This document shows, one piece after another, positions 1 through 64,000 of a DNA stretch of 64,000 nucleotides. A model generated the notes under the pieces. It did not search any database, was not told the DNA's origin, and saw only the letters and a list, made by a program, of their open reading frames with translations. A program made the position numbers and the translations under genes. Source of the stretch: Amphiura filiformis (taxonomy: Eukaryota; Echinodermata; Ophiuroidea; Amphilepidida; Amphiuridae). The stretch is from the NCBI RefSeq assembly GCF_039555335.1, contig NC_092629.1:1249935-1313934 (forward strand), given 5' to 3'. Position 1 is the first letter of the stretch. Each line of letters starts with the position of its first letter.

Positions 1-447
1 GGGACCATTTATTAGTTTTTCAAACAAAACATCATGTACAAAAAATTTTAGGCTTAAACAGCTCAATGTGATATCCTGCTAATGTATACAGATGCTTTTG
101 AGTCATTCTCAACTTTAATTTCCCCTCTTTTACAACATTATTCACTTTTATAGCATTTTTTATACCTTTTTCGGATATAAAATGTATCTATTAATGACAA
201 CATTGGTGGCGGTATTTAGTTACTGGAAATTACTCTCTCAAGCTTTTAATACAATAACTCCTTTTATTGTTTGATAAAATATGTTTATAAAATTTCCTTG
301 TTATTTCACCTATTCCAACTGTTTTAATGGCAGTATTAATCACCTATCCCTTGCAAATAAAGAAATATGATTTATGATAAATAGCGCCATCTATAGTTTG
401 CATTTAGTTAATAATGAAGCCGATTCTATATACATCAAACAACCGTG
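1..447. other. Intron-like AT-rich DNA, no gene seen
   Basis: This is AT-rich sequence before the first recognisable gamma repeat unit. I see no exon, RNA gene or element here; it is probably intron of the Calx-beta gene. Confidence 0.4.
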
Positions 448-920
448 ATTGTTTGCAAAATGTCGTGCGACTATTCGAATATATCAGTGAATTCCATAAT
501 GACATTGAGCTCTTACAGACATCTTTTGCAACTTCCCTAAAGAACCAAGGGAGTTTACATAAGAAGACAATGGAAATTCTTTAAGCACACCTACCCTAAT
601 GAAGACACGAGAATCCCATGTCTTCTTCAGGGGAATGCGCATAATTTCTATCTGCAACAGGCTTGCAACAGCAATTAGTTTAGTCTGGTTCATCGAATTT
701 CGGTATTGCTTATAAATCCCACGCAACATAGAGTATACTTCAAGTAATCACAATTCAATTAAAAGTAATAGAATATACATTTTTTATCCGATTTCAGACC
801 TTTTCTACTTATTGTCTGAATAAGTAATGTGGCCAGTAAATGTAGATAATTATGCTATTGCAACAACTTATAATGTATAATTTCTTTTTTACATATCTTG
901 ATTGGATATAAAATTTGCAG

Positions 921-1024
921 TAACTTGGTATTTCCTGGATTGTAACGATTACTATGTTGACGAAGCTGGACTGTCACTATTGTCCTTAAGCGACGAGGTG
1001 ATCTGAGTGTGGTAACAACAACAA
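921..1024 (+). pseudogene. Gamma N-half Calx-beta exon, frameshifted (N1)
   Basis: The exon is preceded by TTTGCAG and followed by GTAAGT, like its copy at 2907-3011. It is 104 nt long against 105 nt there. One base is missing after GTTGACGAA, so the frame reaches TGA near the exon end (at the ATCTGA). Up to that point it encodes TWYFLDCNDYYVDE, the conserved first half of the domain. As it stands it cannot be spliced in without truncating the protein. Either it is skipped or decayed, or the base is a sequencing error. Confidence 0.8.
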
Positions 1025-1928
1025 GTAAGTTATTTCTATACAAAACAAAGTGAGTGAGATTTGGTTTTCTTAAATAATGGTTGTTCACGTTGTAGCATTC
1101 TCGACAAAATACCTTTGCTAGGCCTGGTACCTGATCTGACATTTTGCAGACGAATAACATCGTGATTTTACGTTTAAAACTCATGTCAAAATAGAAGAAA
1201 GAATAAATTCTTCGATGACTGTTAAATTTGTCAATTTTGTTCCTGCTCTGCTCCTTTTGGTTTGTATGCCATGTGGATCTTTATGTTATTACAACGTTGT
1301 TGTACGAAGCATGGCGGAATAATGAAAATGGATAGGTTGAGACCATTGAATGACAACTTTAGTGACAGTCTTACACGTTACTGAAGCAAAAATGGAAGTC
1401 TTTAAAGATATGGGTAGCAATGTGGGTTCCTTTTGTGGGTCAATATTGAGAAGGTTACTTGCGATAGGAAGATGTAAGTCAAATTTACAGCAAGGAAAGA
1501 AAATGAAACATCAATGTGAATTTACCTCGCTGGTGTTAACACATCATCAATCCGTTACATCTACTGATGTTTTGGAAGATTTTCCCTGCCGCTATTGTTT
1601 TGATTCCGTTTTGATTTGCAGTTTGTATGAACAATTATGTCTATTGCATCTTCCGAATTATATAGTCTAAGATCACATGACGTCATTAGATTTTCACAAA
1701 TTTCAAATTTGCCACATATTTAATGTACATTATATATAAACATGGTAAGTAGTCTTGGCTTTCCATCCTATATCAGAATCTTTATCAAAATCAAAATGAC
1801 CATTAAAGATTAACATTAACAAAGCCATTAACTAACCAGCAACCCTTAAGGTTTTTCAGTCTCGTAACCATGTGAATCACTTAATCAGCAACTGAATATT
1901 GCATTCATTCGACTTTTGATCAATAAAG
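1025..1928 (+). other. Intron of gamma unit R1
   Basis: This intron-like stretch is shared with R2 and R3, and in diverged form with R4 (10065-10105, 10497-10642) and R5 (after 20100). R2 lacks the part corresponding to about 1116-1357. It holds no exon or RNA gene that I can support. Confidence 0.6.
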
Positions 1929-2189
1929 CTATAACAGCAACGGATCTATCAACAACAGCAGCAATGGACTACGGAACGCTTACTGCAACGACGGATTTGA
2001 TATTTGCAGCAGACGAAGATGAGAAAACTGTAACTTTGGCTACTACCGATGATAACAGTCAGGAGCATACAGAACAACTAATGGTAGAACTTGGATTTGA
2101 TAATGCTGGTACTGCTGCTGCTGCTGGGCAGGCACTTCTTGAGCCTCTTCACAAAGCTACGGTCACAATTGACGATAACGATTCACCTA
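1929..2189 (+). CDS. Gamma C-half Calx-beta exon (C1)
   Basis: The exon has 261 nt, phase 1 at both ends, acceptor AATAAAG before it and donor GTAAGA after it. It encodes about 87 residues starting with an ITATDLSTTAAMDYG stretch, then the strand LIFAADEDEKTVTL, the acidic TDDNSQEHTEQLMVEL motif that matches the Calx-beta DD..E..E pattern, an Ala-rich loop, and the closing strand KATVTIDDND. The frame is open throughout. Its own unit's N-half (921-1024) is broken, so a functional partner would have to lie upstream of the window. Confidence 0.8.
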
Positions 2190-2906
2190 GTAAGAAATCA
2201 AACAGTATTTTACATTTTTAATGATACCTAATAATGCTAGTTCAAATTGATTCTCTTTAATTCAATATTAGAAATAAACTCTATTTGTACAGTCGACACT
2301 TATACATGATTTCGTCCATCGTAATCCCGGTAGAATTACAGTTTCCTGTATTTTTGAGAAACTGTCGAGTTCTTGCAAATTGCATGTACATTGTGGAGAC
2401 TGTTTTAAATTGATTATAAATTTAACAAACTATATTGTTTGCAAAATGTCGTGCGACTATTCGAATATATCAGTGAATTCCATAATGACATTGAGCTCTT
2501 ACAGACATCTTTTGCAACTTCCCTAAAGAACCAAGGGAGTTTACATAAGAAGACAATGGAAATTCTTTAAGCACACCTACCCTAATGAAGACACGAGAAT
2601 CCCATGTCTTCTTCAGGGGATTGCGCATAATGTCTTTCTGCAACATGCTTGCAACAGCCATTAGTTTAGTCTGGTTCATCGAATTTCGGTATTGCTTATA
2701 AATCCCACGCAACATAGAGTATACTTCAAGTAATCACAATTCAATTAAAAGTAATAGAATATACATTTTTTATCCAATTTCAGACCTTTTCTACTTATTG
2801 TCTGAATAAGTAATGTGGCCAGTAAATGTAGATAATTATTCTATTGCAACAACTTATAATGTATAATTTCTTTTTTACATATCTTGATTGGATATAAAAT
2901 TTGCAG
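2190..2906 (+). other. Intron between gamma exons C1 and N2
   Basis: This is AT-rich intron. From 2434 on it repeats the lead-in of unit R1. I see no other gene or element. Confidence 0.6.
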
Positions 2907-3499
2907 TAACTTGGTATTTCCTGGATTGTAACGATTACTATGTTGACGAAGGTGGGACTGTCACTATTGTCCTTAAGCGACGAGGTGATCTGAGTGTGAT
3001 AACAACAACAAGTAAGTTATTTCTATACAAAACAAAGTGAGTGAGATTTGGTTTTCTTAAATAATGGTTGTTCACGTTGTAGCATTCTCGACAAAATACC
3101 TTAGTGACAGTCTTACACGTTACTGAAGCAAAAATGGAAGTCTTTAAAGATATGGGTAGCAATGTGTGTTCCTTTTGTGGGTCAATATTGAGAAGGTTAC
3201 TTGCGATAGGAAGATGTAAGTCAAATTTACAGCAAGGAAAGAAAAATGAAACATCAATGTGAATTTACCTCGCTGGTGTTAACACATCATCAATCCGTTA
3301 CATCTACTGATGTTTTGGAAGATTTTACCTGCCGCTATTGTTTTGATTCCGTTTTGATTTGCAGTTTGTATGAACAATTATGGCAATTGCATCTTCCGAA
3401 TTATATAGTCTAAGATCACATGACGTCATTAGATTTTCACAAATTTTAAATTTGCCACATATTTAATGTACATTATATATAAACATGTTAAGTAGTCTT
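2434..3499 (+). repeat. Gamma unit R2, internally deleted and truncated
   Basis: R2 is a near-identical copy of R1 up to about 3103. It then jumps over about 242 nt of R1 (joint at a short CTT microhomology) and continues to about 3499. There it breaks into the middle of the next copy without ever reaching a C-half exon. Confidence 0.75.
2907..3011 (+). CDS. Gamma N-half Calx-beta exon, intact (N2)
   Basis: This exon has 105 nt, phase 1 at both ends, acceptor TTTGCAG and donor GTAAGT. It encodes TWYFLDCNDYYVDEGGTVT and then a basic strand ending KRRGDLSV, the usual first half of a Calx-beta domain with its conserved E and R-x-G. The C-half of its own unit is missing and the next one (4258) is only a stub. 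The first intact downstream partner in the same phase is at 14194, which implies an 11.2-kb intron. Confidence 0.8.
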
Positions 3500-3537
3500 T
3501 AAGCGACGAGGTGATATGAGTGTGGCAACAACAACAA
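3500..3537 (+). pseudogene. 3' stub of a gamma N-half exon (N3)
   Basis: Only the last 38 nt of an N-half exon (AAGCGACGAGGTGAT.. to the GTAAGT donor) are present, joined directly to intron sequence of R2 at 3499. There is no acceptor and no N-terminal strand, so it cannot work as an exon. It marks the breakpoint of an unequal duplication. Confidence 0.75.
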
Positions 3538-4257
3538 GTAAGTTATTTCTATGCAAAACAAAGTGAGTGAGATTTGGTTTCCTTACATAATGGTTGTTCA
3601 CATTGTAGCATTCTCGTCAAAATACCTTTGCTAGGCCTTGTACCTGATCTGACATTTCGCAGACGAATAACATCGTGATTTTACGTTTAAAACTCGTGTC
3701 AAAATAGAAGAAATAATAAATTCTTTGATGACTGTAAAATTTATCAATTTTGGTTTGTATGCCATGTGAATAGTTATGTTATTACTACTTTGTTGGCTCC
3801 TTTTGTGGGTCAATAATGAGAAGGTTACTTGTGATAGGGAGATGTAAGTCAAATTTACAACAAGGAAAGAAAATGAAAAATCAATATGAATTTACCTCGC
3901 TGGTGTTAACACATCATCAATCCGTTACATCTACTGATGTTTTGGAAGATTTTACCTGCCGCTATTGTTTTGATTCCGTTTTGATTTGCAGTTTGTATGA
4001 ACAATTAAGATTTTCTCCGCCGCTATTGTTTGGATTCCGTTTTGATTTTGTACATTATATATAAACATGTTAAGTGGTCTTAGCTTTCCATCCTATAGCA
4101 AAATCTTTATTAAAATCAAAATGACCATTAGAGATTAACATTAACAAAGCCATGAATTAACCAGCAACCCTTAAGGCTTTTTATTTAGTTAGTGACCATG
4201 TGAATTGCTTAATTCAGCATCTGAATATTGCATTCAATTTCCTTTTGACCAACAAAG

Positions 4258-4278
4258 CTATAACAGCAACGGATCTAT
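4258..4278 (+). pseudogene. 5' stub of a gamma C-half exon (C3)
   Basis: The acceptor context TTTTGACCAACAAAG and the first 21 nt of the C-half exon match the copy at 14194. Unrelated DNA follows. The rest of the exon is gone, so this is the left breakpoint of the inserted block. Confidence 0.8.
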
Positions 4279-5640
4279 GTTGTAGACCACACATGTTCGG
4301 TGAGATTTGCGAACTTTGTTTTTCGGACTGACAAGTATATTGCGGATAATGTTAATAGGCCGGACTTAAATATGTTTTGAAGATTGCTATGTTGACACCG
4401 TCTAGGCCTGCAAAAATGAGGACGTTAATATCGGAGAAGAAAACAGGTCCGGTGAGGTTCACAAGCGATGAAGCGCTATCGTTGTTGGTAGCAGTCGGAG
4501 GGCCATCGTGCGCGTTTTCCGTTAAAGGTCAAATTATTAACGTACGCGACCTTTGCAAAAATGACCGTCGCACTCTTGGGTATGCTTTTTTACCTTTTTC
4601 GCGGAAATTTTCGATTTTAAATGTATCGTATTATGTGTAGCCAATCATCTTGGGCAATTTACAAATAAGCTTGTATTGAAAATATCTTCAAAATTCTCTA
4701 CTTGATTCCCATTTTGTGTACTTTTGTTGTTAGAATTCGTGATTTTTGCGTTTGCGTTATCTTCATATTTATTTTCGTTGCTAAGGACTTCTAACCCGGA
4801 TATTTTCTGTCTTAACGCTTTAATCATTCTAATTTTTAGCCATACAAGTAATTTCAACCTTTATCTATCGATTAGTCTTTGTCCCAAATATTGAACTTAA
4901 AAATTTAAGTTGTTATAATGGTTTAAATTGGTTACCCAGATTCGGCCCATGCAGGAAAATTAAGTAAACAACTTCATAACAATACCGCGTGACTTGACAC
5001 CATGAACGAGTACACGCGCGAGACTTTGTTGCGCCCGAGCGCGCCATTCATCTGCGTTCAGTGAAATACGCGCGCGCAGCTTAACACTGCTCGCATGAAC
5101 TTTCTCAATGTTGTTGTCGCATGGCCTACTGAATACTGGTATTTTTCCGTCTTGTAAAATACCCTTTTCATCCCGGCAGGTTTTTGTCTTAACCAACCAA
5201 AAATCTTGATTTTTTAATATGAGGATAATAAGCCATGTTTCTAATCATATGCAAATTCCTGATTTATGAACTCGTACCAGTTTTAAAATATAGTAGTTTT
5301 TGTTACTCTTTTATCTGAATTCATGACAAAAATTTGTATTTATGTGCCCATATCATATTCCTTGCAAAGCTACGGTATTTTTTGTGAACATATATGGAAT
5401 GTTGAAAGCCTTTCTTATAGTTATTTATAAAATATATAGCTATTAGGAGTTGTAGAGAGAATTTTGGAAGCTTTTAAAACTGCAACCCAAACCAAGCAAA
5501 TTTGAATTTTCGTTGTGTGCGTATTCATAGCGTACAGTTTAATAATAGCGCGTCAAAGTTGAATGGCCCTCCAACTGGTAGAAAACAATCCTACCAAACT
5601 ACTACAGACTACTAGGCTGCAAAACACAAAAATGCTGACA
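4279..5640. other. Inserted DNA left of the Transib relic
   Basis: This stretch is unrelated to the Calx-beta units and locally CpG-richer (near 4380-4580 and 4990-5110) than the AT-rich surroundings. A + strand frame at 4377-4640 (87 codons, with FTSDEALSLLV) could be a remnant of the transposase N-terminal part, but I do not recognise it securely. Around 5560-5640 there are short segments that could be decayed transposase sequence just ahead of the clear match at 5643. Confidence 0.35.
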
Positions 5641-5965
5641 CATATCCACCATATAACGAGGTTCGTGATGCTAAAAGTAAATGCTACCCTGATAATATTC
5701 AGGTGTTAGAAGATACTGCGAAGGTACCCCTTCAAAGTCTCTTGGATCACACAGCACTTAGAATAAATCAGCAAGAGAAAGAACAAGTCATTATTATTGA
5801 AATATGCATGAAAATGAACAATTAAACTGTACTCTGGTGTGCAAATGGGGCTTTGACGGCTCATCTGGCCAAAGTGAGTATAAACAGAAGTCCTCTTCAG
5901 GCCAGATGGATGACAGCAGTCTGTTTTGTACCACTCTTGTGCCTTTGATGATACATAGAGACAGT

Positions 5966-7060
5966 GTGTTACGAGTCGTACTTGACTCAAGGCCAAAATC
6001 ACCTTTTACCCGAACTCACACGAATGCACAACACAAATACACTGTTTGATTAAGCTAACATAATCTAAGTCTTTAATTGAAAACTAAGTATGCTTGGTAC
6101 ATATAACAACAATTACAATAAAATCACACGATCAGTTTTATTCTATAGGCACTTAACCAGCGGTCTTCTTGTTGGTGATTCTAGAGTTCTTGTAATGTTC
6201 TGGACGACTGATGTAATATATCCTTATTCACTTGTCATGCGAAAATCAGCGATGTCCATTGTACACTTGCATTTATAAATCCGTGCGTATAAAATCCTCA
6301 TACGAAAATGATGATGCTTTCTCCAATCTCCTTTGCGCTGCTATCTCCACAAATATATCTCCTTGCGCTGCTTTCTCCAAAAATATATCTCCTTGCGCTG
6401 CTTTCTCCAAAAATGGTGTTTCTTTCACCAATCACTCTTTTTCCAGGGAACAGGGTTCTTTAACACAGCTCCGCTGTTTTTGACAGATGCGTGGCCTTCA
6501 CAAACCCAGCAAACTCCAGCAATTCGACAGAAGAACTTTAATCCTTTGATGAGGAAGAGCACTTTTGTGTGCTCGCAATCTCCTTCGTTGCTGTATTAAA
6601 ATAGCTCAATTATTGGCTACATAAACTGGTAAAATGTACTTCTTTTTTGAAGCACGAAGACCATCACACACATGTGGAGTTTCTCAATCTCCCATGGCAT
6701 TCTGTAAAGTCCCAACAAAAGCCTCCAGCTTTTTATATCAGTACTCATGCAAAAAACCCATCATCTATTAATAAACCATTACTTCAATCACATTTTCACA
6801 ACATTGCTGCAATCTTGGGATTTCCCAAGATTAATTATACACATTCACCTTTCACATTACATCACTTCCTGAGGTTTTTCTGACTATGGTGCAATATACT
6901 GAACTGGGGATTTCCAAGTTCCAAACATAGATCTGACTTTGTTTACAATAATTTGGGGGAATTCCAAAAATGATTTTCCACATCACTATCTTGCACGTAC
7001 AAGGGAGTTTCCCATCTCATGAAATACTTTCAGATTGTAAACAAAGTTAAATGATTAAAT
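5966..7060. mobile_element. Insertion inside the Transib pseudogene, unclassified
   Basis: About 1.1 kb separates transposase segments that are normally adjacent (LVPLMI.. and ..WQNP.PSS). I see no clear terminal repeats or coding capacity. It contains a short tandem repeat near 6335-6416. A small MITE-like element or several small ones could explain it. Confidence 0.4.
6335..6416 (+). repeat. 31-bp tandem repeat, about 2.6 copies
   Basis: The unit TTGCGCTGCTTTCTCCAAAA followed by ATATATCTCC is present in three nearly identical steps. It lies in the insertion that splits the Transib relic. Confidence 0.8.
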
Positions 7061-8230
7061 TAAATTACTCAGGGCACATCACAAGTGTGATATGGCAAAA
7101 CCCAGTCCCCTCCTCCTCAAGATTCTGCCGCCCTATTCATCTTCAATTCAAGAAGGAAACAACAGAACTATCTAAGCAAGAATACGACGTCATTCAATAT
7201 AAGATCGGCAATTTAAATCCAAAGAATGTAACATTAGACATAGACTATGAACTAGCATAAGATGAAAACAGGAAAGATAACGTACAAATAACATATGACT
7301 TGCACTTTACTATGGCTGACCAAAAGGTATTGAGTGCTTTAACAGAAACCAAGTCATCAATGCGTTGCTATGTATGTGGTGCAACACAGAAAAGCTTTAA
7401 TGACCTGAAGAATCTTCCAGCTCCGAACGAGGAATTTTAAAAAGTTCTACGAACTTTAACCTCTGCACAAATGGATAAGGGGTTTTGAGATGCTTCTACA
7501 TATTGCTTTTATACAGAATTCCAATTAAACATTGGCGTGTTTCAAATGAGAAAGACAAAAGCTAAATATAGCTGCAAAGAAGAAAGAAGTACATGATAAA
7601 TTAAAAGTGGAAATGGGACTGAAAGTTGACGAACCTAAGCAGGGGTCCGGTAATACTAATGACGGGACTACGGCTCGTACAGTTTTCAAGAATGAGCAAA
7701 CCTTTGCTGACATTTGTGGACTGGATCTTAATCTGGTGCGAAGATTACATTTCGTGTTCATAGCAATTTCATGAAAATCTGCTCTGGACCCCGACAAATT
7801 GGAAGAATACTGTCAGGAAACAGCAGAACTGCTTGTGCAACTATTTCCATGGTATGGCATGCCTGTCAGTGTGGATGTACTGCTAATCAATGGAGCCTCA
7901 ATTCTTCTTAATTTGCTCTTGCCAATCAGAAAGATGAGTGAGGAATCACAAGAAGCGTGGAACAAGGACAACAAAATGTTTCGCAGGAAACACACAAGGA
8001 AGACATCGCGAGTGGATACCATGAACGATGTTTTCCATAATGGTGACAGGGGGTATTGCTATTAGCAACGTCTCTCTGAAATGTCCAGAAGCAAACCCTC
8101 TGCCACGTGAAGTCCTGGCTATGCTATCAGACTCAATCACTCAAGACGATGACTCTTCCGACAGTGACTCTTTATATATAAGAAATAGAGAAACATGTAA
8201 AAACTCTTTGAACAGAAAACTTTCATAAAG

Positions 8231-8790
8231 TGTACTCAAACACACAGTTTGCTTTAGTTATGGGACTTCGTTTTAATCATGATAATGATATCATAAAACA
8301 ATTTCATAAATGTAGCTCAGTGTGCTAATGTTAAGGACATGTGATAAAGTTGTGGTCGTTTTGGTCGGAAAAATAATTGTTTTAAAATATGAGTATCAGG
8401 GAATTAGAGTAGGCCTATTCTGACCTCATTACCTTTTCATTGAAACGTACATTCACGTATTACATTTATATTCTATTCCGTGTTGAACATTCAGATAAAC
8501 TATAGAATTTATGAAGGAAACTCAAGACACAAAAATCCCATGGTCTGATATTTTAAACGTGACATCTAGATTTAGGATTACGTCTGCTGTAAAAAAAAAA
8601 TCACACATTTCAGCATTGGGCCTATAGTGAACGACCAATAAACATGCCGTAACTGTATCATGTGTCTGGAAGGGGGTAATGGAGAATTGCAATTTGAATC
8701 AGATTACATCATTTTAATGTCATTTGTGATGGTGCATATGGTTAATAAGTTGTAATATCCGAGGTGGAGTCTTCCATTGACATGTTATAC
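8231..8790. other. Unassigned DNA after the Transib relic
   Basis: AT-rich and without a supported exon. It may include the Transib 3' flank. The phrase CCTATAGTG near 8630 resembles an inverted CACTATAGG terminus, but I found no matching left end. Confidence 0.3.
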
Positions 8791-8792
8791 GT

Positions 8793-9149
8793 ACCCAGCA
8801 AACATAAAACGGTTTCGACATCATTCGCAAAAGGTTAACATGTCGGGTTATATAAAGGACATATAAAAGTAGGCATATGAAACGTTTTCATAACATTCAA
8901 AAACATTTGTTGATAACCTACTGCAAAATTCTAACATAGCGTTATTCAAATGTTGACAAAATATTTGTCAAAAAATGTTTGCAAAAATATTTTACAATAA
9001 CATTTTGAAAACATCTAAAAAATATTGTTGTAGTGTGTTTCCATAAAAACGTTTTAAAACGTTTCCATAACCCGACATATAATGTTATTTAAACGTTTTT
9101 ATCTAAACCAAAACCCAAAATATAAAATCATTTTTGTGTTTGCTGGGTA
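8793..9149. mobile_element. MITE with ACCCAGCAAACA termini
   Basis: It starts ACCCAGCAAACATAAAA and ends TTTGTGTTTGCTGGGT, an inverted terminal repeat. Inside are many AACGTTTT and ATGTCGGGTTATA / TATAACCCGACAT words in both orientations. It has no coding capacity. The same family occurs at 14521-15208, and a decayed trace is present near 38150-38250 in each array unit. Confidence 0.85.
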
Positions 9150-9461
9150 TAAGCTCCTGCCTTTTGGGGTACTTTTTCGCCAATTTAGGTATCGCGATGG
9201 GTGGGTTTTCACCACAGACGAAAGCGCACAACATCATTGTGTATTTTGGGAAACATGTTGGTAAAAGCACCCAGTTTGGGCAAAATTTGATGTTTTTTCA
9301 AGGAAATTGTTATATTGATGGGTTGCAAACTAGAGGCAAAATTATGTTAAGAGAATGGCGACGTTTTGGAGTCCAGCAGGAACAATCACGTACACATTTT
9401 GGGAAAGAACCCCCAACATCTAGTCTGACTGGTTGTTTGTTTGCTTATATTTAAAAAAAAA

Positions 9462-9930
9462 TGTCAACATTTTATTGATGTCATATGTATTAGAAAATGC
9501 CGTCAGTAAATTTTGCAGTCCGTATATAACCTTGAATATGCTATTTTATAATAATACCTTTGTATGAGTAGTTAGCCAATCACGGCCCGGTATTTTAATG
9601 ACGTTAAATGCTTTGGAAAATGCCTCTAATTGATTTCGCAGTCCTTGAGGGGATTTGCCCGTTTTGGATCATAATTCTTCCCAGGCATTTGAATAACTGT
9701 TGGAGGAATAATTGACCAATCACATGTCAGCATATTAATGACGTCATACGTTTTCAAAAATGTCATCATTGAATTTCGCACCCCTTGGAACCCCTACTTT
9801 GATTTTCCAATCAAAATTTGAACATATGTCATTTGAAATACTGTTGTAAACTAAACGACCAATCACCGTTCAGCATTTTGATGGCGTTGTATATTTTTTA
9901 AATATGCCTCCATCGAGTTCTGCAGCCTCA
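9462..9930 (+). repeat. Diverged tandem repeat carrying CCAAT and CRE-like words
   Basis: About four diverged copies at a 140-145-nt step (near 9462, 9573, 9713, 9858) share the order CCAATCAC, CAGCATTTTAATGACGTCAT, AAAATGCC, TGAATTTCGCAG. The first copy lacks the CCAATCAC. The third has an exact TGACGTCA. No function can be shown; it is listed as a repeat. Confidence 0.65.
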
Positions 9931-10064
9931 AAACCCTTAGTATAGTCATTTTACATTGTTTGTATCCGTTTGATAGTCCGTTTATAACTTTGGCACACTT
10001 TAAGGCAATTCTGGCCCACTGTGCGCTGGTGTAAACGCGTCTATAATTCGTTTCATTGGCTAAT

Positions 10065-10642
10065 TTTTAAAAGATTTTCCCACCGCTGTTGTTTTGATTT
10101 CGTTTTTAATCAAATGTTTTGCAAGAAACAGATTATTTAAAAAGAACGAAAAGGATTTCACGGTACAAAATATGAAACCCATTGACAGTTAACCACTATT
10201 GCGCATTGTGTTGAATGATCTTTCTTTCAAACTTGGAATGAAGTGAATTGACGCATGCGTTATGTAATCGCTCATTGCTTCGCAATCAGTCGACTGATTC
10301 CAGTAACATTAGCGTATAAGATGCAGAATAAGATGGGCTACACGCTAACTTGTCGATTTTTGGATTCTGATGTCTATTTCTCGACTTACGTCTAAATTCA
10401 TTCGCCCGGGAATTTTTTATGGGACACCCTGTACATCTTAGTGTTGATATATCAAGAAATGTCAAATTTGGGTGTGGACGAATGTGTCTTCCATTACATG
10501 TTAAGTAGTCTTAGCTTTCCATCCGATAGCAACATATTTATTAAAATCATAATGACCAATAAAGATTAACATTAACAAAGCCATGAATTAACCAGCAACA
10601 CTTAAGGCTTTTTATTCAGTTTGTGACCATGTGAATCGCTTA
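10065..10642 (+). other. Remnants of gamma unit R4 intron, interrupted
   Basis: 10065-10105 matches the R1 intron segment near 1575 (GATTTTCCC..GCCGCT..GTTTTGATT). 10497-10642 matches the later part of the same intron (ACATGTTAAGTAGTCTTAGC to GTGAATCGCTTA). Between them lies about 390 nt of unrelated DNA. No N-half exon is found for this unit. The intron resumes at about 14145, after two inserted elements. Confidence 0.65.
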
Positions 10643-11848
10643 CGGTCTTGTTTTTTATACTGAGCACCTAAAAAGGGAGGCTCTGTTGCATTCTTACTCA
10701 TCAAGACGTGTTTACATGCATAATATGCATTGCATATAGCTTGTTTATTTGATATTTATTATGAGCTTGTTTAGTACTATTTTTTTTCTTAGACATTGGT
10801 CTTTCAATTTCTGAAACAAAAATTAATGATTTTCATTTGTACTAATTTCTGTAACTCGTTAAGTATTATTAGTCAGGGGTGGCTCATGTGCCGCAGGACC
10901 AGGTGGCGGAGGATCACAATGCTGTACAATGGTGATCCTCCGCCACATGATCTTCAATAAACATTATTGATGAATTTCTACTTGTTTCTGTACTTGATCT
11001 CAGCCAAGTGATATCATGTTTAGCATTCATTGCCTCAGTATTTGTTAATTAGACAATTAAAAATTACTAATTACTTGTTGCTACATTAATAAAGTTCGTT
11101 GACCTCTATGTATTTAATAGGGATTTAATGTAGGCAACATTCAAAAGGATGCTACGGACAAACGAAACATCATAAAAGGCTCAAATTTCTTAAGCAGACC
11201 TTGGCTGTGATCCTCTTTACTTTAGTAAACTAAAAGCTAGTAAAACATAGAAAGTTTGCGACAAATCTGAAAGAGCGCCTTCATGCTCAATTTTGATCCA
11301 AAAATTCCATTTTTACGAAAACGTTTTATCGAATTCTCTTTTAACTTTCAAAACTGGATTGTTGAGCTTATTGTACATCTAGTTACATGCCCCAATCATG
11401 AAAATTTGCATCTCTAGTGCAAGATAAGGGGTGTTATAAAGAAATTTATATAAATAGTGACATATTTTTGACCACCCTGTATCTACATAATTGAAGTACT
11501 TGACCGCTAAAAGTTCCATATGGCTAGGTGGGCAATTAAATTAACTAGATATTAAACACGTGTCAAAACTTTACATTATCAATGTACGTCGAGGGGTGAC
11601 ACCCCTAACTGAATTAATATTTTCATTCTTATTTTGCTTGTTACACCCTGTATATTATATGGGTCACCCTGTATAATTACTCCCATTGTATGGTTTCTGA
11701 AATCGTCTGAGTATATGCTCTCAGAATATATACTTTTATTGGGTTCTAATGTAAACTTTTAAAGTTATAGTACCAAACCTTTAAAAGCATGTGATTTGTT
11801 TGAAAAATACACATGCAACGCAATTGGTGCCCAACAAAAAACATGACC
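10643..11848. mobile_element. Putative TIR element nested in the R4 intron
   Basis: The block begins CGGTCTTGTTTTTTA and ends AACAAAAAACATGACC, an imperfect inverted terminal repeat. TTA lies on its left and TTAA on its right. It sits between the interrupted R4 intron and the TTAA element at 11853. No coding sequence is recognised. A strong 15-bp hairpin lies inside it at 10903-10946. Confidence 0.45.
10903..10946. other. Perfect 15-bp stem hairpin
   Basis: GTGGCGGAGGATCAC and GTGATCCTCCGCCAC flank a 14-nt loop. It is GC-rich in an AT-rich setting. It could be a structural part of the surrounding mobile element; nothing shows that it is transcribed. Confidence 0.8.
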
Positions 11849-11852
11849 TTAA

Positions 11853-14144
11853 GGGGGTACTACACTCCTGGCCAATTTTTCGCCTATTTTTGCATTTTTC
11901 TCAAAAATTATAGCACATTGGTGACAGGTAAGATATGTATATTATAGGGGCAAAAACTACAACTACTAGGGTGCATCATGCCCCCCTTTTGTCAACCAGA
12001 TTTTAAGTAGCTAGTCTTGAAATGTGCCAAATGATGATAAAATGAGATTGCCAAAATTTGAATTCATTCTGAGTTCGTCTTATGGGTCCTCCGTGGCCCG
12101 AAAGTTTGAACGAATAACCCATATGAACATTACGTAATAGGCATATATGGCAGCTATATATTTTCAAATGTTTAATGGGACATATAATGGCTGCCATGTA
12201 CTTAAAATACATGATTAGGGTTATAATGTAATTGGAGTTTGTTTTCAACTAAACTTGAAGTTAAAATTCAAATGAATATGGCATATACATCATTAAAATG
12301 AATAGCTGCCATGTGCTTTGACACACATTTTTAACATAGTGCTGCCATTTACAATTGCTGAATTTTAACTATATTTCAAACCGGGATTTCAAAGCACAAT
12401 TAAGCTGAAAACCTACCCACCGTTCATGTGGGATGAAAGTCACGCTTTCTCTTAGTACTCCTTCAATGTTTGTTTTCATGAAAGTTCATGTTTAGTTGTC
12501 CTGTCCTCAGTGTCCTGTCCTGTTCAAGAACATTTTGATAATGGCGCTCAGATTTTGCAGTGCTGGTGTCGAGTTCAATTTCACTGCAAGCTCAGCTGCA
12601 TCGTTGACGACATTGATGGCACCGATGTTGATTTTAGAAGTCTGATAGTAGCACACATAGCCCAGTTCTCCACTCTCTCTTTAAGAAATTGATGGTCGAT
12701 CTGCAGAATCCTCAACATCATGAACCATTGTTGCCAAGTCTGCGAGTGAAGTTAAACATGTGATGTTGTCAGGGAAGGTTGGTTTACTAAACCCCACACC
12801 AAACCAGTTACTCGTGAGTTATAACCTCTTCTGCTGGTTTTACCTGTAAAAGTTTAATCGCAATTGCTTGCTTCTCTGTGTCTGGCACAATTTCCCTGAA
12901 GAGGGCAAGAGGAATCATCTCGACACTCCTCAGTTAGGTACCACAGATGGCATTTTAGTGCCTTGATTGCACTCTGTGATACTGAAGAATCCCGGTGAAG
13001 AATTCACAGAATCGTATGCTAGATGCTTGTAGAGGTCAAGATCATTCTAGGGTGCATCAGCAGTCTGACTACAGGTCATCCACCAGGAACTGTAGATGAT
13101 ACTAGGGAACAAAGTCATGTGGCAGCTGGGCGATGTTATTTTCCAACATGGTGTATTTATATTGGTGATCTTAATCGAGTACAGTGACTTTGCCATCTAC
13201 CTTGCCTTGTGGATTGCACCAGGCTGCTTAAATGTCAACACCTTCACATAAGAATACCTTCAAGGTAGTGTAGTCATCTCTCTTCATTTCTGCCTTTGAC
13301 TTTTAGATCTCCAAAGTATCAATTCGTATACTGTCTAATAATTGTACGTCTGAATCTGTTCAGGGGAAACCCAGCTTTCTATGAATAGTGCCCAGGGATA
13401 CAATGGAAGTATTCTATCTCATGAATGACTCCACATTATTAGGCCAAAGACAAATCATCAATTACATTGTTAGCCAAAAAAGTCATTTCCCCACTAGAAA
13501 TACACATATTTCACTGTGTTAAGTATCAAATTCAAGAAATGTATGTGGCAGGTATTTGTTTACATGATTAATTATGGGTTTGGAAAAGCTGCTCCATGTT
13601 AAAATGTAATAGGTTAGGATTGCCTGTATCATTTACATAGTTAAATAACACCCCAAGTACTTGGTTACTTAGAGCAGCCAATTTTATGATCGAAAATCCA
13701 TATTATGAGAATAGCTGCCATATGCCTATTGTGTAATGTTCATATGGGTTATTCGTTCAAACTTTCGGGCCACGGAGGATCCATAAGACGAACTCGGAAT
13801 GAATTCAAATTTTGGGAATCTTATTATTTCATCATTTGGCACATTTTAAGACTAGCTACAAAAAATCTGGTTGACAAAAGGGGGGCATGATGCACCCTAA
13901 CAACTACTGTACTGAAAATTCAGCAACTCAAAGCAAGTAGTTATTGATTTATTGATCAAATATTGGTTTCCCTCATTTTTGACTGTAACTCCACTACTGT
14001 AGTCTGTGCTGAAATAAAATTTCCAGTGCAGTAGTTGTAGTCCTTGCCCCTATAATATTCATATATTACTTGTCCCCAATGCGCTATACTTTTTGAGAAA
14101 AGTGCAAAAATAGGCACACAATTGGGCAGGGGTGTAGTACCCCC
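11853..14144. mobile_element. TTAA-flanked DNA element with long inverted arms (2.3 kb)
   Basis: TTAA lies directly on both sides (11849-11852 and 14145-14148). The ends GGGGGTACTACACTCCTGGCC and its near complement (..GGGCAGGGGTGTAGTACCCCC) begin inverted arms of roughly 320-440 nt (11853-12170 against 13700-14144; the right arm has about 130 nt extra). TTAA targets are typical of piggyBac-type transposons, but no transposase is visible. The middle (about 12480-13480) is less AT-rich and could be captured sequence; I do not recognise it. It interrupts the intron just before exon C4. Confidence 0.8.
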
Positions 14145-14193
14145 TTAATTCAGCAACTGAATATTGCATTTATTTTCATTTTGACCAACAAAG

Positions 14194-14451
14194 CTATAAC
14201 AGCAACGGATCTATCGGCAACAGCAGCAATGGACTACGGAGCGCTTACTCCAATGACAGATTTGATATTTGCAGCGGATGAAGATGAGAAAACTGTAACT
14301 TTGGCTATAACCGATGATACCCTTCAAGAGCATACAGAACAACTGATGGTAGAAATTGGATTTGCTAATGCGGCTGCTGCTGCGCTTGCTGGACAAGCAC
14401 TTCTTGAACCTCTTCACAAAGCTACAGTCACAATTGAGGATGACGATTTTA
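14194..14451 (+). CDS. Gamma C-half Calx-beta exon (C4)
   Basis: The exon has 258 nt, phase 1 at both ends, acceptor CCAACAAAG and donor GTAAGG. It encodes about 86 residues: ITATDLSATAAMDYGAL, the strand DLIFAADEDEKTVTLAI, the acidic TDDTLQEHTEQLMVEIG motif, an Ala-rich loop (NAAAAALAG), and KATVTIEDDDF. The frame is intact. No N-half exon of its own unit is present; N2 at 2907 is the nearest intact upstream one. Confidence 0.85.
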
Positions 14452-14520
14452 GTAAGGAGTCAAATAGCATGGTAGATTGTTTTATAATACTTGCAAATGC
14501 TGGTTAAAACTAATTGTCTT

Positions 14521-15208
14521 TACCCAGCAAACACAAAAACGTTTTAAAAACGTTTTAAATAAGTTATATTTTGGCTTTTGGTTTGGGTAAAAACGTTTTA
14601 ATAACATTAAAATGTCGGGTTATATTAAGGTCATGATAACGTTTTAAAACGTTTTGTATGNAAACACACTACAACAATATTTTTNAAAGTTTTCAAAAAA
14701 TGTTATTGTAAACTATTTTTACAAACATTTTTGCCAAATATTGTGTCAATACTTAAATAACATTATGTTTGAACCCAGCAAACACAGAAATGTTCTTAAA
14801 ATGTTTTTTTCAAAACCTTTTAATAACATTTAAATGTCGGGTTATACAAAGGTCATGAAAACGTTTTTAAAACGTTATTGAAAATATTTTGGGCAAACAT
14901 TTTTCGCAAAATATTTTTTCTACTCAAAATAACATTCTGTTTAGAATGTTTTGTATCAAGTTTTCAAGAATGTTTTTGGAATGTTATTAAAACGTTTTTA
15001 TACCCTTTATATAACCCGACATTTAAATATTTTCTGTAAAACATTTTTGTTTGCTGAGCAGTAGATTATCAAAAAATCTTTTTTAAGGTTATGAAAACGT
15101 TTTATACTCTTAATATACCCTTTATATAACCCGACATTTAAACGTTTTCTGACAACCTTTTATAACCTTTTGCGAATGATGTCGAAAACGTTTTGTGTTT
15201 GCTGGGTA
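14521..15208. mobile_element. Composite MITE, ACCCAGCAAACAC family
   Basis: It begins TACCCAGCAAACACAAAAACG and ends TTTTGTGTTTGCTGGGTA. Another left-type terminus, ACCCAGCAAACACAGAAA, sits inside at about 14774, so two copies appear nested or tandem. AACGTTTT and ATGTCGGGTTATA words recur throughout. Two single ambiguous bases (n) occur near 14661 and 14685. It inserted 70 nt after exon C4. Confidence 0.85.
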
Positions 15209-15446
15209 ATTATATATCAGCGATGAAATTCTATTTTTACACACGACACTTATACGTATTTTTCGTCCCGCGTATTATTGAGAAATTGTCGATTTACTGC
15301 TTAATGTATGTACATTGTGAAGACTATTGATCATTAATTTGAGTTTGAGACCCATAACCCTTTACAAATGTCCAGATCATGCAATTGTAAGATTTTACCT
15401 TCTTAATGACATTTAACCCAAAATCTGTGTATAAGTTGATCATTTA

Positions 15447-15616
15447 GAGAATAAACGATATGAATTTTTGTTTTTACTATCCTCTACCGTGTGATAGACA
15501 ACAGGCAGGTCCAATATTTTGAGTAGCGGATGCCGGTGCAGACTACGATAAATATCTGCCTGTCGTCTATCATAGGTAGAGGATAGTAAAAACAAAAACT
15601 CCTATCGTTTATTCTC
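15447..15616. mobile_element. Short palindromic MITE
   Basis: AGAGAATAAACGATATGAAT..TACTATCCTCTACC on the left is mirrored by GGTAGAGGATAGTA..CTATCGTTTATTCTC on the right. Total length is about 170 nt and it has no coding capacity. Confidence 0.75.
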
Positions 15617-15809
15617 ATTCTTAGTCAGTTAAATATTATTTTAATAACTGTAAATTATTTTGTTAAGCAAAAACAAAGTTACCGTTATAAAAACTCACCT
15701 TATCCAGTCAGTCGGGATGACCCTCAAACGCTGCTCTGTGTGAAAGTAAATATGCATAACAACCAGTGCGCGTACCGCTCCGTGACCAATTATGCATACT
15801 AATTAGCGC

Positions 15810-16690
15810 ATGACATTCCCCTGTTTGAAGAGTTCTAATATCTTTGTTTTAACATGAAAAATTACAAAACATTCAAATTATCATGCCAACCCACTGAACT
15901 TGCACGTTGCAAAAAACGAAGTAGATCTAAGTTTATTTCGATGGATAAATAGCGTGTTTTTTGAACTAGCAAGTTTCAGTACAAAAATCGGAAAAAACAC
16001 AGTATTAAATTCCATTTTCGGCAGTAATTCAAATAACACATTCGTATAATTCAAAAATATGACCGATACAAAGGTTTTGAATACCAATACCTCGAAAAAT
16101 CCGTACAAAGTGGCGTAAATCGACCAGGAGGTAGACCTTTTTGCGAAGGTCAAATGAGGTTTGAGAACAATCAGCCCGTGACATTCCCCTGTTTGAAGAG
16201 CTCTAATTTCTTAATTTTATCATACAAAATTAGTAAAGTTGCATGTCGCAAAAGAAGAAGGAAATCAAAGATTATTTAGATGAAAAATAAACGTGTGTTT
16301 TGAACTTCACAAATATGAAAGATAAAACGGTTTTGTACACAAATGCCACAAAAAATTGACGTAGATCGCCCGGGAGGTAGGCAGTTATCGGCGAAGATGA
16401 AATGAGCTTTGAAAATATTCAGGTTTCTTAAAACTTTTTGTTTTCTTATTTAGGCTTTGACGAACTGCACACTGCACAACACTTGCATAGCACGAGCGTC
16501 ACGCAAAGTTAACCGCGCGCCGGCGCAGTAAAAATACCACGAGAAAAGCCTGCAATTCGGTAAAATTCGCATTTTTCCATCATGTTTGAAGAACAATTTA
16601 GACACGTAATCTAACTAACACATACCAAACAAAGCGAACAAAAAAGTTCATGATTAGGTAAATCGGACAGGAGGTAGACGAATGTCGCCT
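15810..16690 (+). repeat. Diverged tandem repeat, about three copies
   Basis: The phrase TGACATTCCCCTGTTTGAAGA occurs near 15810 and 16170. The phrase TAAATCGACCAGGAGGTAGAC or close variants occurs near 16118, 16363 and 16662. Step size varies (about 250-350 nt). I see no coding sequence or known family. Confidence 0.6.
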
Positions 16691-17127
16691 AAGGTTTTCA
16701 ATTTGGGTAAATTCAACAAAAAGTTAGTGTCATTTAAATGACCAAAAACAACGAAAAATAAAGCAAACTTGGTTTCGTTTTTTATCCCAGAATTAAATGT
16801 ACATGCCTCCTTAGCAATTTGGAAGCAATTTTGAAATTTTTGTCAGAAACAGATGCCAGTATACACCTTATCTTTCAGGTCAGCCATTTGCATATAATTG
16901 GATACCAGGATCGTATTCTGATTCGTTGCACTTCGAGTTAGCATAATTTTGGATACCTCCATATTTGGGTTTACCTAATTAATTATTAATGACGATTACG
17001 TTGTTTACATCATGATGTCATTAGAGCTTGTCACTAGTCCGATTCGGAACACGAAAAACATTTGCACGTTTCTTTCCATTAACGTTATATCGTGAAATAC
17101 CACACAGCGGAGGAGTTAGTTTTTTAT
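16691..17127. other. Intron DNA, nothing recognised
   Basis: AT-rich stretch between the diverged tandem repeat and the next TTAA element. I see no exon, RNA gene or repeat that I can name. Confidence 0.4.
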
Positions 17128-17131
17128 TTAA

Positions 17132-17809
17132 GGTTGGTCTGAACCCTGGAATTATGGAAACTTTCGGGCCTCATAACTTCTAAATTGTTGGTTTAAAATA
17201 TATAAAAGTATACATATTTAGAATGGCAACGACTTGATAAGTTCATCTGTGGGGTCAAATTTTGGCCAAAATGCCATTTTTGGCCCAAAATCCCAAAAAT
17301 AACGGTTTTTTTTATTAATTTTTAAAAACTAGATCAAAATATCTAGGACCTGTTTTTTCATTTTTTTGAATTTTGACCAATTTCACCAATAATATTTGAA
17401 ATTTGGGCCAAAATCGGGCTTTTTTAAAACGTTTTTTTGAAAAATCAGCATTTTTGACCATTTTTGGTGCCAAGTTTTCAAAGTTGGTCGAAATTAAAAA
17501 AAAATGAAAAAGAATTGTCCTAGATATTTTGATCTAGTTTTTAAAAATTAATAAAAACAAAATTTTGGCCCAAGAATTTTTTTGTTACGATGCACGAAAA
17601 AGAAGTGGGCCAAAAACCGTTATTTTTGAGAATTTTGCCATTCTAAATATGTATACTTTTATATAGGCCTACTTTAGACCAACAATTTAGAAGTTATGAG
17701 GCCCGAAAGTTTCCATTATTCCAGGCAGGGGCGGACTGGCCACTGTGGCGTTGTGGCGATCGCCACATGGGCCGCTTGGTTCTGGGCCGTAATAGGGTTC
17801 AGACCAACC
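17132..17809. mobile_element. TTAA-flanked foldback element
   Basis: TTAA lies at 17128-17131 and 17810-17813. The 16-nt termini GGTTGGTCTGAACCCT and AGGGTTCAGACCAACC are perfect inverted complements. The arms continue with GAAACTTTCGGGCCTCATAAC, interrupted on the right by about 80 nt (17726-17795) containing GTGGCGATCGCCAC. The centre is rich in AAAATTTTGGCC words. It has no coding capacity. Confidence 0.85.
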
Positions 17810-17813
17810 TTAA

Positions 17814-18680
17814 GGAAAATATTCTTGGCGATGACCCCATGTTGACAATAGCTAAATAAGCTGCATTAGTTCTGGAAAGGGTTCGGCGACGGTCTGCCAT
17901 TTTTTTTCTTCAGATGTTGAAGTCATTTAGTAGACGTGCTTACCAGTCGTTTTCATTATCCTAACTACAGTTTGCACATTGAAAAGTGAACTTCGACGTA
18001 CGTGATGCGAAAAATTCTTGCCGTACCTTTTTTGGTTCATTTTTCAGCCGGGACGGTTACGTTTGTGGCCACGCATCGGTATAGGGATGACCGGTTCTTG
18101 TGTATATTAGAATTCTGTGATCATGAATGAACGGAACTTGTTTACAAAAATCACGTATTCTGTTGCGACTATTGCTAGCGCGTTTGCGTATCCCGCACTA
18201 GTCTACGCATACAACGCGACACATACGCACACCTCTGCAAGCGTTATGCTGACGTGGGGTTGTCTACGGACCAGGCAAACAAGTACCTAGACAGCCGATT
18301 TTGTTTCGCGTAGTGAACTCCGACACTGCATAGCAACAATTTTGATAAGGACGCAACCCGGACGCAAACAAGCAGACATGTTCGCGTCTACGGAACATGT
18401 TGCAGTTGACGCGGGCGATAACGGCGCAGTAATCACACAAACGAGCTCGTCAAACATGTGTTCGATATTTCTCCGCGTATAGTAACCCCATCAATCCGTC
18501 AATATCACCTTGGATACGTGCCTTCCTTACCGCTGTGGTAAGGTATGGCCACTCATAGGTCTAGGTGGTATGTCTATGGTCTACGGCCTGATAGACGGCA
18601 CCCGAAAACATGCGATTGTCCAATCAGATTATGTGTCTACAACAAGACCACTCCTACTGACTAAAACTAATTTATTGTAT
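17814..18680. other. Intron DNA with a CpG-richer patch
   Basis: Around 18150-18480 the sequence is noticeably richer in CG dinucleotides than its neighbours. No exon with Calx-beta features or other recognisable protein is seen. It may be a fragment of a younger mobile element. Confidence 0.3.
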
Positions 18681-19186
18681 ATATTATTGTATGTAAAATG
18701 TCGAGTGATATCAGTGACATTTTTGGCAAGTCCCCTAAAGAAGACAAGGGTATTCTCATAAGAAAAAAATAGAATTTAAGTAGGCACACATGCCTTCTTT
18801 AGAGGGATGCTTAGACTTTCTGCAATAGCCATTACTTACTCTGCTTCCTTGAAATATTGATATTGCTTATAAATCGAACTCCACGTAGAGTATACTAGTA
18901 ATCACAATCTAAATTAAAATAATATACATAATATACACATTTTGAATTTCATTCTTTCATTGTTTCTCTTTTCCAAACTTATCACAAGGGATTTGTACAA
19001 GTATCATTAATATCATAATTTTCACTTATATTTTCGGACCGTGGTAGTTATTGTTTTAGTACTTTACGTCTTTTTCTTATATCTTTAATAACTGATGTTG
19101 CCAGTAAATGCAAATGCAACAGCTTACATGACTTATTTATAATTTCTTGTTTACATAAATTATCTTGATTGGTTACAAATTTGCAG
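18681..19186 (+). repeat. Lead-in of gamma unit R5 (diverged)
   Basis: TTGTATGTAAAATGTCG.. ATATCAGTGACAT..TTTTGGCAAGTCCCCTAAAGAA aligns with the R1 lead-in at 448-560, followed by the same order of motifs down to the acceptor at 19186. It is clearly older than the R1/R2 split. Confidence 0.65.
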
Positions 19187-19294
19187 TAACTGTGTATTTC
19201 CTGGATTGTAACGATTACTATGTTGACGAGGCAACTGGGACTATCGATATTATCATCAGAAGACAAGGTGATTTGAGTGTCTCACAAACAATAA
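19187..19294 (+). CDS. Gamma N-half Calx-beta exon (N5)
   Basis: The exon has 108 nt, phase 1 at both ends, acceptor TTTGCAG and donor GTAAGT. It encodes TVYFLDCNDYYVDEATGTI and then DIIIRRQGDLSVSQTI. It is one codon longer than N2. It keeps the conserved acidic residue after YYV and the R-x-G turn. It pairs naturally with the C-half at 23231. Confidence 0.85.
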
Positions 19295-19373
19295 GTAAGT
19301 TATTTACTATGATTTCTATGCAACACAATATAAGTGAGATTTGGTTTTCTTAAAAAATGACCGATGACATTAA

Positions 19374-20029
19374 GGGATCTAAAATGAGCGTTTATTGTGT
19401 TTCGACAGTATTTTTTGTGGGACATGAGAGCACCTCAGACCTATCGAATTGCATTTTGAATACGAAGCATGTCTTTCTGATATCAAATAATTTTCATTTT
19501 TTGAAAATTACAATATAATACAATTTTATGACAAATTATAAAAATTTGATATTTTTCAAATTTTGATATATAACAGTCCTCGAAGTAAATTATATAAATC
19601 TAATGATATATTCTTAAAGTGTATGTAGCAGGAAGGAAAAGCCGACGGTCAATTGAAAATTTTGACCTTTCATATTGAAGATATGGATTTTTTCCCAAAA
19701 GACCTAATTTTTTTTTTTTTTTTTTGGAAAAAAATCCATATCTTCAATACGAAAGGTCAAAATTTTCAATTGATCGTCGGATTTTCATCCCACCTACATA
19801 CACTTTAAGTATAAATCATCAGATTTATAAAGTTTACTTCAAGTACTGTTAAATATCAAAATATCAATTTTAATGATTTGCCATAAAATGTGTATTAAAT
19901 TGCGAATTTCAAAAATCAAAATTATTTGATATCAGAATGACATTCTTCGTATTCAGAATGCAATTCGATATGTCTGATGTGCTCTAATGTCCCAAAATAA
20001 ATACTGTCCAAACGTTCATACCCCAGCCC
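19374..20029. mobile_element. TTAA-flanked foldback element
   Basis: TTAA lies at 19370-19373 and 20030-20033. The arms match over most of their length as inverted copies: GACAGTATTTTTTGTGGGACAT..GAATTGCATTTTGAATACGAA on the left and the complement on the right. They meet at a T-run of about 18 nt near 19710. It inserted 75 nt after exon N5 and is non-coding. Confidence 0.85.
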
Positions 20030-20033
20030 TTAA

Positions 20034-20820
20034 GGCAATCATTTTTGAATTTGTGTGTAGCATTCCCGACAAAATATTTTTGCCTGGTGCCTGATCTGAA
20101 ATTTTACAGACGATTAACATTGTGATTATGTGTATAAACCTCTGGATCAAAATGGAAGAAAGAAAAATTACTTAACTTTGCTCGAGCTTTTCTCCTTTTG
20201 GTTATTATCACTTTGTTGTACCAAACATGATGAAATAAAGAAATTGTATAGGTTGAGACTATTGACAACTTTTGCGACACACACCCGCACCTCAACACAC
20301 CCACCCCACACCACCACCCCACCACCCCAACCTCATACACCCCCACACACGCGTTAGTTAAGCAATAATTGAAGTCTTTAAGGGTATACGAGGTATTGTT
20401 GGTCGAAGCAGCCAAAAAAAGAAAAACGATTTTCAAAGACACGGACAGCCTTTTGTGAGACAATGATGAGAAGGCTATTTCTGATAGGGAGTTATAAGTC
20501 ACACTTACAGCATGATAATGGTTGAATATGAATTTACCAAGCCAGTGTTAACACATCAATTCGTTTCTTCAGCTCATTTTTGAGGAATTTCCCCAACGCC
20601 GTACAATTATAGTGATTAAATCTTCCGCATTTTTAGTCAATGATGATGACGTCATTAGATTTTCACTAATAATTTTCAAATTTGCCAAATACTGAATGCA
20701 CATATTATTCCATGTTTTAAAAGTGGTCTTAGCTTTCCATCCTATAGAAGAATCTTTATTAAAATCAAAATGACCTTTAAAGATTAAAATTAACACAGCC
20801 ATGCATTAACCCACAACCTA
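20034..20820 (+). other. Gamma unit R5 intron, first part
   Basis: This is diverged intron homologous to R1 (the ATGACGTCATTAGATTTTCAC, TTAGCTTTCCATCCTATAG and TAAAGATTAA landmarks). It includes a strand-biased CCACCCCACA-type tract at 20278-20352. No other exon. Confidence 0.6.
20278..20352 (+). repeat. Low-complexity CA/CCA tract
   Basis: About 75 nt contain almost only C and A with few T and G, in ACACCC and CCACCCC steps. It has no coding meaning despite open frames through it. Confidence 0.8.
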
Positions 20821-21120
20821 AAAGCCATAATGTACGATCTTACAATATTAAATTGGTTATTTCTTTTATTATTATTTTTATTTTGGCATATTTGTAATGT
20901 TTATACATGTCCCAACTTACACTAAATGAAATCAGCGAAATATGTTTTGTTTGTAGATCAACAGAGCAATTTTGACATAAAGTCGTAATTATCATAAGAT
21001 TTAAAAGTCCTCCAAGGTACTCAATCTTAAACGTCCCAAATAGCCAGTGGGTATTTTTTTCCTTTACCTTAGCATCAGCATAAAATGGAGAGAAACCCTT
21101 CTCGGCAATTCTCGGCACAG
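20821..21120. mobile_element. MITE with AGCCATAATG..CGAT terminus, right end missing
   Basis: About 300 nt from AAAGCCATAATGTACGATCTTA match the complete copy at 22777-23145 in the same orientation, then diverge. The right terminus is absent. With the second copy it forms direct repeats flanking about 1.65 kb of other DNA. Confidence 0.7.
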
Positions 21121-21501
21121 CGCCCTCGTTCAGCTTAAAAAAATTCTTGAAATTGCAGCCTCTCTGAGCCTTACTTGCAAATGGTAATCATTGGAGGTGC
21201 GTAACATCATGCGCCATCATTATCCCAACCTGCATTTTGTATTTTTTTTTGAAGTACCAAATGGTTACATTACAAAAACCAAGAAAAAAAGTTGGGATCT
21301 TGATGGCGCACAAAATCAGCAAATCCAATGATTTGATGAAAAGCGCCCTCGTGCAAACTTCAAAGCATCATAACGGCCGAACAAGTTTGAAAGTAAAGAC
21401 CTCAATGGTAAGTTTCATTTTTCAGCAAAAAGTTTTTGGGATTTTGATGGCGCACGTAGTTAACAGAGGTCAAAGGTCAAAAATTCAAATTTTCGCACAT
21501 T

Positions 21502-22260
21502 TCAGTTCAGTTCAGTTCAGTTTATTTCATCCATTCAAAATACATGTTAACATAATACAGAATAATATTTTCTTGTATAAAACAGTGTGGAACATTTTAA
21601 ATTATATGACAAAAGTATGAGAAACAGGATGAGGATGCCACCAAACGCACAGCGTGATGACGTGGCACCCTATACATAGTGTTTCAATTTTACAATAAGC
21701 AAAACAAAATTTAATACATTAGGAAAAAAAAACGAACAAAGACAAACAAGCCTTGTAAGTAGAGAAAATACAAGATTTACCAATGCAAAATTCAAAGTAT
21801 ACAATGCATATTGAATAAGAAATAATTTTATAACCAGTAGGCATATCTAGAATATTAAGTCATTTTAGGCAATTTCCAATATATTACATGAAAAAGATGT
21901 ATTGTAAATGTAACAAGTATTGGATATAAGCCTACAACCTTGAAAACAAAACATGTATGCATGAGCAAATCAGAGGCCTAAATCCAACATTTACATGTGA
22001 ATTTGTAAAAAGGCTAGTACCTACAAAGTAAATGATAAATATAGCAAATGATAATGATATTCAATATTGGAGTTACATAAAAAAAAATTGTTGGAAAATA
22101 ATTTATTGGGGACAAACTCCAACCAAGATCTACCCGCAAGGCAGAGGGACAATATAACACAAACACACGAAAACAAGTCCAATCTGAGATATATTTTAAT
22201 ATAGTAATAATAATAGAAATATAAAAAAATATTTGATCCATTTTTACATGCCTGTATTAT
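21502..22260 (-). mobile_element. 3' end of a non-LTR retrotransposon, 5'-truncated
   Basis: Read on the minus strand, the segment ends GGATGAAATAAACTGAACTG followed by a further AACTG repeat, a typical LINE/SINE-like 3' tail with a short tandem repeat. I see no reverse transcriptase frame, so only 3' untranslated sequence seems to be present. The 5' limit is uncertain. Confidence 0.5.
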
Positions 22261-22776
22261 TGCGCGCCAACGTCACCCGACTCTCCGAATAGCATTTCAT
22301 CAAAGAAAATGTAATTCTCTGCAAGTACTGAAAAAATTAGCTTGGGATCTCTTGATCTTCATATTTTTCTGATTTTTTTGAAAATGGACTTAGCCTCATT
22401 GAGAAGGTTAATAATTGCCCTCTTAATAAATAAACATGAAGAAACCAATAAACATGCAAACATGGATGTAAGCGTGATACTAAAAATGCCTTTCACTGTG
22501 ACCTAAACTGATTAAAAGACCTCTTCTGCATTGAGGCTGGTTTTCCCTTTTAAAGGAAATTTTTATTTACCTAATGAACCATTGAATGAATGACTGAACG
22601 CAATGATGTGTGACGCTATAAATTGGTCAACATGTGTAAAACAAACAAGGCTACACAAACATTTTTGAATTTTAACATTTTGCAAAATATTTTTCGATTT
22701 ATAAACATTAACGATTTTCGATTTATAAACGATGTATAAACATTAACATACCCATACATTAACCAACAACCCTTAA

Positions 22777-23145
22777 AGCCATAATGCACGATCTTATTAT
22801 ATTAAATTGGTTAATATTTTTTCAAATATAAATTTTTTGGCATATTTGTAATGCTTACATATGTCCCAACTTACACCTAAATGGAATCAGCCAAGTATTT
22901 TGTGTTTGTAGATCAACAGAGCAATTTTGACACAAAGTCGTAATAATATGACATTTAAAAGTCCTCCAATGAACTCAATGATAAACGATTAAAATAGCTA
23001 TTTTGGTTTGTTTTTTTCCACTTTACCTTGTTATATCAGTCTAAAATGGACAGAAACGCTCCCAGGCAATTATAACTAATATTATATCAGCTTTTGGATA
23101 AAGAATAACAAAATTAAAATTTGATGGAAATCGTACAATATGGCT
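22777..23145. mobile_element. TTAA-flanked MITE, complete copy
   Basis: TTAA lies at 22773-22776 and 23146-23149. The termini AGCCATAATGCACGAT and ATCGTACAATATGGCT are inverted complements with few mismatches. It is non-coding. The sequence just before it (CCCATACATTAACCAACAACCC) repeats the R5 intron at about 20790, so intron plus MITE were duplicated together. Confidence 0.85.
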
Positions 23146-23230
23146 TTAAGGTTTGTTTTCAGTTTGTGACTAATGAATCACTTAATTCACCAACTGAATA
23201 TTACATTTATTTTTCTTTTGACCAATAAAG

Positions 23231-23485
23231 CTTTAACAGCAACGGACAAATCGGCAACATCAGCAATGGACTACGGAGCGCTTACTCCAGCAACAGATTT
23301 GGTATTTGCAGCGAATGAACACACAAAAACAGTAGCTTTGGCTATAACCGATGATGCACGTGTAGAGCATACAGAGCAACTGATTGTAGAAATTGGATTT
23401 CCTGATGCGGCTGCTGCTGCTACTGCTGGACAGGCACTTCTTGAACCTCTTCACAAAGCTACAGTCACAATTGAGGATGAAGATA
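23231..23485 (+). CDS. Gamma C-half Calx-beta exon (C5)
   Basis: The exon has 255 nt, phase 1 at both ends, acceptor CCAATAAAG and donor GTAAGG. It encodes about 85 residues: LTATDKSATSAMDYGAL, DLVFAANEHTKTVALAI, the acidic TDDARVEHTEQLIVEIG motif, an Ala-rich loop, and KATVTIEDED. The frame is intact, and with N5 it gives a complete gamma domain. Confidence 0.85.
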
Positions 23486-23593
23486 GTAAGGAATCAAACA
23501 GCATTTAAGAATATTGTTTTCATATAATACCTATACAATGTTAGTTAAAACCGAGTCCATTTATATATCAGCAATGAAACTTTATTTGTACAC

Positions 23594-23626
23594 GAAAGAA
23601 AGAAAGAACGAAAGAAAGAAAGAAAT
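23594..23626 (+). repeat. (GAAA)n microsatellite
   Basis: About 33 nt of GAAA repeats with one GAAC interruption. Confidence 0.9.
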
Positions 23627-24204
23627 CAGTCATTAGAGACTTTGCGAAATGAAGTTACTGGAACTTTAACGGCAACTTCAAAAATATTGATTGGATTTCT
23701 TGCTCAAATTCACTTCAACGCGAACGTCAGATTGGTTTCTGTACCAACAGCGTCTTGTAGGTTAAACTAGGGGAAGTGTATCAATGGGTGATCAAAAGGA
23801 GAGTATGTAAAAGCGACTGCAACAAATTTCTCCCTTTTGTTTGCTGAAGTGCTTTGTTAGTAATACTTCAATACAATTGGCGCTTAGTTTGACTAAACAT
23901 GGATTACATCTCAAGGCGATGACCAATGCAATGGGAATTAGACCTATGTTATGAGCTATACGCTAATATTATACTCTTAACATGTTTCAACATTACTCGT
24001 TGATGGTCGATAAACGTCCCAATAAATCGGACTTCAGTTCTACAGCATAGATATCCATGGCTAACGATGGTTAACTGTGGAAACATGTTAAAGGACATCA
24101 AGAAAATTTTCTAAGTTATTTATTTTGAGCTCTTTCGAGACGAGTAATGGATATATTCTGTAGATTTAGGTTTTGTCTGTGACTGCTAATGTGAGGCCGT
24201 CGTA
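23627..24204. other. Intron DNA, nothing recognised
   Basis: No exon, RNA gene or known repeat could be supported in this stretch. Confidence 0.4.
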
Positions 24205-25110
24205 GGTCGTACGGGGCTCAAACTCGGTGGGTGGGTGTAGTTCTGTCCTGGCAAGAAGAAGTTTATGTTCGTTAAGTCATCCGACCCTGGGCCCCCTCCA
24301 AGGGGTCATTTGAGGTCAAATGACTAAAAACTGCCATATGGGCATGAAACTAGGTCCTACGGGACTCAAACTCGGTGGGTGGGTGTAGTTCTGTCCTGGC
24401 AAGAAGATGTTCATGTTCGTTAAGTCATCCGCCCCCGTAGCCCCCTCCCAGGGGTCATTTGAGGTCAAATGACTAAAACTGCCATATGGGCATGAAACTA
24501 GGTCCTACGGGACTCAAACTCGGTGGGTGGGTGTAGTTCTGTCCTGGCAAGAAGATGTTCATGTTCGTTAAGTCATCCGACCCCGGGCCCCTCCCAGGGG
24601 TCATTTGAGGTAAAATGACTAAAACTGTCATATGGGCATGAAACTAGGTCGTACGGGGCTCAAACTCGGTGGGTGGGTGTAGTTCTGTCCTGTCAAGAAG
24701 ATGTTTATGTTCGTTTTAAAGTCATCTGACACCGGGGTCCGCTCGTGTCGTATGGGCATGAAACTTGGTGGGTACAGTCAACATTTAAAACAACATTTTT
24801 GCAGGTCATTTTGGGGTCATCCAAGGTCACCACGGGTCATCTGAGGTCAAATTAGTAAAAACTCATATATGGGCATGAAACTTGGTGGGTACAGTCAACA
24901 TTTAGAGTTATAAGTTAAGATCATTTTGGGGTCATCCAAGGTCACCCAGGGGTCATCTGAGGTCAAATTACTAAAACTGTCGTATGGGCATGAAACTTGG
25001 TGGGTACAGTCAACATTTAGAGCCAAATTTTTGGAAGGTCATTTTGGGGTCGCCAGGGGTCATCTGAGGTCAAATTTGTAAAAACTGTCATATGGACATG
25101 TCACCATCAG
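24205..25110 (+). repeat. Satellite-like tandem repeats, 147-nt then ~116-nt step
   Basis: Four copies of a 147-nt unit start with CTCAAACTCGGTGGGTGGGT at 24218, 24365, 24513 and 24659. About three copies of a related, shorter unit follow, with ATGGGCATGAAACTTGGTGG at 24753, 24869 and 24985. Both units share GGGTCAT..TGAGGTCAAAT and ACTAAAACTGTCATATGGGC. There is no coding capacity. The second type appears derived from the first by loss of a segment. Confidence 0.85.
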
Positions 25111-25894
25111 CCTGGTAATCGCGCCCAGCCGAGAACCGCCAAATATGGTAACCGCCTAGTCTATTTTAAAACTGATGCATCAATGACTATGTTCATCATG
25201 TCATTATTGTATCATTCTCACATACATTAGGAAATGAATTTGGAGAATAGAGGCCTTGCATGTGACATATCATCCCGTAAATATGGCGGACTACTCAAAT
25301 GCATTCAACAAAAGCATGATTGCAATCAAATAGGTTGATGACAACATTTGATTGAATGGACTGCACTCCGCCATAACTACGGTGAAGGACACCGGCTCAA
25401 ATCCTTTGTTTGGAGCCAATCGATAATTCCATGCAGGGCCTCTATACTTTCTGTTAATAAAATACTATGCTGACCTCACACTCCAGTAATTTCAGATCAT
25501 TGAGCTCAGTAATACATCAAAGAATGTCTTCCAATTCATGAAAACAAATAGATAATCTGCATATCGGATTAAAAGCTTGAGGCATTTCAATTGCAAGGCC
25601 CATTACTTATACACCAACAACAACATAGGCCTACAAGTGTATATAATGTAGCATGTGCACACATTATCATGTTGTGGATGGTGAATCAAGCTGCAGTGCC
25701 TACCCATTCCCAAATAAATGCATGTGACCAACCGGTGTTCACTCATGATTGACGTACTGATCATTATGTATGATTTAAACTCATAGGTTTTGGCAATTTG
25801 GGAGGGGGTGGGTTCAAAATGACCCCAAAGGATTATACGGGGGTAAAAATTTCAAATTGCTCAAATACCCCTTTCAAATATATCAAATTATTTA
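25111..25894. other. Intron DNA with a dispersed 130-nt repeat
   Basis: 25315-25447 (GATTGCAATCAAATAGGTTGA to CCTCTATAC) recurs in the same orientation at about 30697-30824. The rest is unassigned. Confidence 0.6.
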
Positions 25895-26120
25895 AATAAA
25901 TGAATGAATGAATGAATGAATGAATGAACGAATGAACGAATGAATGAATGAATGAATGAATGAATGAATGAATGAATAAATAAATAAATAAATAAATGAA
26001 AAAAAAATTGAACAAATTGTAGCGTAGCATTAAAATCATAATAACCATTGCTGGCAGGCGGATTCGAACCAACGATATTGACATTACAAGTCTGATGCTC
26101 TAACACTGAGCTATGCCATC
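25895..26120 (-). mobile_element. tRNA-headed SINE
   Basis: Read on the minus strand from 26120: a 71-nt tRNA-like head (26120-26050) has an A-box-like TAGCTCAGTGTTAGAGCA and a B-box GGTTCGAATCC. A body of about 40-60 nt follows, then a tail of about 100 nt of (CATT)n/(TTTA)n. Acceptor-like ends GATGGCA and TGCCAGC pair except for one position. This head-body-simple-tail order is that of a tRNA-derived SINE transcribed by RNA polymerase III. The anticodon loop resembles CTTGTAA (Thr-type) but the stem is imperfect, so a working tRNA is unlikely. Confidence 0.65.
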
Positions 26121-26751
26121 ATCTAGTAATGAGGGTCAAGTTTTTAGCGTATACAGTGTTTGTCTGTGAAAATGCCGCCTTGTGAAATAAATAAATATAA
26201 AGTCTCAATTTTTAATTTAAATTTATTTGATAATTTTCTAACCTATATTTTCTTTAGAGCAGGGACAAATATTTCCCCTTTTATCCAATTTGGCCGCTAA
26301 ATAAGAATCTACTTCTTTTATTACTGATTTAATTCCGCGATTTGTTCCATTCAGCAATATCAAAGATTAATGTCAAGCATCTCACGACAGATATTTAGTT
26401 GGCTTAGTGCTTTTGCACAGTGCTTTTTAACCGGGAGGTACCGAGATCGATTCCCACCTCTGCCTGCAATTTTTTTTCAAGACTGGGAAATAATAACCTG
26501 ACATTCGCCGCTGACATTCGTACTGCAGAAGCGGAGTTGTAACTTGTTAAACTCTGCTCCTTCCGTAAAAGGGTACACTATTTTGGCACTACATTATTTC
26601 TTTTTTTCCACATTGCTGGTAGGCCCCTATTAAATATCAAATGGTCATAATTGGCGGTCACTTCAAATCATCGCCAACTGAACGAGGTTCAGGAATGTAC
26701 TCTCATTGTTAATTGTTGGTTAATCCACCACTTGAACAGGACTTAACCAAA
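26121..26751. other. Intron DNA with another tRNA-like segment
   Basis: Around 26398-26460 the + strand has GGCTTAGTGC..GATCGATTCCCACC, resembling degraded A and B boxes of a tRNA or SINE head. I cannot fold it convincingly. Nothing else was recognised. Confidence 0.3.
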
Positions 26752-28529
26752 GGGTCAGTCCATGTCGAAACAGACTGAGTGTACACCCACCCTCTTGGAT
26801 TATGCTCTCCTTTGGCTCAGGGGTACCTTTCATGGACCCCTAGGTGAGGTCACAAGAAAAAAATCAAATTCAATTTCGTTTCCGAATGGCGGGCCATCTA
26901 AGTTTGGCGACCTTGACCAAAATTGGGAATTTAAGGTGTCCAAATGACAAAGCGCTCTCTTTGAGAGGCATTTTCTTCTTAATTAAATCAGTTGTGACCC
27001 TCTTTTTTAATGTGGTCACTCACTGGCTGTGTCTGAAATGCCTAATGCCAAAAAAGATTGATTTCGGAATTTCGTTGGGATTTCAGAGGGGGTCAAAATC
27101 AGCACTTCATACTGTTCAATCAAATTATCTTTGATTTTGAAGGACCCATGATAATGCCACAGTGCACTTATAGGTCCTAATTATGTTCAGAATGGATTAA
27201 CCATGTGCCAATGTCTATGAGCAATTAAAAAAAAGAGACATTTCTAGACCCCCTACAGAATTTTAGGCCCCCCTAAAGTGGTTCAGCCACAAATGGCGCT
27301 TAAAATCGGCAAATTTTGACACCTAATAACTTAAGGTGTACACCAGATATGAATTTCTAGTCTTTTGCATCTGAAAGAATGTAGTCTAATGTTACTAGGA
27401 ACATAAGATTTGTTTTGTATTTTTGTGTTTTGATACTTTCAAAAGGTCATTGACCTATGAACATTTTTCGTCATAGCGCCCTCCTGAAAGGTCTGACACA
27501 TAACAAACTATACATTTTGGAATCCTCATGACCATACGAGTAATTTGATATATTACTTGACATAATTGGGAGCATTCTGAAAATCTGACCCCATAACCTG
27601 TACTTTGCATGTGCATCGTTGCCAGGAAGTGCATTTTGACCCCTTAAAAATCCATACAGAGGATTAGAAAGTAGTTTTTCTTATTACTTGACTCAAGAGC
27701 AACTTGAAATATCAGGATAAATAATACAAATGGCTATAAAGTGATCAAAAATATAAAAAATATCATACTAAAATTGGCATTTTGTACCGTATCCTGTATG
27801 CATGGTATGTTAGGCAAAAATGACTATTTTTGAAAGCGTCAACTTAATACTAAAACACAAAAAATACAAAACAAATCTTATGTTCCTAGTAACATTAAAC
27901 TACATTCTTTCAGATGCAAAAGACTAGAAATTCATATCTGGTGTACACCTAAAGTTATTAGGGGTCAAAATTTGCCGACTTTAAGTGCCATTTGTGGCTG
28001 AACCACTTTAGGGGTGGCCTAAAATTCTGTAGGGTCTAGAAATTTCTCTTTTTTGAATTGCTCAAAGACATTGGCATATGGTTAATCCATTCTGAACATA
28101 ATTAGGACCTATAAGTGCACTGTGACATTATCATGGGTCCTTCAAAATCAAGATAATTTGATTGAACAGTACGAAGTGCTGATTTTGACCCCCTCTGAAA
28201 TCCCAACGAAATTCCGAAATCTATCTTTTTGGCATTAGGTATTTCAGACACAGCCAGTGAGTGACCACATTCAAAAAGAGGATCACAACTGATTCAATTA
28301 AGAAGAAAGTGCCCCTCAAAGAGAGCACTTTGTCATTTGGACCCCTTAAATTCACAATTTTGGTCGAGGTCGCCAAACTTTGATTGCCCGCCATTCGCAA
28401 ACGAAATGGAATTTGAATTTTTTCTTGTGACCTCACCTAGGGATTCATGAAAGGTACCCCTGAGCCAAAGGAGAGCAAAATCCAAGAGGGTGGGTGTACA
28501 CTCAATCTGTTTCGACATGGACTGACCCC
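26752..28529. mobile_element. Large inverted-repeat (foldback) element, 1.8 kb
   Basis: The left arm (26752 to about 27435) starts GGGTCAGTCCATGTCGAAAC. The right arm (about 27850-28529) is its near-complete inverse complement, ending GTTTCGACATGGACTGACCC. Arms of about 680 nt enclose about 415 nt of spacer. CAAA lies directly outside both ends and may be the target duplication. Short open frames in each arm are mirror images of each other and are not genes. Confidence 0.85.
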
Positions 28530-28735
28530 AAAGCAAACAAAGACTTAAGCTTTTTTACGAATGCTATACATAAGTATAAGCTTATTATCCTCTTCAACAA
28601 TAGGATTAAAGATTGGTGCTTGACAGGAATTACGTGCTAGTGTCATTGGTTATTGTTAAAGGCAATAAGGTGTGTAATTGCAATATTTCCTCTGAATAGG
28701 AAAGACTCTCTACATCGAACCATGGATGCTGGTGG

Positions 28736-28878
28736 TTCGAATTAAGCCCGATCCTGACTCCACTTCGCAGCGGTATGCGATGCTGCGATGCTTTTCAAAC
28801 ATCTCAGCATCCCGCGATGAAATTAAAATGTACAGGTGGAGTCAGTATCGGGCTTTAGGAATAAAAACTCAATTCGAA
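28736..28878. mobile_element. Small imperfect palindrome (MITE-like)
   Basis: TTCGAATTAAGCCCGAT..TGACTCCAC is mirrored by GTGGAGTCAGTATCGGGCTT..ATTCGAA. Length is about 140 nt with no coding capacity. Confidence 0.6.
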
Positions 28879-29038
28879 ATGATGCGCTTGAGAATTCAAC
28901 AATATAACTAATTGTAGCTCTATTATAATACACATTAATGATAAAATTCCAAAATATAATACGTTTTCTGTCTTTGCTTGTCACGTGGTAGCGATTATAT
29001 TTTTAAATAAGTTTCAAATTAAATAACAACAAGACAAG

Positions 29039-29116
29039 TGGTCGAGTGGTCTAAGGCGCTAGGCTCATAATAGAGTACTAAGCGTTGCGCCGTGAGTTCG
29101 AACCCCGCCTCAGCCA
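29039..29116 (+). pseudogene. tRNA-Leu-like (class II) pseudogene or SINE head
   Basis: TGGTCGAGTGGTCTAAGGCGC is the D-arm region typical of leucine tRNAs. GAGTTCGAACCCC is a B-box/T-arm. The spacing between allows a long variable arm. The acceptor halves (around AGACAAG and CTCAGCC) do not pair, and the anticodon loop CTCATAA would not read as leucine. I therefore call it a degenerate tRNA-like sequence. Confidence 0.4.
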
Positions 29117-30100
29117 AACTTTAAAAGAAGTAAATTAGAATTTGACTTTTTTTAATTTCATATTTGGGAAATGTGACTGGGAGAATTTATGTATGGTGTG
29201 GAGTGGTGTGATAGGGCATGTACTTTAACTGGCCGGCGCGGTCCGGTGACTAAGTCTTTATTGGGCGTTTTATCGGCAGTCAACGAGTAATGATCACATA
29301 TTCTTGTGCTAGGCCTATATTATTATCCCAGATTATTATAATAAAAGCTCAATTATTCCAGTAAACGTTAGCTTTGTCAATTTTATATATACATTTCCAT
29401 TAGAACACAAAGCGTAACACCAACTTTATCTGTTTCCTCCCCCTAACACCCCCCCCCCCCCCCCACCGGCACCACCTCTCCATATCCTCCCCTCCCTCCA
29501 TCTATTCATCTATCCTCGCTCTCTCAAACTTTATCCTCTGCTTTAATCATACTGCAGTGACTGTCCGTTTTCCTATACACAATACACAGTGCTCTCACCA
29601 TTGAGCTGTGACCTCTACAAATCGTGCCACGTTAAAAGGATAGGCATTTGCCTAGTTAACGTCAATGTGTGAAAAATAACCGGCCAATATTAAAAGAAAA
29701 ATAAAAAACTTCTAGCAAATATATTTCTCTAACATGACCTAAAATTACAGCTAGGTTAGATGTTCAGAAATATTCGTACTTTGGTAAAACAGTGAGTGAG
29801 GGCAAGGCATAGCTAGCCAAATCCCGTGTTAATTGAATGGAGATTTGACCGAAAATTTTGGTAAACGGACCGCTCACTTCTGAAGAATGCCACACGAAAA
29901 CGGTACAAGCTACATTTAAAGTACTCTCTGTTCGATCATCATGATGATTTTTTTTAAATAGTATGCCGAAATTTGTTACTGTAGGTAATTGACAAAGGGT
30001 CGTACTTCGCTGATGAGTAAGTGACAGTGAACATGAAAATCAGGGCCCATAACCCAAGTTAGTAGCTAGTTAGTGGAGGCCGTCACGGGACTGATTATTG
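29117..30100. other. Intron DNA, nothing recognised
   Basis: Includes a run of about 16 C near 29449-29464 and a C/T-rich stretch to about 29525. No exon supported. Confidence 0.4.
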
Positions 30101-30171
30101 ATTATTGAAGTGCCTTATTAATAGATACGCACGATTTAGGGCTAGAAAAAAAAACCGGGACACTTTTGGAG

Positions 30172-30172
30172 A

Positions 30173-30239
<67 letters not shown>

Positions 30240-30273
30240 GACATCATCATCATCGACATCATCATCATCATCA
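30172..30273 (+). repeat. (ATC)n microsatellite
   Basis: About 100 nt of ATC/CAT repeats with two CGA interruptions. It produces long Asp, Ser or Ile open frames that are artefacts. Confidence 0.95.
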
Positions 30274-30356
30274 CTTTCTACATTTTTTCTATATAACATA
30301 GGGCCTACCGTTTTAATAAGATTTTTTCTTGAAATGCATGTAACTATAATTATTGT

Positions 30357-30640
30357 TTAGAGCGTGATGAAATAAAACATCACGATTTTCATCACAAAAC
30401 AAATATAATGCACAAGAAATCGTTTGTTTTAGAGCGTGATGATGAAATAAAACATCACAGTTTTCATCACGAAACAAAGTAATATACATAAGAAATCGTT
30501 TGTTTTAAAGCGTGATGAAATAAAACATCACGATTTTCATCACAAAACAAAGTAATAGGCCTACAAAAGAAATACATTTTTCGAGAGTGATTAAATAAAA
30601 CATCACGATTTTCATCACGGAACAAAGTAATACATAAGAC
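30357..30640 (+). repeat. ~75-nt tandem repeat with internal hairpin, four copies
   Basis: GCGTGATGAAATAAAACATCAC followed by GATTTTCATCAC, then ACAAAGTAAT..AAGAAATCGTTTGTTTT, recurs near 30361, 30432, 30508 and 30584. Within each copy GTGATGAAA and TTTTCATCAC are complementary. Confidence 0.8.
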
Positions 30641-30696
30641 ATCGTTTGTTTGATTGCAATCAACCGCGACAGTTCGTCTCACACACATAACAATGT

Positions 30697-30824
30697 ACTG
30701 CGATCAAATAGGTTGATGACAACATTTGATTGAATGGACTGCACTGCGCCATGATTACGTGCACCGGTTCAAATCCTTTGTTTGGAGCCAATCAATAATT
30801 TCACGTACAGCCTCTATGCAAATT
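30697..30824 (+). repeat. Second copy of the dispersed 130-nt repeat
   Basis: GATCAAATAGGTTGATGACAA to the GCCTCTATGC phrase matches 25315-25447 in the same orientation with scattered changes. Family unknown. Confidence 0.7.
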
Positions 30825-32731
30825 AGAGTTTACACACGCTGCAGCTGGGGTAATCGACCGAAGCTGGTTGCCGTTAGTGATCGAATGCATGAGCTTATTT
30901 GCTTTATTGAATCGATTTACTGGATTAATTTCCTGTTAACTGGGTTTAATGCCACAAAGGTCGAATCGGGCTTGCCATGGACCATAAGTGCATCATGTAC
31001 CCCATTTCCACTATACGGTGTTCTGTCATTTCCCGGCCACTGTACTTTTTTTAGTTTGGCTTGATAGTGAGTATATCCGTTTATCAATAGTTCTCATGGT
31101 AAATTTTCGCCATGTTTTGTGTGCATAACTCGAGCGGTGAGGGGCGGGGTAAAAGGTTACGCACGCTTTGTGCGTATAAGTGCCATGGCGGAAATTATGG
31201 ACGACCCCTTACCCAAACTACAATAATCTTTTCTACACATTGGGTGGTTTCCATTGTCATGATTACTGAAGAAGTAGGCCTATGTAGATATTGATGTATG
31301 CAGTTCCAATATTACAACACTAATTATAAAAAATATGTATAGGCCTAATTCCGAACAATTCAACCGGTTTTTATGTAAAAACATGTTGTCCAAAACCACA
31401 AAGTTAGAATGCTTATTTTTTGGTAACAATAGGCCTACTCTTTTAATAATGAATAATTTGGTTGACATACAATATCCATATATGCCCCTATGTATAACTT
31501 CTGTTTGATGAGTGTGTTTGAAGAGTGTGAGCGTATAGCGTGGCACATGTTAGCATTCTTATGAATCGGGGTATACACAAGGTAGGCCTAAATGAATAAA
31601 ATAAATAATTAAATAACATACTTGAACAGTAGGCCTACAAACATTTTTGGTTATATAGAGGTGTAATTATAAGACACGCAACGTTGTAACAAAATGTTCA
31701 CAGTAGCTGCAATTCGCAGAAGTTTAGTACACTGCCAGTAAAATCAGACCATTTTTACGGGAACTTAATCCCCTTGGCGTTGAAGTCAAGCCAAAACTTT
31801 GTTCCGCAAACTGATTTGGTGTACGTCATGAGCACACACAAAAGTATATATCAAGTGTGACGTTTGGAAAAAAAAAATTTTGATCTAATTCAATCAGTAA
31901 TTTTCAGCAACATGTGGCATGTTTTTTACCCAAAACAAATTAGATTTCCAATAATTGGTCTATTAACTAGATAATACATAAGTGGTAATTATGTAGTCTA
32001 TGAGGAAATATGCAAACCATTGTTCTTAATTATGACGTATTTTCATCACAATTTACGGCACACTATAGATTCTCGCGTTAACTTTAACTTCAAGCGGCTT
32101 TAATGGCAGAGTGGTTTTGAATGCATAATCCTCAATAATCCTCTAGACGTTAAAGTTTGTGGTTTCTAACTTCACTTCGCAAAGTATCTATTATCACAAC
32201 CAAATCCACAAAGTAAGCTGCTTTGAAATGTCTGTACGCACATTTGGAAATAACACCAAAACACAAATAAATTTAGCTCATGAAATGAAAATTTTTATTT
32301 CTGTTTGAAAATAGTTTTAAAAAACATGCTTAAACATGCTTTTTGTTTATTGTGCCATCAGTTAACAAAAGATAGTGGATTTTCTTAAAGCAAATTATTC
32401 TCTCTATAAAAACGTACTTAATCTATAACCTGTATGATAGACTTTCATGCTAGATACAGTAAGTCATGACCAATCCAAATTTTAGCTTAAGTCTTATTTC
32501 AGCGCCTTTTAATGTTTACTCCAGGTAAAAGTAAAACCAGCAATACTGTCGAATTCTATTTATTGTTGTGATATCTTTACCGTGGTAAAGAAATATAAGG
32601 CCATATACGGTAAATTCAGGTCATGCTGCTACAAAAGAGGTAAAATCTTATAAAAAGCAGTTGTATCTGTAAAAAAAACTAACCAACAAGTAATAAATTA
32701 ATATCCTTCAAATAATATCGTTTTTTTACAG
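30825..32731. other. Intron DNA, nothing recognised
   Basis: AT-rich with several TAGGCCTA words. I see no exon or element before the acceptor at 32731. Confidence 0.45.
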
Positions 32732-32836
32732 TTGAGTATTGGATTGATCCAGTTTATGTCTTCGATGAGTGTGATGCCGCGGTGGAAGTAGTCGTTCATA
32801 GAATCGGATATTTACAAAACACTGATGACACAGTTG
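32732..32836 (+). CDS. Beta-type N-half Calx-beta exon (N6)
   Basis: The exon has 105 nt, phase 1 at both ends, a TTTTTTTACAG acceptor and donor GTAAGC. It encodes EYWIDPVYVFDECDAAVEV and then VVHRIGYLQNTDDTV. It resembles the beta N-halves of the downstream array (WIDPVYIGDECD..VEVVVHRCGYLG) but is clearly diverged, so it is the single-copy relative of the array domain. Confidence 0.85.
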
Positions 32837-32926
32837 GTAAGCTTAAAATATCTTATGTTGCGTTAATGGTATGATAATTGTTAAAAATTAAAGAACAAAT
32901 TGAAAACCCACTTAATTTATTTACAG

Positions 32927-33175
32927 GCATATACACGACCGCCGTATCTGCTACAACCGCTGATTTTACTGATATACCAATGGCTACAGCAACGGTTTCA
33001 TTTAATGCAGGTGACACTGCTGTTGCTCATCCTCTAACCCTAACACCTGATGACCTGGTTGAAGGAATTGAATATTTTATGGTTGTTATAGCAACACCCG
33101 GTGGGGCGAATGCGGCAAATGCTTTGGTCCATACAGTCTTAGATACTGCAAAAGTGTTTATCCTAGATCATTCGA
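32927..33175 (+). CDS. Beta-type C-half Calx-beta exon (C6)
   Basis: The exon has 249 nt, phase 1 at both ends, acceptor TTTACAG and donor GTAAGT. It lies only 90 nt after N6, the shortest intron seen. It encodes about 83 residues: GIYTTAVSATTADFTDI, the strand TATVSFNAGDTAVAHPL, the acidic TPDDLVEGIEYFMVVI motif, and AKVFILDHSS. With N6 it forms a complete domain. Confidence 0.85.
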
Positions 33176-35345
33176 GTAAGTAGAAAAACGTAGTTTTTTT
33201 TCGTAAACTTCCTACCATGATACTTTTTAATAATGATAACTTCGAAAATAAGTGTTGTAAATTTTAGAAAAACAATTTACAATGCAAAATGTAACATATT
33301 CCTTAAACACATTTTAGAAAAACGATTTACAATGAAAAATGTAAACAAATCTTATCCATCTGTAATCTGTATTAATGCGCAGCTAAGCTTGTAAATAAAA
33401 GACAAATCAAACACATTGGACCTCAACTTTTATTATCGTATGAAAGTCATTCAAAAAATTCTACCTCCATCATCAAATCTCTGTTATCTTAAGTGTTAAG
33501 ATATTGAAATTAAATTTATACTCTTAAATCTAGGCTACAAAATAAACAAAATAAAACTTATTTGATTAAAATCTGATTATTAGTTGTTTAGATAGTTATG
33601 TTGGTTGAAGCAAATGCAGAAACGCTTAAACACTGAAGCAAAAAGTTAAGTAACAATCATATTGCATCTTTGGATAATCTCCATAAAAATGTTTTTGAGA
33701 TGCAGTTGTTCAACTGCTGCAGCAGCTGCTGCTCTTACTCAGGATAAATATTTTGTTCCTATTTGAGCTCCCTGGCATGCCTTGGGACTTCAAAATAAAA
33801 TAAAATAAAACATGTTTTATATGAGAAGAAAACATCAAAGGGTTCAAAAGACATACAAATGTTAGTGAAATTGGCCAGATTTGAACTAGACTGCTTTTAA
33901 GGGTTATTCATAATTACGCCCTTATTTTAAGAAATGGATGCACCTTGACGTTGGAATAAGATAAACAGTATTTGTTAATAGCCTTTATACTTACAAAATA
34001 CAAAAAATGTGCATACGACTTATTTGATTTTAACTTATGGCCCAATTAATACGACTTGAACCAACACGTGCTCACCCGATGAAAGGGTTAATATGAAGGC
34101 TATTCTGAACATGTATCGGTTTTATTTTGCAAAAGACACGATGCCAAGTAAAACTGTACTATCTGCAAGCAAATGTCCTCCATCATGTTTTGAATCATAT
34201 CGTTATGAACACGGCAGAATGCCGAATACGCAAAGTTGTTGTTCTGAGTAACGGCGTTTGAAAATCTTGATACCATTCCATTGATCTTTCTAAAAATTTA
34301 GAACATTCGTGAGCATTCATTTGAAATGTATATTATAGAACTGAATGTACACGAATTATTGGCAATGCTTGCATGTTCTAAAATAATCGATATATCTCTC
34401 AAAACGCGTTTTAACAGCTATTCGGCTTTATGCTGTATCCAAAATGTCTCTACCACTGCGAAGATAGAGGTCGAATACGCATTCAACTACGTGTAAACCA
34501 TAGCACGCATTCTTGATTTGGGGCTTTTGTGTAGAAACTACTGGTTGTCCCAAGGCTGTGTAGACTTAACTTGCTATATAAGTTATAAATAGTCATCCCT
34601 GTAATATTTAGCAAAAATAATAATATTGGCCTATATTTTGCGTATGATTTTCCGGGATTTTCCAAATTCACGGGCGCGCACTCACATTATTAAAACACTG
34701 GAATATCATGTGGGGAATGTTTGTACTTATTTTGGTTTCACTGGATAAAAGATACCTACAGCTATATGTTGGTATCAAATATATTAGTATAGGATTCGTA
34801 ATGTAGAAAATTCGGGGTTTCCCGCTACACAATACTATAGATCAACATGATTTGTACAGCTAAGTATACGATTCGTCTCTCTGCCGAATTCATTTATCGC
34901 ACTTAGGCGATTTCATTAACTACGTCGGTGAGTAAGATTTAACATTAATTTTTAGTAGAAATAAAATATAACCTGAAACATAATCATAAGCATATAAAAA
35001 GTCACTTTGCTCAAAATTCTCGTTTCGTCACTTTGCCGAATTCATAACGATATCAACATCAAATAATACTAATTTTCACTTAAATTGGACACACTGGAAT
35101 TTTACCTCTTTTGACCTTTGGTTGAATCTTTTGTGACCATAAAATGACTTTCATCAAATTTTGATTCATATCAGGATCAATATACTAATTTTTATTCAAA
35201 TTGGACACAATTTAGAATTTCACCCCTTTCGACACCCCAAACAGACCCTTCCCCATGTTTAGACCAAATCTGATTATAACCTTATAAGCTCCTAACGCTA
35301 GAGCTATTTTGGCATTATTCTGATGATCACAGCACTTATTATGCA
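33176..35345. other. Intron DNA, nothing recognised
   Basis: AT-rich, with short direct repeats right after the donor (CATTTTAGAAAAAC near 33263 and 33311). No exon or named element. Confidence 0.45.
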
Positions 35346-35359
35346 GCAAATACATGACC

Positions 35360-35450
35360 TTTATTTATTTATTTATTTTATTTATTAAGGTATAAAACAA
35401 TCCAGCAAGCAGGTCATAGACCTGATACGCCTGGGTAACAATTAAAAATA
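35360..35450 (-). mobile_element. LINE/SINE 3' tail, minus strand
   Basis: On the minus strand: TTGTTACCCAGGCGTATCAGG, GACCTGCTTGCTGGATTG, then a (TAAA)n-type tail. This is the usual look of a non-LTR retrotransposon 3' end. The body is absent. Confidence 0.45.
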
Positions 35451-35509
35451 TGTAAAAAATCAACACACAAAGCAACAAAAAATGCAAACAATAGCATAAC
35501 CTAGAGGAT

Positions 35510-35740
35510 CTGGTTTAAATACCTTCTCTGTCTCTGGCCCAAGGGAATGGAACAAACTCCCTAAAGCCATCAGGGAGTCTCCATCAATTCCAGTTTTCAG
35601 GAAGAAACTGAAACTCACCTTTTCAGTTAGCTTCTTTCTTGTTCCGCTGTTTTTCTTTTTTCCATCCTTTCTCTTCATGTTCAGCGCTTTGATCAATTTT
35701 AAAGGCGCTTTATAAATATGTATGTATGCATGATTGGAAC
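35510..35740 (+). mobile_element. LINE reverse-transcriptase C-terminus fragment, plus strand
   Basis: The + frame reads SGPREWNKLPKAIRESPS and then FRKKLKLTF, the WN.LP..IR....FKK.LK motif found near the C-terminus of jockey/CR1/L2-type LINE polyproteins. GGCGCTTTATAAATATGTATG follows as a 3' tail. Everything upstream of the C-terminus is missing. Confidence 0.7.
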
Positions 35741-36537
35741 CAACATCATTTGGAGACTGCGAAATAGGCTCACCAAAATAAATTAATTCTTCTTGTTCAT
35801 TTTCATGTTGTTTGTAATTTATTCATGTAATGATTTATAATGCCGCTTTGGTGGCCCAAATGTATTTGTTCATTATTGAATAAAAAAATTCGTATGTATG
35901 TATAACCTTCAAAGACAACAAAGAAATCACAGATTATTAAGACGCTGAACAACTTGATGAATGGTAGATTGCACGTACCCGGTTCGCTTACAGCGAGGGG
36001 GATCAATCTGTTGGGCATACCTAAGATTCCTACCGTGTCGATCACCTTTAGATTTACTGTCTTTTCAGTTAGCTTAGATTCGTGTATTTTTAAGATATTT
36101 GAAAAAATTTAAAAAAATGTGGTCAAAGTCATCGAAGAAAAGTGTAAGTACACCCTTAGACCCAACGTGATTTATACTTTTCAAATTCCGAAATTCAATT
36201 TAAAACCCCATTGCTTTTCAATTTTGCCTCATTTTAGGCAGTTACCTGGGTCCACCAAAATGGTTTGTGACCTTTTCACAAATCGAATGGGACGGTCCAT
36301 TCTCAACTTAAGGAGGGCAAAGACCCTATCGAATTAAGAAAAAAATCTGTCCAACAAGAGGCCTCCACAGGGAATATACATGATAATACAATAAAAGTTA
36401 AAAAATAGGTGATAGGTATGAATGGTTGTGGAATCGACCTGTCCCTCTAATAATTAGATCTGTCTTTTCAATTGTTATACCGTTCCATAAAGTTCGTTAA
36501 TTATGTAGTCAAATCCAATTTTCTTCTCACGTTATTA

Positions 36538-37034
36538 GACAGTTTCGTCAACCAGGTCGGTTAACTTCATCAGTAATGCGATGATCCGCCTACTCACCCG
36601 CAAAATTTCTCATTTCCTGCACAGTTCTTAACAGCGGATCATACATGTGATTTAGAGAGTAGATGCCCTCGTCACGGCTGATAATCTGGGTGCCCCTCTT
36701 TCTGATCCAAAGTGCTTCGTGTATCAATCTAGTTTGCTTGTTAGTGTCCTTGTTAATTATGCTTGCCCCCTCCCAATTAATGAAATGATTCTCTTGAGCA
36801 ACTTGGTCTGTAATGGTCGATTTATGCTGTTCCGAAACAGATCCTTGTCTTTTTGACCTAGTATACTTGGTGTCCTTGACTTTTTCGACGTCTTTCCTGT
36901 GCTCATTTAGTCTTGTTTGAAATGTATGATCCGCTGTTAAGAACTGTGCACCCGAGGAGTGAGAAATTTTGCGGAAGAGTAGGCAGATCATCGCATTACT
37001 GAAGAAGTCAACCGACCTGGTTGACGAAACTGTC
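36538..37034 (-). pseudogene. Penelope-like element fragment with inverted duplication
   Basis: A minus-strand frame (36991-36590, 133 codons) contains RLNEHRKDVEKVK, a SVSEQHKST..ENHFINWEGASII region, TRLIHEALWIRKRG and DEGIYSLNHMYDPLL. This resembles the C-terminal region of Penelope-like polyproteins (the GIY-YIG endonuclease part). Arms 36538-36646 and 36922-37034 are near-perfect inverted copies, so the end of the coding region is repeated head-to-head and its start is artificial. The rest of the reverse transcriptase is absent. Family assignment is from recalled motif order. Confidence 0.65.
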
Positions 37035-37278
37035 TATAGTCGTGTTCACACAGTCGGACTTAAATCACTTATTACCGATCTTAAATTACGTCGGTAATAG
37101 TATCGGATATAAGTGGCAGTGTGAATTAGCGTCGGATATATCTTTATCCGACGTAATGTGCTTTAATTCCGACAATTTGTTCACACAGTCTAAAATTTAA
37201 GGCTGACGATGACCAGGGTTAAGAGCTGTTAAGACCGATCGAAACGTTACGTCCGGTAAATCTTGGCAAATTGCTCAA
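37035..37278. other. Penelope 3'-type sequence at the left edge of the array
   Basis: Contains GTTCACACAGTCGGACTTAAAT and an inverse-related GTTCACACAGTCTAAAATTTAA, then GGCTGACGATGACCAGG and GATCGAAACGTTACG, words often found next to Penelope-like coding ends. CTGACGA..GAAAC could be the two core boxes of a hammerhead-like ribozyme, but the intervening stem is poor. Homology with the 5.87-kb units begins at about 37258-37279. Confidence 0.35.
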
Positions 37279-37439
37279 CTATTCGTTTTTAAATTATTAT
37301 ATTCAGCTAAACGAACAATTGTCCACCATTTTCATCAATATCGGAGTAAGCCCTGTACAACCAAAATGAGTTTTTGTAGGATAACTTAATCACGACAGGA
37401 CGCAGATAGCGCACACTATACACTAGTTTAATCCTTGGG

Positions 37440-37640
37440 ATCAGCAGAATTGTACCCGAGTCACGCTCGTCCCAGTCCGAGCAGAGCCGAGTCCATTCGT
37501 TTCTGAGTCCGAGCCAAGTCTGATACTTTTGTGTCAGAGTCCGGACTCGAGTCCGAGTCCGGTGGTGCCGAGTTCGAGCAAAGTCCGAGTCCCACAAAAA
37601 TAAGAACAGAGTTCGGACTCGAGTGCAAACTCGGCCAGAG
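37440..37640. repeat. Degenerate GAGTCCGA-type short repeat
   Basis: GAGTCCGAGC-like words recur many times, longest here and shortened at about 49550, 55425 and 61290 in the other units. The minus-strand frames through it encode R/T-rich low-complexity peptide only. Confidence 0.6.
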
Positions 37641-38303
37641 TCAAATGCCTGAGGGGTTTGTTATTCAACTTTAGTGTGACAGGGATGCCTACTGGCTTAG
37701 TAAGGGCCTATTTGTATAAAATAATGCTATAAAAAGGGGTTATTGTGTATAGCATAATGAAAAAGGGGTAATTGGGCATAAACATTTGAAAGAATGAGGT
37801 CATACGGTATGGCTCATCGGGCCGAACATTTCCCACCAATGAAGCAACATTCTAAATTTAGTTTCTACGTAAGTTGCCAAATGTATAATACAAATTTTCT
37901 GAAATTATAAGAGAATTTGAAAGTTTTACAGTAAAGAATTCTTCTGATCATACACTAATTTGATTGAATTGAAATGAAATCGATTGTTTATAATGCGAAA
38001 ATGAAATCTTGATTCGTTGCGATCATTCAATCTTGCGCGAAAAAGAATGACACTTTTAATTAATCGAACGCACATGTTGCGAAATTGACCAGGAAAACCT
38101 ATATATATAACATTTAAAGAACTTTTTTTCTCGAAAACTTCATGCATTTGCAAAACTGTTTGCCCAAAATATTTTACAATAACGTTGAAAAAGTTTTCAT
38201 GACCATTTTGAGTAATCGATTTAAGAACATTTTCGTGTTTGTTGGCTTATGTATTTTTTATTTGTGAATTTACCATAAACCTCTGTTTATTATTCATCAT
38301 CAG

Positions 38304-38402
38304 CTTTAATCTGGATCGATCCCATATATGTCGGTGAAGAAGATAATACGGTTTGTATTTATGTTCATCGTTCAGGATATTTAGGAGACGATACAACAGT
38401 CG
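38304..38402 (+). CDS. Alpha N-half Calx-beta exon, unit 1 (N7)
   Basis: The exon has 99 nt, phase 1 at both ends, acceptor CATCAG and donor GTAAGT. It encodes LIWIDPIYVGEEDNTVCIY and then VHRSGYLGDDTTV: D-P-x-Y-V-G-E-E start and R-x-G turn. A decayed ACCCAGCAAACA-family MITE trace sits about 60-150 nt upstream in all four copies. Unit 1 has Tyr after SG where units 2-4 have Phe. Confidence 0.88.
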
Positions 38403-39346
38403 GTAAGTACTCTGTAATATCATTATTTTTTATACTTCCAAATGAAGGCACGAGTCTAAGAAGTACGATAGATCTTTTTTGAGTTATTTTAATTAAATGT
38501 TACCTATAACAATATTGATCATGAAACTATAAAAAATAAAGGGTAATATCATAATTACTTGCGCTATATGAGATTAATTGAGTGGTGTCTAGCCCTTTTT
38601 TTCTAAAACACACGCCATCTCTGCCATTAGTTGTATTTCCAACTTTGCAAAAAAGACTATTTTGCACATATCTATGTATCCCTGGTAAAGACATTTCATT
38701 CGAAATACACAACTGAAAAAACAAAGAAGCGAAGAATAATTAAAATGTCGTAACATACGACTGTAATATTTATTAACCCTTTTTGGGCGTTTAAAATACC
38801 ATCGACCAAGTGGTGCTTGATTTCCACAATTTTTAAACATATTAAAAAATTATGTTCGACTTAATAAGCAGGTCCTACTTGAGGAGCGGCACTTCAACAT
38901 TATGTGAAGTTGTAAAAGTCCCACCCAACTACCCCATATTATTGGATTATACATGGCCTGTCAACCAGAGTCCCATTATACCTTCGTAGATCTGTCAAAG
39001 GTTTTGTAAACCCTGGTCATGGGTTCGATTCACGGACGGGATCACCTTTTCTACTTGTCTCCTTTATTATCTGCAACGTCGAACTTGTTTATTTTAGATA
39101 TTTAAATTCTCGTTGACCATGCCCCTGTTTATCCTTGTTCTGTGAGAATGTTTGAATTATGTTCTCACCTGATGACCCCAATAAAGGGACCCATCTCTCT
39201 CACGCCACCCCCTTATTCCTACATTTTATTTCACCGAAAGCCCCTCTATTTCAATGTTTCAGCCTTTAACCTGTTTCAATTTCATAACAAAGTACCTCTC
39301 CCTCCGGCATCAATCTCTTATGCAATGTTATTTTTTTTTACTATAG

Positions 39347-39601
39347 CCCTAACCTTGGGTGCACCAGCAACTGCAACTGTTACCGACGATTATGCAATCG
39401 ATGGCGGAAGCACTGTACCAGTTGTCTTTGCAGATGGCGATCTAGTAAAGAAAGTGGTTATAAACCTAGCAGAAGACGATGATATAGAAGACACGGAATA
39501 TGTTACAGTTACACTTGGGGCTATAACAGTAGCTGACACTGCCAAAACTACATTAGACGCAGACAGAGATACAGCCACCATATTCATACTAGATCGTTCA
39601 T
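39347..39601 (+). CDS. Alpha C-half Calx-beta exon, unit 1 (C7)
   Basis: The exon has 255 nt, phase 1 at both ends, acceptor CTATAG after a T-run, donor GTAAGT. It encodes about 85 residues: ALTLGAPATATVTDDYAID, the strand TVPVVFADGDLVKKVVINL, the acidic AEDDDIEDTEYVTVTLG motif with several putative Ca2+ ligands, and DTATIFILDRS. The intron just upstream is open in the same frame from 39142, but the AG acceptor and conservation start only at 39347. Confidence 0.88.
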
Positions 39602-40509
39602 GTAAGTTGTATAGATTTAGTAATGCAATGCGCCCGTATAAAGTTATATTTTATGGATGTGATTTGTTAACAATTGTCTAGTTACACATGGGCTAAACCT
39701 CTGCCCATTAGCCTTTTAGAGGTATGGCCGACACAATAGGATGACACTGCACGAAACGGGTAAATGCTTTTGTATTTGACACATTTTACCCATATTGAAT
39801 ACTGCCCTGCTATTGTGTATGTCATGCTTCGAAAACTCCAATGCCGTGTGGCTCATGAACGAGAAGGGTCATGTAGCCAGGCTTCCGAGTTAGGGTTTCG
39901 TTTTTGCCAATTTATATAAATTATTATAAACTGATGGAAGTAATGGTGTCTGAAGGGGCATTTGCCCCCTCAGAATTTGAAGAACTTTGAAAAATATAGT
40001 CCCAAGTGAAGGCATTTTGTGCAATAATTTGATATTATTATCAGAAATATATGGGTTCAATATATTATAGCCAAGAGGCACATTAGCGCGGTTAAAAATA
40101 GAAGTTGCAAATCAGGTATGTTATTTATCATCACAAATAATATCAATTATTTTCTTATTGTCCTGTGTTATATCACTTCCTCCATCTCTGATCTGAGCTT
40201 TCTCGGTCATCGTTGTTTTGCAAACGAAATGATTTTAAAAGAAACTTCAAATCTAGATGAGACACAGAGCCAAATTACTCTGCTAATTTATTACATTAAT
40301 ATTTTACACTTACAAATCGCCCCGCTAATCCTAAGATTAGAACGACAGGTTCTCCTTTTTTGTGACAATTTTAAGGGATTCGATCGAACCCCCCTGGCTA
40401 TGGGCCTGATTTGTTTCTATTTAAATACACAATGCTTGTTTCCGTAACAAAGCCACAAGTATGAATTTAATAACCTTAGTCAAATCAAAACCAAATCAAT
40501 ATATTACAG

Positions 40510-40565
40510 TCATGTTTGGGATAGATACAAGTTATAAAGGCAGCGACTGTGACAATAAACTGTGA
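40510..40565 (+). pseudogene. Relict beta N-half exon, unit 1
   Basis: After ATTACAG the sequence reads TCATGTTTGGGATAGATACAAG.. and ends in a TGA, resembling the start of beta-Na (TCATGTTTTGGATCGACCCAG). The aligned residues FWIDTSYKGSDCDN parallel FWIDPVYIGDECDT, then homology stops. It is a third, dead copy of the N-half exon; units 2 and 3 carry it too. Confidence 0.65.
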
Positions 40566-40772
40566 CTGCAGTTTCTGTTTGTTTTTCGCGGCGTTTCTTT
40601 ATGCAGAATAAAGGTTGTGCAAAATGACATATTTAATTAATATGTAAACTTGTATGCTACACCGGCCTTAATGCTGAAAAGGGGCAATAATATTTGTTAT
40701 AATTGTATATATTTGTAACACAGTAAATCGTTCGTATTCTTAATCCTATCAAATATTATCGATACATTACAG

Positions 40773-40879
40773 TCATGTTTTGGATCGACCCAGTTTATAT
40801 TGGTGACGAGTGTGAGACACTATGGTGGAAGTAGTTGTTCACAGATGCGGCTATCTGGGACATACTGATGATGCAGTTG
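40773..40879 (+). pseudogene. Beta-Na exon, unit 1, frameshifted
   Basis: It has good splice borders (ATTACAG, GTAAGC) but 107 nt against 105 nt in units 2 and 3. A two-base GA duplication after GACGAGTGTGA shifts the frame and gives a TAG at once. The next exon-like copy 69 nt downstream (beta-Nb) is intact. Confidence 0.85.
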
Positions 40880-40948
40880 GTAAGCTATAAAAAAGACAGT
40901 AAATCTTTCGTAACCTTAATGTAATCAAATATTATCAATATATTACAG

Positions 40949-41050
40949 TCCTGTTTCGGTATAATCCGATATATATCGGCGAAGAGTGTGATACTATGGT
41001 GGAAGTTGTCGTTTACAGGTGCGGTTATTTAGGACACGCAGTTGCAGTTG
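40949..41050 (+). CDS. Beta-Nb N-half exon, unit 1, intact (N8)
   Basis: The exon has 102 nt, phase 1 at both ends, acceptor ATTACAG and donor GTAAAT. It encodes LFRYNPIYIGEECDTMVEV and then VVYRCGYLGHAVAV, a full beta-type first half. In units 2 and 3 the same exon carries an 11-nt net deletion. Its Asn-Pro and Tyr-Arg residues differ from beta-Na (Asp-Pro, His-Arg). Confidence 0.8.
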
Positions 41051-41643
41051 GTAAATTGAAATTTACATAATGTAAAACCGCTGAAAAGATTTATAAGAGT
41101 ATTGATGATTGAAAAACTGCAAAGCCATTGCTATGAATTAAATAACCGAATTGGGTATGACTAATATTTGTTTAAATCAGAAAAAAAAGTTAGATAAAAT
41201 GTTTGTTAAGCTTTAACAATTTTACTGTCAAGGTATTCAGATTAGAGTGTGTAATATCCGTATTCTCTGCATTATCCATAAACAAAGGCATTAGCCTATT
41301 ATGCTTTTGAAAATTCATATCGTGATTTAGGAGAAGTCCTCAGTGTAATATAACTTATGAATGGCAAAACTACATAGATTTCATTTCATTAGGATCGCGA
41401 ATTCAACATCCAATTCAAATTGTGTTCAGACAATACGATACAACGTATGAATAGTAGTAGCAACCCGTATTTACAACGGTCTCTGCATAATTCATTCATT
41501 CGTTTATTTCCACATATAAAAATTGACCGTTATACACCTTGAACACACCTTCTTCTTGGGCTCTTGTTGAAGGAAAAAGTCCTTATGTAGCCCATCCAAT
41601 TTCATCACAATACCCTTACTGCATAATCTATTATGGGGCCATG

Positions 41644-43602
41644 TTAATAAACAACTTTCTGCCAGAGAGCTCCCGTTCCATGGGTGAACTTGTTGTATGT
41701 CTTCTCTAGAGCTCTATCTATGCCATTCTTGAATTCATTGGTAGTCTTAGCATGCACTGTATTTGCAGGCAGTCCATTCCATGCGCTCACCACTCTATTG
41801 CTGAAAGAATTTCCTCTGATACGGAGTCTAGTGTGTTGTTTCTGCACCTTGAGACTGTGACCTCTTGTTCCCACACCTTGCTGTGCCATTTGAAAGATGG
41901 AGGCTGGATTGATGTCATTAATACCATGGATTATCTTATACATCTGTATCAGATCTCCCCTTATTCTTCTGTAGGCTAATGTGGGTAAATCAAGCTCCTT
42001 CAATCTCTCTTCATACGTCATCTCTTTCAGGTCTGCAACAATTTTTGTGGCTCTTCTCTGTACTCTCTCAATCCTTACATTATCTCTGTGTAGAACTGGA
42101 CTCCAAATACAATTTGCATATTCTAGGTGTGGACGCACTAGACTTTTGTACAGAATCTTCAGCATATCTTTATTGATGTAATCAAATGTTCTCCTTATGA
42201 TTCCAACCATCCTGTTGGCTCTATTGGCAACCATATCAACATGCTTTGAAAAGGTCAACGAGGGGTCAAATTTCACTCCCAAATCTTTCTCTTCTTCTAG
42301 TACTTCTAAATTTCTTCTATTACCTTCTTCTGACATGCTATATGTACATGGTGTTGGTTGTGAACCATAGTGCATTACTCCACACTTTGCTACATTGAAT
42401 TTCAGCTGCCAGGTATCTGACCACAAACTCAGGTTGTCCAAATCCTCTTGAAGCTTCTCGCAATCCTCTTCTTTCTGAACATGCGTAAACACCTTTGTGT
42501 CATCAGCAAATATCTTTACATAACTTTCAACTACATCAGGTAGGTCATTGATGAATATGATGAAGAGGATAGGACCTAGGACACTGCCTTGCGGGATACC
42601 GCTAATGACGTCTGCCCATTCAGATGTTCCACCATTTACACAGACTCTCTGTTTTCTACCTGTCAGGAAGCTTTCTATCCAACTCTTTAGATTTCCATCT
42701 ATGCCATGAGCCTTCACTTTCTTGAGTAGGCGCTGGTGTGGTACGCTGTCGAAAGCCTTCCTGAAGTCCAAATATATCACATCAATACCTCCGCCCTCAT
42801 CCAACATGCTGGACCACAAATCCATGATCTCTATCAGCTGAGTCACACATGACCTTCCAGCTCTAAACCCGTGTTGGTCTTCACTAAGCAGCGTATTCTT
42901 GTTCAAGAAGTCCATGACATGGTCTCTGATAATTGACTCAAGGAGTTTACAAATGACTGATGTTAGACTCACTGGTCTGTAGTTGCCTGGGCTTTTTACT
43001 GATCCCTTCTTGAAAATTGCCGTCACATGTGCTATTTTCCAGTCATCCGGTACTATCCCTTCACCAAGTGATTTGTTGAAGATGATGGTCAGTGGTTTTG
43101 TAATTGCATATGTGACCTCCTTAAGCACCCTTGGATGAAATCCGTCAGGACCTGGTGATTTATTTGGTTTTAATTTATCCAACTTTTTCTTCACCTCCTC
43201 CTCTGAAACTGTAATATCCTTTAGCCTATCACCAACATGTTTCATCTCAGGTTCTGGGATGTCTTCATCATTCTCTCTTGTGAACACACTAGCAAAAAAC
43301 TTGTTCAATTCCTCCGCTTTCTCTTCATCAGTGTGCGCAAGTGTTCCATCTTCTTTTTCCAAATCACTTATCCCTTGTTTAACATGGGTCTTGGAGCGGA
43401 CGTATTTCCAAAAACTTTTCGGATTTACTTTGATCTCCTCAGCGAGTTTTCTTTCAAATGATCTCTTAGCTTTCCTAACTTCATTTGTTGCTGCATTTCT
43501 TGCTGTACAATAATCTTGGTAGTCTTTTCCCTGCCTAGTAGCTAGGTACCGCTGCCATGCATGGTATTTCTTCTTCACCTTACTCATCGCATCTTTATTC
43601 AT
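41644..43602 (-). CDS. LINE ORF2, reverse transcriptase part
   Basis: This 652-codon frame copies the element's RNA into DNA at the target site. Motifs in order (approximate residues): NPKSFWKYV 60-68, PNKSPGPDG 146-154, NYRPVSLTS 207-215, QHGFRAGRS 243-251, YLDFRKAFDSV 277-287 (first catalytic Asp), GIPQGSVLGP 335-344, FADD 365-368 (catalytic pair), then the CR1/jockey-type C-terminal region with EYANCIWSP and VQRRATKIV. The first Met is arbitrary: upstream codons in this frame (N-P-L-W) are still conserved and belong to the same polyprotein as the endonuclease frame, from which it is separated by one frameshift. Otherwise it is intact, which suggests a young copy. Confidence 0.92.
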   Translation of the reverse strand: MNKDAMSKVKKKYHAWQRYLATRQGKDYQDYCTARNAATNEVRKAKRSFERKLAEEIKVNPKSFWKYVRSKTHVKQGISDLEKEDGTLAHTDEEKAEELNKFFASVFTRENDEDIPEPEMKHVGDRLKDITVSEEEVKKKLDKLKPNKSPGPDGFHPRVLKEVTYAITKPLTIIFNKSLGEGIVPDDWKIAHVTAIFKKGSVKSPGNYRPVSLTSVICKLLESIIRDHVMDFLNKNTLLSEDQHGFRAGRSCVTQLIEIMDLWSSMLDEGGGIDVIYLDFRKAFDSVPHQRLLKKVKAHGIDGNLKSWIESFLTGRKQRVCVNGGTSEWADVISGIPQGSVLGPILFIIFINDLPDVVESYVKIFADDTKVFTHVQKEEDCEKLQEDLDNLSLWSDTWQLKFNVAKCGVMHYGSQPTPCTYSMSEEGNRRNLEVLEEEKDLGVKFDPSLTFSKHVDMVANRANRMVGIIRRTFDYINKDMLKILYKSLVRPHLEYANCIWSPVLHRDNVRIERVQRRATKIVADLKEMTYEERLKELDLPTLAYRRIRGDLIQMYKIIHGINDINPASIFQMAQQGVGTRGHSLKVQKQHTRLRIRGNSFSNRVVSAWNGLPANTVHAKTTNEFKNGIDRALEKTYNKFTHGTGALWQKVVY

Positions 43603-46016
43603 CCATAATGGGTTTCTCTTTTCTCTGGCTTACTTTGTCTTGGTTTGGTCTTGGGAATATTGTCTTCCATGGCCTCATACATCTTAGTTGCAAATAACCT
43701 CCAACTGTCATTTGCATCCATACTTCTCATCTCCTCCTCCCAGTTAATTGCATTTAACTCTTTTTTCATTGACTCATAATCTCCCTTGTTGAATAGATAT
43801 CTCTCTTTTTCAACTTCATCATCCTCTTCCATGTAGCACTGAAGTTCAAAATGTAAAACAACATGGTCACTTTTCCCCAACGGACATCTGGCTTGCACCT
43901 CCTTTATCAAGCCATCTTCATTAGTGATGGCAAGATCCAATAAGCTTGGCTTTTGACCCTCTCTAAATCTAGTGCTGCAGTTAACCGCTTGATAGAGGAA
44001 GTTGTTCTGTAAACAATCTATCAAACCCCAACTAGGGTGATTCATACTGGCTTTACTAGACCATGTGTCCCATTCTATTTCGGAGTAGCTGAAGTCCCCC
44101 ATAATAAGTAGATGTGAACTTCCCCTTCTACATGCTGCATCTATAAGGTGATGTAATTGGTCATTGTTGTCACTATCGGAACTTGGGCTCCTGTAAACGT
44201 AGCCAACAAGTAACTTGTCTTTATTTTTCAGCCTTAATTCACACCAAATGCTCTCCTGAAATGATAAACTCGAAAGCTCATCAACAGGAATTGCCTTAAA
44301 CTTCTTTCTTGTGTAAATGCAAACTCCTCTACCTCCGGTGCTAACTAAGCAGTCATAGCCATCTAGCTCGAATTCAGCTTTTTGAACTTCCGTCTCTACA
44401 TTCTTCGGAAAAACTTCTGTAATTGCAATTACATCTGGCTGCAAGCTGGCAATATTTGCTTCGAGCTCCTTCCTCTTATTCAATAAACTATCTGCATTTG
44501 TGTACATGCATTTCAAGTGTACTGGTGTGGTATTGGCTGCATTTGTTTGCTCGCAATTGACACTGGTTTTTGTCTCCTTATTCGGCTTATTGTCATTAGC
44601 GTTCGAGGTACTCTTTGTCCTCTGCTTTGTAAAGTCATTAGTCTTCTTCTGTCTCTCATTATTTGTCTCCTTCAGTTTTACTTCCTCATTTATCACCTCA
44701 GATTTATTCAAAGTAGTACTTCTGTGCTTCTCTCCAAAGCTTGGTGAGTTTTCCTCTCCGACTGAGGTTTTTCTATTATCTTCCCTCCTCTCACTGTATT
44801 TCTCCTCTCTTGTCTTGTTAATCTTACTTAATGTCTTCTTTTTCCGCTTCACTTCCTCGTAGGTCACCCCTGCTGTATTCAGGGTGGTAATACTGTCCTT
44901 TACCATCTTCTCACTGGTTTCCTTCTCACTTAACTTACTTGAGCTTAACAACTTCTTCCTCAACTTCACTTCCTCATCATTCATCCCGGCTGTATTTACA
45001 GTGGTACTTGTGGGATGGAATGATTTCATCTTCAATTTCACTTCCTTCTCTGTCTCAACTGTGTTAGAATTGTCAAATCCATGTCTACCGCTCAATGAAT
45101 CTATTTCCCTCTTCTCACCGTTTTCTTTCGCAGTCTCATTTGTCTTACTGAACTTACTTGACTTACTTATAAAGGAATTAATCATCTTCGGCTTCGCTTC
45201 CTCCTCCCTCTTCTTTTCTTCACCTGAAGCGGTATTTCTATTCCTGTCCCTACTTCTCAAATAGTCTTCCTCCCTCACCGCGGATTTTCTATCCTCATCC
45301 CTCTTCATCTTGGATCCCTTCTCATTTGTTCTGCTCAACTTACTTGTCTCACTTATCTTACTTGTGTGGCCAGAGAACTCCGGTTCCATTTCATTTTCTA
45401 TCCTCTCGTCTACCTCATCTGTCAATACCTCAAATTTATTTGAAGTGGTACATGCAATCATTACTCTACTACTTGAAGTATCTTCAGAACTCATCGAGGA
45501 TATACTATCCTCATCACTATCATTGTTTGAGTTCCCACTTACATGTAACTTACAAATCTTACTCATGGAGTACCGGTAGTCAGTCTTCTTCAGCCTCACT
45601 CCTCCATCAATCTTCTCGTCTTTGCTCGAAATGTTACTTTTCGACTCATCACTACTGCTTGCAGAATCTTCATCCCTCTTTGGGGATTTACTGACATGAT
45701 TCTCACTTAACTTACTTATGTATTTACTGACATGCCTCTCACTTAACTTACTTGTGGAGTATCTATTTACATCATCAATCTCCTTTTCTGTGCTACATCT
45801 GATTACTGGCGAAATTTTCGCAGCTTTTGCTGTGCTCCTGGCACTATTGTTACAAGAGTCCACTTGGGTAAACTTACTGCTTCTTTCATTCAGTTTATAC
45901 TTCTGAGTTTCACTGTAATGGGAATTCTTTTTCCTTTCAGTGTCTATATGTATACGGTGCAACTTTGTAGCTCCAGGGGTGTATATGGTGCTTTCAACAT
46001 ACGGTGCGGTGTGCAA
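43599..46016 (-). CDS. LINE ORF2, endonuclease part with long N-terminal extension
   Basis: The frame has 805 codons. Residues about 500-726 form an apurinic-like (EEP family) endonuclease: YTNADSLLNKRKEL, ITEVFP with the catalytic Glu near 534, GDFS 640-643, SLLDLAIT 691-698, KSDHVVLHF 715-723. This nicks target DNA for target-primed reverse transcription. Residues 1-500 are an unusual hydrophilic Ser/Lys/Glu-rich extension with internal repeats (SKLSERHVSK / SKLSENHVSK near 90-110; NTAG..EEVK..KK steps near 341, 380 and 440). The frame ends in TGA overlapping the ATG of the reverse-transcriptase frame (ATGA at 43602-43599). Conserved residues continue across the junction in the other frame, so this is a mutation rather than a natural gene boundary, unless programmed frameshifting is used. 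Confidence 0.88.
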   Translation of the reverse strand: MHTAPYVESTIYTPGATKLHRIHIDTERKKNSHYSETQKYKLNERSSKFTQVDSCNNSARSTAKAAKISPVIRCSTEKEIDDVNRYSTSKLSERHVSKYISKLSENHVSKSPKRDEDSASSSDESKSNISSKDEKIDGGVRLKKTDYRYSMSKICKLHVSGNSNNDSDEDSISSMSSEDTSSSRVMIACTTSNKFEVLTDEVDERIENEMEPEFSGHTSKISETSKLSRTNEKGSKMKRDEDRKSAVREEDYLRSRDRNRNTASGEEKKREEEAKPKMINSFISKSSKFSKTNETAKENGEKREIDSLSGRHGFDNSNTVETEKEVKLKMKSFHPTSTTVNTAGMNDEEVKLRKKLLSSSKLSEKETSEKMVKDSITTLNTAGVTYEEVKRKKKTLSKINKTREEKYSERREDNRKTSVGEENSPSFGEKHRSTTLNKSEVINEEVKLKETNNERQKKTNDFTKQRTKSTSNANDNKPNKETKTSVNCEQTNAANTTPVHLKCMYTNADSLLNKRKELEANIASLQPDVIAITEVFPKNVETEVQKAEFELDGYDCLVSTGGRGVCIYTRKKFKAIPVDELSSLSFQESIWCELRLKNKDKLLVGYVYRSPSSDSDNNDQLHHLIDAACRRGSSHLLIMGDFSYSEIEWDTWSSKASMNHPSWGLIDCLQNNFLYQAVNCSTRFREGQKPSLLDLAITNEDGLIKEVQARCPLGKSDHVVLHFELQCYMEEDDEVEKERYLFNKGDYESMKKELNAINWEEEMRSMDANDSWRLFATKMYEAMEDNIPKTKPRQSKPEKRETHYG

Positions 46017-46061
46017 AACATGTTTGTTGTGCGATCCCTGCAGCTACTTCCTTTATCTTTT

Positions 46062-47252
46062 TTAACGAAAGGATTGAGAATTGGATGGTTGAAACGTCTC
46101 ATCATCACCATCTTTCTGTATCTGAATAATCTTCCCTCTCCGTATCACTAATCCCTCTTCACCTTCTTCGGTTCTTCTCTGTAAATCTTCTCTCAGACTC
46201 TTGTTGTGTTGACGTTCTTTGGGTGAGAAGTCAGGGGTTACATAAATGTTGCTCCATTGATCTGTTTCTTTTAGCTTTTTGGCATTCGTTAACATGTTCC
46301 TTTTTGTCTTGACCGAGTCTACTGTTACTTTTAAAAGTCTTGCTTTCCTCTCCACTTTCTTCCCTAACCTCACAACTGAACTCAATGCTACCTCTTCTAC
46401 TTCTAGGCCCATATCAATCATATCTACTACTTGCTCCGTATCTTCCCTAATTCTGTCTTTAGATTCTTCTTGTTCCGATTCAGGTAAATTATGTATTATT
46501 ACATTACACTTTCGTAATTCCCTCTGTCGGTACTCCTCAATGGCCTCTTGGACCTTAGTATCAATAGAACTCTCCAGCTTGTCAACCTTTATGTTTAACT
46601 CCCCAAGTCCAGTTTTACAGCTGTCCTGCTCGTCTCTAACACCCTGGAGTGTTTTCCCCAAATTTTTTATGGTAGGAAGTGCGTGCATGCAAGAGTCACA
46701 TGTCCAAATGATGTTGGGTACATCTTTATCAAGCATTAGGTCGTACATAGGCTCTGACACTGCCGTGCAGTATAGGCACATCCACATGGCGCAAAATTCA
46801 CATCTCAGTGCCTTTATATTCTCATTTATTACACCATCACATTTAGCACAGCTTACGGGAGTATCATTTACTTCATTACCACTAGTACTACTGGCGCTTA
46901 ATGACTGATCTGGTTCGCCCAATACCTCCATCAATTCCTTTTTACCTCTTTGTTTTGTCTTACTTCTTACATTACTTCTGGTAGGTTTGGTTTGCTCACT
47001 ACAATCAGTACTACTACTGCCTTTGCGTCTACCTTTCCTATTGCTGATGCTAATCTCTCTACTACCTGCATGACTTGAGGAGCGGAATTTGACGCCTTTG
47101 GGTTTAACGCTTAAGCTTAACTCTGATTCTGCTAACTCCTCTTCATTTGTTACCACACTTCTACTTCCTCTTTTACCTCTCTTATTCGTGGTACCTCTTA
47201 CTTTCTGGGTCTGTGTTACTTCTTCTTCACTATCGGGGTTCTTGACCTCCAT
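46062..47252 (-). CDS. LINE ORF1 protein (zinc-finger, coiled coil, RNA-binding region)
   Basis: The frame has 396 codons. A basic, Ser-rich N-terminus (1-130) precedes a PHD-like Cys cluster (CAKC 135-138, CEFC 151-154, C..C 159-162, CDSC 185-188), a probable coiled coil (about 195-245) and an RRM-like segment beginning RKCNVIIHNLPE near 247. This is the architecture of CR1/jockey-type ORF1 proteins that bind element RNA. It ends 45 nt before the ORF2 start. Intact with no internal stop. Confidence 0.85.
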   Translation of the reverse strand: MEVKNPDSEEEVTQTQKVRGTTNKRGKRGSRSVVTNEEELAESELSLSVKPKGVKFRSSSHAGSREISISNRKGRRKGSSSTDCSEQTKPTRSNVRSKTKQRGKKELMEVLGEPDQSLSASSTSGNEVNDTPVSCAKCDGVINENIKALRCEFCAMWMCLYCTAVSEPMYDLMLDKDVPNIIWTCDSCMHALPTIKNLGKTLQGVRDEQDSCKTGLGELNIKVDKLESSIDTKVQEAIEEYRQRELRKCNVIIHNLPESEQEESKDRIREDTEQVVDMIDMGLEVEEVALSSVVRLGKKVERKARLLKVTVDSVKTKRNMLTNAKKLKETDQWSNIYVTPDFSPKERQHNKSLREDLQRRTEEGEEGLVIRRGKIIQIQKDGDDETFQPSNSQSFR

Positions 47253-48187
47253 CTTGGGTAAGCTTCAAAGTATTACGCCACCCACACACACCAGAAAATC
47301 TTCACAAATCTCTAAATCGGTACAGCATACACTTTACCTACTTACATCGAGTAAAGCCAAGGACATAAAAGACAATATGCAGTGGGTATTGTGGTGAGAA
47401 AGGATGTTAAAACATAAGATTTAGTGAAAAGTTTTACTCAATATCGATGACAACAATCTTCATCAGTCTGACCTCTGACCTCCTCCCTGAACATGAATGT
47501 TAATGAATTGGGAAGGACGGCATTCACCCCAAATATTGAACTTAAACTGCAAATGCTTTTAGGGGTTTTAAGCCAAACATTCGTCCCTCAATCATCATAC
47601 ACAATTCCGTCCAGCACCTAGAGCTGCTCAAAATTAATAATAATTTATCAAAATTAATAATTGAAAACTTACACAAATGTGAATAATAGTGTTGGAAGTA
47701 AACATTTTAAGGATTAACTGAGCTATGCAAAGCAATAACATATTCTAGTTTGAACGCCTTAAATTGCGTTTTACATTTTATGTACTTCCATAAATTATAC
47801 AGTATAATTTGTACTCCACGATTAAAATGTAGTTTTTGCATTTACTTGCGATCAAAATCGGTTTGAAAATGTGTCTAGACAATATAATTCAACACAGTCT
47901 CAATAGTATGGCTAGAAATCTAAGGGGTTTGCAATGTTTACTATGGGGTTTTGCAGAGAAACATTTGTCATAGACACACAATTTATGGAGTTCATGAATA
48001 GAAAAGTCTATAGATTATTATATATACCTTACATTTTCTATACTGCATTTAAGTAATACAGTATTATAGGCACTCGGTTGTATTCTTGTTTTATAGGAGT
48101 AAGTACGACTTCAATTTATACAACTACATTTACTTCGTCAACTCCTATAATATACCTCTTTTAATTTTGAATGTATATTTTACACAG

Positions 48188-48451
48188 AGATATACACGTC
48201 TACGACAGGCGTAACTGCTTCTGGCGCCGATTTCACCGAAATAGCTATGGCTAACCCAGTAGATACGGAGGTCTCTTTTGCACAAGGTGATTGTGCAGTT
48301 GCTCATCGACTTGCTTTAACACCTGATGACCTGGTTGAAGGAATGGAATATTTTGAGGTTGTTATAGGAACAATTTCTGGTACCAATGCGGCCAAAGGCT
48401 CCGTCCATACAATCTTAAATACAGCAAAAGTGTTTATCTTGGATCATTCAA
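48188..48451 (+). CDS. Beta C-half Calx-beta exon, unit 1 (C8)
   Basis: The exon has 264 nt, phase 1 at both ends, acceptor TACACAG and donor GTAAGT. It encodes about 88 residues: EIYTSTTGVTASGADFTEI, TEVSFAQGDCAVAHRLAL, the acidic TPDDLVEGMEYFEVVIG motif, and AKVFILDHSS. Its N-half partner in this unit is beta-Nb at 40949, 7.1 kb upstream across the LINE. Just upstream, 48098-48160 (GAGTAAGTACGACTTCA..) looks like a decayed second start of this exon type. Confidence 0.88.
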
Positions 48452-50285
48452 GTAAGTAGGGAAACGTTATTAGAGATAAATAAGTCAGAAGAGAGTGCAA
48501 CGTAGAATGCTGCCCTCAGTCGTCAACCGTCTGGTTTGACGACTGAGAAAACTACGTGGAAAAAATGTGACGGATTTTGCAACAGGATTTCTGTGGCTTA
48601 GAGCATGCGCAGTTGTGTCCAAATTGACCTTTTGACCGAGTTTGTTGTTTTTAGAAGTTCAGAGCGCGATCTTGTCACAGCGGCGTGGTACAGCGACGCG
48701 GTAACGGGCGCCGCTAGTCAGTCGCGCTACGGCGCACAACCAAAGTCGCATTGAATAGTTTTCAGAAGTCCGCCACGATATGAAGTGCAAGATAATCAGT
48801 CGTCACTACGAAGCATACACAGTACATGCAAAGTGTAGACGGCTGATTGGAATTAGTCTAAGTGCAACGTGGGATGAATATCACAATAGCCAACATGGAC
48901 AGAGTACCAAATTCAATCTCATTGAAATACTGTATGAGCTACGCACTTTTTTAAAATTCCATATCAATATTACCCACAATGCACTCTATTCTGAATGATC
49001 AATATCTTGTTTCTTTTGTTTAACGACATTTCTTTTGATGTTGTACAACTTAAAGCTCCTAAACTTTGGAGTCGTTGTACACTCTTTATTAGAAGCATGA
49101 ACGTTTCAACACATGAAGTACGAGGTCCAATGTTTATTTAAAACGTTGGGCCTTTTTTGATTTTACACAAAAAGGTAATCATTTCAGAAAATCTTGGCAA
49201 ATTGCTCATCTTCATGTAATAAGAATCAAGAAACTGCATGGAACATGCATTGTGATATCTTTACCTGTTATGCGCAAGTTACAGTCAAATATTAATAGTG
49301 GTTACGGCATGTGCTTGACCCAGTTGGCACTCTATTTCAGTTTGTTAACACATTCGATAAGCAAAACTATTCGTTTTTAAATTATTATATTCAGCTAAAC
49401 GAACAATTGTCCACCATTTTCATCAATATCGGAGTAAGCCCTGTACAACCAAAATGAGTTTTTGTAGGATAACTTAATCACGACAGGACGCAGATAGCGC
49501 ACACTATACACTAGTTTAATCCTTGGGATCAGCAGAATTATACCCGAGTCACGCTCGTCCGAGTCCGAGCAGATCCGAGTCCATTCGCTTCTGAGTCCGA
49601 GCCAAGTCCGATACCTTTGTGTCAGAGTCCGGACTCGATTCCGAGTCCGGTGGTGCCGAGTTCGAGCAAAGTCAGAGTATTTGTATAAAATAATGCTATA
49701 AAAGGGGTTATTGTGTATAGCATAATGAAAAAGGGGGTAATTGGGCATAAACATTTGAAAGAATGAGGTCATACGGTATGATATTTAAAAAACAGGCCCA
49801 TCGAGCCGAACATTTCCCATCAATAAAGCAAAATTCTAAATTTTGTTTCTACGTAAGTTACCAAATGTATAATACAAATTTACTGAAATTATAAGAGAAT
49901 TTGAATGTTTCACAGTAATGAATTCTTCTGATCATACACTACTTTGATTGAATTGAAATGAAATCGATTGTTTATAATGCGAAAATGAAATTGGGATTCG
50001 TTGGGATCATTCAATCTGGCGCGAAAAAGAATGACACTTTTAATTAATCGAACGCACATGTTGCGAAATTGACCAGGAAAACCTATATATATAACATTTA
50101 AAGAACTTTTTTTCGAAAACTTCATGCATTTGCAAAACTGTTTGCCCAAAATATTTTACAATACCGTTGTAAAAGTTTTCATGACCATTTTGAATAATCG
50201 ATTTAAGAAAATGTTCGTGTTTGTTTGCTTATGTATTTCTTATTTGTGAATTTACCATAAACGTCTGTTTAATATTCATCATCAG
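48452..50285 (+). other. Intron between units 1 and 2, with CpG-rich patch
   Basis: About 48490-48780 is CpG-rich and starts with a hairpin (CAGTCGTCAA / TTGACGACTG). The same patch follows beta-C in units 2 and 3. The rest is AT-rich unit sequence. The open frame at 48780-48998 is broken in the other units and is not supported as a gene. Confidence 0.5.
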
Positions 50286-50384
50286 CTTTAATCTGGATCG
50301 ATCCCATATATGTCGGTGAAGAAGATAATACGGTTTGTATTTATGTTCATCGTTCAGGATTTTTAGGAGACGATACAACAGTCG
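50286..50384 (+). CDS. Alpha N-half exon, unit 2 (N9)
   Basis: 99 nt, phase 1 at both ends, CATCAG acceptor and GTAAGT donor. Same protein as unit 1 except Phe for Tyr in RSGFLGDD. Frame intact. Confidence 0.88.
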
Positions 50385-51336
50385 GTAAGTACTCTGTAAT
50401 ATCATAATTTTTTATATATACTTCCAAATGAAGGCACGAGTCTAAGAAGTACGATAGATCCTTTTTGAGTTATTTTAATTAAATGTTACCTATAACAATA
50501 TTGATCATGAAACTATAAAAAATAAAGGGTAATATCATAATTACTTGCGCTATATGAGATTAATTGAGCGATGTCTAGCCATTTTTTTCTAAAACACACG
50601 CCATCTCTCTTTTAAATGCTTACATGCCATTAGTTGTATTTCCAACTTTGCCAGAAAGTCTATTTTGCACATATCTATGTATCCCTGGTAAAGACATTTC
50701 ATTCGAAATACACAACTAAAAAAAACATACGACTATAATATTTATTAACCCATTTTGGGCGTTTAAAATACCATCGACCAAGTGGTGCTTGATTTCCACA
50801 ATTTTTAAACACATTAAATAATTATGTTTGACTTAATAAGTAGGTCCTACTTGAGGAGTGGCACTTCAACATTATGTGACGTTGTAAAAGTCCCACTTTT
50901 CAGCATCTATGTCACCCTAATACCCCATATTATTGGATTATACATGGCCTGTCAACCAGAGTCCCATTATACCTTCGTAGATCTGTCAAAGGTTTTGTAA
51001 ACCATATTCATGGGTTCGATTCACGGACGGGATCACCTTTTCTACTTGTCTCCTTTATTATCTGCGACGGCGAACTTGTTTATTTTAGATATTTAATTCT
51101 CGTTGACCATGCCACTGTTTATCCTTGTTCTGTGAGAATGTTTGAATTATGTTCTCACCTGATGACCCCAATAAAGGGACCCATCTCTCTCACGCCACCC
51201 CCTTATTCCTACATTTTATTTCACCGAAATCCCCTCTATTTCAATGTTTCAGCCTTTTACCTGTTTCAATTTCATAACAAAGTACCCTTCCCTCCGGCAA
51301 CAATCTCTTATGTAATGTTATTTTTTGTTACTATAG

Positions 51337-51591
51337 CCTTAACCTTGGGTGCACCAGCAACTGCAACTGTTACCGACGATTATGCAATCGATGGCGGAAG
51401 CACTGTACCAGTTGTCTTTGCAGATGGAGATCTAGTAAAGAAAGTGGTTATAAACCTAGTAGAAGACGATGATATAGAAGACACGGAATATGTTACAGTT
51501 ACACTTGGGGCTATAACAGTAGCTGACACTGCCAAAACTACATTAGACGCAGACAGAGATACAGCCACCATATTCATACTAGATCGTTCAT
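51337..51591 (+). CDS. Alpha C-half exon, unit 2 (C9)
   Basis: 255 nt, phase 1 at both ends, CTATAG acceptor and GTAAGT donor. It encodes the same strands as unit 1 with Val for Ala before EDDDIEDTE. Frame intact. The 1-kb intron to N9 is of unit type. Confidence 0.88.
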
Positions 51592-52493
51592 GTAAGTAGT
51601 ATAGATTTAGTAATGCAATGCGCCCGTATAAAGTTATATTTTATGGATGTGATTTGTTAACAATTGTCTAGTTACATATGGGCTAAACCTCTGCCCATTA
51701 GCCTTTTAGAGGTATGGCCGACACAATAGGATGGCACTGCACGAAACGGGTAAATGCTTTTGTATTTGACAGATTTTACCCATATTGAATACTGCCCTGC
51801 TATTGTGTATGTCATGCTTCGAAAAGTCCAATGCCGTGTGGCTCATGAACGAGAAGGGTCATGTAGCCAGGCTTCCGAGTTAGGGTTTCGTTTTTGCAAA
51901 TTTATACACATTATTATAAACAGATGGATGTAATGGTGTCTGAAGGGGCATTTGCCCCCTCAGAATTTGAAGAACTTTGAAAAATATAGTCCCAAGTGAA
52001 GGCATTTTGTGCAATAATTTGATATTATTATCAGAAATATATGGGTTCAAAATATTATAGCCAAGAGGCACATTAGCGCGGTTAAAAATAGAAGTTGCAA
52101 ATCAGGTATGTTATTTCATCACAAATAATATCAATTATTTTCTTATTGTCCTGTGTTATATCACTTCCTCCATCTCTGAACTGAGCTTTCTCGGTCATCG
52201 TTGTTTTGCAAACGAAATGATTTTAAAAGAAACTTCAAATCTAGATGAGACACAGAGCCAAATTACTATGCTAATTTATTACATTTATATTTTACACTTA
52301 CAAATCGTCCCGCTAATCCTAAGATTAGAACGACAAGTTCTCCGTTTTTGTGACAATTTTAAGGGATTCGATCGAACCCCCCTGGCTATGGGCCTGATTT
52401 GTTTCTATTTAAATACACAATGCCTGTTTCCGTATAAAGCCACAAGTGTGAATTTAATAACCTTAGTCAAATCAAAACCAAATCAATATACAG

Positions 52494-52549
52494 TCATGTT
52501 TTGGATAGATACAAGTTATAAAGGCAGCGACTGTGACAATAAACTGTGA
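52494..52549 (+). pseudogene. Relict beta N-half exon, unit 2
   Basis: After ATACAG comes TCATGTTTTGGATAGATACAAG.. with FWIDTSYKGSDCDN, then TGA. It has the same stop as in units 1 and 3, so the decay predates the array duplication. Confidence 0.65.
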
Positions 52550-52759
52550 CTGCAGTTTCTGTTTGTTTTTCGCGGCGTTTCTTTATGCAAAATAAAGGTT
52601 GTGCAAAATGACATATTTAATTAATATGTAAAGTTGTATGCTACACCGGCCTTAATGCTGAAAAGGGGCCATAATATTTGTTATAATTGTATATAATATT
52701 TGTAACACAGTAAATCGTTCGTATCCTTAATCCTATCAAATATTATCGATACATTACAG

Positions 52760-52864
52760 TCATGTTTTGGATCGACCCAGTTTATATTGGTGACGAGTGT
52801 GACACTATGGTGGAAGTAGTTGTTCACAGATGCGGCTATCTGGGACATACTGATGATGCAGTTG
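52760..52864 (+). CDS. Beta-Na N-half exon, unit 2, intact (N10)
   Basis: 105 nt, phase 1 at both ends, ATTACAG acceptor and GTAAGC donor. It encodes MFWIDPVYIGDECDTMVEV and then VVHRCGYLGHTDDAV. It is intact here, unlike unit 1. The intact C-half partner is at 54061. Confidence 0.88.
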
Positions 52865-52933
52865 GTAAGCTATAAAAAAGAGAGTAAATCTTTCGTAACC
52901 TTAATGTAATCAAATATTATCAATATATTACAG

Positions 52934-53024
52934 TCCTGTTTTGGTATAATCCGATACGAGTGTGACACTATGGTGGAAGTTGTCGTTTACAGATGCGGCT
53001 ATTTAGGACATGCAGTTGCAGTTG
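52934..53024 (+). pseudogene. Beta-Nb exon, unit 2, deleted
   Basis: It has splice borders like unit 1 but is 91 nt instead of 102. Twelve bases encoding the Y-I-G-E segment are replaced by one C, so the frame hits TGA directly (CGAGTGTGA). The same lesion is found in unit 3. Confidence 0.85.
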
Positions 53025-54060
53025 GTAAATTGAAATTTACATAATGTAAAACCGCTGAAAAGATTTATGAGAGTATTGATGATTGACAAACTGCAAAGCC
53101 ATTGCTATGATCTAAATAACCAAATTGGGTATGACTAATATTTGTTTAAATCAGAAAAAAAAGTTAAATAAAATGTTTGTTAAGCTTTAACAATTTTACT
53201 GTCAAGGTATTCAGATTAGAGTGTGTAATATCCGTATTCTCTGCATTATCCATAAACAAAGGCATTAGCCTATTTTGCTTTTGAAAATTCATATCGTGAT
53301 TTAGGAGAAGTACTCAGTGTAATATAACTTATGAATGGCATAACTACATAGATTTCATTTCATTAGGATTGCGAATTCAACATCCAATTCAAATTGTGTT
53401 CAGACAATACAATACAACGTATGAATAGTAGTAGCACCCCGTATTTACAACGGTCTCTGCATAATTCATTCATTCGTTTATTTCCATATATAAAAATTGA
53501 CCGTTATAGTTATCCAAATTAATAATTGAAAACTTACACAAATGTGAATAATAGTGTTGGAAATAAACATTTTAAGGATTAACTGAGCTATGCAAAGCAA
53601 TAACATATTCTAGTTTGAACGCCTTAAATTGCGTTGTACATTTTATGTACTTCCATAAATTATACAGTATAATTTGTACTCCACGATTAAAATGTATTTT
53701 TTTTTCATTTACTTGAGATGAAAATCGGTTTGAAAATGTGTCTAGACAATATAATTCAACACAGTCTCAATAGTATGGCTAGAAATCTAAGGGGTTTGTA
53801 ATGTTTACTATGAGGTTTTGCAGAGAAACATTTGTCATAGACACACAATTTATGGTGTACATGAATAGAAAAGTCTATAGATTATTATAATTATATACCT
53901 TAAACATTTTATATACTGCATTTAAGTAATGCAGTATTATTGGCACTCAGTTGTATTTTTGTTTTATAGGAGTAAGTACGACTTCAACTTATACAACTAC
54001 ATTTACTTCGTCAACTTCTATAATATACCTCTTTTAATTTTGAATGTATATTTTACACAG
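53025..54060 (+). other. Intron with the empty LINE site
   Basis: The uninterrupted target is at about 53501-53515 (CCGTTATAGTTATCC). Comparison with unit 1 defines the LINE ends. Near 53971-54030 a decayed start of the beta-C type lies just upstream of the real acceptor. Confidence 0.7.
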
Positions 54061-54324
54061 AGATATACACGTCTACGACAGGCGTAACTGCTTCTGGCGC
54101 CGATTTCACCGAAATAGCTATGGCTAGCCCAGTAGATACGGAGGTCTCTTTTGCACAAGGTGATTGTGCAGTTGCTCATCGACTTGCTTTAACACCTGAT
54201 GACCTGGTTGAAGGAATGGAATATTTTGAGGTTGTTATAGGAACAATTACTGGTACCAATGCGGCCAAAGGCTCCGTCCATACAGTCTTAAATACAGCAA
54301 AAGTGTTTATCTTGGATCATTCAA
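54061..54324 (+). CDS. Beta C-half exon, unit 2 (C10)
   Basis: 264 nt, phase 1 at both ends, TACACAG acceptor and GTAAGT donor. Differs from unit 1 by a few residues (Ser for Asn in MASPVD, Thr for Ser in GTITGTN, Val for Ile in VHTV). Frame intact. Confidence 0.88.
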
Positions 54325-56158
54325 GTAAGTAGGGAAACGTTATTAGAGATATATAAGTCAGAACAGAGTGCAACGCAGAATGCTGCCCTCAGTCGTCAAC
54401 CGTCTGGTTTGACTACTGAGAAAACTACGTGGAAAAAATGTGACGGATTTTGCAACAGGATTCCTGTGGCATAGAGCATGCGCAGTTGTGTCCAAATTGA
54501 CCTTTTGACCGAGTTTGTTGTTTTTAGAAGTTCAGAGCGCGATCTTGTCACAGCGGCGTGGTACAGCGACGCGGTAACGGGCGCCGCTAGTCAGTCGCGC
54601 TACGGCGCACAACCAAAGTCGCATTGAATAGTTTTCAGAAGTCCGCCACGATATGAAATGCAAGATAATCAGTCGTCACTACGAAGCATACACAGTACAT
54701 GCAAAGTGTAGACGGCTTCTTGGAATTAGTCTAAGTGCAACGTGGGATCAATATCACAATAACCAACATTGACAGAGTACCAAATTCAATCTCATTGAAA
54801 TACTGTGTGAGCTACGCACTTTTTTTAAAATTCCATATCAATATTACCCACAATGCACTCTGTTCTGAATGATCAATATCGTGCTTCTTTTGTTTAACGA
54901 CATTTCTTTTGATGTAGTACAACTTAAGGCTCCGAAACTTTGGAGTCGTTGTACACTCTCTATTAGAAGCATGAACGTTTCAACACATGAAGTACGAGGT
55001 CCAATGTTTATTTAAAACGTGGAGCCTTTTTTGATTTTACACAAAAAGGTAATCATTTCAGAAAATCTTGGCAAATTGCTCATCTTCATGTAATAAGAAT
55101 CAAGAAACTGCATGGAACATGCATTGTGTTAACTTTACCTGTTATGCGCAAGTTACAGTCAAATATTAATAGTGGTTACCGCATGTGCTTGACCCAGTTG
55201 GCACTCTATTTCATTTTGTTAACACATTCGATAAGCAAAACTATTCGTTTTGAAATTATTATATTCAGCTAAACGAACAATTGTCCACCATTTTCATCAA
55301 TATCGGAGTAAGCCCTGTACAACCAAAATGAGTTTTTGTAGGATAACTTAATCACGACAGGACGCAGATAGCGCACACTATACACTAGTTTAATCCTTGG
55401 GATCAGCAGAATTATACCCGAGTCACGCTCGTCCGAGTCCGAGCAGAGCCGAGTCCATTCGTTTCTGAGTCCGAGCCAAGTCCGATACCTTTGTGTCAGA
55501 GTCCGGACTCGATTCCGAGTCCGGTGGTGCCGAGTTCGAGCAAAGTCAGAGTATTTGTATAAAATAATGCTATAAAAAGGGGTTATTGTGTATAGCATAA
55601 TGAAAAAGGGGGTAATTGGGCATAAACATTTGAAAGAATGAGGTCATACGGTATGATATTTAAAAAAAGGCCCATCGAGCCGAACATTTCCCATCAATAA
55701 AGCAAAATTCTAAATTTTGTTTCTACGTAAGTTACCAAATGTATAATACAAATTTACTGAAATTATAAGAGAATTTGAATGTTTCACAGTAATGAATTCT
55801 TCTGATCATACACTACTTTGATTGAATTGAAATGAAATCGATTGTTTATAATGCGAAAATGAAATTGGGATTCGTTGGGATCATTCAATCTGGCGCGAAA
55901 AAGAATGACACTTTTAATTAATCGAACGCACATGTTGCGAAATTGACCAGGAAAACCTATATATATAACATTTAAAGAACTTTTTTCGAAAACTTCATGC
56001 ATTTGCAAAACTGTTTGCCCAAAATATTTTACAATACCGTTGTAAAAGTTTTCATGACCATTTTGAATAATCGATTTAAGAAAATGTTCGTGCTTGTATG
56101 CTTATGTATTTCTTATTTGTGAATTTACCATAAACGTCTGTTTAATATTCATCATCAG

Positions 56159-56257
56159 CTTTAATCTGGATCGATCCCATATATGTCGGTGAAGAAGATA
56201 ATACGGTTTGTATTTATGTTCATCGTTCAGGATTTTTAGGAGACGATACAACAGTCG
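56159..56257 (+). CDS. Alpha N-half exon, unit 3 (N11)
   Basis: 99 nt, phase 1, CATCAG acceptor and GTAAGT donor. Identical in protein to unit 2. Confidence 0.88.
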
Positions 56258-57210
56258 GTAAGTACTCTGTAATATCATAATTTTTTATATATACTTCCAA
56301 ATGAAGGCACGAGTCTAAGAAGTACGATAGATCCTTTTTGAGTTATTTTAATTAAATGTTACCTATAACAATATTGATCATGAAACTATAAAAAATAAAG
56401 GGTAATATCATAATTACTTGCGCTATATGAGATTAATTGAGCGATGTCTAGCCATTTTTTTCTAAAACACACTCCGTCTCTCTTTTCAATGCTTACATGC
56501 CATTAGTTGTATTTCCAACTTTGCCAGAAAGTCTATTTTGGACATATCTATGTATCCCTGGTAAAGACATTTCATTCGAAATACACAACTGAAAAAACCA
56601 TACGACTATAATATTTATTAACCCATTTTGGGCGTTTAAAATACCATCGACCAAGTGGTGCTTGATTTCCACAATTTTTAAACACATTAAATAATTATGT
56701 TTGACTTAATAAGTAGGTCCTACTTGAGGAGTGGCATTTCAACATTATGTGACGTTGTAAAAGTCCCACTTTTCAGCATCTATGTCACCCTAATACCCCA
56801 TATTATTGGATTATACATGGCCTGTCAACCAGAGTCCCATTATACCTTCGTAGATCTGTCAAAGGTTTTGTAAACCATATTCATGGGTTCGATTCACGGA
56901 CGGGATCATCTTTTCTACTTGTCTCCTTTATTATCTGCGACGGCGAACTTGTTTATTTTAGATATTTAATTCTCGTTGACCATGCCACTGTTTATCCTTG
57001 TTCTGTGAGAATGTTTGAATTATGTTCTAACCTGATGACCCCAATAAAGGGACCCATCTCTCTCACGCCACCCCCTTATTCCTACATTTTATTTCACCGA
57101 AAGCCCCTCTATTTCAATGTTTCAGCCTTTTACCTGTTTCAATTTCATAACAAAGTACCCTTCCCTCCGGCAACAATCTCTTATGTAATGTTATTTTTTG
57201 TTTTTTTTTT

Positions 57211-57465
57211 CCTTAACCTTGGGTGCACCAGCAACTGCAACTGTTACCGACGATTATGCAATCGATGGCGGAAGCACTGTACCAGTTGTCTTTGCAGATG
57301 GAGATCTAGTAAAGAAAGTGGTTATAAACCTAGTAGAAGACGATGATATAGAAGACACGGAATATGTTACAGTTACACTTGGGGCTATAACAGTAGCTGA
57401 CACTGCCAAAACTACATTAGACGCAGACAGAGATACAGCCACCATATTCATACTAGATCGTTCAT
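57211..57465 (+). CDS. Alpha C-half exon, unit 3, acceptor AG lost (C11)
   Basis: The exon body (255 nt) is intact and matches unit 2, with the GTAAGT donor. The usual TTACTATAG before it is replaced by a run of T, so no AG stands at the exon border. As written, this exon could not be spliced normally; skipping it would join N11 directly to the next N-half in frame. A base-calling or assembly error at the T-run is an alternative. Confidence 0.65.
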
Positions 57466-58367
57466 GTAAGTAGTATAGATTTAGTAATGCAATGCGCCCG
57501 TATAAAGTTATATTTTATGGATGTGATTTGTTAACAATTGTCTAGTTACATATGGGCTAAACCTCTGCCCATTAGCCTTTTAGAGGTATGGCCGACACAA
57601 TAGGATGGCACTGCACGAAACGGGTAAATGCTTTTGTATTTGACAGATTTTACCCATATTGAATACTGCCCTGCTATTGTGTATGTCATGCTTCGAAAAG
57701 TCCAATGCCGTGTGGCTCATGAACGAGAAGGGTCATGTAGCCAGGCTTCCGAGTTAGGGTTTCGTTTTTGCAAATTTATACACATTATTATAAACAGATG
57801 GATGTAATGGTGTCTGAAGGGGCATTTGCCCCCTCAGAATTTGAAGAACTTTGAAAAATATAGTCCCAAGTGAAGGCATTTTGTGCAATAATTTGATTTT
57901 ATTATCAGAAAGATATGGGTTCAAAATATTATAGCCAAGAGGCACATTAGCGCGGTTAAAAATAGAAGTTGCAAATCAGGTATGTTATTTCATCACAAAT
58001 AATATCAATTATTTTCTTATTATCCTGTGTTATATCACTTCCTCCATCTCTGAACTGAGCTTTCTCGGTCATCGTTGTTTTGCAAACGAAATGATTTTAA
58101 AAGAAACTTCAAATCTAGATGAGACACAGAGCCAAATTACTATGCTAATTTATTACATTTATATTTTACACTTACAAATCGTCCCGCTAATCCTAAGATT
58201 AGAACGACAAGTTCTCCGTTTTTGTGACAATTTTAAGGGATTCGATCGAACCCCCCTGGCTATGGGCCTGATTTGTTTCTATTTAAATACACAATGCCTG
58301 TTTCCGTATAAAGCCACAAGTGTGAATTTAATAACCTTAGTCAAATCAAAACCAAATCAATATACAG

Positions 58368-58423
58368 TCATGTTTTGGATAGATACAAGTTATAAAGGCA
58401 GCGACTGTGACAATAAACTGTGA
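58368..58423 (+). pseudogene. Relict beta N-half exon, unit 3
   Basis: Same as unit 2: ATACAG then TCATGTTTTGGATAGAT.. with a TGA after about 18 codons. Confidence 0.65.
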
Positions 58424-58627
58424 CTGCAGTTTCTGTTTGTTTTTCGCGGCGTTTCTTTATGCAAAATAAAGGTGCAAAATGACATATTTAATTAATATGT
58501 AAAGTTGTATGCTACACCGGCCTTAATGCTGAAAAGGGGCCATAATATTTGTTATAATTGTATATATTTGTAACACAGTAAATCGTTCGTATCCTTAATC
58601 CTATCAAATATTATCGATACATTACAG

Positions 58628-58732
58628 TCATGTTTTGGATCGACCCAGTTTATATTGGTGACGAGTGTGACACTATGGTGGAAGTAGTTGTTCACAGATG
58701 CGGCTATCTGGGACATACTGATGATGCAGTTG
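58628..58732 (+). CDS. Beta-Na N-half exon, unit 3, intact (N12)
   Basis: 105 nt, phase 1, ATTACAG acceptor and GTAAGC donor. Same protein as in unit 2 and frame intact. Confidence 0.88.
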
Positions 58733-58801
58733 GTAAGCTATAAAAAAGAGAGTAAATCTTTCGTAACCTTAATGTAATCAAATATTATCAATATATTACA
58801 G

Positions 58802-58892
58802 TCCTGTTTTGGTATAATCCGATACGAGTGTGACACTATGGTGGAAGTTGTCGTTTACAGATGCGGCTATTTAGGACATGCAGTTGCAGTTG
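58802..58892 (+). pseudogene. Beta-Nb exon, unit 3, deleted
   Basis: 91 nt with the same 11-nt net loss and premature TGA as unit 2, so the lesion arose before units 2 and 3 separated. Confidence 0.85.
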
Positions 58893-59931
58893 GTAAATTG
58901 AAATTTACATAATGTAAAACCGCTGAAAAGATTTATGAGAGTATTGATGATTGACAAACTGCAAAGCCATTGCTATGATCTAAATAACCAAATTGGGTAT
59001 GACTAATATTTGTTTAAATCAGAAAAAAAAAAGTTAAATAAAATGTTTGTTAAGCTTTAACAATTTTACTGCAAGGTATTCAGATTAGAGTGTGTAATAT
59101 CCGTATTCTCTGCATTATCCATAAACAAAGGCATTAGCCTATTATGCTTTTGAAAATTCATATCGTGATTTAGGAGAAGTACTCAGTGTAATATAACTTA
59201 TGAATGGCATAACTACATAGATTTCATTTCATTAGGATTGCGAATTCAACATCCAATTCAAATTGTGTTCAGACAATACAATACAACGTATGAATAGTAG
59301 TAGCACCCCGTATTTACAACGGTCTCTGCATAATTCATTCATTCGTTTATTTCCATATATAAAAATTGACCGTTACAGTTATCAAAATTAATAATTGAAA
59401 ACTTACACAAATGTGAATAATAGTGTTGGAAATAAACATTTTAAGGATTAACTGAGCTATGCAAAGCAATAACATATTCTAGTTTGAACGCCTTAAATTG
59501 CGTTGTACATTTTATGTACTTCCATAAATTATACAGTATAATTTGTACTCCACGATTAAAATGTAGTTTTTTTTTTCATTTACTTGAGATGAAAATCGGT
59601 TTGAAAATGTGTTTAGACAATATAATTCAACACAGTCTCAATAGTATGGCTAGAAATCTAAGGGGTTTGTAATGTTTACTATGAGGTTTTGCAGAGAAAC
59701 ATTTGTCATAGACACACAATTTATGGTGTACATGAATAGAAAAGTCTATAGATTATTATAATTATATACCTTAAACATTTTATATACTGCATTTAAGTAA
59801 TGCAGTATTATTGGCACTCGGTTGTATTTTTGTTTTATAGGAGTAAGTACGACTTCAACTTATACAACTACATTTACTTCGTCAACTTCTATAATATACC
59901 TCTTTTAATTTTGAATGTATATTTTACACAG

Positions 59932-60195
59932 AGATATACACGTCTACGACAGGCGTAACTGCTTCTGGCGCCGATTTCACCGAAATAGCTATGGCTAGCC
60001 CAGTAGATACGGAGGTCTCTTTTGCACAAGGTGATTGTGCAGTTGCTCATCGACTTGCTTTAACACCTGATGACCTGGTTGAAGGAATGGAATATTTTGA
60101 GGTCGTTATAGGAACAATTTCTGGTACCAATGCGGCCAAAGGCTCCGTCCATACAGTCTTAAATACAGCAAAAGTGTTTATCTTGGATCATTCAA
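59932..60195 (+). CDS. Beta C-half exon, unit 3 (C12)
   Basis: 264 nt, phase 1, TACACAG acceptor and GTAAGT donor. Ser in GTISGTN as in unit 1, otherwise like unit 2. Frame intact. Confidence 0.88.
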
Positions 60196-62024
60196 GTAAG
60201 TAGGGAAACGTTATTAGAGATATATAAGTCAGAACAGAGTGCAACGCAGAATGCTGCCCTCAGTCGTCAACCGTCTGGTTTGACGACTGAGAAAACTACG
60301 TGGAAAAAATGTGACGGATTTTGCAACAGGATTCCTGTGGCATAGAGCATGCGCAGTTGTGTCCAAATTGACCTTTTGACCAAGTTTGTTGTTTTTAGAA
60401 GTTCAGAGCGCGATCTTGTCACAGCGGCGTGGTACAGCGACGCGGTAACGGGCGCCGCTAGTCAGTCGCGCTACGGCGCACAACCAAAGTCGCATTGAAT
60501 AGTTTTCAGAAGTCCGCCACGATATGAAATGCAAGATAATCAGTCGTCACTACGAAGCATACACAGTACATGCAAAGTGTAGACGGCTTCTTGGAATTAG
60601 TCTAAGTGCAACGTGGGATCAATATCACAATAACCAACATTGACAGAGTACCAAATTCAATCTCATTGAAATACTGTGTGAGCTACGCACTTTTTTAAAA
60701 TTCCATATCAATATTACCCACAATGCACTCTGTTCTGAATGATCAATATCGTGCTTTTGTTTAACGACATTTCTTTTGATGTAGTACAACTTAAAGCTCC
60801 GAAACTTTGGAGTCGTTGTACACTCTCTATTAGAAGCATGAACGTTTCAACACATGAAGTACGAGGTCCAATGTTTATTTAAAACGTGGAGCCTTTTTTG
60901 ATTTTACACAAAAGGTAATCATTTCAGAAAATCTTGGCAAATTGCTCATCTTCATGTAATAAGAATCAAGAAACTGCATGGAACATGCATTGTGTTAACT
61001 TTACCTGTTATGCGCAAGTTACAGACAAATATTAATAGTGGTTACCGCATGTGCTTGACCCCGTTGGCACTCTATTTCATTTTGTTAACACATTCGATAA
61101 GCAAAACTATTCGTTTTGAAATTATTATATTCAGCTAAACGAACAATTGTCCACCATTTTCATCAATATCGGAGTAAGCCCTGTACAACCAAAATGAGTT
61201 TTTGTAGGATAACTTAATCACGACAGGACGCAGATAGCGCACACTATACACTAGTTTAATCCTTGGGATCAGCAGAATTATACCCGAGTCACGCTCGTCC
61301 GAGTCCGAGCAGAGCCGAGTCCATTCGTTTCTGAGTCCGAGCCAAGTCCGATACCTTTGTGTCAGAGTCCGGACTCGATTCCGAGTCCGGTGGTGCCGAG
61401 TTCGAGCAAAGTCAGAGTATTTGTATAAAATAATGCTATAAAAAGGGGTTATTGTGTATAGCATAATGAAAAAGGGGGTAATTGGGCATAAACATTTGAA
61501 AGAATGAGGTCATACGGTATGATATTTAAAAAAAGGCCCATCGAGCCGAACATTTCCCATCAATAAAGCAAAATTCTAAATTTTGTTTCTACGTAAGTTG
61601 CCAAATGTATAATACAAATTTACTGAAATTATAAGAGAATTTGAATGTTTCACAGTAATGAATTCTTCTGATCATACACTACTTTGATTGAATTGAAATG
61701 AAATCGATTGTTTATAATGCGAAAATGAAATCGGGATTCGTTGCGATCATTCAATCTGGCGCGAAAAAGAATGACACTTTTAATTAATCGAACGCACATG
61801 TTGCGAAATTGACCAGGAAAACCTATATATAACATTTAAAGAACTTTTTTTTCGAAAACTTCATGCATTTGCAAAACTGTTTGCCCAAAATATTTTACAA
61901 TACCGTTGTAAAAGTTTTCATGACCATTTTGAATAATCGATTTAAGAAAATGTTTGTGTTTGTTTGCTTATGTATTTCTTATTTGTGAATTTACCATAAA
62001 CGTCTGTTTAATATTCATCATCAG

Positions 62025-62123
62025 CTTTAATCTGGATCGATCCCATATATGTCGGTGAAGAAGATAATACGGTTTGTATTTATGTTCATCGTTCAGGATT
62101 TTTTGGAGACGATACAACAGTCG
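62025..62123 (+). CDS. Alpha N-half exon, unit 4 (N13)
   Basis: 99 nt, phase 1, CATCAG acceptor and GTAAGT donor. It reads RSGFFGDD where the other units have FLG or YLG. Frame intact. Confidence 0.88.
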
Positions 62124-63072
62124 GTAAGTACTCTGTAATATCATTATTTTTTATTTATACTTCCAAATGAAGGCACGAGCCTAAGAAGTACGATAGATCC
62201 TTTTTGAGTTATTTTAATTAAATGTTACCTATAACAATATTGATCATGAAACTATAAAAAATAAAGGGTAATATCATAATTACTTGCGCTATATGAGAAT
62301 AATTGAGTGGTGTCTATCCCTTTTTTTCTAAAACACACGCCATCTCTCTTTTAAATGCTTACATGCCATTAGTTGTATTTCCAACTTTGCCAGAAAGTCT
62401 ATTTTGCACATATCTATGTATCAATGGTAAAGACATTTCATTCGAAATACACAACTGAAAAAACATACGACTGTAATATTATTAACCCATTTTGGGCGTT
62501 TAAAATACCATCGACCAAGTGGTGCTTGATTTCCACAATTTTTAAACACATTAAAAAATTATGTTTGACTTAATAAGTAGGTCCTACTTGAGGAGCGGCA
62601 CTTCAACATTATGTGAAGTTGTAAAAGTCCCACTTTTCAACATCTATGTCACCCAAATACCCCATATTATTGGATTATACATGGCCTGTCAACCAGAGTC
62701 CCATTATACCTTGGTAGATCTGTCAAAGGTTTTGTAAACCCTGGTCATGGGTTCAATTCACGGACGGATCACCTTTTCTACTTGTCTCCTTTATTATCTG
62801 CGACTGCGAACTTGTTTATTTTAGATATTTAATTCTCGTTGACCATGCCCCTGTTTATCTTTGTTCTGTGAGAATGTTTGAATTATGTTCTCACCTGATG
62901 ACCCCAATAAAGGGACCCATCTCTCTCACGCCACCCCCTTATTCCTACATTTTATTTCACCGAAAGCCCCTCTATTTCAATTTCTCAGCCTTTTACCTGT
63001 TTCAATTTCATAACAAAGTACCTTTTCCTCCGGCATCAATCTCTTATGTAATGTTATTTTTTGTTACTATAG

Positions 63073-63327
63073 CCCTAACCTTGGGTGCACCAGCAACTGC
63101 AACTGTTACCGACGATTATGCAATCGATGGCGGAAGCACTGTACCAGTTGTCTTTGCAGATGGCGAACTAGTAAAGAAAGTGGTTATAAACCTAGCAGAA
63201 GACGATGATATAGAAGACACGGAATATGTTACAGTTACACTTGGGGCTATAACAGTAGCTGACACTGCTAAAACTACATTAGACGCAGACAGAGATACAG
63301 CCACCATATTCATACTAGATCGTTCAT
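63073..63327 (+). CDS. Alpha C-half exon, unit 4 (C13)
   Basis: 255 nt, phase 1, CTATAG acceptor and GTAAGT donor. It has Glu for Asp in ADGELVKK and Ala before EDDDIEDTE as in unit 1. Frame intact. The upstream intron is again open in frame from 62868. Confidence 0.88.
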
Positions 63328-64000
63328 GTAAGTTGTATAGATTTAGTAATGCAATGCGCCCGTATAAAGTTATATTTTATGGATGTGATTTGTTAACAAT
63401 TGTCTAGTTACACATGGGCTAAACCTCTGCCCATTAGCCTTTTAGAGGTATGGCCGACACAATAGGATGGCACTGCACGAAACGGGTAAATGCTTTTGTA
63501 TTTGACAGATTTTACCCATATTGAATACTGCCCTGCTATTGTGTATGTCATGCTTCGAAAAGTATAATGCCGTGTGGCTCGTGAACAAGAAGGGTCATGT
63601 AACCAGGTTTCCGAGTTAGGGTTTCGTTTTTGCAAATTTATATACATTATTATGAACTGATGGATGTAATGGTGTCTGAAGGGGCATTTGCCCCCTCAGA
63701 ATTTGAAGAACTTTGAAAAATATAGTCCCAAGTGAAGGCATTTTGTGCAATAATTTGATATTATTATCAGAAATATATGGGTTCAATATATTATAGCCAA
63801 GAGGCACATTAGCGCGGTTAAAAATCGAAGTTGCAAATCAGGTATGTTATTTCATCACAAATAATATCAATTATTTTCTTATTGTCCTGTGTTATATCAC
63901 TTCCTCCATCTCTGAACTGAGCTTTCTCGGTCATCGTTGTTTTGCAAACGAAATGATTTTAAAAGAAACTTCAAATCTAGATGAGACACAGAGCCAAATT

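Follow-up and report, generated by a model that had tools for sequence, protein, structure and literature searches.

A tandem pair of exons that code for the same half of a Calx-beta domain has lost its reading frames in opposite ways in repeat units of Amphiura filiformis. One unit retains only the second exon (b2), and the two units that follow retain only the first (b1). Two independent events account for this pattern.

Organization of the Calx-beta array and its paired exons

The analysed window comprises 64,000 nt of the forward strand of A. filiformis (assembly GCF_039555335.1, NC_092629.1, positions 1,249,935-1,313,934). Its plus strand, on which all exons described here are located, contains an array of Calx-beta domains (PF03160) that apparently belong to one gene. 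In the alpha/beta part of the array, each domain is encoded by an N-half exon and a C-half exon, and the intact exons are of phase 1 at both ends. Joined N- and C-halves exceeded the Pfam gathering score of 27 bits in all five tests, with values of 29 to 47.2 bits (junction residues are approximate, and the fifth test joins non-neighbouring copies). A phmmer comparison with solved structures yielded no credible match; the best E was 0.12.

From about 38 kb onward, the array is repeated in units of about 5.87 kb. In each of units 1-3 the order is alpha N-half, alpha C-half, the remnant of a further N-half (b0), b1, b2, and beta C-half; unit 4 reaches the end of the window before its b cassette. 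The alpha C-half exons are found upstream of the cassette at 39347..39601 (unit 1), 51337..51591 (unit 2), and 57211..57465 (unit 3). The frame of the last one is open, and at 57200-57211, where the sequence of the other three units ends in the acceptor AG, it is preceded by a run of T, which reflects either genuine decay or an error of the assembly. The beta C-half exons comprise 264 nt each and are located at 48188..48451, 54061..54324, and 59932..60195, respectively. A LINE-type insertion in the intron that follows b2 adds about 6.1 kb to unit 1, whose beta C-half lies beyond the insertion and completes the domain. The retroelement lies on the minus strand at 41535-47644, with its bounds taken from the interval that separates two blastn matches to unit 2, and contains RVT_1 and endonuclease domains in two frames that overlap.

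Further features were observed in the window. Another Calx-beta type is present in tandem copies at 921-4280. It comprises an N-half of 104 nt that is out of frame (921-1024), an intact N-half (2907-3011) followed by an N-half fragment (~3494-3550), and a truncated C-half (~4218-4277). Tandem repeat arrays with periods of 148 and 115 are located at 24203-25051, and a tRNA-like match (Rfam RF00005, 44.5 bits) occupies 26049-26120 of the minus strand.

In unit 1, b1 (40773..40879, 107 nt) contains two additional nucleotides (GA) that break its frame, and b2 (40949..41050, 102 nt) is intact. In unit 2, b1 (52760..52864, 105 nt) is intact, and b2 (52934..53024, 91 nt) has lost its frame through a net deletion of 11 nt. 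Unit 3 contains the same intact b1 (58628..58732, 105 nt) and the same shortened b2 (58802..58892, 91 nt), both identical to their counterparts in unit 2. AG and GT flank all six exons, which means that the splice sites of the three broken copies are intact. Both indels are plain in the alignments, and neither of them is located in a homopolymer. In the adjacency test for tandem duplicated exons, b1 and b2 were found to be homologous and adjoining, with intact copies of 105 and 102 nt and phase 1 at both ends. The exon ends, lengths and alignments confirm the coordinates, lengths and indels that the original prediction had assigned to the six exons. Its description of two adjacent phase 1 exons followed by a single C-half agrees with the 264-nt C-half exon present in all three units. 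It had also attributed the losses to different mutations in the units. This is correct for the GA insertion and the 11-nt deletion; however, there are only two independent breaks and not three. Because b1 and b2 are identical in units 2 and 3 and the introns of these units are only 0.8% apart (23/2967), their shared deletion was counted as one event.

Within the alpha/beta array, frame loss is concentrated in the paired exons. Three of the six b1/b2 exons are broken, compared to none of the 13 other listed exons of the array (Fisher P 0.021; 0.044 if units 2 and 3 are treated as one), although one of these 13, the alpha C-half of unit 3, is the exon without an acceptor AG. The consequences for the transcript were computed for the four splice paths through each cassette. 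Exactly one path is open per unit, namely the one with b2 alone in unit 1 and the one with b1 alone in each of the two other units, as expected from the earlier claim of a single usable N-half. Paths that include both exons break the frame in all three units, which rules out both exons in series as a present productive form. Skipping of both N-halves is likewise ruled out, as it creates a TAG at the junction in each unit. Inclusion of a broken exon shifts the frame, and a stop is reached no later than about 10 to 20 codons after entry; splicing must therefore now bypass these exons.

Age, origin, and coding constraint of the exon pair

Over 33 codons, b1 and b2 differ by 15 synonymous and 10 nonsynonymous changes, which corresponds to a dS of 1.92 and a dN of 0.14. 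Note that dS was derived from about 22 nearly saturated sites, that the counts are small, and that the tests treat the differences as independent. The introns of units 1 and 2 differ by 4.1% (119/2930). The divergence of the exons is far above this value, and the pair is therefore much older than the duplication of the units. By parsimony, with reference to the remaining units, to the partner exon and to a single upstream N-half, neither b1 nor b2 was broken before the separation of the units.

This upstream N-half belongs to a beta-type domain that contains only one such exon (32732..32836, 105 nt), with a donor that starts with GTAAGCT like that of b1; the corresponding C-half (32927..33175) follows after an intron of 90 nt. 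The N-half served as an outgroup for a three-point split of the differences. The b1 branch received 0.5 nonsynonymous and 10 synonymous changes (P 2e-6), a clear indication of coding constraint on b1. For b2, constraint seems likely on some lines of evidence and not on others. It is favoured by the pairwise comparison of b1 and b2, which gives P 4e-5 for a lack of constraint on either exon and P 0.012 for two branches of equal length of which one was free. When b2 is set to the earlier state inferred for it (8 of 19), the respective values are 7e-4 and 0.042. It is also favoured by the profile score: with exact splice joins, the C-half alone reaches 21.7 bits for PF03160, which is below the cut-off, b1 plus C-half reaches 32.6 bits, and b2 plus C-half 37.4 bits. 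Thus b2, which adds more to the score than b1, reads as a sound Calx-beta N-half. In contrast, the outgroup split does not favour constraint on b2. Its branch received 9.5 nonsynonymous and 5 synonymous changes (P about 0.2), and in direct comparison with the outgroup (24 nonsynonymous, 9 synonymous) b2 is indistinguishable from neutral (P 0.29). In simulations, a neutral copy stayed open in 19% of cases with 14 changes and in 6% with 25 changes.

A truncated third N-half, b0, precedes the pair by about 260 nt in all three units. The remnants are located at 40509..40562, 52493..52546, and 58367..58420 in units 1 to 3, and each consists of an open stretch of 18 codons followed by a stop. The peptide match is weak in unit 1 (i-E 0.57) and has an i-E of 0.04 in units 2 and 3; the nhmmer E values are 2.5e-8, 1.4e-6, and 1.3e-6, respectively. 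The score of the alignment of unit 2 b0 to b1 was reached by none of 1000 shuffles, and an acceptor-like AG is present at b0 in units 1 and 2. It follows from this remnant and from the single upstream N-half that the cassette arose by repeated local exon copying. An origin from two once separate domains that fused and lost the C-half between b1 and b2 was considered and is less probable, since the 69-nt spacer between the two exons consists almost entirely of a donor side and of sequence that resembles the intron upstream of b1.

In unit 2, the last 56 nt of the spacer, i.e. the region directly upstream of b2, are identical at 47 of 56 positions to the intron sequence that precedes b1. This upstream sequence is better preserved than the synonymous sites of the exons (Fisher P 0.004 or 2e-5), as would be expected if the acceptor regions were constrained, or if conversion had occurred. 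Two further comparisons concern the broken copies. The b1 exons of units 1 and 2 do not differ by any substitution in 105 nt (P 0.013 at the intron rate); therefore, the break of b1 in unit 1 is young, or the exon was recently homogenised, or the indel is an error. The broken b2 differs from the intact b2 by five substitutions outside the gap edge and carries the b1 base at all five of them, so that some gene conversion is possible.

The spacer itself (40880..40948 in unit 1) has the same length of 69 nt in units 2 and 3 and is identical between these two. Its only branch-like YTNAY motif places the A at 40 nt from the 5' splice site. For OGDH exons 4a and 4b, exclusivity is attributed to a short spacer, and a branch-point threshold of about 50 nt from the upstream 5' splice site is quoted (PMC7969005). 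As in OGDH, the branch-like A of the window lies below about 50 nt; however, the branch points of the window are guesses from a loose motif, and the threshold of about 50 nt may not be that of the brittle star. The 90-nt control intron contains YTNAY five times, at 19 to 87 nt. Because the motif is also frequent there, its position in the spacer is weak evidence, and the idea that the 69-nt spacer bars joint inclusion of b1 and b2 is suggestive only. No signal emerged from a scan for docking sites that could pair, as 30 of 60 and 28 of 60 shuffles were equally good.

Explanations for the opposite exon losses

The following course of events would account for these observations. Homology shows that a tandem duplication of the N-half exon of the beta domain took place long ago, and that a further copy, b0, has decayed. 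Subsequently, b1 and b2 would both have been used, most likely as mutually exclusive alternatives. Since two N-halves in series would give an N-N-C product, a choice between them is a sensible ancestral mode. The repeat unit was then copied, with one N-half being enough per beta domain. Comparison of the units shows that b1 was lost to a frameshift in unit 1 and b2 to a second frameshift in the ancestor shared by units 2 and 3. We give about an even chance to the core of this scenario, namely that both exons were long used, most likely exclusively, before different copies broke in the units. In its last step, the splicing choice would now be fixed by position, such that one beta domain has the b2 version and two have the b1 version. 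That alternative splicing has in this way turned into fixed positional diversity, with one protein carrying both versions in a set order, is a tentative proposal that we regard as rather doubtful.

The number of breaks and their distribution among the units were compared with neutral expectation. The introns of units 1 and 2 differ by 12 indels in 2930 aligned nt, i.e. about one per 244 nt. At this rate, two or more frameshifting indels in the roughly 207 nt of the cassette have a P of 0.16, and the two frameshifts therefore do not exceed neutral expectation. By our own count, opposite outcomes have a chance of one half, or of two in six if the positions of the breaks are unconstrained. As chance alone gives a third to a half, the complementarity as such is not significant; chance suffices to explain the opposite outcomes, and selected complementarity is unsupported. 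The original prediction had proposed mutually exclusive or redundant exons that resolved in opposite ways after duplication. It stands in so far as both exons were once intact, b1 is constrained, b2 reads as a good N-half, and different copies were kept. However, the opposite outcomes lie within chance, and the exclusivity is a supposition. The prediction did not include the b0 remnant, the common origin of the deletion in units 2 and 3, the TAG that arises when both exons are skipped, the absent acceptor AG of the alpha C-half in unit 3, or the comparable broken halves around 921-4280.

Plain birth and death of exons, in which local copying is followed by random breakage, one good copy suffices, and a regulated choice never existed, is possible but less likely than this scenario. 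The b0 remnant would be a third, dead copy, and the broken halves of the other Calx-beta type at 921-1024, ~3494-3550, and ~4218-4277 belong to the same locus. The neutral indel rate and the changes on the b2 branch fit as well. On the other hand, the pairwise pattern of b1 and b2 and the good Calx-beta score of b2 are unexpected for a silent spare, which would moreover have stayed open in only 6 to 19% of the simulations. Errors in the data themselves, i.e. indels that are sequencing errors or segregating alleles, or units that are partly misjoined haplotypes, are an unlikely cause of the pattern. It is true that b1 of unit 1 deviates by GA alone and by no substitution, that a suspicious T run replaces the acceptor in unit 3, and that the introns of units 2 and 3 are so similar. 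But the 11-nt deletion is shared by two units with introns that are not identical, all 13 other listed exons of the array are intact in frame, and both indels lie outside homopolymers.

It is very improbable that the broken copies are maintained as poison exons, the inclusion of which switches the transcript off. The early stop after frame loss and the retention of AG and GT in the three broken copies would suit this role, as would the donors of unit 1, where the broken b1 keeps GTAAGC and the intact b2 has GTAAAT. However, in our judgement splice sites would often survive by chance at 4% divergence. Moreover, different exons are broken in different units. The scenario of two formerly alternative exons that were broken differently in the repeat units is compared with known systems below.

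Comparison with known systems and significance

CBD2 of NCX is a Calx-beta domain. NCX1 and NCX3 contain mutually exclusive exons A and B inside CBD2 (PMC9820601). NCX and the window thus have in common exclusive exons within one domain of this kind, with the exclusivity in the window being presumed. The differences are that exons A and B alter Ca2+-coordinating positions of CBD2, whereas in the window the whole N-half would be swapped and the likeness is at the level of the Pfam domain.

Cases in which duplicated genes lost alternative exons reciprocally have been reported for mitf in fish (PMC5306129) and for CACNA1F/CACNA1S and FYN-family kinases (PMC9741552). As in the window, a homologous exon pair is involved in these cases, and each duplicate keeps a different exon. 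In contrast to the separate genes of those cases, the copies of the window are repeat units of apparently one gene, for which prior alternative use is presumed. Reciprocal exon loss is thus known between duplicated genes, and the case of the window appears to be located between repeats of a single gene. Among the matches listed for open-licence PMC texts (titles and abstract starts), none dealt with reciprocal exon loss between repeats of one gene, and no report of a Calx-beta domain with exon duplication was found in texts of this kind.

In the papers cited above, the exchange between alternative splicing and duplication is described between whole genes. Repeats of one gene would show it at a young stage, with an intron divergence of 4% and with dead exons that have kept their splice sites. 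If true, the array would offer a direct test of whether the position of a repeat can replace a splicing choice in a repeat protein.
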